Shown here piece after piece: positions 1 to 41,820 of a stretch of 41,820 nt of DNA; the first letter of the stretch is position 1; the number at the start of each line of letters is the position of its first letter. Source of the DNA: a virus. The notes beneath the pieces are model-generated. The model made no database searches. It was not told where the DNA came from and was given only the letters and a program-made list of their open reading frames with translations. The position numbers were made by a program, and so were the translations under genes. Where the stretch lies: positions 1 to 41,820 of IMG/VR virus record IMGVR_UViG_3300031787_000276; one strand, given 5' to 3'.

Positions 1-130
1 CCTGTGTATGGTATGTGGCGCGGGTTTCGTGGGGTATGGGGCTTGGCTTGGTTGTCATGCAATTGGTTGCGGTATGCGGTTGGTTGGGTGGGCTATGCTC
101 CTAGGTAGGTAGGGTATATGGGGGAGGGGA
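1..130. other. G/T-rich, A-poor non-coding leader
   Basis: The first 130 bases are very different from the A/T-rich remainder. In bases 1-60 I count about 26 G, 21 T, 9 C and 4 A. GGTATG recurs at 10-15, 33-38 and 71-76, and G runs lie at 86-88, 90-92, 112-114, 120-124 and 126-129. No convincing gene is visible on either strand. It could be a G-quadruplex-prone regulatory or terminal sequence, a packaging or replication signal, or an assembly-end artefact; the sequence does not decide. Confidence 0.5.
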
Positions 131-211
131 TTTTGTAGCTACATTTGTGTATAATTAATTTAATTTTTGTAGCTACATTTCATTTTTTCCCTTAATTTTG
201 TAGCTACAATT
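131..211. promoter_or_regulatory. Three-copy palindromic operator array
   Basis: Three near-identical 16-mers, TTTTGTAGCTACATTT at 131-146 and 165-180 and TTTTGTAGCTACAATT at 196-211, each carry the perfect 10-bp palindrome TGTAGCTACA. Start-to-start spacing is 34 and 31 bp, about three helical turns, which puts the copies on roughly the same DNA face. The array ends 6 bases before the start codon of a ribbon-helix-helix-like protein, the usual arrangement of an autorepressor and its operators. That binding is inferred. Confidence 0.6.
166..200 (+). promoter_or_regulatory. Bacteroidota-type promoter of the first operon
   Basis: TAATTTTG at 193-200 matches the Bacteroidota -7 consensus TAnnTTTG. 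A TTTG at 166-169 could serve as the -33 element, but the 23-bp spacer is longer than the usual 19-21. The G of the -7 element is 18 bp before the ATG at 218, the same geometry as five other units here. The -7 overlaps the edge of the third palindrome and the -33 overlaps the second, so a bound repressor would occlude it. Confidence 0.5.
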
Positions 212-217
212 TATTTT

Positions 218-475
218 ATGGCAAAAAGCAATCCAATTGGAGTCAGATTTGACTTACAAAAGTTATATATGATTCAAAAAGATCAAAATTTGAAATCTGC
301 TCAACAGGTATTAAATTATTTGATGGATAATTACGGCAGAAATGCCTCAAAATCGGAAGATGTACATAAAAACGTACAAATACCAGTACAAGTCAAAGAA
401 AAGCCAAAATTGGAGCCTCCAAGTCACTTAACTGGTATAGATTTAATTATCTGGAAGGTTGAAAATCAAAAATAA
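218..475 (+). CDS. Ribbon-helix-helix-like small DNA-binding protein (putative autorepressor)
   Basis: An 85-residue protein. The N-terminus, NPIGVRFDLQKLYMIQ followed by a helix ending LNYLMDNY, has the strand-helix-helix pattern of CopG/Arc-type ribbon-helix-helix proteins: a short basic/hydrophobic strand (residues 6-11) and two helices (about 12-22 and 26-40). The remaining 45 residues are charged and probably flexible, ending in a short hydrophobic segment (LIIWKV). Such proteins bind palindromic DNA as dimers, and three copies of TGTAGCTACA lie immediately upstream with a promoter embedded in them. I infer that it represses its own operon, whose four following genes are tightly spaced. 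The family assignment is by pattern only. It could also act on DNA elsewhere, although I saw no fourth full-length site. Confidence 0.5.
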   Translation: MAKSNPIGVRFDLQKLYMIQKDQNLKSAQQVLNYLMDNYGRNASKSEDVHKNVQIPVQVKEKPKLEPPSHLTGIDLIIWKVENQK

Positions 476-490
476 TTCGTAAATTAGCGT

Positions 491-646
491 ATGAAAAGTA
501 AATTACAGATGATGAAACGCGCGGATGGATCATATTCTCGTAGAGGATTATGGGATAATATTCGCGCCAACAAGGGAAGCGGAAAGAAGCCAACTCCGGA
601 AATGTTAAAGCAAGAGAAAAAGATTAAAGCACAAGAAAAAAAATAG
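491..646 (+). CDS. Small basic phage protein, unknown function
   Basis: A 51-residue Lys/Arg-rich protein starting MKSKLQMMKRADGSYSRRG and ending in a Lys/Glu-rich helix. It begins 15 bases after the preceding stop and ends two bases before the next ATG, so it sits inside a tightly packed operon. Codon use matches its neighbours. Proteins of this look (a Met/Lys head, then ADGSYSRRGLWDNI) are familiar as short unknowns in phages, but I cannot name a family. The net positive charge would suit nucleic-acid binding; that is inference only. Confidence 0.6.
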   Translation: MKSKLQMMKRADGSYSRRGLWDNIRANKGSGKKPTPEMLKQEKKIKAQEKK

Positions 647-648
647 TT

Positions 649-882
649 ATGCAGCCTCCTAAGAAAACATTATTGACTCCTAAGAGAGTAATGGAAATAG
701 CTGATTCTGTAGAAACGGGCGCTTATGCGTACATGAGAGCCGGTTCAAATAAGATGAATAAAGCAAAAACTAAAATAGAAAAAGAAGGTGCAGAACAGCT
801 TAGCAATTCCGGGTATAATGAGTTAAAAAAATCTGAACGATATAGGTCTTTAGCATTAAAAGCAATGAAAAAAAATAAATAA
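649..882 (+). CDS. Small Lys-rich phage protein, unknown function
   Basis: A 77-residue, very basic protein with a predicted mostly helical fold and no cysteine. It starts MQPPKKTLLTPKRVMEIAD, contains a second helix around residues 35-50, and ends KAMKKNK. It lies between two other small genes with gaps of two bases on each side, so it is almost certainly cotranscribed and perhaps translationally coupled. I do not recognise a family. The composition is compatible with a DNA-associated or virion-associated helper. Confidence 0.6.
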   Translation: MQPPKKTLLTPKRVMEIADSVETGAYAYMRAGSNKMNKAKTKIEKEGAEQLSNSGYNELKKSERYRSLALKAMKKNK

Positions 883-884
883 TT

Positions 885-1169
885 ATGTCAGGAGCTTGGC
901 AAAGAAAAGAAGGTAAAAATCCAGAAGGCGGCTTAAATGCAAAAGGTCGTGCATCTTACAATTCTGAAACTGGTGGCAATTTAAAGGCCCCAGTAAAATC
1001 TGGTGTAAATCCAAGAAGGGTATCTTTTGCTGCTAGATTTAGTGGCATGCTTGGTGCAATGAAAAAGCCAAATGGTGAACCTACTCGCAAAGCATTGGCA
1101 TTAAAAGCTTGGGGATTTGGTAGTGTAGAAGCTGCTCGTAAATTTGCAAATGCGCATAAGAAATCATAA
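885..1169 (+). CDS. DUF6321-like phage protein
   Basis: A 94-residue basic protein. Its pattern is familiar from many tailed phages: AWQRKEGKNPEGGLNAKGRA near the N-terminus (residues 4-23), then a segment GNLKAPV, RRVSFAARFSGMLGAMKK in the middle, and GEPTRKALALKAWGF before a helical C-terminus. I recall this layout as DUF6321. Its function is unknown; in other phages it often lies near packaging or structural genes, but here it closes an early-looking operon of small genes. It starts two bases after the previous stop, and its own stop overlaps the next ATG (TAATG). Confidence 0.65.
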   Translation: MSGAWQRKEGKNPEGGLNAKGRASYNSETGGNLKAPVKSGVNPRRVSFAARFSGMLGAMKKPNGEPTRKALALKAWGFGSVEAARKFANAHKKS

Positions 1170-1252
1170 TGGATAAAGACGTATGCGTAACTCATGACAT
1201 CTTATTGGAAGATGGTGTATGCGTAAAATGTCTTTCTGAAGATAATAAATAA
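1169..1252 (+). CDS. 27-residue CxxH/CxxC microprotein
   Basis: A tiny reading frame translationally coupled to the preceding gene through a TAATG overlap. The 27-residue product MDKDVCVTHDILLEDGVCVK... carries C6-x2-H9 and C18-x2-C21, giving C-x2-H-x8-C-x2-C, the ligand spacing of a single zinc knuckle. A strong hairpin terminator overlaps the stop codon, so it is the last gene of the operon. It has no homologue I can name. Reality is supported by the overlap, the spaced Cys/His set and the terminator position; its size leaves clear doubt. Confidence 0.45.
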   Translation: MDKDVCVTHDILLEDGVCVKCLSEDNK

Positions 1253-1273
1253 GGCGGTTTTTTAGGCCGCCTT
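1251..1273. terminator. Bidirectional hairpin terminator
   Basis: A perfect 7-bp inverted repeat, AAGGCGG at 1251-1257 and CCGCCTT at 1267-1273, encloses a T-rich 9-base loop. It separates the end of the rightward operon (stop at 1252) from the convergent leftward operon (stop at 1280), so it probably serves both strands. The U-tract after the stem is short on either strand. Confidence 0.7.
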
Positions 1274-1279
1274 TGCTAT

Positions 1280-1825
1280 TTACTTCCATTCCATCTTATT
1301 TATCCTGTAATTTTCTTCGTTCCTGTATGTGATAATTATACTATTGTATTGAAATATCTCTACAGAATAATTAATCCCATCTCTGGTCCATTCTGAAATA
1401 AAGTTTGACTTTTCATTTCTAACCGCTTCCATTTCATATCCCTTAAAGTCTTTGTCGTATGGTGGTTTAAATGATTCTGAATAAGCATCTGGGTTGCCGT
1501 ATTTATCTGAAAATACTTTTACATACTTTTTATAGTTTGCAAGCAATTCATCCCATGTATTAGCATCTCCAACATAAGCTGTTAATACAACTGGTTTATT
1601 TGATTTAATAGTATTGACAATGTACACTCTAGTAAGCTTGTTATCGTATTCTCCTGATAGCTTTGTGGTTTCACCTGCTGCGTAATCAAAAGTAAATCCT
1701 TTTGTTTTTAACTTTGATAATAATAGGTTTCTATCTTCTTTTAAATTAATGCCATCAAATATCTGCGACATAGCAGTATTGACTAAAAAAATAATGATTA
1801 GGGTGGTTGTTATTAACTTTTTCAT
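1280..1825 (-). CDS. Exported protein with signal peptide, unknown function
   Basis: A 181-residue protein with a clear Sec signal peptide: MKK, a hydrophobic core LITTTLIIIFLVNTA, and a plausible cleavage site after AMS before QIF, with Gln at the mature N-terminus as is common in Bacteroidota. There is no lipobox cysteine, so a soluble periplasmic or secreted protein is expected. The mature part is a mixed alpha/beta domain of about 160 residues with WDELLANYKKYVKVF and EWTRDGINYSVEIFQYNSI. It is the last gene of the leftward operon. It looks like a bacterial envelope protein, which suggests gain from a host. A role in altering the infected cell surface, such as superinfection exclusion, is speculation. 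Confidence 0.65.
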   Translation of the reverse strand: MKKLITTTLIIIFLVNTAMSQIFDGINLKEDRNLLLSKLKTKGFTFDYAAGETTKLSGEYDNKLTRVYIVNTIKSNKPVVLTAYVGDANTWDELLANYKKYVKVFSDKYGNPDAYSESFKPPYDKDFKGYEMEAVRNEKSNFISEWTRDGINYSVEIFQYNSIIITYRNEENYRINKMEWK

Positions 1826-1835
1826 TTGGTTGGTT

Positions 1836-2114
1836 TTATTGTTGGTTATTTTGTTCTTCTTGCATTTCTAAAATTTGTTTTCCTTTATCTGATAATGGTC
1901 TTGCAAATAGTCTTAGCTTCTTTCCGGTGGTTGGGCATAAAAATGTTATACCAACATCCATGTAAGACTTCAATACAATTTCCATTACTCCATCTGAGTT
2001 TTCGCTGGCTCCAATTACATGTGGTTCATCGTAATCAAATTGCATACAAAAATCACATCCATCTAAAACTTCTGCATTAGTGGGTAAATTTAATTCTTCT
2101 TTTTTCTTAGCCAT
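1836..2114 (-). CDS. Unknown small protein with CxxC
   Basis: A 92-residue acidic protein starting MAKKKEELNLPTNAEVLDG. It has a CDFC pair near residues 20-23, a later CPTTGKKL, and a Gln/Asn-rich tail (EEQNNQQ). Three cysteines do not make a complete zinc ribbon. It lies 10 bases upstream of the exported-protein gene and two bases after the preceding gene in the leftward operon. I do not recognise it. Being in the recombination operon suggests an accessory to DNA metabolism, without direct evidence. Confidence 0.6.
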   Translation of the reverse strand: MAKKKEELNLPTNAEVLDGCDFCMQFDYDEPHVIGASENSDGVMEIVLKSYMDVGITFLCPTTGKKLRLFARPLSDKGKQILEMQEEQNNQQ

Positions 2115-2116
2115 TT

Positions 2117-2467
2117 TTATTTATTTATTTCGTTAATGTCAACAATTTTTACTTCTTCTCCGTCTATCATAGCATCTAATGTAGATTCTATAATTTCTCT
2201 TTGGTTTGGATTTAACAAAGCTATCTTTTCAACAATAGCCGGGACCGCAAAAACATCACTTTGTATTTCGTTTTTAATTCCAATCCTAACTTCAGTTGTA
2301 AGAAACGGGTGGGTTATAATATCATTAAAAATCCAATCTATCTTTTTACTATAATTTTTAAATATCCTTTCTCCCTGTGAGTTGGGGAACTGCCTGCAAA
2401 AATCTTCTAATTGCTCTTGGGCCATTTTTAGATTTTGGATTGCACTTATGACATTAGCTCCGTTCAT
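2117..2467 (-). CDS. Unknown helical protein coupled to the YqaJ-type nuclease
   Basis: A 116-residue, mostly helical protein. Its ATG overlaps the stop of the upstream nuclease gene (four-base overlap), so the two are translated together. Visible features are an N-terminal amphipathic helix (VISAIQNLKMAQEQLEDFCR), a central segment PFLTTEVRIGIKNEIQSDVF and an acidic C-terminus. No catalytic motif is evident. Small partners encoded beside phage exonucleases are sometimes single-strand annealing proteins, but this one is much shorter than RecT or Erf, so I leave it unnamed. Confidence 0.6.
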   Translation of the reverse strand: MNGANVISAIQNLKMAQEQLEDFCRQFPNSQGERIFKNYSKKIDWIFNDIITHPFLTTEVRIGIKNEIQSDVFAVPAIVEKIALLNPNQREIIESTLDAMIDGEEVKIVDINEINK

Positions 2468-3192
2468 TTATTGAAATTTAAATGTTTGTTTTCAAGTTCA
2501 AATAAAAATTCTCTTGCTTTTTCTACTTTATGTTGAATCCTTAAAATATCATCTTCATTCCTTTCCACATTGAATATTAATATTCTTTCTGAAATAGCAA
2601 TATCATCAAATGTCATATTAAACTCAAGCTTCATTGATTCTTTTACATATTCTGGGCTTTCTTCTGAAACAACATTCATCTTATTAAGTAAGTATCTTTT
2701 CTCTTGCTCAACAATATTGAATGGTGTATTAACAAGACAGTATGCAATATGTCCACTAGTAGCATCTGTAAGCCACATGTAAGACTGGAGCTGCCAGTAA
2801 TATAAGTTATCAAGTTTATCTGGTATATTCCCTAAGAATGTCCAAAGATCATAGCTTGATTTAATATCAATAACTTTATTTGGGTTAACAGTGATTATAT
2901 CTGGATGCCCTGATATGTAATCATTAGTAAACCTATGTTCATTTTTACCATAATCCACTCCCCAAAAATTATTTAAAAGGTCAATTGAATCATCTTCAAC
3001 TTCAATACCTTTTTTCATTTGTTTTGTTTGTATATCTCTCCTTCTGCCATATTTTTCAGCGATATAAACTTCAATTAAATGTTTTTGAGCGGTTTTAGAA
3101 AGAACTCCAGCTTCTTTGTCAGCTTTAGTTACCGGCTCGGTCATTAAATAACCAACAGAACTTGATCTAATAAGTGTTTCATTCCATTTCAT
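2464..3192 (-). CDS. YqaJ/lambda-exonuclease-type PD-(D/E)XK nuclease
   Basis: A 242-residue protein with the PD-(D/E)XK core. A conserved Glu region is at residues 62-67 (GIEVED), GHPD places the first catalytic acid at D98, and VIDIKSS supplies D109 and K111. It is followed by the helix YYWQLQSYMW (Q134/Q136), which matches the Q-x-Q-x-Y pattern of YqaJ and RecB-like exonucleases. Enzymes of this family resect double-stranded ends so that an annealing protein can promote recombination and concatemer formation. It lies in the operon headed by a NinG-like gene, which fits a recombination role. No recognisable RecT/Erf partner is adjacent. Confidence 0.8.
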   Translation of the reverse strand: MKWNETLIRSSSVGYLMTEPVTKADKEAGVLSKTAQKHLIEVYIAEKYGRRRDIQTKQMKKGIEVEDDSIDLLNNFWGVDYGKNEHRFTNDYISGHPDIITVNPNKVIDIKSSYDLWTFLGNIPDKLDNLYYWQLQSYMWLTDATSGHIAYCLVNTPFNIVEQEKRYLLNKMNVVSEESPEYVKESMKLEFNMTFDDIAISERILIFNVERNEDDILRIQHKVEKAREFLFELENKHLNFNK

Positions 3193-3194
3193 AA

Positions 3195-3566
3195 TTAAAG
3201 GTTGTTTAGTTTGTTATTATAATATTCCAGCAATTCAGAATTATTTTTACACATTAGTTCCCAAGCTTTTAACTCCTGTTTTGTTGTGCAAGAATTAATA
3301 AACTCTTTTGTTCTTTCTGTTAGTGTCTTTTTTGATTGTGTTGGGATTACTTTTTCAACAATTGGTTCATCTTGTTCAAAATAAAGGCCAGCTTCTTCAA
3401 TTTGTTTAACACTTTTTTTATGGTACTCTTCAACCAGTTGCCTTGCATTATCAAGAGCCTTATCTGCTGATTCACCCGGATTCAAAGCAAACTCAACCCC
3501 TATTTTTTCTGATGAATAGTTACCTAAATTAAATGTTCTGGTGTAGTTAATGGTTTGTATATGCAT
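3195..3566 (-). CDS. Unknown protein of the recombination operon
   Basis: A 123-residue protein in two parts: a beta-rich N-terminal half (MHIQTINYTRTFNLGNYSSE, then IGVEFALNPGESADKALDNA) and a helical C-terminal half containing TERTKEFINSCTTKQELKAW. It ends two bases before the nuclease start and begins five bases after the previous gene. The N-terminal half resembles small proteins found beside single-strand annealing or exonuclease genes in mobile elements, but I cannot assign a family. Cotranscription with the YqaJ-type nuclease is the main clue. Confidence 0.6.
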   Translation of the reverse strand: MHIQTINYTRTFNLGNYSSEKIGVEFALNPGESADKALDNARQLVEEYHKKSVKQIEEAGLYFEQDEPIVEKVIPTQSKKTLTERTKEFINSCTTKQELKAWELMCKNNSELLEYYNNKLNNL

Positions 3567-3571
3567 ATTAC

Positions 3572-3769
3572 TTATTTTAATCTGGTTACATTGGTTTGCT
3601 TGTCCTCTGCTTTGATTTTGAATACCTTTGCTTTATGCTCTTCTTTTCTTTTAAGATTAGAAACCATAACCATTACTGAAGTATATGGGTTTTCTAATAG
3701 TAAACTTTCTCCTACTTTGAGATCCGATACTTTACTTGATACCGAATCTGGACTAATGTTTCTTGCCAT
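3572..3769 (-). CDS. Small unknown protein at an internal leftward promoter
   Basis: A 65-residue basic protein beginning MARNISPDSVSSKVSDLKVG with a probable small beta-fold (ESLLLENPYTSVMVMVSNL) and a Lys-rich tail. It is preceded on this strand by a TAATTTTG box at 3795-3802 with an A/T palindromic element just upstream, so it may head its own subunit of the leftward operon. The pattern of short strands followed by a basic tail would fit a small nucleic-acid-binding protein. Function unknown. Confidence 0.55.
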   Translation of the reverse strand: MARNISPDSVSSKVSDLKVGESLLLENPYTSVMVMVSNLKRKEEHKAKVFKIKAEDKQTNVTRLK

Positions 3770-3794
3770 TTTATGTGTTTTTAATGTTTGAATA

Positions 3795-3818
3795 CAAAAT
3801 TAATTTAATTAATTTAAT
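3795..3818 (-). promoter_or_regulatory. Leftward promoter box plus A/T element
   Basis: On the minus strand this reads ATTAAATTAATTAAA, one T, then TAATTTTG, which matches the Bacteroidota -7 consensus TAnnTTTG. No clear -33 TTTG is seen. The G of the box is 26 bp from the start codon at 3769, longer than at the rightward promoters. The 15-bp element ATTAAATTAATTAAA recurs at 4507-4521, 9560-9574 and 9591-9605, always beside a transcription-unit start. Confidence 0.4.
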
Positions 3819-3831
3819 TAAAAAAATAAAT

Positions 3832-4368
3832 TTAATTAAACTTCTTCTTTACCAAATTTAATTTGGACCTATATTCAATGATTAAAGCTTTTAATTCATC
3901 CTTAGTTGGCTTAGCAACCTGCCTTGCTGTTTCTCTCAAGTATTCTACAACACCATTATTCTCTGCGTCTAACTTATATTCAAACTCTTCCAAATTACCC
4001 ATCTTAAAGTAATTTTCTTCCATTGATTGTGGTCTACAATTAGCTTCTAACCATCTAGTTCCAAGATTTGCCCTTGGTATAAAGTGGCCGCATTGTATCT
4101 CCTGCCACCTCATCTTTTTGCCAGATGTATAACATTCTACCATGCCATCTTTGCCGGCATATTTACATCTAATGTACTGGCTGAATACATGATCTAAATC
4201 TGAAACAAGATTTTGAAAGCTTTCACCATCATCTTCAAATTCTTCCATTCTTCTTTGAGTAGATTCAATAGTAGCGCATTGCTTACACATCTTTTTAGAA
4301 AAATGGTAATCAATGTTACCGCATCTAACGCACCTTTTTTTCTTTACTATTATCGTTGAGTTTCTCAT
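3832..4368 (-). CDS. ninG: NinG/Rap-like recombination protein
   Basis: A 178-residue protein with the layout of lambda NinG (Rap): an N-terminal four-cysteine zinc finger (C13, C16, C28, C31), a helical linker, then an HNH-like segment CGHFIPRA (C93, H95) and WLEANCRPQSMEENY (C111, N119). NinG proteins are structure-specific nucleases acting on branched recombination intermediates. Length and motif order fit the family. It lies near the start of the leftward operon that also encodes the YqaJ-type exonuclease. Its start overlaps the end of a 56-residue frame by 44 bases. Confidence 0.85.
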   Translation of the reverse strand: MRNSTIIVKKKRCVRCGNIDYHFSKKMCKQCATIESTQRRMEEFEDDGESFQNLVSDLDHVFSQYIRCKYAGKDGMVECYTSGKKMRWQEIQCGHFIPRANLGTRWLEANCRPQSMEENYFKMGNLEEFEYKLDAENNGVVEYLRETARQVAKPTKDELKALIIEYRSKLNLVKKKFN

Positions 4369-4495
4369 CTTCGTTTAATTTATGTAGTTTATTATTTATG
4401 AATCTATATTTACCAGTGTATTTACCATCCTTTGTTACTTCTATTATTAAATCAAGCTTTTTAGCCAGCTCATATATTAGTTCCCTATTTTCCAT
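4325..4495 (-). CDS. 56-residue leader gene upstream of NinG
   Basis: A small frame starting MENRELIYELAKKLDLIIEV and continuing into a Tyr/Lys-rich and then Asp/Asn/Lys-rich tail, 56 residues. It overlaps the first 44 bases of the NinG gene in another frame, consistent with translational coupling. It is the first gene after the divergent intergenic region, and TAATTTTG at 4525-4532 on the minus strand lies 30 bp from its ATG. The N-terminal helix could belong to a small regulator or an inhibitory peptide. I do not recognise it, and its reality rests on position and plausible composition. Confidence 0.45.
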   Translation of the reverse strand: MENRELIYELAKKLDLIIEVTKDGKYTGKYRFINNKLHKLNEDEKLNDNSKEKKVR

Positions 4496-4498
4496 TTG

Positions 4499-4532
4499 CA
4501 AATTTAATTAAATTAATTAAACCACAAAATTA
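4499..4532 (-). promoter_or_regulatory. Leftward promoter region with A/T element
   Basis: On the minus strand two -7 matches occur, TAATTTTG (4525-4532) and TAAATTTG (4499-4506). The A/T element ATTAAATTAATTAAA (plus-strand 4507-4521) lies between them. The second has a TTTG 18 bp upstream but would start transcription at or inside the first codon, so the first is the likelier promoter for the gene at 4495. The element could be an operator for the divergent pair of operons. Confidence 0.4.
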
Positions 4533-4554
4533 TTTTTAAAAAAAATTAAAAATA

Positions 4555-4585
4555 TTTGGGAATTTAAAAATTAATACTATTTTTG
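4555..4585 (+). promoter_or_regulatory. Bacteroidota-type promoter of the replication operon
   Basis: TTTG at 4555-4558, a 19-bp spacer and TATTTTTG at 4578-4585 match the Bacteroidota consensus TTTG-N19-21-TAnnTTTG exactly, the best promoter in the window. Transcription would start near 4592, giving a leader of about 13 bases before the ATG at 4605. No Shine-Dalgarno sequence is present. Confidence 0.75.
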
Positions 4586-4604
4586 CTGTTCAACAATAAA
4601 TTTT

Positions 4605-4802
4605 ATGGAAGAAATTAAAACAATGAAGCTTCATGAACGAATCAAGGAAGCCATGGATGGTCGTACACAGCGTTGGCTTTCATTAAATGCCAAGATACCA
4701 GAATCGGAATTATCACGCAAGATGCAGGGTAAGTTATTATTCACTGATAGTGAAATTACTCGCATAAATGAAGCTTTGAAAACCGATTTAGTAAACGATT
4801 AA
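4605..4802 (+). CDS. Small HTH (Cro/XRE-like) regulator
   Basis: A 65-residue protein, first gene after the best promoter in the window. The sequence LHERIKEAMDGRTQRWLSLNA followed by IPESELSRKMQGKLLFT reads as helix, turn and recognition helix (about residues 24-43), with a further helix TDSEITRINEAL, as in minimal Cro/CI-type helix-turn-helix proteins. It starts at the first ATG, 20 bases after the -7 G. A second in-frame ATG at codon 7 is a possible alternative. Placed between divergent operons, it may switch between them. The A/T elements at 4507-4521 and elsewhere are candidate sites; that link is inferred. Confidence 0.55.
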   Translation: MEEIKTMKLHERIKEAMDGRTQRWLSLNAKIPESELSRKMQGKLLFTDSEITRINEALKTDLVND

Positions 4803-4811
4803 GTAATAAAA

Positions 4812-5540
4812 ATGCCAAAAGATACATTCTACTTCTCACACGACTATAATGCTCGTAATGATGAGAAGATTAAAAGGTTGATTAGAAAACATGGTATGCA
4901 GGGCTATGGTGTTTTTTGGTCAATAGTTGAGGATTTATATAATAATGCGAACGCATTGCGAATGGATTACGAAGGCATTGCGTATGACTTAAGGTCGGAT
5001 AGCGACTTAGTAGCGAGCGTAGTAAATGACTTTGATTTATTCATTTTTAATGGTGATTATTTTGGCAGTAATTCTGTACAAGAAAGACTTGAACAAAGAA
5101 ATGACAAGAGCGCAAAAGCAAGAAAATCAGCTAGTTACAGATGGGAAAATGCGAACGCAATGCAAACGCAATCCGATAGCAATGCTAAAAAGGAAAGGAA
5201 AGGAAAGGAAATAAAAGGAAAGGAAATAAAAGAAATAAATATATCGTTTGATATTTTTTGGGATTTATATGACAAGAAAGTGGGTGATAAGGATAAGTTA
5301 AAAAAGAAGTGGGAGTCATTGCAAGATTCAGATAGAAAATCAATCATTGACTATTTACCAAAATACAAGACTATCCAACCAGATAAAAAATTCAGGAAGG
5401 ATCCTCAAACTTTCTTTAACAACAGTTCATGGAATGATGAATTGGTTGGTTTAGATTTACCAAAGCAGCAGATTTATAAAAATAACGATTTTGAAGCTTA
5501 CAAGAAAAGACAACAGGAATTAGGAAAAACTTTAAATTAA
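4812..5540 (+). CDS. Lin1244/DUF4373-type DnaD-like replication initiator
   Basis: A 242-residue protein. The N-terminal part, FYFSHDYNARNDEKIKRLIR then HGMQGYGVFWSIVEDLY, is the Lin1244/Lin1753 (DUF4373) domain found in phage replication-initiation proteins, a winged-helix fold. A Lys/Glu-repeat linker (KERKGKEIKGKEIKEI, about residues 127-142) joins it to a C-terminal DnaD/DnaB-II-like part containing FDIFWDLYDKK, DKLKKKWESL and PQTFFNNSSWNDEL, the typical YxxKFxDPxTFxxxxxW type ending. Such proteins load the replicative helicase at the origin, and the next gene is a primase-helicase. The linker DNA is a polypurine repeat that may be part of the origin. Confidence 0.75.
   Translation: MPKDTFYFSHDYNARNDEKIKRLIRKHGMQGYGVFWSIVEDLYNNANALRMDYEGIAYDLRSDSDLVASVVNDFDLFIFNGDYFGSNSVQERLEQRNDKSAKARKSASYRWENANAMQTQSDSNAKKERKGKEIKGKEIKEINISFDIFWDLYDKKVGDKDKLKKKWESLQDSDRKSIIDYLPKYKTIQPDKKFRKDPQTFFNNSSWNDELVGLDLPKQQIYKNNDFEAYKKRQQELGKTLN
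5187..5239 (+). repeat. Polypurine tandem repeat, candidate origin element
   Basis: Repeated AGGAAAGGAAAGGAAA units followed by two copies of AGGAAATAAAAG form an almost pure purine tract inside the initiator gene. Just upstream, AATGCGAACGCA occurs at 4944-4955 and 5148-5159, and AACGCAAT appears twice within 5154-5175. Many phages hold their origin inside the initiator gene as repeats beside an easily melted tract. The tract also encodes a Lys/Glu linker, so protein-level selection is an alternative explanation. Confidence 0.4.
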
Positions 5541-5544
5541 TACG

Positions 5545-7410
5545 ATGATAGCTACTATTTTTAAAAACATTTTTAGCAAGGAACCTCACTTTATCACAAT
5601 TGAAAAAGCTTTAGAAAGAATTAAATCTGGTTCAAGTAAGGAACTGGTTACCGAAATCAGGAATACTCTTGACAAGGAAAAGGCTAATAAGATTAAGTTA
5701 AATTTACCTTCAGTTTGCTTTAGTGGTAAATTTGGTAATGACAGGAAAGATGAGCAGCTTATTGAGCATAGTGGTTTCATTGTGCTTGATTTTGATGACA
5801 TATCTGAATTAAGGGATAAGCAAACCGATATAATTTCACACGATTTTGTGTATGCTTGTTGGGTTAGTCCATCTGGTAATGGGTTAAAAGCATTGGTAAA
5901 AATAGCTGACGGTTCAAAGCATAGAGAGCATTTTCAGTCTTTACAGGAAGTATTTCCTGAGATTGACAGGAGTGGAATCAATGTAAGTAGGGTTTGTTAC
6001 GAAAGCTTTGATCCTGAAATTTATGTAAACGATAAGGCTGCTGTGTTTGCAAAGGCTAAGAAAATTGAGAAGATAACCGTAACCGAGAACCAGAATGTAG
6101 ATGACTCCGAAAACTTTCGTAGAATATTAAAATGGCTTACGAATAAGAACGATGCTTTTGTTACAGGAGAGCGAAATACATATATTTTCAAATTAGCATC
6201 CGCATGTTGCCGTTTCGGTATTGATGAAAACGCTGCATTAGGCCTAATTTCGGCAGAATACACCGTCAGCAATGACTTTACCATGTCGGAGATGAAAAGT
6301 GCCGTAAAGAGCGGATATAGGGCAAATAGGAACAATTTTGGAACGGCTTCCATACAGAAAGAGAAGTTGGTTAGTAAAGAAACTAATTATGAGATTGATG
6401 TAAAGCGTGAATTTACAGAAGAAAACGGTGAGAATTATAGGATTGAGGATGTGGTTTATGGTATTGATGTTAAGGATAGGGCTTTGTCAATAAACGAAAA
6501 AGGGTTTGAGAAGATTATGGGGGTTGGTATACCTGAGCTTGATTATTTGTTCAAGCCAAAAAGAGGAGAAATAACACTATTGACCGGTATTGGTAACTAC
6601 GGAAAGACCGCTTGGCAGAAATCACAGATTTTAGGAAGAATTATAATGTTTGGGGAGAAGATTGCTACTTTCTCACCTGAAGATACACCAGCTGAAGAAT
6701 ATTTTCATGATTATGTTGAGATGTTATTGGGCTGTGAGTGTACCCCATTTAATCCAAATAGACCATCAAACGAGGTTTATGAAGCTGCTTATGATTTCAT
6801 ATCTAAACACATTTTTTACATCAGCGCAGAAATGCTTTCCCCTACCCCCCAGTATATTAAGGAGAAGTTTCTTGAATTGATTGTGCAAGAGAAGGTTGAT
6901 TTTTGTTGTATTGATCCGTTCAATCAGATGACAAATGATTACAAAGGATTTGGTGGGAGAACAGATAAATACCTTGAAACATTATTGGCTGACTTTTCAA
7001 GATTTGCAAAGAAAAATGATGTATATTTCTGGGTAATTGCGCATCCTAAATTAATGGAAAGAGATAAGACAGGTAACTATAAATGTCCTGATGTTTTTGA
7101 TGTAGCTGATGGCGCAATGTGGAATAATAAAATGGATAATATATTAGTTTATCATAGACCATTTGCACAAACGGATCCTAATAATCCTTTAGCAGAATTT
7201 CATTCAAAAAAGATTAAAAAGAAAAGCGTTGGTAGAAAAGGTTTTATGTTAGTTGAATATGTTTGGGAAAGAAGGAGATTTTTTATTGAAGGAAGGGATT
7301 TTATACAAGAGATGTTAAATAAAAAGAATTATGAATTTTGGAAAAGAAAAGAAGCAAGTCAAGCTTGGCTTCCATACCAAGATGAAAACGGAGAAGAAGT
7401 AATATTTTAA
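5545..7410 (+). CDS. Primase-helicase: BT4734/VirE-N domain fused to DnaB-like ATPase
   Basis: A 621-residue protein. Residues about 1-170 form a BT4734/VirE N-terminal domain, with the characteristic GFIVLDFDDI and YACWVSPSGNGLKALVKI. Residues about 195-270 (ILKWLTNKNDAFVTGERNTY...) resemble the helical primase C-terminal domain. From about 330 a RecA-like helicase core begins: Walker A GIGNYGKTA near 348-356, Walker B DFCCIDPFNQM near 453-463, and WVIAHPK near 495, as in DnaB/Twinkle helicases. It should unwind DNA and prime lagging-strand synthesis at the fork. It follows the initiator gene by four bases and precedes SSB. No phage DNA polymerase is seen in this window, so replication may rely on the host enzyme or on genes outside it. 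Confidence 0.8.
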   Translation: MIATIFKNIFSKEPHFITIEKALERIKSGSSKELVTEIRNTLDKEKANKIKLNLPSVCFSGKFGNDRKDEQLIEHSGFIVLDFDDISELRDKQTDIISHDFVYACWVSPSGNGLKALVKIADGSKHREHFQSLQEVFPEIDRSGINVSRVCYESFDPEIYVNDKAAVFAKAKKIEKITVTENQNVDDSENFRRILKWLTNKNDAFVTGERNTYIFKLASACCRFGIDENAALGLISAEYTVSNDFTMSEMKSAVKSGYRANRNNFGTASIQKEKLVSKETNYEIDVKREFTEENGENYRIEDVVYGIDVKDRALSINEKGFEKIMGVGIPELDYLFKPKRGEITLLTGIGNYGKTAWQKSQILGRIIMFGEKIATFSPEDTPAEEYFHDYVEMLLGCECTPFNPNRPSNEVYEAAYDFISKHIFYISAEMLSPTPQYIKEKFLELIVQEKVDFCCIDPFNQMTNDYKGFGGRTDKYLETLLADFSRFAKKNDVYFWVIAHPKLMERDKTGNYKCPDVFDVADGAMWNNKMDNILVYHRPFAQTDPNNPLAEFHSKKIKKKSVGRKGFMLVEYVWERRRFFIEGRDFIQEMLNKKNYEFWKRKEASQAWLPYQDENGEEVIF

Positions 7411-7430
7411 TAATTATAAAAAACAAAACA

Positions 7431-7769
7431 ATGATTAGAATTTCAGTAATCGGAAGATTAGGTCAAGATGCAGTAGTAAACAATGTAAATGGTAAGACGG
7501 TGATTAATTTCTCAATGGCTTACAGTGAAAAGTTTAAGAAGCAAGATGGTCAAGAAGTTGATAAAACAACTTGGATTTCATGTGCATATTGGACCGAAAA
7601 AATCAATGTTGCTAGTTATTTAAAGAAAGGGACTTTGATTTACATGGAAGGTAAACCAGAAGCAAAGAATTATACAAATGCTAACACTAACGAAACAATT
7701 GCTCAATTACACGCAAGAGTAGCTACATTGCAACTGCTTTCTGGTAAACAAGAGGAAGCCCCATTTTAA
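7431..7769 (+). CDS. ssb: Single-stranded DNA-binding protein
   Basis: A 112-residue OB-fold protein beginning MIRISVIGRLGQDAVVNNVN, with TWISCAYWTEK in the middle strand region and KGTLIYMEGKPEAKNY, all matching bacterial SSB. The C-terminus, EEAPF, is a version of the SSB acidic tip (DDxPF) that recruits host replication and repair proteins. The protein is shorter than bacterial SSBs because the flexible linker before the tip is almost absent. It follows the primase-helicase by 20 bases, and its stop overlaps the next ATG (TAATG). Confidence 0.9.
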   Translation: MIRISVIGRLGQDAVVNNVNGKTVINFSMAYSEKFKKQDGQEVDKTTWISCAYWTEKINVASYLKKGTLIYMEGKPEAKNYTNANTNETIAQLHARVATLQLLSGKQEEAPF

Positions 7770-7993
7770 TGTATATTCATGAATTAAAAAATATTATAGA
7801 TGTCCATACACCACTCGGAAAAGGAAAAGCAATCGCATGGATTGATTATGGAAGTGAAATCAATACTGTTTGGAAAGTCATATTACACGACAGTGGTATC
7901 GTGCGGAACTTTTACGACACCGACATTATCGTCTACCCAAATAAAATGGACGGAGGAAATATTGACCTAGATTATTTTAAAAATAAAAAGTAA
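7769..7993 (+). CDS. Small unknown protein coupled to SSB
   Basis: A 74-residue protein whose ATG overlaps the SSB stop codon. The sequence (MYIHELKNIIDVHTPLGKGK, then AWIDYGSEINTVWKVIL) suggests a small beta-barrel-like domain with an acidic end. No known motif is evident. Tight coupling to SSB and location in the replication operon suggest a replication accessory; this is context only. Confidence 0.6.
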   Translation: MYIHELKNIIDVHTPLGKGKAIAWIDYGSEINTVWKVILHDSGIVRNFYDTDIIVYPNKMDGGNIDLDYFKNKK

Positions 7994-7997
7994 TACT

Positions 7998-8285
7998 ATG
8001 CAACAACAGTTACAATTTGATGGCGCTGATTATGTTAAGGAAAGGGATTATCAAAGGTTGGCCAACAACCATTTCAAGTTAAAAGAACTTATGAAAGATA
8101 GTGTATACAGGACGCTTGGGGAAATATCTAAATTTATAGGTGTTCCTGAAGCATCAGTTTCTGCTGGATTAAGGGATTTTAGAAAAGAAAAATTTGGTGG
8201 CCATACCTTGAATAAAAGATATGAAGGAAATGGTTTATATTCGTACCAATTAATCCTTAAAAAACATCAAAATGGCGAAAGTTAA
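7998..8285 (+). CDS. Winged-helix-like small protein
   Basis: A 95-residue protein. The central part, VYRTLGEISKFIGVPEASVS followed by AGLRDFRKEKFGGHTLNKRY, reads as a winged helix-turn-helix: helix, turn (GVPEAS), recognition helix, then a two-stranded wing with GLYSYQLIL. Similar short wHTH proteins are common in phage replication clusters, where they are annotated only as hypothetical. It may regulate the replication operon or bind DNA structurally. It begins four bases after the previous stop and overlaps the next gene by 14 bases. Confidence 0.55.
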   Translation: MQQQLQFDGADYVKERDYQRLANNHFKLKELMKDSVYRTLGEISKFIGVPEASVSAGLRDFRKEKFGGHTLNKRYEGNGLYSYQLILKKHQNGES

Positions 8286-8394
8286 ATCCGATTCAAGAAA
8301 AATTTCATTCGGTAAAAGAAAGACAGGAAGCGCAAAAAAAACCTATAACAAACACACTCCTAAACCTAAAGAATATAGAGGTCAGGGGAGATAA
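8272..8394 (+). CDS. 40-residue basic phage protein
   Basis: A very basic 40-residue frame, MAKVKSDSRKISFGKRKTGS then KKTYNKHTPKPKEYRGQGR, overlapping the preceding gene by 14 bases and ending 10 bases before the next ATG. Thirteen or more Lys/Arg residues in 40, with Gly/Pro-rich spacing, suggest an unstructured nucleic-acid-binding peptide. Short proteins of this kind (FGKRKxGxxKKxYxK) are familiar from Bacteroidota phages, though I know of no function. The frame fits the otherwise empty space exactly. Confidence 0.6.
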   Translation: MAKVKSDSRKISFGKRKTGSAKKTYNKHTPKPKEYRGQGR

Positions 8395-8404
8395 AAACTA
8401 AAAC

Positions 8405-8671
8405 ATGGATTTGGAATTAATTTTACAAACTGCCGAAGAATGTTTGGCATTAAAACCTGATGGGTTTGATGGAAACAAAGACGGTTATGATAAAGCTATT
8501 CTTGGATTAACCGATAATGGTCAACTTGTATATTCTAAAGAGATTATGGTTGATTTATTATTGAATATGGATCCTGAAATGACCGAAGAAGATGCTTGGG
8601 AATTTTTAGAATACAATTGTTTCAACACTTATGTTGGAGAACAAACACCAATTTTTATAAATACATACTAA
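8405..8671 (+). CDS. Conserved phage hypothetical protein
   Basis: An 88-residue acidic protein with the pattern KPDGFDGNKDGYDKAILGLT, then a helical part MTEEDAWEFLEYNCFNTYVG and EQTPIFINTY. The combination A-I-L-G-L, (M/E)-x-E-E-D-A-x-E-(F/Y)-L-E-x-N and Y-V-G-E-x-T-P-I is one I recognise from many phage genomes, where it is annotated only as hypothetical. No catalytic residues are obvious. It lies near the end of the replication operon. Confidence 0.65.
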   Translation: MDLELILQTAEECLALKPDGFDGNKDGYDKAILGLTDNGQLVYSKEIMVDLLLNMDPEMTEEDAWEFLEYNCFNTYVGEQTPIFINTY

Positions 8672-8673
8672 AT

Positions 8674-8817
8674 ATGAATAACAAGGCCGCCAAAAAACTA
8701 AGAAGATTATCTGTTGCTCTAGCTGCCGGTTCAGGCAAGACTATTGATGATGCAGAAAGAATCTACAAAAATCTAAAAACAGTATATAAAGAAAATAAAA
8801 AAGCCCCTAAAAAATAG
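8674..8817 (+). CDS. 47-residue basic protein, last gene of the replication operon
   Basis: The frame can be extended upstream to an ATG at 8596, but that would overlap the previous gene by 76 bases and give an unrelated N-terminus. I choose the ATG at 8674, two bases after the previous stop. The product, MNNKAAKKLRRLSVALAAGS then GKTIDDAERIYKNLKTVYKE, is a basic two-helix protein. The intrinsic terminator stem begins inside its last codons. Function unknown. Confidence 0.6.
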   Translation: MNNKAAKKLRRLSVALAAGSGKTIDDAERIYKNLKTVYKENKKAPKK

Positions 8818-8822
8818 GGGCC
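8802..8822. terminator. Convergent hairpin terminator
   Basis: GCCCCTA at 8803-8809 and TAGGGGC at 8815-8821 form a perfect 7-bp stem around an A-rich loop. It ends the rightward replication operon (stop at 8817, inside the stem) and faces the leftward gene ending at 8831, so it probably works on both strands. Confidence 0.7.
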
Positions 8823-8830
8823 TAATTTAT

Positions 8831-9094
8831 TTAAGCGTTTGCAGCTGCATTAATTTGCGCTACAGTGGCATTTGTGTAGAAGTAAACAGGTACTTGATTT
8901 AGTCCTGTTGGAGCTACTTCAACAATTGAGTTCATAGTTACTCCGTTTGCTACTGTTCCAGAAGGAGCTGGGTAAGCTACAAATCCTTCAACTGGGAATC
9001 CGTAAGCAATACCAGATGTTGCTGGAGTTCCATTTGGGTTTAATAAAGCATATTGATTTCTTTGATATGCAGTAATTGATACTATTTGTGCCAT
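8831..9094 (-). CDS. Small beta-rich protein, paralogue of the adjacent gene
   Basis: An 87-residue Ala/Val/Thr-rich protein: MAQIVSITAYQRNQYALLNP, NGTPATSG, VANGVTMNSIVEVAPTGLNQ, YTNATVAQINAA. It aligns along its length with the neighbour at 9129-9482 (shared Y-x-R-N-Q-Y, N-G-T-P-A-T-x-G, V-A-N-G-V-x-M-N-S, P-x-G-L-N-Q, A-T-V-A), so the two come from a duplication. The beta-rich, charge-poor composition suits a capsid decoration or host-surface protein. Orientation opposite to the virion operon suggests separate timing. Function unknown. Confidence 0.6.
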   Translation of the reverse strand: MAQIVSITAYQRNQYALLNPNGTPATSGIAYGFPVEGFVAYPAPSGTVANGVTMNSIVEVAPTGLNQVPVYFYTNATVAQINAAANA

Positions 9095-9128
9095 TTTATA
9101 ATGTTTTTATTTGTTTTTAAATTTTTGG

Positions 9129-9482
9129 TTAAGCTGCTGTTGTTGTTGTGGTTGTAGGAGCTGCTGTAGTAGTTGTAGTGGTTGGAGCAGCAGTTGTAGT
9201 GGTTGTGGTTGTAGTTTGGATTCCACCGCCATTAATAGCTGCAATTAAACCAGCAACAGTTGCGTCACTGTATAATTTTTCAGCAGGTTGATTAAGACCA
9301 CTAGGGTAAATGAGAATTAATGAGTTCATTTGAACACCATTCGCCACAACCGTAGAAGGTTGAACCTGTAAGTTGGCTGTTGGTAAAGAAAATAATACAC
9401 CATTTGTTGCAGGTGTTCCATTTGCGTTTGTTAAATCGTATTGATTTCTACGATAAACATAAACCGATACATGATTTGCCAT
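9129..9482 (-). CDS. Paralogous small protein with a bare Thr-rich C-terminal tail
   Basis: A 117-residue protein. Residues 1-88 are the same domain as the gene at 8831-9094 (YRRNQYDLTNANGTPATNG, ANGVQMNSL, PSGLNQ). Residues about 90-117 are poly-Thr interrupted by AAP (TTTTTTAAPTTTTTT), ending directly in TTAA and a stop. In the 1414-residue muzzle-like protein of this window the same Thr/AAP linker always connects to a folded module; here nothing follows it. The tail may be a surface-exposed stalk, or the remnant of a longer protein that lost its terminal module. The promoter is probably in 9483-9606. Confidence 0.6.
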   Translation of the reverse strand: MANHVSVYVYRRNQYDLTNANGTPATNGVLFSLPTANLQVQPSTVVANGVQMNSLILIYPSGLNQPAEKLYSDATVAGLIAAINGGGIQTTTTTTTTAAPTTTTTTAAPTTTTTTAA

Positions 9483-9516
9483 TTTTTTTTATTTTATTGT
9501 TTATAAATTGTTTCAA

Positions 9517-9524
9517 CAAATATA
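9517..9524 (-). promoter_or_regulatory. Candidate leftward -7 element
   Basis: The minus strand reads TATATTTG, a TAnnTTTG match, 35 bp before the start codon at 9482. No TTTG is found at the expected -33 position, and the leader would be longer than at the rightward promoters, so this call is tentative. Confidence 0.35.
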
Positions 9525-9557
9525 CTTAAAATTTAGTAATTTTTATTTTAAAAAAAA

Positions 9558-9606
9558 GTATTAAATTAATTAAATTAGTTCTACATTTGTATTAAATTAA
9601 TTAAAT
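9558..9606 (+). promoter_or_regulatory. Late-operon promoter flanked by direct repeats
   Basis: TACATTTG at 9582-9589 matches the Bacteroidota -7 consensus, and its G is 18 bp before the ATG at 9607. Two copies of GTATTAAATTAATTAAAT, at 9558-9575 and 9589-9606, lie 31 bp apart: one covers the -33 region and the other the start of transcription. No TTTG is present at -33, which suggests that an activator or repressor bound to the repeats controls the promoter. Confidence 0.5.
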
Positions 9607-10305
9607 ATGAAATTAATTGCTCCGTCAAATAGAGTTATTATTAAAGTAGATTTAGAAAGTAAAAACAGCCATACTTTTAAAGATGGCACTAAAATCAAGT
9701 TGGAAAGAGTTTATGATAACTTTAATATGCGTTATGTAAAGCCAGTAAATGCAACAGTTGTAGCAGCTAAAGATATACCAGAAGGTGCTGAGATATTGAT
9801 ACATCATAATGCTACACACGATACATACAAGCTTTTTAATTACCTAAGACCAACAGCTGAAGCATCTTCAGATATTCAGTATTTTTCAATACCTATTGAA
9901 GAATGTTTTTTATGGAGAGATGGTCAAAGTAAACCATGGCAGCCGTTAAATAATTTTGTTACTGGGTTAAGAATATTCCAGCCGTACAATGGTCCACTAG
10001 AAGGTATACCTCCTACTTTAATAAAAAATAAGATTTATGTTACAAGTGGTGAGCTTACAGGTAAGGTTGTAACTACTTTAATATCAAGTGACTACGAGAT
10101 TATTTACCAGAATGATGATGGAACAGAGGGTAAAATAATTAGATTTAGATATTATCCAGAGGGGCATGAAAGAAATGAAGTAATTGCTATTGACCATGAC
10201 TTAACAACAAGAGTTATTAATAATGAATTTTTAATTGGGTATGGAGTTTCTGATGCATCAAAATTGGTAACAATATCAACACCAAATGTAGTATGTCTGA
10301 ATTAG
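9607..10305 (+). CDS. Protein with GroES-like N-terminal region
   Basis: A 232-residue protein, first gene of the virion operon. Residues 1-75 have the Cpn10 pattern: APSNRVIIKVDLESK, a loop-like stretch HTFKDGTKIKLERVY, NATVVAAKDIPEGAEILIHHN. The remaining 155 residues form a second domain unlike Cpn10, with IPIEECFLWRDGQSKPWQPL and IIRFRYYPEGHERNEV. If the similarity is real, it would be a second phage co-chaperonin besides the shorter one at 20878. It may instead be a virion-assembly protein that only borrows the fold. It overlaps the next gene by 13 bases. Confidence 0.45.
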   Translation: MKLIAPSNRVIIKVDLESKNSHTFKDGTKIKLERVYDNFNMRYVKPVNATVVAAKDIPEGAEILIHHNATHDTYKLFNYLRPTAEASSDIQYFSIPIEECFLWRDGQSKPWQPLNNFVTGLRIFQPYNGPLEGIPPTLIKNKIYVTSGELTGKVVTTLISSDYEIIYQNDDGTEGKIIRFRYYPEGHERNEVIAIDHDLTTRVINNEFLIGYGVSDASKLVTISTPNVVCLN

Positions 10306-10679
10306 AGCAAAAGGTAAAAGAATTAGAAAAATCAAATGCCTATTTAAGTGGCAAATTGGCTTATTATGAGCAAGATGGGGCAATTAAGCTTTATTATAGC
10401 TTGCAAAGAAAGGCTAATGAGATGGCAGAATTGCTTAATAGGATTAATTTGCTAGATATTGAATTGATTGATCCAAAAGATAAGTCATTTGAAAGATTGC
10501 AGAAGCTTTGGTCCGAAGCTGGCACAATTACTGAGTCTATTAGGGCATTAGAAATATCCGCAGGCATAAACCAAGAAGGAAAAGAAAGCAAAAAAGAGGC
10601 TGTCGTAATAAATAAAAGACCATTTTCACCAGAAAGTGTTGCTGATGAAATAGGTGAATTAGCAGGCAAACGCTCATAG
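10293..10679 (+). CDS. Candidate small terminase subunit (coiled-coil protein before TerL)
   Basis: A 128-residue protein ending one base before the TerL start codon. Its N-terminus is a strong coiled coil (LEQKVKELEKSNAYLSGKLA), followed by more helices (LLNRINLLDIELIDPKDKSF, LWSEAGTITESIRALEIS) and a Lys-rich tail. Small terminase subunits are short, helical and oligomeric, and usually sit directly upstream of TerL, which is the basis for this call. No DNA-binding helix-turn-helix is obvious, and crAss-like phages often lack a recognisable TerS, so this remains a candidate. Confidence 0.45.
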   Translation: MSELEQKVKELEKSNAYLSGKLAYYEQDGAIKLYYSLQRKANEMAELLNRINLLDIELIDPKDKSFERLQKLWSEAGTITESIRALEISAGINQEGKESKKEAVVINKRPFSPESVADEIGELAGKRS

Positions 10680-10680
10680 T

Positions 10681-12729
10681 ATGTACGAAAAAATTGAAAA
10701 AGGTTCCACGATTCACATTCAGGGATTAGATTGTAATCTCCCACCAGAAGGTTATGTTTTTAATATATTGACCAAACAGGTTGAGTATAGGGGTATTTAC
10801 CAAAGGTCCGATATTCAAACTGAGCAATATTGGAAAAGAATACCGCTTCCAAGCTGGTATGCTGATACCATGAAAGAATGGGATGAATACGATAAGAAGA
10901 AAAAAGATGATGCTCCAGAATTTTATGATGAAAAATTAGAGGAGTTTAAGAAACAGGAGTGGGATAGAAGATTGAATGGCTTTTGGTACATGAATAATGG
11001 TAAGCCTACCTTTTTAACAGGTATGCATTACTTGTATTTGCAATGGTGGAGTATAGATATTGGTTATCCTAAATTCAGGATTCCGGATTTAGAGAAGTTT
11101 TATTTTATGGACTATTGCATACAGGATCCATTATGTATGGGAATGTTGGAGGTTACAAAAAGACGTTTTGGTAAGTCCTTTGTGGCTGGTTTGTTTGTTA
11201 CAGAATATACTACCAGAACCAAAATGACAAATGGAGGTATTCAGTCTAAAACAGGATCTGATGCCAAGAAATTCTTTGCAAAGACGGTTGTAAATCCATT
11301 CAGAAGGCTTCCTAAATTCTTTAGACCTGAGTACGATATGTCTTTGGGTGTTAATCCAAAGTCAGAAATGCGTTTCCAAAAGACAAACGTAAGAGGTAAG
11401 AAGGCAGAGGATAATGTAGATAAAGATGAACTTGGTTCGGTTATTGACCACCAGTCTGCCGATACGGTAGCTTATGATGGACAGAAGTTGCATAGGTATG
11501 TTGCGGATGAGTGCGGTAAAACAACAGAAGTAAACGTTTATGACAGACATGAGGTTGTTCGTTATTGTTTACTGGATGATGAAGGTAAGGTTATTGGTAA
11601 GGCTTTATATACAACTACCGTAGAGAAGCTTACGTCTGAAAAAGATGGTGTTCAAGAGGCATTTAAGCTACTTTGGGAAGAAAGTAATCAGGAGAAAAGA
11701 CAAGACAATGGTAATACATCTAGTGGGTTGTATAGATTTTTCATGTCTGCAAAAAGAACAAGAAACTTTGATGATTTTGGTTTTCCAGATGAAGAAAAGA
11801 CTTTTTTGCAAATTGAAGCAGATAGGGAAACGGTTAAAAACAACCCAAGAGCATTATCGGCTCGTATTAGAAAAGAGCCATTAACGATTGATGAGGCATT
11901 TAGTACAGATGCCGATGGATGCATATTTAATGTAATGAATATAGCAGCAAGAGAGTCGTATTTAAAAGAAAATCCGGTATTAAAAAGGCATGTTATATTT
12001 TATAGAGATATTGACCAAACGGTAAAATGGAGAAACATAAACGATAAAGAGGAAGATTTTCATTGGGTTATCACTCAATTTCCACCTGTTGGAAAAGAGA
12101 ACAGTCATGTGTTTGATATTAGAACAAAAAAACCCGGTAGAACAGATGATGGCGCTATTGCAATTGATGGATACAGTAATAGTCAGGGCGGTAAATTTGG
12201 TTCAAAAGCATCGGCTTGGATTGGCAGAAGATATAACTTATTAGATCCTTCAAATACCGGTAAGGCAATAGGTCATCTATATGGTAGGCCCCATATTAAA
12301 GAAACGCTACATGAACAGGTGCTTTTAGCAGCAGAATATTACGGTTATCAAGCTTGGTATGAACATAATAGTGATGATTATCTTTCATATTTTAGGGAAA
12401 GGGGTAGAGTTGGTTATTTAGGTTCTTATCCAATTTCTACAATTGATCCTGCAAAAAGAGAAACAGCTGAGAGGTATAAGGGTTTTCCTACTACCCCATT
12501 TAGCCTTACAAAACAAGCTGATGTAGGAATTATGTATTTTGAATCACATATTGATTCTATAGATTTTGAGAATTTATTAGAGGATGCCAAAAAATTTGAT
12601 CCAAATAACAGAACAGACTATGATATTACCGTTTCTTTTTTGATGCTTATAGTTTGTTTAATGGAACCTGTTATTAAGCCTCCTAAAAGAGAACCTTTGG
12701 TAAAAAGCTATGTTCCTTCTTTTAATTAA
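10681..12729 (+). CDS. terL: Terminase large subunit
   Basis: A 682-residue DNA-packaging motor. An unusual Walker A, EVTKRRFGKSF (Lys at residue 165), is followed by Walker B HRYVADECGK (D276, E277), giving the N-terminal ATPase. The C-terminal half has nuclease-like features: GAIAIDGYSNSQGGKFGSKAS with an Asp expected to bind metal, and later YEHNSDDYLSYF. Residues 1-150 form an extended N-terminal region with Trp-rich segments (GMHYLYLQWWSIDIGYPKF), typical of large terminases from Bacteroidota podoviruses. It cuts concatemers and pumps DNA through the portal encoded next. TTTTAATTAATTAAAA, a perfect palindrome, spans its stop codon. Confidence 0.9.
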   Translation: MYEKIEKGSTIHIQGLDCNLPPEGYVFNILTKQVEYRGIYQRSDIQTEQYWKRIPLPSWYADTMKEWDEYDKKKKDDAPEFYDEKLEEFKKQEWDRRLNGFWYMNNGKPTFLTGMHYLYLQWWSIDIGYPKFRIPDLEKFYFMDYCIQDPLCMGMLEVTKRRFGKSFVAGLFVTEYTTRTKMTNGGIQSKTGSDAKKFFAKTVVNPFRRLPKFFRPEYDMSLGVNPKSEMRFQKTNVRGKKAEDNVDKDELGSVIDHQSADTVAYDGQKLHRYVADECGKTTEVNVYDRHEVVRYCLLDDEGKVIGKALYTTTVEKLTSEKDGVQEAFKLLWEESNQEKRQDNGNTSSGLYRFFMSAKRTRNFDDFGFPDEEKTFLQIEADRETVKNNPRALSARIRKEPLTIDEAFSTDADGCIFNVMNIAARESYLKENPVLKRHVIFYRDIDQTVKWRNINDKEEDFHWVITQFPPVGKENSHVFDIRTKKPGRTDDGAIAIDGYSNSQGGKFGSKASAWIGRRYNLLDPSNTGKAIGHLYGRPHIKETLHEQVLLAAEYYGYQAWYEHNSDDYLSYFRERGRVGYLGSYPISTIDPAKRETAERYKGFPTTPFSLTKQADVGIMYFESHIDSIDFENLLEDAKKFDPNNRTDYDITVSFLMLIVCLMEPVIKPPKREPLVKSYVPSFN

Positions 12730-12768
12730 TTAAAATTTTTATTAAATTCTGGAGATTTAGTATATTTG
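12720..12768 (+). promoter_or_regulatory. A/T palindrome and -7 element before the portal gene
   Basis: TTTTAATTAATTAAAA (12720-12735) is a perfect 16-bp palindrome followed by more T, and could be an operator or a weak terminator. TATATTTG at 12761-12768 matches the Bacteroidota -7 consensus. There is no TTTG at -33. The G is 19 bp before TTG at 12787, the same spacing as at other units, which argues for that start codon. Confidence 0.45.
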
Positions 12769-12786
12769 ACACAAAATATATTCAAA

Positions 12787-15183
12787 TTGGCAGAGAGTCC
12801 TTTATACATATCCTCGGCAAATAGTAGTGGACAGTCGCTTAAAGACTTCCAAATTACTACTGATGTAGCGTCTAAAAAAGATTATTTATACGGTAAAAAC
12901 GTTGCCCAAAATATCTATTCTACAATTTATGGTAACCAAACTTATTTTTGGTTAAGAAACAATAGATTTAGAAAAAACAGACAAATTGCTAACGGTAAAG
13001 TAGACATGAGTGTGTTTATGGACCGATTGGAAATGAATGGCAAAGCCAATTTTGTAAATATAAACTGGAAATCAATTATTATTGGTAATACTATTGTTGC
13101 TAGGTTGGTTGGTTCTTGGATGAGTCGTAGAGAAAAAATTACAGTTAATGCTAATGACACCGCATCTGCAATGTTAAAACAAAGACAAGCAGATGAGGCA
13201 GAATTTTTATACAGAAATAAAGAAACTCTTGCTCAATTACAGCAAGAATCTGGTGTTGAAATTATTCCTAAAGATACATTTGTTGCAGAAGATAAAGATG
13301 AATTAGATCAATGGATAATGGAGTTCAATCATTTGCCAGAAGAAATATTATACAGCATTGGTTGTAATAATGTTTTTGAAGCCAATGGCTGGAACGATGT
13401 TTTGAAACAAAGATTATTGCATGATTCAGCTGAGGTTGGATTAGTTTGTACATATACTTGGATGGATGAAGAAGGTGAAGTTCATGTTCAATGGATTAGA
13501 CCTGAAAATGCTATTTATTCATATTCTGATTTCCCTGATTTTAGAGATACGACTTATAGAGGTCACATTCTTTCAATGAAGATTAGTGAAGTAAGAGCAA
13601 GATATAGTAAAGCAGCAGGGGGTACACTTTCTGAAGAAGATATATTTCAATTAGCTCAATCATCAAAAGAGTATCAACTTACTGATAAGATTAAGTGGAT
13701 GCAAGATTGGAATGTCGCTTGGCTAAGACCTTATGATGAGTGGAATATTGATTTAGTTAATTTTGAAATTCGCACATTAGATTCTGATGGTTATACTGTT
13801 ACTAAAACTAAAAAGAATGGTAGCACTATTATCAAAAAAGGTAAGCCAGAAAAATTAGATGAAAATCAAGAATATTTAGAAGAGAAAAAGTGGAATATTT
13901 ATCATGGTGTTTATTGCCCAGTTACTCAAACAATGATTCATTGGGGAATTAAGAAAAACATGATTCGTCCACAAGATCCAAAAGAAATAGGCAACGCAGA
14001 ATTTTCTTATAGCTTTTATATGTATGATCCTTATGACATGCGTAACGTAGCTGTACCAGAAAAAATTGAAGAGCCTATTGAACAAATGATTTTAGCTAGA
14101 TTAAAGATACAACAACTTGTAGCTAAAATGGTACCGGCAGGTGCGGCAATTGATGTTGACGCATTACAGGAGCTTGACTTAGGTTTAGGTGATTCTGTAA
14201 AGCCTATTGATGTTCAAAAGATATGGGAACAAACAGGTAAACTTTATTATCGCGGTAGAGATGCTGAAGGTAATCGTATTCCTGTTCCAATTACAGAATT
14301 AGCTAATACAGGTTTTTCTCCTCAATTACAAGCTTTAATTCAGTTATATCAATTCCATTATCAAGTATTAAAAGATGAATTAGGTGAAGATCCTAATTTA
14401 ATGAACCAAGCTGCACAACCAAGAGTGGCTGCTTCTAATATTGAGGCTTCAAGAGTTTTAGCAAATAACGCTACTGAATATATGTATGATGCATATATCT
14501 ATGTAATGGAAGAAACTGCTAAAAAGGTGGCTTGTTTAATAAATAAAAGTGTTACACATGGTGCTAAAAAATATAGCGATTTATTAAAGGAAGAGCAGGT
14601 AAAGGACAGAAATTTTGTTGCTTCTATAAAAATGATGCCTGATGACGTTCAACTTGCTACATTGCAAGCAATGATGAACAATGCTATTGCGTCAAATCCT
14701 CAATTAGTTATTTACTTAGATCCATTTAAAGCAATGAGAATGGCTAAAGAAAATGTAGAACTTGGGGAATTGTATTTTAGACAAGCTCAAAAAAGATTTA
14801 TAAAAACCGAGCAAGAAAAAGCTATGGTTAATTCTCAGCAAAATGCAGAAGCTCAACAAGCGAGTATTCAATCTAAGATGCAGGCAGATAGCTCTCTTGA
14901 ACAGCAAAAGTCTTTAACAAAGGAAAAGGAAATAATTTTACAAGGTGTTTTTGATCTTGCAAAAGCAAATATTCCTGTACCAGCAGAACTTCAGACATTA
15001 GTTGCTAATATGTTACAGAACGTCACCGTCCCAATTGCTGTTCAAAATCAACAACAACAACAAGCATTAGCTCAACAACAGCAAGCTCAAATGGAGCAAA
15101 TGCAACAGCAAGAAATGGAACAAGGTTCTGAAGAACAACAAATGGAACCTGAATTACAAGAACAAATGGAAACACAACAATAA
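12787..15183 (+). CDS. Portal protein
   Basis: About 800 residues, directly after TerL. It has the features of crAss-like portals: an N-terminal arm, FWLRNNRFRKNRQIANGKVD, NFVNINWKSIIIGNTIVARL, a wing/stem region with helices (IEEPIEQMILARLKIQQLVA, AASNIEASRVLANNATEYMY), and a long Gln/Met-rich C-terminal barrel (EQMQQQEMEQ). Twelve copies should form the DNA channel at one capsid vertex. The start is uncertain because there is no ATG. TTG at 12766 is possible but lies inside the -7 box TATATTTG, so transcripts from that promoter would miss it; TTG at 12787 stands at the same distance from the box as the ATGs of other units, so I prefer it. Readthrough from TerL could still use 12766. Confidence 0.85.
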   Translation: MAESPLYISSANSSGQSLKDFQITTDVASKKDYLYGKNVAQNIYSTIYGNQTYFWLRNNRFRKNRQIANGKVDMSVFMDRLEMNGKANFVNINWKSIIIGNTIVARLVGSWMSRREKITVNANDTASAMLKQRQADEAEFLYRNKETLAQLQQESGVEIIPKDTFVAEDKDELDQWIMEFNHLPEEILYSIGCNNVFEANGWNDVLKQRLLHDSAEVGLVCTYTWMDEEGEVHVQWIRPENAIYSYSDFPDFRDTTYRGHILSMKISEVRARYSKAAGGTLSEEDIFQLAQSSKEYQLTDKIKWMQDWNVAWLRPYDEWNIDLVNFEIRTLDSDGYTVTKTKKNGSTIIKKGKPEKLDENQEYLEEKKWNIYHGVYCPVTQTMIHWGIKKNMIRPQDPKEIGNAEFSYSFYMYDPYDMRNVAVPEKIEEPIEQMILARLKIQQLVAKMVPAGAAIDVDALQELDLGLGDSVKPIDVQKIWEQTGKLYYRGRDAEGNRIPVPITELANTGFSPQLQALIQLYQFHYQVLKDELGEDPNLMNQAAQPRVAASNIEASRVLANNATEYMYDAYIYVMEETAKKVACLINKSVTHGAKKYSDLLKEEQVKDRNFVASIKMMPDDVQLATLQAMMNNAIASNPQLVIYLDPFKAMRMAKENVELGELYFRQAQKRFIKTEQEKAMVNSQQNAEAQQASIQSKMQADSSLEQQKSLTKEKEIILQGVFDLAKANIPVPAELQTLVANMLQNVTVPIAVQNQQQQQALAQQQQAQMEQMQQQEMEQGSEEQQMEPELQEQMETQQ

Positions 15184-15202
15184 AACTATAAAATAAAATA
15201 AA

Positions 15203-15550
15203 ATGGCAACGGTAAGCAAGCTCTTAATAAGACTTCAAAAATTTAGTTCTAAAATTAGTACAGTTGTAGATGCAACTGATTCTTTTAATGCTAATGGTAG
15301 TTTTTACCAAGATTTATCTGGCTGGGACTCAGCTGTAGTTCAAGTAGTAACTCCTTCTGCGGCAGTTAATTTTACCACAACGAATGATGATGGTGCAATT
15401 GAAGGTCAGTTATTGCCAGCTCCAGAAGTTCCAATTAACTGGGTTACTGTTCTAGGTGTTAATTTAACTACTAAAACAGACGTTTCATCAATTAATGCAA
15501 GTGGCATTGTGGCATTTGGCATTATTGGTAAATATTTAAAAATAGCTTAA
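15203..15550 (+). CDS. Small virion protein, possibly decoration or head fibre
   Basis: A 115-residue beta-rich protein between portal and scaffold: LIRLQKFSSKISTVVDATDS, then FYQDLSGWDSAVVQVVTPSA, VNFTTTNDDGAIEGQLLP and ASGIVAFGIIGKYLKIA. The sequence is dominated by small and hydrophobic strand-forming residues and lacks catalytic motifs. The position among head genes suggests a capsid accessory. I have no family assignment. Confidence 0.6.
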   Translation: MATVSKLLIRLQKFSSKISTVVDATDSFNANGSFYQDLSGWDSAVVQVVTPSAAVNFTTTNDDGAIEGQLLPAPEVPINWVTVLGVNLTTKTDVSSINASGIVAFGIIGKYLKIA

Positions 15551-15561
15551 AATAAATTAAA

Positions 15562-15825
15562 ATGGCAAGTTACGCATACGTTTTATCTAAAAATACATAT
15601 CCAACAGCTCAAGAAGCTTATAATGTTGGAGTTTTACAAGGAACCAGAATAGTTTATGCAACCACAGCAACTTTGACTAGTGCTAATATTCTATATGCTG
15701 AAAGTGATTTAATCCAACCAATTTACGGAAACGGTTCTGATTGGTATGGAGTTCAATTACTTACAAATACTGGTGTCAAGTATGCCATTACAATTGATGT
15801 AGATGGCTCTATAGTTATAGATTAA
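15562..15825 (+). CDS. Small unknown virion-operon protein
   Basis: An 87-residue protein with a Tyr/Thr/Val-rich, beta-prone sequence: MASYAYVLSKNTYPTAQEAY, LQGTRIVYATTATLTS, IQPIYGNGSDWYGVQLL, ending TIDVDGSIVID. It starts 11 bases after the preceding gene and ends 23 before the scaffold gene. It shares no clear pattern with the small paralogues at 8831-9482. A minor capsid or decoration protein is the simplest guess from position. Confidence 0.55.
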   Translation: MASYAYVLSKNTYPTAQEAYNVGVLQGTRIVYATTATLTSANILYAESDLIQPIYGNGSDWYGVQLLTNTGVKYAITIDVDGSIVID

Positions 15826-15848
15826 TAACGAAAAACAAATAAGCATTT

Positions 15849-17039
15849 ATGCTAGAAAATCAAGACATGTCAGCTCCAATAAAGCTGGCAGAAGGTTACA
15901 ATCCGTTTTCGGATGAAGATGTTGTACCACAAGTGCAACCGCAAGTAGAAGTAGCCCCTACTGCAAATGAAGAACAAAATGTTGACAATACAGCTAATTC
16001 ATCTCCGGATGCGATAGTTAGTGAGAATCAACAACAACAAACAGATTATTCTACTTTTAACCCAGATTCTTTTATTAAAGAAAGATTTGGTTTTGATACA
16101 GTAGATGAAGCTGAAACAGAATTTTTGAGATTAATTGAAGAAAGGGAGCAAACTCCACAATTTGATTTTTCTGATGATGTAAGTAGAACTCTTTTTGATG
16201 CAATTAAAGAAGGTAAGACTGATGATGTTTATCAAATTTTAAATGAACAAAAAAAACTTGATAAATTAACTAATTCGGAATTAACAACTGAAATTGCAGC
16301 TGAAATTGTAAAAACAAACATTCAAAACAAGTTTAAGGATTTAAGTGCGGATGAAGTTGATCTTTTATTTTATGATCAATTTTTCGTACCTTTGAAACCT
16401 GAACAAGGTTATGATGAAACTGATGAGGATTATGCTGATAAGTTAAAGACTTGGCAAGCACAAGCTGATTACACAGAGAAACGTCTGATGATTGAAGCTA
16501 AAGTGCTTAGACCAGAAATAGCAAAGTTAAAAAGTGAAATAAAACTACCAGATATTTATAATGAGGCCGGAAGGGAGGCGCAATATCAAGAGGAATTTGA
16601 ATATTTGCAACAAGCTAGGTCAATTTATGAAAAAACGCTTGATTCTGAATTTCAATCTTTTAATGGATTTAATGTTTCGGTTAAAGACGATGATGTTGAA
16701 ATACCGATTTCATTTAATGTAGCAGAGGATGAGAGATTAGCATTAAAGCAAGAACTATCAGATTTTGATGGCGAAGCTTATTTAGAAAACAGATGGTTTA
16801 ACGAGGAAGGAAAACCAAACGTAAGACAAATAATGGCCGACAAGTATGTTCTTGAAAATTTGCCTAGAATTTTGCAAAAGGTGGCTAATGAAGCAGCATC
16901 TCAAAGATTGCTTGCTCATTTAAAGAAGAGTGGTAACGTAAGCATTAACCAAACCCCCACTCCGCAAGGAACGGCTCCAAGTCTAAATCCAAATGCTGCT
17001 ATACAGGAGCAATTGGCTAATTGGGCTTTTAGTTCGTAA
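15849..17039 (+). CDS. Probable capsid scaffolding protein
   Basis: A 396-residue, strongly acidic protein placed directly before the major capsid gene, where scaffolds normally lie. It has a disordered Pro/Gln/Glu-rich N-terminus (residues 1-65), a helical middle (FDTVDEAETEFLRLIEEREQ, LTTEIAAEIVKTNIQNKFKD), long coiled-coil segments (EAKVLRPEIAKLKSEIKL, EYLQQARSIYEKTLDS) and a C-terminal tail with PTPQGTAPSLNP. High charge, coiled coil and low complexity fit a protein that shapes the procapsid and then leaves. No protease motif is visible, so how it leaves is unclear. The assignment rests on composition and position. Confidence 0.65.
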   Translation: MLENQDMSAPIKLAEGYNPFSDEDVVPQVQPQVEVAPTANEEQNVDNTANSSPDAIVSENQQQQTDYSTFNPDSFIKERFGFDTVDEAETEFLRLIEEREQTPQFDFSDDVSRTLFDAIKEGKTDDVYQILNEQKKLDKLTNSELTTEIAAEIVKTNIQNKFKDLSADEVDLLFYDQFFVPLKPEQGYDETDEDYADKLKTWQAQADYTEKRLMIEAKVLRPEIAKLKSEIKLPDIYNEAGREAQYQEEFEYLQQARSIYEKTLDSEFQSFNGFNVSVKDDDVEIPISFNVAEDERLALKQELSDFDGEAYLENRWFNEEGKPNVRQIMADKYVLENLPRILQKVANEAASQRLLAHLKKSGNVSINQTPTPQGTAPSLNPNAAIQEQLANWAFSS

Positions 17040-17087
17040 CTTAAATATTACCCTTGGAGAAGGTGTTAAAATAAAAAATTAAATATT

Positions 17088-18500
17088 ATGGCAGGGATAC
17101 CTACCTCTAATATTCTGCAACCGGGTGCAATATCACTCCAGTCCCAGAATCGTCAACTGATGGTTGACTTACAATTATTAACCCCACAGTACTATAAGCA
17201 GTACACTCAAAAGTACGGTAACGAAGATTTTACTTGGTGGTTAGCAGCTCATAGTGGCATGGAAGAAGTTAAAAACTTAAACTACTTCTGGTTTGAAAAC
17301 CGCGGTAAATTAATGCCGGGTGTTACAAACGAATCTACTGTAGCAGCAGGTGTTGGTGCAACTTTAACTTTAACTCTTGGTCAAGAAGCGTATTACAACA
17401 GTGGTACTCAATCTCCATTAAGATTAAAAGAAACTTTGCGTGTTGCTTCTTCTAACGTAGAGGGTGTTATCGTTTCAATTGATGATACAACTCCTTACGC
17501 TTTCACATTTGAAGTTGCTCCTAAGCAAACTAGTCAGCGTTTTGCTTCAGCTGGTGTAAACTCATTACTTGCTGGTGAGGTTTTATTATTTGGCGGTGAC
17601 GCTGATGCTGGTGAAGCTTCAACTCAAATCAATCCTTTAATCCAATTGGATCAAAGATATGATAACTATGTAACAGAAATTCGTGATGGTTGGAGCAATA
17701 CCGACTTAGCACAAATGGCTGAAACATATTATGAGTTCCCTGTATCTCCTGATATGGCTGCAAATGGTGCAACTGCATTTACATACAAAGGTATGTACAA
17801 AACACTTGTACGTTTCAAAAACAACGTAGAAGCTAAATTAATGCGTGGTAACTTACAAAACAATAGCGCTATTGATTCTAATTCTCAAGGTTCTGTAGGT
17901 ATCATCCCTAAAGTTGTTGCTGACGGTGAAACTGTTGGTTACACTCCGGGTACACTTGATATCGCTAAACTTCATGAGATTACTCGTATCATGGACGTTA
18001 ATGGTTGTGCTAAGCAATCTGCATGGTTAGCTGATATTTTCCAAAGACAAGACTTCAGTGATGGTATCTTCTCTGCATACCCTGCTGGTGCTTTCGTTTA
18101 TGGTCAAGGCGAAAAGTCAAAAGAAGCTTCTGTTGCTTATGGCTTCCAAGAAATCTTCATTGACGGTTACTTATTATCTGTTAAGAAGTACTCTCAATTC
18201 AACACTGAGGTTACAACTGGTTTAACTCCTAACGTAGATTACTTCCGTAATTTCGGTCTAATCTATCCAATGGGTGAAACTAAGGATGCAAAAACTGCTC
18301 AAGTTTACAAGAATATTACTATCATGTATCAGCAACCTCCGGTAGGTGGTACTGTTGGTAACGGTATTCGCGTATGGCAATATGGTGGTGGATCTCCTAA
18401 TCCAACAGATGGTACAATGACTAATCAAATCGCAATGATCACTTATCGTGGTACTCGCGTTTGTGCAGCAAATCAGTTTATCATCCTTCAAGGTAACTAA
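17088..18500 (+). CDS. Major capsid protein
   Basis: A 470-residue protein with the composition and length of HK97-fold capsid proteins of crAss-like and other Bacteroidota podoviruses. Features are an N-terminal arm (SNILQPGAISLQSQNRQLMV), WWLAAHSGMEEVKNLNYFWF, an A-domain-like region rich in Gly and Thr, the helix AKLMRGNLQN (spine-helix type) and a C-terminal part VYKNITIMYQQPPVGG. Its coding sequence uses more GGT, GCT and CGT codons than its neighbours, as expected of the most expressed virion protein. It follows the scaffold gene by 48 bases and is followed by a strong hairpin terminator, allowing high, separately tuned output. Confidence 0.85.
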   Translation: MAGIPTSNILQPGAISLQSQNRQLMVDLQLLTPQYYKQYTQKYGNEDFTWWLAAHSGMEEVKNLNYFWFENRGKLMPGVTNESTVAAGVGATLTLTLGQEAYYNSGTQSPLRLKETLRVASSNVEGVIVSIDDTTPYAFTFEVAPKQTSQRFASAGVNSLLAGEVLLFGGDADAGEASTQINPLIQLDQRYDNYVTEIRDGWSNTDLAQMAETYYEFPVSPDMAANGATAFTYKGMYKTLVRFKNNVEAKLMRGNLQNNSAIDSNSQGSVGIIPKVVADGETVGYTPGTLDIAKLHEITRIMDVNGCAKQSAWLADIFQRQDFSDGIFSAYPAGAFVYGQGEKSKEASVAYGFQEIFIDGYLLSVKKYSQFNTEVTTGLTPNVDYFRNFGLIYPMGETKDAKTAQVYKNITIMYQQPPVGGTVGNGIRVWQYGGGSPNPTDGTMTNQIAMITYRGTRVCAANQFIILQGN

Positions 18501-18523
18501 TTTTAATTACCTTTAATTAATCG

Positions 18524-18554
18524 GGTAGCGGCAACTTTATTGATTGTCGCTACC
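18524..18554 (+). terminator. Hairpin terminator after the capsid gene
   Basis: GGTAGCGGCAA (18524-18534) pairs with TTGTCGCTACC (18544-18554), an 11-bp stem with one G-T pair and a 9-base loop, followed by TATTTTAAA. It lies 24 bases after the capsid stop and could limit readthrough or protect the 3' end of the capsid mRNA. Confidence 0.7.
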
Positions 18555-18580
18555 TATTTTAAACATATAAAAACCATTTT

Positions 18581-19471
18581 ATGGCTCGTTTAAAGGCAGT
18601 AGGCATACAAGATGCCAATTTTTCACAACAAGGTGAACAAGTACAATCAAGACAATACGAAGAATCTACAGCAGCGCTTAATGAAGCGCCCGTAGCTACC
18701 GGTAATACTTTTAAAATTTTCAAATTATCAGACACCAAAAAAAATGGTAAATACCACATGGAAGGTATTGATGATGTTTGGAATGAAAAGAAGGGTAGAA
18801 TGGAGAGAATTAGACTTTTGAGAGGCTATCCAAGCATTTGGGTTGAGGATCAAAAAGGTTTAGAAAAATCATTCGTAGAGCAAAATAGAAGAAGTCTAAT
18901 CTTTGATAGAAGGGTTTTAAGGGTTGCAGAATATGATGTAGAAGCTCTTGAGTTTTTAAATCTTTGTAATGCTAACCTAGATAATCCAAATAGAAAAGGA
19001 ACTAGAAAAGTAACATTTTTCCAATGGAATCCTCAGAGAACAGCAGAGCTTGAACGCGCTAAGAGAGTTGCTAAAGTTGAAGCTATTAAGTATGCTTCCC
19101 TAGCTTCTGACGAGGAAATGCGTAAGCACTGTAATTATCTTGGAATTTCATTTGTAGATGAATTAGGTATGCCTAAATCATTGGAAGCATTAAGAAACGA
19201 CTATGAGCTTTACGCTGAGGCACAACCTAATAAGTTTATGCAAAGCGCTGGCTCTAAAGAAGTTGAAATAGCTTACATTGTTAAAAAGGCATTAATTGAC
19301 AATAAAATAGATACTACTACTAAGAAAGGATCTGCTTATTGGTCAGGTGATGGTGGTTTTATTTGCAAGATACCTTCAGATAAAAAGCCACAAAATTACT
19401 TGGTTGAATTTGCAATGTTCCCTCAAGATGAAAGTAGGGCATTTTTAGAGCAATTAAAGAAGCTAGTTTAA
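18581..19471 (+). CDS. Unknown protein between capsid and ring genes
   Basis: A 296-residue basic, mixed alpha/beta protein. It starts MARLKAVGIQDANFSQQGEQ with a disordered head, then FKIFKLSDTKKNGKYHMEGI, RLLRGYPSIWVEDQKGLEKS, NRKGTRKVTFFQWNPQRTAE and a helical segment MRKHCNYLGISFVDELGMP. It is isolated between two hairpin terminators, the only virion-operon gene so enclosed. It could be a minor head or head-completion protein or a DNA-binding internal protein; I see no motif to choose between them. Confidence 0.6.
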   Translation: MARLKAVGIQDANFSQQGEQVQSRQYEESTAALNEAPVATGNTFKIFKLSDTKKNGKYHMEGIDDVWNEKKGRMERIRLLRGYPSIWVEDQKGLEKSFVEQNRRSLIFDRRVLRVAEYDVEALEFLNLCNANLDNPNRKGTRKVTFFQWNPQRTAELERAKRVAKVEAIKYASLASDEEMRKHCNYLGISFVDELGMPKSLEALRNDYELYAEAQPNKFMQSAGSKEVEIAYIVKKALIDNKIDTTTKKGSAYWSGDGGFICKIPSDKKPQNYLVEFAMFPQDESRAFLEQLKKLV

Positions 19472-19492
19472 TACTTTCCCCCCAAATATAAG

Positions 19493-19527
19493 AAGCCCTC
19501 GTAACCTAAAAATTACGGGGCTTTTTT
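19493..19527 (+). terminator. Rho-independent terminator
   Basis: AGCCCTCGTAA pairs with TTACGGGGCT (one bulged T) around an A-rich loop, followed by TTTTTT at 19522-19527. It stands 20-odd bases after the preceding stop and just before the next promoter, so it cleanly divides the virion operon here. Confidence 0.8.
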
Positions 19528-19539
19528 ATTACTTTTTCG

Positions 19540-19547
19540 TATATTTG
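19540..19547 (+). promoter_or_regulatory. -7 element of the ring/tail operon
   Basis: TATATTTG matches the Bacteroidota -7 consensus. Its G is 18 bp before the ATG at 19565, and it directly follows a terminator, so a new transcript must start here. No TTTG is found 19-21 bp upstream, where the terminator tail lies instead. Confidence 0.6.
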
Positions 19548-19564
19548 TTGTATAACTTATTTCA

Positions 19565-20233
19565 ATGAATGTTAATGATGTATATCGTATTTGCCAGTAT
19601 GCGGTTAATAAGGCGCAGAACGGCTATTTGACTCCAGCAGAGTTTAATCTGACTATAAATCAAGCGCAGATTTCATATCAAGACTATTTATTAGGTGAAT
19701 TTCAACAATATCAATACGGAAGGCCTCAAGCTAGAATTAATTATAGTCAAAATGAAAACACTAGACAAAGGTTAACCCCTTTGATTGCAGAATCTAATTT
19801 AACTATAAATAGCGGAACTGGAGTTGCTCCGGCACCAGCTGATTTTTTGCAAGTTGATGCTATGTGGAAGTCTGATGGTTTGCATAGAATAAGATTTGTT
19901 TCTCAAGATAAATTGTATTCTTATTACAATAGCCAAATTGATCCAATTGCGGACAACCCGATATACTTGCTAGAAGATAATCAATTTCAGTTTTATCCTA
20001 AAACATTAGGTACCGCAATTTTATCTTATGTAAAATCTGCTCCAGATATTGTTTGGGGTTATACTACGGTTAGTGGTAGACCAGTTTACAATGCCGGAAC
20101 AAGTGTTCAACCCGTTTGGGCTGAAATAGATATTCTTGAGATTATTACTCGTGCATTAAAGTTAATTGGATTAAATTTACAAGACGGAGCGGTTATGCAA
20201 TATGCTAATCAAATAAACCAAACTGGACAATAA
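19565..20233 (+). CDS. Head-to-tail ring/adaptor protein candidate
   Basis: A 222-residue protein, first of the connector cluster. The N-terminal helices (VYRICQYAVNKAQNGYLTPA, FNLTINQAQISYQDYLLGEF) are followed by a beta-rich middle (PIYLLEDNQFQFYPKTLGTA) and a C-terminal helix (IDILEIITRALKLIGLNLQD). This helix-strand-helix build resembles ring proteins and adaptors that sit below the portal in crAss-like phages. Its stop and the next ATG overlap by one base (TAATG). The identification is by position and shape. Confidence 0.5.
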   Translation: MNVNDVYRICQYAVNKAQNGYLTPAEFNLTINQAQISYQDYLLGEFQQYQYGRPQARINYSQNENTRQRLTPLIAESNLTINSGTGVAPAPADFLQVDAMWKSDGLHRIRFVSQDKLYSYYNSQIDPIADNPIYLLEDNQFQFYPKTLGTAILSYVKSAPDIVWGYTTVSGRPVYNAGTSVQPVWAEIDILEIITRALKLIGLNLQDGAVMQYANQINQTGQ

Positions 20234-20865
20234 TGACTAGGTATCAATTAATAGAAAGAATATTAAGGCAAATATACAACGGTCAGCCTTCTGATGATTC
20301 TAATATCACATACGGATTAGTTAATCAGTGGCTAAATGATGCTATTGGGGCAGCAGCTAAAAAGAATTATACAGACAACATTCAACTAGATGGAGTGTCT
20401 TACATAAATAATTCATTTTATACTACTTTTAAGAATTTAGATATATATGCTGAAACGGTAGACAATGTTACTTATAGGGTTGATTTACCATCTATACCTG
20501 TTGCACTAGGAAGAAATGAAGGAGTTGCTACATTACAGTTTGTTGGAGATAAAAAAACTTCACAAACAGCAATTCCATTAAGCATGAATCAGATTGCTTA
20601 TCAAGAGCAGTTAAGGCCTATTCAGAATAAAATAGCATATTGGGTTGAAGGTCAAAACATTTATGTAAAAAGCTCAATACCTTTGACATCGTACAAGGCA
20701 ACAATTAGAATGGTTAGTGGCGGTGATTCAACAGATTTGGATTCAACATTAATTATTCCTGATGATTATATGCCAGTAGTAGTAGAATATATTAAAGGTC
20801 AATTAGTTTTTGAAAAGTCAAGGCCTATAGACCAAAGTAATGATGGAGTAGATAATAATAACTAA
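20233..20865 (+). CDS. Second ring/tail connector protein candidate
   Basis: A 210-residue protein coupled to the preceding gene by a TAATG overlap. It begins with a helix typical of connectors (YQLIERILRQIYNGQPSDDS, LVNQWLNDAIGAAAKKNY), has a beta-rich core with VEGQNIYVKSSIPLTSYKAT, and ends LIIPDDYMPVVVEYIKGQLV followed by an acidic Asn/Asp tail. Similar C-terminal patterns are known to me from Bacteroidota phage structural genes without a defined role. Ring or tail-tube function is inferred from the neighbours. Confidence 0.5.
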   Translation: MTRYQLIERILRQIYNGQPSDDSNITYGLVNQWLNDAIGAAAKKNYTDNIQLDGVSYINNSFYTTFKNLDIYAETVDNVTYRVDLPSIPVALGRNEGVATLQFVGDKKTSQTAIPLSMNQIAYQEQLRPIQNKIAYWVEGQNIYVKSSIPLTSYKATIRMVSGGDSTDLDSTLIIPDDYMPVVVEYIKGQLVFEKSRPIDQSNDGVDNNN

Positions 20866-20877
20866 AAATAACAACCA

Positions 20878-21150
20878 ATGAAACCAATTAGAGATTTTGT
20901 TTTAGTAAAACCATTTATGGCTGATGAAATTACAGAAGGCGGATTATTTATTCCTGAAGGATTCAGAGAAAGAAGTAGTAAAGCTAAAGTAATTGCTGTT
21001 GGTCGTGGAACTTCTAAAATAAAAATGGAAGCCAAAAAAGATGATTGCATTTTTCATATCAAGGGAGCAGGGGAGCCTGTTGTTGTAGGTAATGAATTGC
21101 ATTTTTTAATTCGTCAAAACGATATATTAGCTTATTTTTCAAATAATTAA
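20878..21150 (+). CDS. groES: GroES-like co-chaperonin (Cpn10)
   Basis: A 90-residue protein with the full Cpn10 layout: MKPIRDFVLVKPF as the first strands, a mobile loop EITEGGLFIPEGFRERSS whose GGLFIP corresponds to the GroEL-binding hydrophobic tripeptide region (GGIVL in GroES), KAKVIAVGRGTSK, a roof segment and the C-terminal LIRQNDILAYF. It should cap host GroEL, perhaps to admit the phage capsid protein, as gp31 does for T4. It is embedded between ring and tail genes, 12 bases after one and two before the next, so it is made with virion proteins. No GroEL gene is present. Confidence 0.85.
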   Translation: MKPIRDFVLVKPFMADEITEGGLFIPEGFRERSSKAKVIAVGRGTSKIKMEAKKDDCIFHIKGAGEPVVVGNELHFLIRQNDILAYFSNN

Positions 21151-21152
21151 AA

Positions 21153-21923
21153 ATGTCCCAAGTAAGAAATTACATAACATTAGATTCAGTTATCAATGAT
21201 TACATTGATGAAAGTGAACAGTCAGTACACAAATACGCTAAGTTATATAATATTGCTGTGCGTGGTATGGAGAAACTTGGTCTTGACTTTTTTTATAAAA
21301 TAAGAACAGTTAAGGTGCCTGTGGACACTACTAATTATACTGCACAGTTACCTAATGATTATATAAGCTATACTAAAATAGGTGTATTAAACTCAGTAGG
21401 GGAAATTATTCCTTTAAAGTTTAATAGTAAAATGACATTTTACGGAGATCAACAGCCAAATAGGTTGGCTTTGACTCAAGATGATACTTTGGCAACATGG
21501 TATCAGACAGACTTGCCGTTATGGTTTAATTACTGGGACGGATATGGTTTTCAAAATATTTATGGATTACCAAGTGGTTCTCCATTTGTAGGTCAATTTA
21601 ACATTGATGATTCAAATGGTGTTGTTCTTTTAAATCAATATTTTTATTATTCTTACTTAATGATAGAATATCTATCTAGCGGTAATCCAGAAGAAACATT
21701 TTCAATACCTATTCAATTTAGAGAAGCATTGCTTGCATGGATTTCTTGGAGAGATATAGCATCTATGCCATCTACTAGAAGAGGTAATTTAGGCGATAAG
21801 AGAGATAGAAAGCAGGAATTTTATAATCAAAGAAGAATAGCTAACGCTCAATTTAAGCCTTTATACTTAATGCAAGGATATGAATTGAATTTAGATACAC
21901 AAAGAATGACTGTTAAGGCATAA
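21153..21923 (+). CDS. Tail tubular / gp4-like ring protein
   Basis: A 256-residue protein with the build of P22 gp4 and crAss-like ring proteins: an N-terminal helical bundle (INDYIDESEQSVHKYAKLYN, GMEKLGLDFFYKI), then a beta domain (VKVPVDTTNYTAQLPNDYIS, followed by YTKIGVLNSVGEIIPL), and a helical C-terminus (IQFREALLAWISWRDIASMP and RDRKQEFYNQRRIANAQFKP). It probably forms a ring under the portal and connects to the muzzle protein next to it. It ends three bases before that gene. Confidence 0.6.
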   Translation: MSQVRNYITLDSVINDYIDESEQSVHKYAKLYNIAVRGMEKLGLDFFYKIRTVKVPVDTTNYTAQLPNDYISYTKIGVLNSVGEIIPLKFNSKMTFYGDQQPNRLALTQDDTLATWYQTDLPLWFNYWDGYGFQNIYGLPSGSPFVGQFNIDDSNGVVLLNQYFYYSYLMIEYLSSGNPEETFSIPIQFREALLAWISWRDIASMPSTRRGNLGDKRDRKQEFYNQRRIANAQFKPLYLMQGYELNLDTQRMTVKA

Positions 21924-21926
21924 GAT

Positions 21927-24900
21927 ATGATAATAAATACTCCTTTTAGTGGTAAATTAAACCTAGATGATGCAGAATACAGAGTTAGTAATAATGATTA
22001 TGTAGACGCATTAAACGTCACAAAAGACGCGCAAGGTCGTGGGCAAGATAAAGTAGTTTCTAATATTTTAGGGAACACTTTGATAAGCTATAGTTTGCCT
22101 AGTGGGGTAAGTAAGGTTATTGGATTTTATGGAGATAAGGTAAGGAATAGGGCTTATTATTTTATTTGGAATAGTGATGGTTTTCATACCATTGCTTATT
22201 ATGACCTAAATACACAGACTATTACAACCGTTCTTCAAAGCAAGACAAATAGTAATGGTGTTGATATTTTAAATTTCAACCCTTCTTACAAAGTTTTATC
22301 AGTTAATATATTTTACAGAGATTTAGAAGGTGACTTGTTATTTTTTAATGATGGGTATAATCCTCCTAGAGTATTGAATGTAAACAATTTGTATGGTACA
22401 GATTGGGTAGCGGATTATTTGCTAGTTGCAAAAGCGCCTCCAGTTATGCCTCCTCAAGTTACTTATGAGAATGACACTACAATTACTATTAATAATTTAA
22501 GAAACAAATTATTTCAGTTTTGTTACAGATATGTTTACGATAATAATGAAAAGTCTGTATGGAGTTCAAAGAGCATTGTGCCTTTGCCTCAGCAACCTAC
22601 TTTGCAATTAACTGAAAATGATTATTACAATAATTCAAGAATTGCTATTAACTTTTCAACAGGAGATACTGATGTTAAAGCTATTGAAGTTGCTTTTAGA
22701 GAAACATTTAGTAGTGGAACTAGTGATTGGTTTTTGATAAAATCTTTTGATAAAGCCGATCTTGTAATAGATAATAACGATATTCATTATTTTAGATTTT
22801 ATAATGATTCTATATATACTCAAATTGATGTAATAGAAGCAGATCAATTACAGGACTGGGTTCCACAAAGAGCCAATGCAGCTGAGCTTGCTAATGGTAA
22901 TGTTTTATTATATGCTGGTATTTTGGAAGGGTATGATAAAACAGATGTTGAATTGGAGGCTACTACATATTCAACTGCATCAAGCTATTATTATGACCAA
23001 TGTGGTTTGTCTTTCTTTGCTTCTGTAAATGGTAATGATAGTGGATCTGGTACCACAATGGATATTTACCTTTATGGTACAGGAACAAATGGAATTGATG
23101 GTAATGTTACTGAATTGAATAATGCAGCAGGTACTTATTATATTAATTCGTTTAGTGCAAGCGGAACTGATTTGAGTACATCTTATGCAACTACAGGTCT
23201 TACTACTAATTATTTAGTGAGCGATATATTAGCTGGCATATCTGCTGCTATGGTTTTGGAAGGATATACTCAAGTTGGCGCAATAGTTGGTAATAAGCTA
23301 ACTATGTCTTACGCAGGTGGATTTGTATTAACATCAACAGCTTTTGCTACTATTCCTGCATTGGATAATGATAATACAAGATTTGCAAATGTTTGGAATG
23401 GTGGTTACCAATATGGTATTCAGTATTTTGATGCTCAGGGAAGAACAATTGGAACTCAAACATCTAAAGATGCTGTAATTAATACTCCATCAAGAGTTCT
23501 TGCAGATGATTTCCCATTAGTTAATTTGTCTATAAAAAATAGACCTCCATTATATGCTTCTTATTATCAGATAGTAAGATCAAATAACACAACTTACAAT
23601 AAGCGTCTTTGTTGGGTAAGCGAATCAGCTTATACATCATTGCCTATTGGAGTAGATAGTACAAAATTTCTTTACATAGGTATTGGTAACATCCAAGAAT
23701 ATAATGACCAAATTAGTTCAACCCAAAATGTTGTTTCTTATAACTACACAGAGGGAGATAGAATTAAATTTATAAGAAGATATGATGTTGCGGGGGCTGC
23801 TCAAAATATTACTAGTCAATTTGACTATGAAATAGTTGGTACGCTTTCTACTATTGAATATACTACAACAAATAATAACAATACTAACACAGCAGTTGGT
23901 AATTTCTTAAAACTAAGATATCCAACTGATGATATTGATGCTACATTTCAATTTCCGGGTACAGAAGATTTTCAGCACTACGAAATATTATTATATAATT
24001 ACACTAATAATGCTGCTTCAACTCAAAGATTTTTCTATGAGTTTGGTAAACAATACGGTATTGGTGATGCAGGGTTGCCAACAAGGTATCACTATGGATT
24101 AACTAAACTTCCTAACGGAGGAGCAACTCTTGCCCTTAATAATGGTGATTTGTTTTATAGGCTTAGGAATGTACCATATAGTGATAAATACGAATACACT
24201 TCTGGGGTATTTAGTATTGGAGTAACCGGTGCTTTTGTATCAAGAAGTGTGTCATTTCCAATAACTGTTAATACAACTATTGATAATATATCATATAGAA
24301 TACAAACGCAACCAAATGTTAATGTTGCCTTAACTGGAGCAAGTTACCCAGTTTGGAGTGACACTGGTTATTTTTTCTATAATAAATCAAACATTTTAGG
24401 CACTGATAAGGTAGTATCAATAAAAGGCTCTTTTAATATGTCGTCTGATGGTGGCTCTACATTTTCAGTATACGCACTTATTTGTACAAGTTTAATACCA
24501 TTTGCTCCTAAATTTACGGTTTCGTTATTACCCATAGAAGTAAATGATATAGTTCAAAATACACCTACAACATTTACAATTGACAAAAGAATTAGTGTAC
24601 CTCCAACAGGTAAAGTATATATAGTAGCTAAATCTACAAATGACAGTATTGGTTCTAATAATATAATTGTTGAACCAATGACATTTGATTTTCAAGTTTT
24701 AAAAGGTTCTACAATTGAAATTATAGAAAGTAGTTTCAATGATACATATAATTTGATCACAAATAGCAATGGTAGAGCTTCAGTAATAGATGAAAACGCG
24801 GCAAAAACATACTTCCCTACATTAATTAGATTTGGTCAAGCATATCAATCAAATACTAATTTAAATGCTACAAATAGATTTATTTATGAAGATTTTGATG

Positions 24901-26171
24901 AGTATGATAGGTCGTTTGGTGATGTATTAAGACTTCATGTAAGGGATAGATATTTAAAGGTTTACCAAAATTTTAAAGTAGGTAATGTTCCTATTTTAAC
25001 TCAGATTGTAAAAGATGTAACTGGAAACCCACTACAAGCTAATAGCAATCAATTAATTAATAAGATTCAGTATTATGCTGGTGATTATGGAATTGGTGAT
25101 GCCGCTACAAGTCTTGCATGGAATAACTTTGCAGACTACTTTGTAGATAATTTTAGGGGTGTGGTTTGTAGATTAGCTCAAGATGGAATAACTCCAATCA
25201 GTATTACTAATAATACAAATGCTTTCTTTGTGGCTACATTAGCCGCATATAGACAAGATTTAAACAACGGAGTTCCTGCTACAGGTGTGGTGTATTCTGG
25301 AAATCCTTGTATATATGGTGTATTTGATGCTAATACCAACAAATACATTATTGCAATGGAGGAAATTAATAGGTATTTACCTCCTTCTACAACTACTACA
25401 ACATCTGGACCAACAACAACCACAACAACAACAACAAGTACAACTACAACCGCTTCTCCGACTACAACAACAACTAGTACAACGACTACCGCTGCGCCAA
25501 CTACAACAACAACTGCGGCTCCTGCCACAACAACAACTGCTGCACCAACAACGACAACAACCACAACTCTATCATTTTTAATAGGTTTTGGTGGAGATTC
25601 TACAGATGCTTGTAATTTTAGTGCATCAGGAACTGTAACAGGTGATAATCCTGATTTCTGTAGCTGCACTACCTTTACGGGTGCAATATTCGCAGCTGCA
25701 CCAACAGGTTTATGGTTTGTTAGTTTTGGTGGTCAATATGTTAGCGTTTCAGTAATAAATGGCAATCCTGTGGCAACTGTCACAAGTGCTTGTTCTCCTT
25801 GTTTTCCTGCGCCAACAACTACAACAACAACTACAACAACAACTACGGCTGCCCCTACGACTACGACCACTTCAACAACAAGTACGACTACTACGACTAC
25901 CGCAGCTAGTACAAACTTTCTTATAAGTGCTGGGTATGCGGCTCCAAACGAATGTTCTGGCCTTGGTGGTCCGTACCCTAATTCAGTTTATGGAAATAGT
26001 TCAGTTTGGTATGATCCGGGAGGACCGTATGTGACTAGATTCTTTACTGATAGTGGTATGACAACTCCATTTAATGGTGGTAATTTATATTATGCTGACC
26101 AATATTCAACATTTGGAACTACATTACAAATAGATACTGATGGGTATGTGATTGGGTATTTTTCATGTTAA
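21927..26171 (+). CDS. Muzzle / tail stabilization protein with Thr-linked C-terminal modules
   Basis: A 1414-residue structural protein. Its start, NTPFSGKLNLDDAEYRVSNN then DYVDALNVTKDAQGRGQDKV, matches the N-terminus of crAss-like stabilization (muzzle) proteins, followed by about 1150 beta-rich residues (PPRVLNVNNLYG, FRYVYDNNEKSVWSS-type motifs). From residue about 1154 come two poly-Thr/AAP linkers (about 1154-1214 and 1297-1330), each leading to a Cys-containing module of about 80 residues: IGFGGDSTDACNFSASGTVT... and ISAGYAAPNECSGLGGPYPN..., the latter ending the protein at C1414. The linkers are probably exposed and the modules may bind the host surface. The homologue's usual C-terminal part seems to be encoded separately by the next gene. 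Confidence 0.65.
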   Translation: MIINTPFSGKLNLDDAEYRVSNNDYVDALNVTKDAQGRGQDKVVSNILGNTLISYSLPSGVSKVIGFYGDKVRNRAYYFIWNSDGFHTIAYYDLNTQTITTVLQSKTNSNGVDILNFNPSYKVLSVNIFYRDLEGDLLFFNDGYNPPRVLNVNNLYGTDWVADYLLVAKAPPVMPPQVTYENDTTITINNLRNKLFQFCYRYVYDNNEKSVWSSKSIVPLPQQPTLQLTENDYYNNSRIAINFSTGDTDVKAIEVAFRETFSSGTSDWFLIKSFDKADLVIDNNDIHYFRFYNDSIYTQIDVIEADQLQDWVPQRANAAELANGNVLLYAGILEGYDKTDVELEATTYSTASSYYYDQCGLSFFASVNGNDSGSGTTMDIYLYGTGTNGIDGNVTELNNAAGTYYINSFSASGTDLSTSYATTGLTTNYLVSDILAGISAAMVLEGYTQVGAIVGNKLTMSYAGGFVLTSTAFATIPALDNDNTRFANVWNGGYQYGIQYFDAQGRTIGTQTSKDAVINTPSRVLADDFPLVNLSIKNRPPLYASYYQIVRSNNTTYNKRLCWVSESAYTSLPIGVDSTKFLYIGIGNIQEYNDQISSTQNVVSYNYTEGDRIKFIRRYDVAGAAQNITSQFDYEIVGTLSTIEYTTTNNNNTNTAVGNFLKLRYPTDDIDATFQFPGTEDFQHYEILLYNYTNNAASTQRFFYEFGKQYGIGDAGLPTRYHYGLTKLPNGGATLALNNGDLFYRLRNVPYSDKYEYTSGVFSIGVTGAFVSRSVSFPITVNTTIDNISYRIQTQPNVNVALTGASYPVWSDTGYFFYNKSNILGTDKVVSIKGSFNMSSDGGSTFSVYALICTSLIPFAPKFTVSLLPIEVNDIVQNTPTTFTIDKRISVPPTGKVYIVAKSTNDSIGSNNIIVEPMTFDFQVLKGSTIEIIESSFNDTYNLITNSNGRASVIDENAAKTYFPTLIRFGQAYQSNTNLNATNRFIYEDFDEYDRSFGDVLRLHVRDRYLKVYQNFKVGNVPILTQIVKDVTGNPLQANSNQLINKIQYYAGDYGIGDAATSLAWNNFADYFVDNFRGVVCRLAQDGITPISITNNTNAFFVATLAAYRQDLNNGVPATGVVYSGNPCIYGVFDANTNKYIIAMEEINRYLPPSTTTTTSGPTTTTTTTTSTTTTASPTTTTTSTTTTAAPTTTTTAAPATTTTAAPTTTTTTTLSFLIGFGGDSTDACNFSASGTVTGDNPDFCSCTTFTGAIFAAAPTGLWFVSFGGQYVSVSVINGNPVATVTSACSPCFPAPTTTTTTTTTTTAAPTTTTTSTTSTTTTTTAASTNFLISAGYAAPNECSGLGGPYPNSVYGNSSVWYDPGGPYVTRFFTDSGMTTPFNGGNLYYADQYSTFGTTLQIDTDGYVIGYFSC
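25386..25568 (+). repeat. Poly-Thr/AAP linker-coding repeat 1
   Basis: About 60 codons, nearly all ACN (Thr), with AAP, SP and SG interruptions. Synonymous Thr codons are mixed (ACA, ACT, ACC, ACG), so the protein pattern rather than the DNA is maintained. The same amino-acid pattern ends the protein encoded at 9129-9482. Confidence 0.8.
25815..25914 (+). repeat. Poly-Thr/AAP linker-coding repeat 2
   Basis: About 33 codons of Thr with AAP and Ser interruptions, separating the two C-terminal modules of the muzzle-like protein. It is shorter than the first linker but has the same composition. Confidence 0.8.
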
Positions 26172-26195
26172 AAATAAAAAAAGAAATTAAATTAA

Positions 26196-26741
26196 ATGGC
26201 AAATACATTATATTTTCATCAAGATCCGTTTACAATATGTTTTTCAGAGCCTGACAATGCTTTTGAGTCATTTTACTCGTATCACCCTGAATTTATGGGT
26301 GAGGTCAATACTACTATGTTTACGTTTAAAAATGGTGCAATCTGGAAGCATGGTACGACTCCTTATTGTAATTTCTATGGTACTCAATACAATGCGTCCA
26401 TAACCCCCGTATTTAACTCTAATTCATTAGATAAAAAGACTTGGGTTTCTGTTATGGAAACAGGTAGCACAGTATGGGCTTGCCCAGATATATATACCCA
26501 AATGGAAAGTGCAGGGGCTAGGCAGGATAGCGAGCTTTTAGCAACAGATTTTGAAACTTTAGAATCTGAGTATCATGCATCATTTTTAAGGGATGCAAAT
26601 AGCCCCGGAGGACTTATTGAGGGGGATAGCCTAAAGGGCAATTATATTGTTATAAAATTTGAGAAAGCAAGTGCAAATTCTTTCGTATATTTGAACAGCG
26701 CAACGACTAAATATATTAATTCGCCATTAAATAATAGGTAA
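26196..26741 (+). CDS. Probable detached C-terminal part of the muzzle protein
   Basis: A 181-residue protein beginning MANTLYFHQDPFTICFSEPD, then FESFYSYHPEFMGEVNTTMF, KNGAIWKHGTTPYCNFYGTQ and YNASITPVFNSN. In crAss-like muzzle proteins I recall the pattern S-F-x-S-(Y/F)-x-P-E-M, F-K-N-G-x-(L/I)-(W/Y)-x-H and N-F-Y-G-x-(Q) near the C-terminus. Here it forms its own gene, right after a muzzle-like protein that instead ends in Thr-linked modules. That suggests the ancestral gene was split and the new C-terminus extended. It would probably associate with the preceding product in the tail. The recalled similarity should be tested by alignment. Confidence 0.55.
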   Translation: MANTLYFHQDPFTICFSEPDNAFESFYSYHPEFMGEVNTTMFTFKNGAIWKHGTTPYCNFYGTQYNASITPVFNSNSLDKKTWVSVMETGSTVWACPDIYTQMESAGARQDSELLATDFETLESEYHASFLRDANSPGGLIEGDSLKGNYIVIKFEKASANSFVYLNSATTKYINSPLNNR

Positions 26742-27238
26742 TGATTATTAGGGAAAATGACAGTATAGTTGATAATTTAGAAGCAGCTATAATGGAATGT
26801 CCTAATGAATTAATAGATGCGCCGCTAGTTCATAAGTTTACGGATGGTATGTATATTAGAGAAATATTTATGCCAGCTGGATCTTTATGGACAAGTAAAA
26901 TACATAAAACGGAGCATCCGTATGTTGTATCTTATGGTAAAGCGGCTGTTTCAATAGATGCGCAAGAATGGTATGAAATAACGGCTCCTTATACTGGGAT
27001 TACAAAGCCCGGAACAAGGAGGATTTTATTCATAATTGAAGATTGTATTTGGACTACATTTCACAGAATAGATGGGATGAAATCTGATTACAATGATTTA
27101 AGTGAAGAAGAAAAGGTGAAGATAGTGGAAAAGATAGAAGATAAAATATTAGAGCCACATATAAATCTTATAACAGGCACTGATATTGGAAAAGAGTATA
27201 GAAAAATATTGAGTAATACTAAAAATTTAGAATTATGA
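26741..27238 (+). CDS. Cupin-like protein in the virion operon
   Basis: A 165-residue protein whose ATG shares one base with the previous stop (TAATG). The central part, MYIREIFMPAGSLWTSKIHK then TEHPYVVSYGKAAVSI, with a later PGTRRILFIIEDCIWTTFHR, has the two-motif rhythm of a small cupin: PxG with H (residues about 46-55) and a second strand pair with His. The C-terminal helix is rich in Lys/Glu. Cupin folds serve as enzymes or sugar-binding modules; in a tail cluster it may be structural or bind a surface sugar. It overlaps the next gene by four bases. Confidence 0.5.
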   Translation: MIIRENDSIVDNLEAAIMECPNELIDAPLVHKFTDGMYIREIFMPAGSLWTSKIHKTEHPYVVSYGKAAVSIDAQEWYEITAPYTGITKPGTRRILFIIEDCIWTTFHRIDGMKSDYNDLSEEEKVKIVEKIEDKILEPHINLITGTDIGKEYRKILSNTKNLEL

Positions 27239-28005
27239 GTTTTGCAGCATTAGGAGTTGCTGGTACAATTGCAGCCGTAGGTACAGCTGGATCACTTGCT
27301 ATGGGCGGTGTTCAAATGGCAAATGCAAATAGGCAGCAAAAAAGAGCGCAAGCTGAACTTGAAAGACAGGCCGCAAACAGTCCATTAAGGAAAGAAAGTA
27401 AATCATTAAATGATTACTATCAACAAGCTTTAAATAGATACCAAGAAAGTCCTTACCAATCAGCCGCTTATCAACAAGCGATGCAAAATGCTAGAAGAAC
27501 AACAGCTTCTGGTTTAAGTGCTTTACAAGATAGAAGGTCTGCTATTGGTGGAATTTCTAGGCTTGGTGGAATAGAAAGAGGCGCTTCTCAAGGCGCAGTT
27601 GCTCAAGCAGAACAAATGAAAGCTCAAAGATTTTCTGAATTAGGAAGAGCTACTCAAATGAAAAAGGCGAATGAGGATGAATTATTTGATATAAATGTAA
27701 TGACACCTTATCAGCGTAAACTTCAATTAGAACAAATGAAAGGAGCTGCTGCTGGTGAAAGATATAATGCTGGTATGCAAATGGTAGGACAAGGTTTAAG
27801 CAATGCTCTTTCTTATGCTACATATATGGATAACCCAGTAAAACCTCCAGTAGTTGATCAACAACCGGATTTACGTCAAGTTATGGCTGATGCTCGTTCT
27901 GCTAAACTTAATCAATCTTATATTCCTCAAAATAATAGCAGAATAAGAACTACAGGACGTAATATACCTACTCTAACCGCAAAATTAAGAAATACAAATG
28001 GCTAG
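27235..28005 (+). CDS. Internal virion / ejection protein candidate with N-terminal hydrophobic segment
   Basis: A 256-residue protein. Residues 3-28 are a Gly/Ala-rich hydrophobic stretch (AALGVAGTIAAVGTAGSLAM), followed by a Gln/Ala/Arg-rich helical body (QQKRAQAELERQAANS, YQSAAYQQAMQNARRTTASG) with long amphipathic helices. This plan, a membrane-active head plus Gln-rich helices, is typical of small ejection proteins of podoviruses such as T7 gp14 and P22 gp7 analogues. It precedes three larger internal-type proteins and overlaps the next start by eight bases. Likely role: part of the channel through the cell envelope. Confidence 0.55.
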   Translation: MSFAALGVAGTIAAVGTAGSLAMGGVQMANANRQQKRAQAELERQAANSPLRKESKSLNDYYQQALNRYQESPYQSAAYQQAMQNARRTTASGLSALQDRRSAIGGISRLGGIERGASQGAVAQAEQMKAQRFSELGRATQMKKANEDELFDINVMTPYQRKLQLEQMKGAAAGERYNAGMQMVGQGLSNALSYATYMDNPVKPPVVDQQPDLRQVMADARSAKLNQSYIPQNNSRIRTTGRNIPTLTAKLRNTNG

Positions 28006-29380
28006 TACAGGATTATTGGGTGTAAACCCATATAGAGGAGGAAATGTGGCAATAGATTTTACATCTAAGCCAACTCAGTTAGCTATTGGTCTTATGCAAA
28101 AGCAGCGCGCGCAAGCCGAAGCTACAGATAAGTATTTTAAAGACTGGGAAAAAAGTATAAACCCTGCTGGTTTATCTAAAGCAGAGCTTGATATTTTTGC
28201 CAAGAAATTAAAAGAAGTTCAAGAATACGGAATTAAAAATAAACAAGCAATTACCAATCCGTCAAAGTATGGATATGATGCTCAGTCTACATTAATGGCT
28301 GGGTTTAAGGATTTGCAGGGATATATTGAACAAGGAAAGCAAGCTACCGCTGAAAGAAAAGCATTTAAGGATTATATTAATCAAGCCATCAAGTCTGGTA
28401 AGCATGTTTCTGATAACTATTTAGACGTATTAAATAAATCAATGTTGCCTGTGGGTGCTGGTTACACACCTCCAGATATGATGCAAGTAGATATATATGA
28501 TCCACATGATGATTTGGTTTTTTCAGATAAAACATGGAAAGGAATAGATTTGCCGGGTAGAATTGAAGTTGAAGAGCAAGTTCTTAATGGCAAACCAACT
28601 GGTCGTGTTAAGGAAGTTAAAGTTGAATCAATCACTCCAGATGTTGTTAGAGCATACGATCAAAGAGCAAGAAGTTATTTTAGAGATAATTTAGGTACAC
28701 AAGAACAATACAATAATTTAATTAAAGACAAGGATTTTGTTAATCAATTGAATCCTACTTATAAAAAATATTTTGGTACAGATATAAAAAATCCAGCAGA
28801 TTTAGCAGTTGCTTTTGGTATAGCTACCAAACAACCAAAAAGAGAAGATAAAACTGGATATGATTTTACAAAAGAATGGTATTTTACTGAAGGCCAAAAA
28901 AGGCAAGATGTAAGATCTGCTTTAAATAGAAATGCTATAAATACAGGTTCAGGTGGAGAGGGTGCAAATCTTTTTGATACACTACCAGATGCTTCAACTA
29001 TTTCAGGAAACACTTATATTAAAAATGGCCAAGCTTTTGATAAAAACGGGAACCCTTATAGCGGTAAAATGGTTATAAAAAGAGAAAATTTACCAGCAGA
29101 AATATTTAGTGTTATACCACTTGCAAAAAATGTATCAAGTTTTGATGTTACATTTGAAAATGGAACTCCTGTTAAATTTGTAAATAAAAAAACAGGTGTT
29201 ATTGATAGAAGAGGGATGTATAATTATCAATTAAAATATAATACAGAGCCAAGAAAAGGAGAGCAACCTGATTATGGGCCTAAATCGGTACCATATATTT
29301 TAAATGGTAAAAGGTATAATATACCTTCTGATCAAGTTGATGAGTTTTTAAAAGATAATCCAAAAGCAAAAAAAGGATAA
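27998..29380 (+). CDS. Putative internal virion protein
   Basis: A 460-residue protein starting MASTGLLGVNPYRGGNVAID. The N-terminal half is helical with Lys/Gln-rich segments (QLAIGLMQKQRAQAEATDKY, DIFAKKLKEVQEYGIKNK). The C-terminal half is mixed, with PPDMMQVDIYDPHDDLVFSD, NTGSGGEGANLF and a basic tail. No catalytic motif is visible. It overlaps the gene before it by eight bases and ends one base before the 1570-residue protein, so the three are made together. It resembles internal or ejection proteins by position and composition only. Confidence 0.5.
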   Translation: MASTGLLGVNPYRGGNVAIDFTSKPTQLAIGLMQKQRAQAEATDKYFKDWEKSINPAGLSKAELDIFAKKLKEVQEYGIKNKQAITNPSKYGYDAQSTLMAGFKDLQGYIEQGKQATAERKAFKDYINQAIKSGKHVSDNYLDVLNKSMLPVGAGYTPPDMMQVDIYDPHDDLVFSDKTWKGIDLPGRIEVEEQVLNGKPTGRVKEVKVESITPDVVRAYDQRARSYFRDNLGTQEQYNNLIKDKDFVNQLNPTYKKYFGTDIKNPADLAVAFGIATKQPKREDKTGYDFTKEWYFTEGQKRQDVRSALNRNAINTGSGGEGANLFDTLPDASTISGNTYIKNGQAFDKNGNPYSGKMVIKRENLPAEIFSVIPLAKNVSSFDVTFENGTPVKFVNKKTGVIDRRGMYNYQLKYNTEPRKGEQPDYGPKSVPYILNGKRYNIPSDQVDEFLKDNPKAKKG

Positions 29381-29381
29381 G

Positions 29382-32300
29382 ATGGCAGAAAATAAATTAG
29401 ATAATCAAGGTGGTAAGTGGGATAAATATGTGGTTAATGATAGTGAAAGTAAATGGGATAAATACGCTGTTCCTGAAACTGATTTAAAAAAAAAAGCCGG
29501 GAATTTAATATCTTCGGGTATACCATCACGATTACCAAACGAGCCTAATTTTTTACAGCAAGGTCAAAATGTGGCTTCGGGAAAGATTTTTACTGATATT
29601 AGTAAGTCTGTTCCGAAAACAACACTGAAAGAAGCTGCGATAAAAGATAAGAACAATAACAATAGTTATTTAGGCGCTCAGTGGAATAACGTAGTAGCAA
29701 GTGCGCAAAGATTAGCAGGTGGTGCAGCTTGGTTAGCTCAAAAATTTGACTCTAGTCCAGTTTCTAGGATACAGGAAGCTGTAGATAAAGCAGCTTCTAG
29801 TGTTACTGGTATAAATTATGAGGCGCAAAGAGAAAAAGAAGCAAGAGATAAAATTAGTAATTTTATTGGTAAAGCTAGATCTAATTCTTCTTCTAAAGAA
29901 TACGAACAAGGTTTAGCTGAAGGATTTGATGTAACAAATGGTATTGGTTTAGATGACATAAAAGGTCTTGGGGCCATTTTGCCATCAATGCTTGTGGATA
30001 TTGGGGCTGCTTCCGCAACGGGAGGCGCAAGCTTTGGTATTCAAGGGTATGATGATGCGTTGTCTATGATAGATAGTACCCCAGAAGGTAAATACATGAG
30101 CGAAACAACTAGAACTGCATTTGGTTTTGGTGGTGCTATTGTAGCTGGTGTTTTGGAAAAACTTGGTATGGATAATATACTTAAAAGTGGTACAGCTACT
30201 AAGTATGTTACATCTAAAATATTAAAGGAAACGGCAGATGAATTAGTTAAAAAAGGTGTAAAAGTCGCAGCTAAGGATTTTGAAAAAGCAGTTGCAAACA
30301 AAGCAACTCAAATGCTTACTAAAACGGCATTAAAAAACACTGTAAAAGCTGGTTCAAAAGCTGCATTATCTGAAGGAGCAACTGAAGCTACTCAGGAAGG
30401 TGCTATGGATTTGATTAAATTAGCTGCTAATCAATTAGAAGGTAGTGAAATATTTAATGAAGAAGAGCTGAAGAATACCGCAGCATCTAGGTATTTAAAC
30501 GCTGCTGCAATGGGTGGTATTTTTGGTGGCACATTAGGATCTATTGGATCAAGAACAAAAAATGTTCAGCAGCATATAGAAGATGAAGTAAAGAATGCTA
30601 AAACTCAAGAAGATATAGCTTCTATTGTTAATGAAATAAATGAAAATGTTAAAGATGGTACTATATCTGAAAACGATGCAGAAGTATTTAAATCAATAGT
30701 TGATGAAAATATAAATAAGCCAAGTACTTTAGAAATTCAAAATGAAAAAGAAACAAAGCTTTCAGAAATAGATGAATTTATAAATTCATTAGATAAAAGA
30801 GATAGATTATACAATGATAAATTAAATGAATTAAATAAAGAGAAAAATCAAATAATTTCTTTTTATGATGATTTATCAAAAAAATCTCAGAAAGATGAAG
30901 AAACATCTTTTGATGACGGTAAGGTTCCTACAGAAGAAGAGATGATCACAGAAGAGGTGACTCCTACAGAAGTTAAAGTAAAAGAAGAAGTTAAACCAAC
31001 TGAAGGAGAAGTAAAAGAAATTGGATCAGATATTATTAATAATACCGAAAGTAAAACATTGCTTCCAATTGAAGAAATAAATAATTTAAGAACTCAAAAA
31101 GAAACTGATTTAGCAACAGGTAATGCAATTGAATTAGAAAGGGATTTATTGAAAAATGGAATTAAAGAACCTTTAGTTGTAACTTATTACCCAAATGAAG
31201 GTAAAGCAAGACTTACAGATGGGCATAATAGATTAGATGTTGCTAAAGACATGGGAGCAGAAAATCTTCCAATTAGAATTGTTTATGATTATGGGGAAGC
31301 TCCATCAACAGCAAAGGATTTTGTATTGCCAAAAGAGGAAGTTAAACTAAGTAAAGTAACAGAAGAAGTTAAACCAACTGAAGTAAAAGAAGAGGTTAAA
31401 ATAGAAGAACCTGTATCAACACAAAAAGTTAAAATACCGGGTACTAAACAATCTAAGCCTATTCCACTATCAGATTTTACTTTAGGAAAAGAAGGGGGAA
31501 GGTCATTTACAAAAAGAGTAAAGAAAGATGAAGGAGGAGTAAGTGGTGTAGAACCATTGAATCAATTTAAACTAAACCAAGGAATGGATTCTTATGGTAA
31601 TCCATATCCTAGAGTTCATGTTATATTAGATAATGCAGATGCTGAAAAGTATCAAGCATTTTTTTCAGCTGGCGGTAAAAAAGTTGCTAAAAATCCTGAA
31701 TTTAGAGATGAAATAAATAAAATCGCTAAGGCAAACAGAAGTAAGACAGATGAGGTTGTATTAGATTTCAGAAATTCAGAAATTGATGCATTAACTAAAA
31801 AAGCAGCAGTTAAACCAACTGAAGCAAAAACAGAGCCTAAAGAAAAGAAAAAAATAATAAAAACAAAATCTGATATAGTAGCGGATGATTTATTATCTTA
31901 TTTAGGTATTGTGCCATCAGAGGTTAAGTTTTCTAAAACAACAGGTAAACCTGAGATTATTAAATCACCTGAAACTATACAAGGTGAGGTTATAGATCAG
32001 ATGAACAAAATGAATTTGTTTAATCAAGGTGTTGATTTAGATTTATCATCAACAACTAAAGAAAAAGTAGATATAGATGAACTAAACTCAAGATTAGATT
32101 ACCCATTAAAAAAGGTTGATTTTAAAGATTTTGAGGGCTATCCATTTATCTTTACAATATCTGATCAATTAAGAACTGGAGATGTTGTAAATCCAAATAC
32201 AGGACAAACTGTTACGGATTTAAAAGGTGGTATTGGTTTTAATGGTACTAAAGGTCATGAAAACATGGCTTGGGCAAATACCACTAAAGAAGAGGCAGAA

Positions 32301-34094
32301 AAATTGTATAATAATGCTGAAGATGTTTATAATTCAAATAAAGCATTATTTGAAAAAGCATGGGCGAATGGTGATTTACCAAGTGGTCAAATACCAATGG
32401 CTGTTGTTAAAATGGCTGAATCATCAATTCTATCTAATGAAGCTGTTTTCAGAACTGGTATTCAAAATGTAGAAACTTTACCTAAAAAGAATAGAAAACA
32501 AGCAGTTTCTAATATTGCTGAATCACTTAAATATAAAGTTAAGACAGAGTCTGATGCGTTAAAAAGAGGTACAGATGCTAATGGCAAAAGATATGCGCCT
32601 CTTACAATGGCAGCAAAAGAAAAGGTTGTATCTCAGTCTAAGAATATATTAAAAATTATACAAGAAAAGAAATATACTGACATTGTAGATTTATTAAAAG
32701 ATATAAAAATATTTTCCTTACCTGAAAGAGCAATTATTGTAAATCAATTTTTTTATGGTAGTCCAACAGCTGCTGGGGCAAAAGAAATTGATATTAATAG
32801 AAGTAAACCAAAAACAAAAGTATCAGTTGATTTAATTGGTAATGCTGATCCATCTTTAATTCATATTGGTAAGATAACAGATTTATTAACTGAACCTTCA
32901 ACTAAAAATGTGCCTAGCACTCACATTACTAGTATTGTAGGTGTAAAAGTAGCTAATAAAGTAGGAAAAACATGGGCTAAAGCAGGAGGACCTGTAGAAA
33001 CAACTCATCCTAATTATCCATATGGTGTAGAAGGTGGATCAATTGGTGTATTAGAGCAACCGGTTCACATGAAAGATGCATTTGGAGAAGCTTATGGAAG
33101 TGTATTAAGTATAATAACTAAAAATGAAGCAAAAAAAGCTTCTATATCAGAAGGAGCATCTTTTTCACAAGGATTACCAGTTCAAGCAGGATTATCTAAT
33201 AAAGTATTTAGTCCAGCTATTGCTAAAGGTAGATTAGATGCGGTAGATAAATTATCAGGATTTTTAAGGCAAGCATTCCCTACAACAACATTTTTTACAA
33301 CCCAAGAAGCTTGGCAATCAGCATTAGAGCAGCCAAATGTTAAAAAGCATTTAAAAGATGGTGATGTAATATATGCGTTTACTACAGATGGGAACGTTTA
33401 TATTAATCCTGATTTAAAGACAACAAAAGCAGCATTGCATGAAACAGGCCACATTTGGGCTGGGTTTGTTAAAGAAAATAATGCTCCATTATATAATAAA
33501 GGGTTGTCATTAGTAGAGGGTACAAATGAGCTAAAAAAGGCTATAGAACAATACGGAGATACCCCATTAGCAAGAGAAGAGGCTTTGATGGAGTTGATGT
33601 CATCTAAAGGTGATACAATTGTAAATGCATCTCAAAAAGCTAAATTTAAGGAGTGGTTATTATCATTATACAAATATATATCTGAGAATTTTAAATCTTT
33701 AATGAAATTGTCCCCTAAAGAAGTTGAAAATATAACTTTAGACAAGTTTTTAGAAGGTATGTTAGCGGATATATTATCAGGTAAAGAGCTGACTACCAAC
33801 AAAATAAAGGGTGAAACTAAGTTTTCAAAGGAATCTCAAGAAGATTCTATACGAAAGTTTATAGAAATACAAAGGGGGAAAGGATTAACGGATAATGAAA
33901 TTAGAGCAGGTATTCTAAAAGTAGCTGATCAAATAGGCTTAGATAAGTCAAAAATAAATGATTTATTTAAAAAAGAAACTAAAACAGAAATTGTTAATTA
34001 TAAAGATTTAAATAGAATTGAAAAAAGAAAGATAATTAATAGTAAATTTGATGAATTATTTAAAGAACTTAAAATAGAAAAAATATGTCCATAA
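29382..34094 (+). CDS. Large polyvalent virion protein with ParB-like domain and HExxH zincin
   Basis: A 1570-residue multidomain protein. N-terminus: two KWDKYxV repeats (residues about 12-33), then a helical region with a hydrophobic stretch (GAILPSMLVDIGAASATGGA) and a Glu/Lys-rich low-complexity zone. Residues about 555-640 form a ParB/Srx-like domain (LLPIEEINNLR, LLKNGIKEPLVV, LTDGHNRLDVAKDMG). Residues about 690-780 hold another globular region. A long central domain includes SDQLRTGDVVNPNTGQTVTD. Near residue 1353 is AALHETGHIWAG, a zinc metallopeptidase motif (H1353, E1354, H1357) with a possible third ligand in EEALMEL around 1398-1402. This matches phage polyvalent proteins, thought to be packaged and injected with the DNA to counter host defence. 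Its end overlaps the ferritin gene by 10 bases. Confidence 0.65.
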   Translation: MAENKLDNQGGKWDKYVVNDSESKWDKYAVPETDLKKKAGNLISSGIPSRLPNEPNFLQQGQNVASGKIFTDISKSVPKTTLKEAAIKDKNNNNSYLGAQWNNVVASAQRLAGGAAWLAQKFDSSPVSRIQEAVDKAASSVTGINYEAQREKEARDKISNFIGKARSNSSSKEYEQGLAEGFDVTNGIGLDDIKGLGAILPSMLVDIGAASATGGASFGIQGYDDALSMIDSTPEGKYMSETTRTAFGFGGAIVAGVLEKLGMDNILKSGTATKYVTSKILKETADELVKKGVKVAAKDFEKAVANKATQMLTKTALKNTVKAGSKAALSEGATEATQEGAMDLIKLAANQLEGSEIFNEEELKNTAASRYLNAAAMGGIFGGTLGSIGSRTKNVQQHIEDEVKNAKTQEDIASIVNEINENVKDGTISENDAEVFKSIVDENINKPSTLEIQNEKETKLSEIDEFINSLDKRDRLYNDKLNELNKEKNQIISFYDDLSKKSQKDEETSFDDGKVPTEEEMITEEVTPTEVKVKEEVKPTEGEVKEIGSDIINNTESKTLLPIEEINNLRTQKETDLATGNAIELERDLLKNGIKEPLVVTYYPNEGKARLTDGHNRLDVAKDMGAENLPIRIVYDYGEAPSTAKDFVLPKEEVKLSKVTEEVKPTEVKEEVKIEEPVSTQKVKIPGTKQSKPIPLSDFTLGKEGGRSFTKRVKKDEGGVSGVEPLNQFKLNQGMDSYGNPYPRVHVILDNADAEKYQAFFSAGGKKVAKNPEFRDEINKIAKANRSKTDEVVLDFRNSEIDALTKKAAVKPTEAKTEPKEKKKIIKTKSDIVADDLLSYLGIVPSEVKFSKTTGKPEIIKSPETIQGEVIDQMNKMNLFNQGVDLDLSSTTKEKVDIDELNSRLDYPLKKVDFKDFEGYPFIFTISDQLRTGDVVNPNTGQTVTDLKGGIGFNGTKGHENMAWANTTKEEAEKLYNNAEDVYNSNKALFEKAWANGDLPSGQIPMAVVKMAESSILSNEAVFRTGIQNVETLPKKNRKQAVSNIAESLKYKVKTESDALKRGTDANGKRYAPLTMAAKEKVVSQSKNILKIIQEKKYTDIVDLLKDIKIFSLPERAIIVNQFFYGSPTAAGAKEIDINRSKPKTKVSVDLIGNADPSLIHIGKITDLLTEPSTKNVPSTHITSIVGVKVANKVGKTWAKAGGPVETTHPNYPYGVEGGSIGVLEQPVHMKDAFGEAYGSVLSIITKNEAKKASISEGASFSQGLPVQAGLSNKVFSPAIAKGRLDAVDKLSGFLRQAFPTTTFFTTQEAWQSALEQPNVKKHLKDGDVIYAFTTDGNVYINPDLKTTKAALHETGHIWAGFVKENNAPLYNKGLSLVEGTNELKKAIEQYGDTPLAREEALMELMSSKGDTIVNASQKAKFKEWLLSLYKYISENFKSLMKLSPKEVENITLDKFLEGMLADILSGKELTTNKIKGETKFSKESQEDSIRKFIEIQRGKGLTDNEIRAGILKVADQIGLDKSKINDLFKKETKTEIVNYKDLNRIEKRKIINSKFDELFKELKIEKICP

Positions 34095-34579
34095 AGTCAT
34101 TACTTAGCCCCAACATGAAAAAGGGCATGCAAGATGCGGTATATGCAGAACTTTACCAATCTAATCTGTGGAAGAGCTTGGCTAATCAATTACAAAAGTT
34201 AGGGCTATTTGGTAGCCAGAAGTATTTCTTAGCGGAAAGCGCTGAGGAATTGACTCACTATCAGATGCACGTTGAGTTTATGAATGACATGGGTGACTGT
34301 GCTGACCTACCAAAAATTGATTCAGTTACCGATAAGGTGACAGATATTGGAGATGCCCTAGAGATTGGATACAATACTGAATTAGACGTATATAATCAAT
34401 ATAAGGACTTCTATGAGAAAGCCCAAGATGAAGATGTTTCTGTGGCTCAGTACATTTTACAATTCATTGAAATTCAAAGAAAAGCAGTAGGCCATTATGG
34501 TGATTTACTTGCTAAGTATAAAATAGCAGAACAAACTAAGGAAATCCTTGAATTTGATGAACATATATCTGACTTATAA
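34085..34579 (+). CDS. Ferritin-like protein
   Basis: A 164-residue four-helix protein with the ferritin pattern: MKKGMQDAVYAELYQSNLWK (E22), ESAEELTHYQMHVEFM (E55, H58), GDALEIGYNTELDVYNQY (E99) and QFIEIQRKAVGHYGDLLAK (E129 or Q131). The spacing E22-E55-H58-E99 equals that of E. coli FtnA (E17, E50, H53, E94), so the main ferroxidase ligands seem intact. The site corresponding to FtnA E130 seems absent. The protein would oxidise and store iron or bind DNA-protective cages, as Dps does. It lies within the virion operon between two giant internal-type proteins, overlapping the first by 10 bases and the second by one. Confidence 0.75.
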   Translation: MSIKSLLSPNMKKGMQDAVYAELYQSNLWKSLANQLQKLGLFGSQKYFLAESAEELTHYQMHVEFMNDMGDCADLPKIDSVTDKVTDIGDALEIGYNTELDVYNQYKDFYEKAQDEDVSVAQYILQFIEIQRKAVGHYGDLLAKYKIAEQTKEILEFDEHISDL

Positions 34580-37500
34580 TGGCACAAAACCCTTGTAAAT
34601 ATATTATTGAAATTAAGCCCGGAGAGTTCAAAGAAATGACCGAACCGGAGCTTAAAAGCTATCTTTTAACTCAAGATTTATCTAATTTAAAAACTATCCA
34701 AAATGCCATACAAGAGCGAAGCGCAGAGGAAAAAGTTTCACGTCCTAGAGGCACAGGGAAAAATATCACCGAAAGTAGTGAAGGAATACGATCAAGCCAG
34801 CAAAGGGCTGAAGCTACCGAAGAAGCTCAAAGCAATGAAGAAGCCATAAGAGGTATTACCAAGGCTGAAATTGAGCAAAGAAGATTAGAAAACGGATTGC
34901 CAGTAATTGATGGCAAAGTTGTTACTGATGCTGAAATTAAGCAACAAGCTGCTGATCAAATAGCAAATGGGTATGATTTTGATGCTTTGATTAGGAGAAT
35001 GGAGCAGGGTGAAGGTACAAGTGCTGTTGAGTCTGAAATATTAAAGATTTATGCAGCTACATTAGATAAGGCATTGGTTGAAGATCCATTCAATAAAAAA
35101 ATACAAAGGGATTTAGCTAGGTTTACAGAAGCTAAATTGATTTCTGCCGCTACTATGGGTAGAGATTTTAGGGCTTTACAAGGTACTGCTTATGCGCCAT
35201 TAGAACAATTACAAACACTTAGTGATTATGTTACAGTAGTAAGAGATGCTAATGGTGTAGATGAATTGACCGATAGCCAAATGAAAAAGGTTATTGAGGA
35301 TTATGAGAAAATACAAAAAGAAGTTGAAAAGTTAAAAAAAGAAAAGGAAGAGTTAGAAGATTTAAATGCAAAGATGTTAGCCGAACAAGAAATGGCTAAG
35401 ATTAATACTGAAGTAAAAAAAGAAAAGAAAGAAAAGGCTCCTAAAAAAGACTATAAAAAAGAAAGGGAAGATATACTTGAAAGCATAAAAGAAAAATGGA
35501 ATAGGGCATCAAAAGGTGCTGGCGGATTAACAGCAGTTCCATTTCCATTTTCTGCTCAATTAGTTGCCATAGCTCCTGATGTAGCAAAATTAGTTAAAGT
35601 TTATGCTGAAGATGGAGTTAGTAAATTAGATGACGCTGTTAATAAAGCTTATGATTTATTAAAAGATCAAATTGAAGGGATTACAAAAAAAGATATTGTA
35701 GATATAATTGCTGGAAAATACAAGGAGAAAAAAAATCAAGCTATAAATGAAGCCAAAGCAAATCTAGCAAATATAAATAAGGAAGCTAAATTAGCTTCTG
35801 AAATATATGATTTGAAATATGGTCCAAAAGTAGAGTTGCCAGAAAAAAAGCAGATTCAAAAAAATGCAGAAATATCTGCAAAAGAAAAGGAGCTTAGAGA
35901 ATTAAGAAAAGAATCTGGTTATTATGATGAATCTAAGTTAAAATCATTGATTGCTAGAAATGAGGCAAAAGCTGCTGAAATAAAAAGAAAAATTGAAAAC
36001 AAGGAGTTTGAACCTACTGAAAGACCTGAATCATTTATAGAAAATCCTGAACTAAAAAAGAAATATCCTTATTCGTATAATAAATACATAGACGGTCTAA
36101 ATAAGGTTGATGAAATGAAGCATGCATTTTTAATGGCTTCACAAAAGGATAGAATAGAAAAAGAAGGAATTCCCGGTAAAGCCAAGCAATTTGGTAAAGA
36201 GTTTTTAAATACAGTTATGGCTTTAAAAGCTGGTTTTGATAACTCTGGTGTATTTATTCAAAATGCTTCTGCAATGATGGATTTGGAATCATGGGGAGTG
36301 AAAATTAGAAAACAAAAGGGGAAGTCGGCATTAAATCCTGCTGCTTATAATTTTACTATAAGTAAAGAAAAACCTGCTTTACAGGCACTTAAATTTCAAC
36401 TTGCGGCAGCAAAAAGTGAAGCTGTACTTAGAAGAAGGTTAGTTGAAATATACGAAAACAAGCCTTTATGGAACATGATTGAAAAATCTAAACTTGATAT
36501 ATTAGATCCAAGAGGTTTTAAGACTAAATTAAAAGACGATGTTTTCGGTGAAAAGAACTTATTAGAAAGAGTAGGTGCTGATAAATATACTACTTCTCCA
36601 TTTGAAAGATTATTTGCTGGGTTTGGTAATGAAATGCGCGTTAGTTTATTTATAAATGGAGCGCAAGATTTAATGGATCAAGGTAAGACTATTGATAATA
36701 GTTTAAAGGATTATCAGGATTTAGCAAGTAGGGTTAATAACTTTACGGGAAGAGGTGAAACAATGTTTAAAAGCTCTAAAGGGTTTCTAAGCGCTGTATT
36801 ATGGTCACCTAAGTTATTGGCATCAACATTAAATAAATTAGGATTAAGTGACCTTGTTTCTAATAAGTTATGGGGTAAAAAAGATAAGAAAGGCAAACCT
36901 ATGGGGTATTATAGTAATATGAACCCAGAAGGTAGAGCAAAAGCAATCCAAGCTACTGTAAGAAGTTTATCAACAGTATTTTTAATTATGGCTGCTGCTT
37001 CTATGCAAGATGATGTAGAAGTAGATGCGGATCCAGAAAGTGTTACATTTGGTCAAATAAAAAACACTAAAACAGGTTGGTCTTTGAATTTATTAGGACC
37101 ATATAGTTCTGTTGTTAGATATTTAACTTTATTGTTAACAGCTACTAAAAAAGGAGTTACAGGAGAAACTAGAAAAGCTGATATAGTTCAGGAAAGTTAT
37201 AAGTTCTTTAGAGGTAAGGCAAATCCGTTCCTTGGAATTGGAGCTGACATGGTTACTAGAAAGACATTTACTGGTAAGCCTTATGACTACAGTAATCTTC
37301 CTTCAGATTTATTTGAACCATTATTTGTGCAAGATTTAAGAAAGTCTTATGATGCTACTGGTGCTGAAGCGTTTTTGTACGCTATTCCTACTTTCTATGG
37401 ATTAAAAATTCAAAATGAAAAAACATTTGATCAAAGGGATATTAAGTCATTATTGAACAATAATTTAAATTCATCCTCAATGGATAGATATCTTATGTCT

Positions 37501-37842
37501 AATTATAAGGATGGAGGAAGGAAAATAACAAAAAGTGAGTTTGATGAATTTGCTAAACAAAATGATGCTTTATTAAAGGAATTTATTGAAGTGATACATA
37601 AAGATGGCTTCCCTGTGACTGATGATAAAGGTAATATAGTTTATAAGAAAGTTGAGGGAGAAGGCCCAGATGTTGCTACAAAGCAAGAATTGGCTGATGC
37701 GCTTAGTAAAATTAAAAAAATTGCTACAAGAATAACTAAATTGGAGATGTTTGGTCAAAAAGAAGCAGAGGATCCGGGTGTTCAAGCTGATTTAAGGGAA
37801 GCTTGGGCTGAACTAGGAATTGGCGATAATGATGACGAATAA
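34579..37842 (+). CDS. Large internal virion protein candidate
   Basis: A 1087-residue protein whose start shares one base with the ferritin stop. The N-terminal half is charged and coiled-coil-rich, for instance KVIEDYEKIQKEVEKLKKEK (about residues 235-254) and KEREDILESIKEKW. The C-terminal half has hydrophobic helices near residues 795-812 (SLSTVFLIMAAASMQ) and 840-855 (LGPYSSVVRYLTLLLT), then GKANPFLGIGADMVTRKTFT and PYDYSNLPSDLFEPLF, a signature I associate with large internal/ejection proteins of podoviruses. It is probably packaged and injected, possibly forming part of a DNA conduit. No muramidase motif was seen. Confidence 0.55.
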   Translation: MAQNPCKYIIEIKPGEFKEMTEPELKSYLLTQDLSNLKTIQNAIQERSAEEKVSRPRGTGKNITESSEGIRSSQQRAEATEEAQSNEEAIRGITKAEIEQRRLENGLPVIDGKVVTDAEIKQQAADQIANGYDFDALIRRMEQGEGTSAVESEILKIYAATLDKALVEDPFNKKIQRDLARFTEAKLISAATMGRDFRALQGTAYAPLEQLQTLSDYVTVVRDANGVDELTDSQMKKVIEDYEKIQKEVEKLKKEKEELEDLNAKMLAEQEMAKINTEVKKEKKEKAPKKDYKKEREDILESIKEKWNRASKGAGGLTAVPFPFSAQLVAIAPDVAKLVKVYAEDGVSKLDDAVNKAYDLLKDQIEGITKKDIVDIIAGKYKEKKNQAINEAKANLANINKEAKLASEIYDLKYGPKVELPEKKQIQKNAEISAKEKELRELRKESGYYDESKLKSLIARNEAKAAEIKRKIENKEFEPTERPESFIENPELKKKYPYSYNKYIDGLNKVDEMKHAFLMASQKDRIEKEGIPGKAKQFGKEFLNTVMALKAGFDNSGVFIQNASAMMDLESWGVKIRKQKGKSALNPAAYNFTISKEKPALQALKFQLAAAKSEAVLRRRLVEIYENKPLWNMIEKSKLDILDPRGFKTKLKDDVFGEKNLLERVGADKYTTSPFERLFAGFGNEMRVSLFINGAQDLMDQGKTIDNSLKDYQDLASRVNNFTGRGETMFKSSKGFLSAVLWSPKLLASTLNKLGLSDLVSNKLWGKKDKKGKPMGYYSNMNPEGRAKAIQATVRSLSTVFLIMAAASMQDDVEVDADPESVTFGQIKNTKTGWSLNLLGPYSSVVRYLTLLLTATKKGVTGETRKADIVQESYKFFRGKANPFLGIGADMVTRKTFTGKPYDYSNLPSDLFEPLFVQDLRKSYDATGAEAFLYAIPTFYGLKIQNEKTFDQRDIKSLLNNNLNSSSMDRYLMSNYKDGGRKITKSEFDEFAKQNDALLKEFIEVIHKDGFPVTDDKGNIVYKKVEGEGPDVATKQELADALSKIKKIATRITKLEMFGQKEAEDPGVQADLREAWAELGIGDNDDE

Positions 37843-37843
37843 T

Positions 37844-37877
37844 TTTGCTTAATATAGCCATATTTTTCTTATATTTG
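37844..37877 (+). promoter_or_regulatory. Promoter of the tail-fibre operon
   Basis: TTTG at 37844-37847 and TATATTTG at 37870-37877 match the Bacteroidota -33 and -7 elements, with a 22-bp spacer. The G is 19 bp before the ATG at 37896. It gives the distal tail genes their own transcript. Confidence 0.55.
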
Positions 37878-37895
37878 GTGTAAAATTTAAAGCAA

Positions 37896-38414
37896 ATGCC
37901 TCTTGTACCTAATTTTACGGCCAGTCAATTTAGTGGCACTCCGTCAGTTATTACATTAACCGATACAAGTACGGGAAGTGATGGTTCTATTACTTCTCGC
38001 AGAGTATATTTATTACAAGCTAATGGTACGTTTCTAGTACCGGCTGGAACAACTACAGATTATGTGGTTTGGGATTTAGTTGATACAAGCATTGATTTAG
38101 ATGTGTTATCTCAAGATTCTGCATTAAGTATTACTGTACAATGGATGAGCAGTACAAATACTGTAGTCACTTCAAAGACTATATCATTTGCATTTACAGC
38201 ATATAATGAAACTTTTTATTACGGCTTAACTGAAAGTCAAGTTGCAAATTCTAATTTGTCTGCAAGCACCAACTGGTACCAAACGAAACTAGTATTACGA
38301 GTTGAAATTGATAGTGCGGATCAGGCAATTACATTTGCTTCTGATATTTATTCAGCACAAGCTGCATTAAACAGAGCAACATACATATCTACTAACCAAG
38401 CTTTATTCTTCTAA
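37896..38414 (+). CDS. Tail/virion beta-sandwich protein
   Basis: A 172-residue protein, first of the distal tail operon. It is Ser/Thr-rich and beta-prone throughout (SVITLTDTSTGSDGSITSRR, FLVPAGTTTDYVVWDLVDTS, LSITVQWMSSTNTVVTSKTI), like an immunoglobulin or FN3-type sandwich, and ends with a helix and NQALFF. No catalytic residues are seen. It is probably a tail knob or fibre-attachment protein, given the collagen-like fibre downstream. Three bases separate it from the next gene. Confidence 0.55.
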   Translation: MPLVPNFTASQFSGTPSVITLTDTSTGSDGSITSRRVYLLQANGTFLVPAGTTTDYVVWDLVDTSIDLDVLSQDSALSITVQWMSSTNTVVTSKTISFAFTAYNETFYYGLTESQVANSNLSASTNWYQTKLVLRVEIDSADQAITFASDIYSAQAALNRATYISTNQALFF

Positions 38415-38416
38415 AC

Positions 38417-38941
38417 ATGACACCACAAGAAGTAGTATCTATAGCAGAAATTTCACAATATTTATGGAATGATTCTATTCCTAAGCAAAATGCTTTCTTC
38501 AATGGAAGTATTGATCCGCGTAAGGCTCAACAACTTTACCTAGAAAGAAAAGCTTTGCAATATGGTATTGACCAATCATTATCAGGAATCCCCGGAACTT
38601 CTAATTATGTTTATGCACTATGTGGTTCTAAATTGCAAGTGGCAATAGAAATATTAGGAACTGGAACTGGTGGTGGCGGTGTAATCCCCGGCGGTGGTGG
38701 TAACTTTAGTGTATTTGAATACTCAGACAATGCAGTCTTAGGTTCATTTACAATATACTTCCCACAAGCAATTGGTAAGAGATGTGTAAACGCATTTAGA
38801 CAAGGTAACAATATAGGTGCCATATTAACTTCAGGTACTCCAACAGGAAACCAAGTAGTATGGGATAAGACAACAGGCGCATTAACGGTGGCGGTTGCAT
38901 TTTACGATAATGAATTTGTGAGAGTAGTTGTTCAACAATAA
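38417..38941 (+). CDS. Two-domain tail protein with Gly-rich hinge
   Basis: A 174-residue protein. A helical N-terminal domain (VSIAEISQYLWNDSIPKQNA, AQQLYLERKALQYGIDQSLS) is joined by a Gly-rich hinge GTGTGGGGVIPGGGG (about residues 82-96) to a small beta domain (NAVLGSFTIYFPQAIGKRCV, VWDKTTGALTVAVAFYDNEF, ending VVVQQ). A hinge between a helical anchor and a beta head suits a tail adaptor or receptor-proximal protein. Function inferred from the neighbours. Confidence 0.55.
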   Translation: MTPQEVVSIAEISQYLWNDSIPKQNAFFNGSIDPRKAQQLYLERKALQYGIDQSLSGIPGTSNYVYALCGSKLQVAIEILGTGTGGGGVIPGGGGNFSVFEYSDNAVLGSFTIYFPQAIGKRCVNAFRQGNNIGAILTSGTPTGNQVVWDKTTGALTVAVAFYDNEFVRVVVQQ

Positions 38942-38952
38942 AAAGAATATAC

Positions 38953-39465
38953 ATGAAATTAATTAAAGGAATGACTGACTATTTAATCACATTGGATGGC
39001 AGAGTATTTTCTTTGAAAACAATGAGATTTTTGAAAAATTTTGTTAAAAATGATTATGTATATGTTAAAATAGGGAGTAAATCGTATTTGGCTCACAGGT
39101 TAGTAGCTCAAACATATATTGAAAACCCTGAAAATAAAGCAACTGTAAATCACATTGATGGTGTCAAAACAAACAATTTATTGTTTAATTTGGAATGGGC
39201 TACCCCCTCAGAAAACATGAAACATGCTTGTGATACAGGTTTAAGAAAAATATCAGAAGCTTTAAGAGAAAGCGGCAGGATAGCTGCTGAAAGATTTGGG
39301 GCAAAAAATGGTTATGTATTTAAAAAAATTGTATTAGATACTGAAACAGGTGTCTTTTATGAAGGTGCTAAAGAAGCTGCTGATACTATTAATGTAAATG
39401 CAAAATATTTGTGGAGAAGATTGAATGGCGAGTTAAAAAATACAACAAAATTTAAATACGTTTAA
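38953..39465 (+). CDS. HNH homing endonuclease
   Basis: A 170-residue protein with a clear HNH module of the homing type: LAHRLVAQTYIENPENKATV then NHIDGVKTNNLLFNLEWATP and SENMKHA (catalytic His near residue 67, Asn near 75 and 78). A C-terminal NUMOD1-like DNA-binding part (ETGVFYEGAKEAADTINVNA, KYLWRRLNGEL) recognises the target site. Such enzymes spread their own gene among related phages. It is inserted between a tail protein and the fibre gene, leaving one base before the fibre's GTG. No intron is evident. Confidence 0.85.
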   Translation: MKLIKGMTDYLITLDGRVFSLKTMRFLKNFVKNDYVYVKIGSKSYLAHRLVAQTYIENPENKATVNHIDGVKTNNLLFNLEWATPSENMKHACDTGLRKISEALRESGRIAAERFGAKNGYVFKKIVLDTETGVFYEGAKEAADTINVNAKYLWRRLNGELKNTTKFKYV

Positions 39466-39466
39466 G

Positions 39467-41820
39467 GTGGCTGTACAAAATTTAATAACGGGAGAGTTCC
39501 AAATTCGTCAAGAAAATGGAGTTTTGGTAGCTGTGAACGGATTGGTTTCCGCAGATACTTCTGGTACTATTGGTACTTCGGGATCTAGCGGTTCATCTGG
39601 AACATCAGGATCTAGTGGTTCATCTGGTATTTCTGGTTCTTCGGGTAGCACCGGGACAAGCGGATCTTCAGGTAGTTCTGGTTCTTCGGGATTAAATGGT
39701 TCTTCAGGCACAAGTGGTAGTTCAGCGACTAGTGGCAGCTCAGGCACATCTGGTACCACAGGTAGCAATGGGACATCGGGTACAACTGGTACCTCTGGTA
39801 GTTCGGGTACATCTGGATTTAATGGTTCATCAGGTACAAGCGGAAGTTCAGCTTCTAGCGGTTCTTCTGGTACGTCTGGCTCATCGGGAATTGATGGAAC
39901 TTCGGGTACAGCAGGCACTACTGGTACGTCAGGAAGTTCAGGTACATCGGGTAGCTCTGGTACGTCAGGAACCACTGGTACGTCAGGTACGTCAGCCACA
40001 AGTGGTACTTCAGGTACTTCGGGCAGCTCAGGTATAGATGGCACATCAGGTACTTCAGGAAGCTCAGCAACTTCTGGTTCTTCTGGGACTTCAGGTTCAT
40101 CGGGAAGTTCAGGTAGTTCTGGGGCGAATGGTAGTAATGGCACTTCGGGTACTTCAGGAATTGATGGTACTTCTGGAAGCTCTGGCAGCTCTGGATTAGA
40201 TGGAAGCAACGGCACATCAGGTACATCGGGAATAAATGGCACATCGGGGATAGACGGCACTTCAGGTTCATCAGGTTCTTCGGGAAGCTCTGGTTCTTCA
40301 GGTACGTCTGCTATAGATGGTACGTCTGGTTCTTCGGGTACATCTGGAACTTCAGCAACAAGCGGCACTTCAGGTACGTCAGCGACAAGCGGTACTTCAG
40401 GTACGTCAGCTACATCGGGTACTTCTGGAACTTCAGGATATTCTGGAGATAAATATTACACAACGTCAACATCAACCTTTACTCTTGGTAATGCAGGATC
40501 TATAACAGTTGGGACAGGGCTAGCGTATTCGCCAGCTCAATCAATCATTGTAGTTTATAATGCAAGTAACTTCCAAGAGTGTGAGGTTATTTCATATAAC
40601 TCAGGAACCGGAGCATTGCAGTTTGCAGCTCCTACTAGAACAGTGGGTTCCGGAACATATTCATCATGGACAGTAAACTTAGATGGTGCTAGTGGAGGCG
40701 ATGGATCAAGCGGTACGTCAGGAACTTCAGGTGTTAGCGGTACGTCAGGTACTACAGGCACATCAGGTTCCTCAGGTACAACTGGAACATCAGGCAGTTC
40801 AGGTTCTTCTGGTTCAAGTGGGACTTCGGGAACGTCAGGACGTAATGGTATAGATGGTTCTTCAGGAGCTTCTATTGCCAACTGGTATGGTTCTTTTTCA
40901 AGTACAACAACTCAAGTGGTTGGTGGAATTAATACTCCAACAGCTATTACATATAATAATGTTGAGATTTCAAATGGTACTTCTATTAGCGGATCTCAAA
41001 TATCAGTACAACATGCAGGTGTATACGAAATAGCTTACTCTTTACAAATAGAAGTTACTTCAGGTGGTACAGCTGTAGAGGTGGATATATGGCTTAAAAA
41101 GAATGGTACTAGTATTATTAGAACAGATTCTATTTTAGGTTTGCAATCAAATTCAGGTAAGCAATTGCCTTTTGTGTCTATCATAGACCAAGCAAGTGCT
41201 AATGATTATTATGAGGTTTATTTCCAATCAACAAGTGCTAATACACAAGTTACAGCAGTAGCGGCAGTAGGTGGTATACCAGCAGCCCCTTCAATCATTA
41301 CCAATATCAAACAAATTGGTATAGCTGTAGGTACAACATCTGGAACAAGTGGAAGCTCAGGAAGTTCAGGCACGTCTGGTACTACAGGGACCTCTGGAAG
41401 TAGTGGTGTAAACGGCACATCTGGTACCTCTGGTAGTTCAGGAGTGAGCGGTTCATCTGGTTCTTCTGGAAGTTCGGGTACGACTGGTACATCAGGTACG
41501 ACTGGTACGTCCGGCACATCAGGATTTAACGGAACATCTGGTTCATCTGGTACTACTGGAACGTCAGGTTCATCGGGTACAAATGGAACGGGGGGTACGT
41601 CAGGAACTAGTGGTAGTACGGGTACGTCTGGCACATCTGGTAGTACGGGTACGTCTGGTTCAAGCGGTACGAGTGGCAGTTCGGGTACGTCTGGTACGAC
41701 AGGTACGAGTGGGACATCTGCTGTAAATGGTACTTCAGGATCATCAGGCACGTCTGGGACATCTGCTACTTCTGGTACAAGTGGATTTACCCCTACCAAT
41801 CAAGTAACAGGAACAGGTAC
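39467..41820 (+). CDS. Collagen-like tail fibre, GTG start, 3' end beyond the window
   Basis: At least 784 codons without a stop. The reading frame begins at GTG (39467), giving (M)AVQNLITGEFQIRQENG, one base after the HNH stop. It consists of Gly-x-y triplets, mainly GTS and GSS with some GLN and GID (residues about 28-324), a beta domain (about 325-410: YYTTSTSTFTLGNAGSI, LAYSPAQSIIVVYNASNF), a second collagen-like run (411-466), a C1q/TNF-like domain (about 469-620: NWYGSFSSTTTQVVGGINTP, HAGVYEIAYSLQIEVTSG, IIDQASANDYYEVYFQ) and a third collagen-like run reaching the edge. It should trimerise as a long fibre that bears receptor-binding heads. The C-terminus is not in the window. Confidence 0.75.
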   Translation, partial: MAVQNLITGEFQIRQENGVLVAVNGLVSADTSGTIGTSGSSGSSGTSGSSGSSGISGSSGSTGTSGSSGSSGSSGLNGSSGTSGSSATSGSSGTSGTTGSNGTSGTTGTSGSSGTSGFNGSSGTSGSSASSGSSGTSGSSGIDGTSGTAGTTGTSGSSGTSGSSGTSGTTGTSGTSATSGTSGTSGSSGIDGTSGTSGSSATSGSSGTSGSSGSSGSSGANGSNGTSGTSGIDGTSGSSGSSGLDGSNGTSGTSGINGTSGIDGTSGSSGSSGSSGSSGTSAIDGTSGSSGTSGTSATSGTSGTSATSGTSGTSATSGTSGTSGYSGDKYYTTSTSTFTLGNAGSITVGTGLAYSPAQSIIVVYNASNFQECEVISYNSGTGALQFAAPTRTVGSGTYSSWTVNLDGASGGDGSSGTSGTSGVSGTSGTTGTSGSSGTTGTSGSSGSSGSSGTSGTSGRNGIDGSSGASIANWYGSFSSTTTQVVGGINTPTAITYNNVEISNGTSISGSQISVQHAGVYEIAYSLQIEVTSGGTAVEVDIWLKKNGTSIIRTDSILGLQSNSGKQLPFVSIIDQASANDYYEVYFQSTSANTQVTAVAAVGGIPAAPSIITNIKQIGIAVGTTSGTSGSSGSSGTSGTTGTSGSSGVNGTSGTSGSSGVSGSSGSSGSSGTTGTSGTTGTSGTSGFNGTSGSSGTTGTSGSSGTNGTGGTSGTSGSTGTSGTSGSTGTSGSSGTSGSSGTSGTTGTSGTSAVNGTSGSSGTSGTSATSGTSGFTPTNQVTGTG
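39551..40438 (+). repeat. Gly-x-y (GTS/GSS) collagen-like coding repeat
   Basis: Almost continuous nine-base-multiple repeats encode G-(T/S)-S triplets. Synonymous codons vary widely (GGT/GGC/GGA/GGG, ACT/ACA/ACG, TCT/TCA/TCG/AGC/AGT), so the protein repeat is conserved but the DNA is not. Similar runs follow at about 40700-40865 and 41335-41820. The opposite strand shows long spurious Pro/Asp/Val frames from the same repeat. Confidence 0.85.

Follow-up and report, generated by a model that had tools for sequence, protein, structure and literature searches.

The question raised by this locus is what a ferritin gene could do among the virion genes of a virus, where it is squeezed between two open reading frames (ORFs) for giant proteins. 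The stretch analysed here, hereafter the window, covers 41,820 nucleotides, positions 1 to 41,820 of IMG/VR record IMGVR_UViG_3300031787_000276. The gene occupies 34085–34579 on the plus strand, starts with ATG and encodes 164 amino acids; as the preliminary description had stated, it overlaps both neighbours, sharing 10 nt with the upstream 1570-aa ORF (end 34094) and 1 nt with the downstream 1087-aa ORF (start 34579). The same description had called the product ferritin-like, and Pfam, AlphaFold2 and Foldseek agree on that fold. The PF00210 Ferritin family matched at E=1.4e-12 (48.1 bits against a gathering cut-off of 24.5), and the top PDB sequence match was the Thermotoga maritima ferritin (1e-7), while with a profile of 25 phage sequences the ferritin matches in PDB rose to 1.5e-17 and extended through helix E. 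The AlphaFold2 monomer (mean pLDDT 90.6) contains helices at residues 9–38, 42–68, 88–114, 118–151 and 154–163, that is, a four-helix bundle followed by a short helix E, and Foldseek aligned it to the E. coli FtnA, Thermotoga, Archaeoglobus and Pyrococcus ferritins in PDB with TM scores of 0.90–0.93. On the NCBI ferritin equivalog model the phage ferritin scored 23 bits, far under the 178-bit cut-off.

Conservation was assessed over 62 sequences, comprising the window protein and 61 IMG/VR relatives at 44–96% identity, many of these records being near-copies. E22, E54, E55, H58, E99 and Q131 were invariant in 62/62, placing a glutamate in helix A (E22), an ExxH pair in helix B (E55/H58), a glutamate in helix C (E99) and a glutamine in helix D (Q131). 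The spacing E22-(33)-E55-(3)-H58-(41)-E99 is identical to that of E17/E50/H53/E94 in FtnA. The four ligands first proposed from a single sequence have held up across the family. With these unvarying ligands and a median dN/dS of 0.14 over 103 pairs, the diiron ferroxidase site is kept by selection, and ligand conservation across 62 homologues argues that the ferritin call is not due to chance. Judged by predicted fold and ligands, the product is probably a 24-mer-type ferritin and should be ferroxidase-competent.

Several related families were considered and set aside. Dps proteins have no helix E and an intersubunit site, whereas the phage protein has helix E and ligands within one subunit. 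Besides a haem-binding Met, a bacterioferritin would require a second ExxH in helix D, where Q131 and A134 are found instead; position 137 is variable among the 62 sequences (H, Q, E, T or A), and the bfr model matched only one relative (L061, E=0.08). The fold, ligand spacing, helix E and length are the same as in prokaryotic non-heme ferritins (E. coli FtnA, T. maritima, A. fulgidus), but the phage protein is only 18–25% identical to them. In PDB alignments its Q131 corresponds to FtnA Q127, and the site B/C carboxylates E126, E129 and E130 are replaced by I130, K133 and A134 (the last in 60/62 sequences), for which reason the bacterial FtnA subtype was also rejected. Since the site-C ligands and E130 of FtnA are absent, turnover may differ from that of FtnA; helix 4 retains Q131 alone and there is no site C, which is the Q/A arrangement of eukaryotic H-chains. 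A single pattern scan found no close relative in bacterial genomes, and on this basis a recent pick-up from a host is probably not the origin of the gene.

The window terminase is ~28% identical to those of the Flavobacterium elemo phages and also matched Cellulophaga and Tenacibaculum phages, and these relatives make a Bacteroidota host likely. No close relative was present in the isolate-phage collection, where only short faecal clones and some Staphylococcus-phage records matched, and those weakly. The ferritin carriers are uncultured, short-tailed-phage-like viruses, probably of Bacteroidota. Other genes in the window include a GroES-like co-chaperonin (Cpn10, 3.9e-16) at 20878–21150, among virion genes, and, past the downstream giant, an HNH endonuclease gene at 38953–39465, whose position and strand vary between relatives (14893–15462 on the minus strand in L002).

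All ferritin genes lie within the virion operon and are co-directional with it, a pattern shared by at least two phage lineages, and they fall into three arrangements, whose counts are not independent events because many records are near-copies. In arrangement A (25/62), to which the window belongs together with the distant lineages G061 and G062, the gene lies between two giants, and in 25/25 cases its start falls within the end of the ORF that precedes it. In arrangement B (34/62), which belongs to another phage lineage, it lies between the portal and scaffold genes; the giant of these phages is a single ORF where whole contigs were read, and their capsid protein shows no detectable similarity to that of the window. 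In arrangement C (3/62, and also G037) it follows just after a single giant. The expectation of the preliminary description that the gene belongs among virion genes is therefore borne out in every case, its picture of giants on both sides only in 25 of the 62. Its proposed conserved order of zincin protein, ferritin and internal protein does not survive: 34 ferritins are flanked by portal and scaffold genes, giants beside nearly identical ferritins can be unrelated, and among the upstream giants examined only three (those of the window, L004 and L017) contain HEXXH, on which ground a zincin–ferritin linkage was rejected. Phage ferritin-like genes were already known, and BFVD contains an uncultured marine phage protein labelled "putative bacterial non-heme ferritin"; among the papers searched, mostly open-access, no report was found of a virion-operon ferritin gene lodged inside a split polyvalent giant, and the virion-operon placement appears to be new.

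The gene is optional. It is carried by 22 of the 47 records of the capsid-protein clade, some of which are fragments, and G001 has no ferritin although its capsid protein is 99% identical. Being dispensable even between near-identical phages, ferritin is not required for particle building. Such differing presence, together with several insertion points and, in one arrangement, a promoter-like element of its own (TATATTTG at -26/-27 in L010, L011 and L013), could point to a passenger, a gene for host benefit or oxidative stress that inserts wherever the late operon has a tolerant gap and is unlinked to virion assembly. We consider this unlikely, as the gene was never found outside the virion operon among >60 phage records and the ferritin tree requires at least four changes between arrangements, all of them moves within that operon.

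The upstream giant (1570 aa, 29382–34094, plus strand) and the downstream giant (1087 aa, 34579–37842, plus strand) correspond to the N-terminal and C-terminal parts of the one giant that ferritin-less relatives possess, and ferritin-less genomes of lineage I mostly have one giant at the position of the giant–ferritin–giant block of the window. The relation is collinear: residues 923–1202 of the upstream giant of G021 align to 755–1033 of the single giant of G024, and residues 36–1008 of its downstream giant to 1062–2066, whereas the last ~55 residues of the former and the first 35 of the latter have no counterpart there. By these alignments the ferritin-flanking giants are the two halves of one larger protein of the ferritin-less relatives. 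The giants are almost wholly different between some phages whose ferritins are 85–96% identical (window and L001–L009), forming a hypervariable cargo between conserved ends.

The giants had been described as injected-type. This fits best in L062, where the giants beside ferritin contain InPase (1.8e-47), ART-PolyVal (1.9e-21) and LPD39 domains and the locus has the make-up of a polyvalent locus, with giant multidomain proteins bearing known polyvalent domains beside virion genes (Iyer et al. 2017). Polyvalent-domain proteins are described there as thought to be injected with DNA, and the main text of that paper, in which 131 domains are counted, makes no mention of ferritin (PMC5512222). The window's own giants matched none of the polyvalent Pfam families and offer only a zincin-like HETGH motif at residue 1353 of the upstream giant and, in the same protein, a weak, sub-threshold ParB-like match (E=0.053). 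Elemo phage NC_055854 and Tenacibaculum phage Gundel_1 both have, at the equivalent position, a giant with the annotation of a structural protein. From the L062 domains, the HETGH motif and these annotations together, we infer that "injected-type" is a fair label for the window giants.

The two ends that meet at the ferritin gene are conserved. The C-terminal tail of the upstream giant (33996–34094, plus strand, ending in KFDELFKELKIEKICP before the stop; alignment, HMM scan and codon-position test) overlaps the ferritin start codon with its end, and the N-terminal header of the downstream giant (MAxNPCKYIIEIKPGEFKEMTEPELKxYLL, 34579–34698, plus strand; alignment and HMM scan) has a dN/dS of 0.12–0.20. 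Tail and header HMMs were found at 11/11 giant pairs with ferritin between them, several of these pairs being in the training set and G061 and G062 having one end listed by the scan and the other seen separately, and in 0/21 other genomes (16 ferritin-less relatives and 5 with ferritin elsewhere); the Fisher p for the association is about 8e-9 assuming independence, which the genomes violate. Searches with single headers returned only contigs already known as ferritin-bearing. On this distribution, a role of the two peptides as ferritin-docking or packaging tags was first favoured and was then weakened by Leptolyngbya phage Lbo-JY46 (L290, PP438436.1). This genome has no ferritin anywhere, and of its two adjacent giants (4341–17247) the second carries the header at residue 1 (E=9e-7) and the first has a tail-like end (ENFQTIIEQIK...VNC). 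Given this ferritin-free cyanophage, tail and header probably belong to the giant–giant junction and are not ferritin tags. Tail conservation is further confounded: in the ferritin phages the ferritin ATG overlaps the codon of its invariant Cys (A|TGT) and largely dictates that residue, and its NFD codons contain TAnnTTTG.

The latter motif bears on how the gene might be transcribed. A Bacteroidota -7-like element, TAAATTTG, lies inside the tail codons at 34043–34050 on the plus strand, 42 nt ahead of the ferritin ATG, and is a candidate embedded promoter. Over 1535 ORFs of relatives, TAnnTTTG peaks 24–27 nt before ATGs, while over the whole window the Bacteroidota promoter motif is not enriched (63 found versus 66 expected). 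TAnnTTTG of the Bacteroidota -7 type occurs in the window at 193, 4578, 9582, 19540 and 37870, which is 25–27 nt before the starts at 218, 4605, 9607, 19565 and 37896. By these sites, the virion unit that includes ferritin would end before 37870.

A second gene, conserved among these phages, is overprinted at the junction of the two giants. It encodes 48 aa (beginning MPYKSEAQRKKF) at 34703–34849 on the plus strand, in the +1 frame of the downstream giant. Among relatives it stands alone after the giant or ferritin in 27 records and is nested in the giant in 23, some records having been entered twice, as locus and as genome; when nested it is always in the +1 frame (23/23). Its dN/dS is 0.07 in its own frame versus 1.95 in the giant frame, values which indicate strong purifying selection on the 48-aa frame and not on the giant frame there. 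Some of what looks like conservation at the N-terminus of the downstream giant is due to this overprinted gene.

Neighbours that are solely of the virion operon, whether injected-type giants or portal and scaffold, raise the possibility that the protein itself ends up in the particle, the cage or its subunits being packaged in the capsid with the giants and either shielding packaged DNA from iron and peroxide chemistry or being delivered to the next host. We hold this only tentatively. The protein has no evident packaging tag, the gene is optional, the tail and header peptides apparently also occur in a ferritin-less cyanophage, and a 12-nm cage cannot pass the portal channel intact. Foldseek gave weak matches (E 0.02–0.1) of the ferritin model to three BFVD proteins annotated as "Prohead protease" from uncultured phages (A0A6J7WIS1, A0A6J7XDU5 and A0A6J7WPK9), which suggests Dps-like domains fused to head proteases; ferritin-like folds inside such proteins are circumstantial support for packaging, as is the ferritin-fold protein gp217, detected by mass spectrometry in a particle preparation of the Vi01-like phage Sajous1 and assigned to a proposed tail operon (PMC10892097). 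That phage is of a different family, and the fold of gp217, on which the comparison with the window ferritin is made, was assigned by Phyre2 only. A true virion component, an iron-oxidising cage whose gene repeatedly settles between head or internal-protein genes to be co-made and co-packaged with the giants, is possible but not the reading we prefer. The literature hypothesis of a "ferrojan horse", in which virion-borne iron would serve receptor-based entry, has been applied to the same phage with a ferritin-fold virion protein, where TonB and FeoB mutants were no different (PMC10892097). Here the ferritin gene adjoins head or internal-protein genes and not tail fibres, so that this reading seems very improbable for the window.

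We favour instead, at a probability of roughly 0.55, a ferritin made late from the virion-protein transcript and assembling into a cage that detoxifies iron and peroxide. The computations establish the fold, the invariant site, purifying selection, the repeated placement in the virion operon and the start-codon overlap. On the favoured account, ferritin would be synthesised on the same transcript as the virion proteins, and its subunits would form an iron-mineralising cage while particles are being constructed; the cage could use O2 or H2O2 to oxidise Fe(II) and then store the iron, so that phage DNA, both replicated and packaged, would suffer less Fenton damage and iron would be withheld as the cell dies. 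The position in the break between the giant halves would provide late timing and coupled translation in the window. Set against this account are the optional nature of the gene, the absent site-C ligands and E130 of FtnA, and the promoter-like element that ferritin has to itself in L010, L011 and L013. A role in oxidative stress has been proposed for other phage-borne members of the ferritin superfamily, namely Dps and Mn-catalase of the gut "Gratiaviridae" and Dps of Lactobacillus phage (PMC8008677, PMC6669764), and the gut phages offer a precedent (PMC8008677). These are of the Dps and catalase families and not ferritins, and the Lactobacillus phage dps gene is near replication genes, not in a virion operon (PMC6669764).

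The presence of the ferritin gene among virion genes points to iron being handled by these viruses during particle building or after it. Phage iron biology has consisted mostly of hypotheses, on iron in tails and on oxidative-stress genes, and a conserved ferritin recurring in the virion operon yields a specific claim, open to testing, on how iron is handled during assembly. Beyond that, the locus presents a defined junction at which giant injected-type proteins appear to be split and joined, and which can accept a foreign gene.
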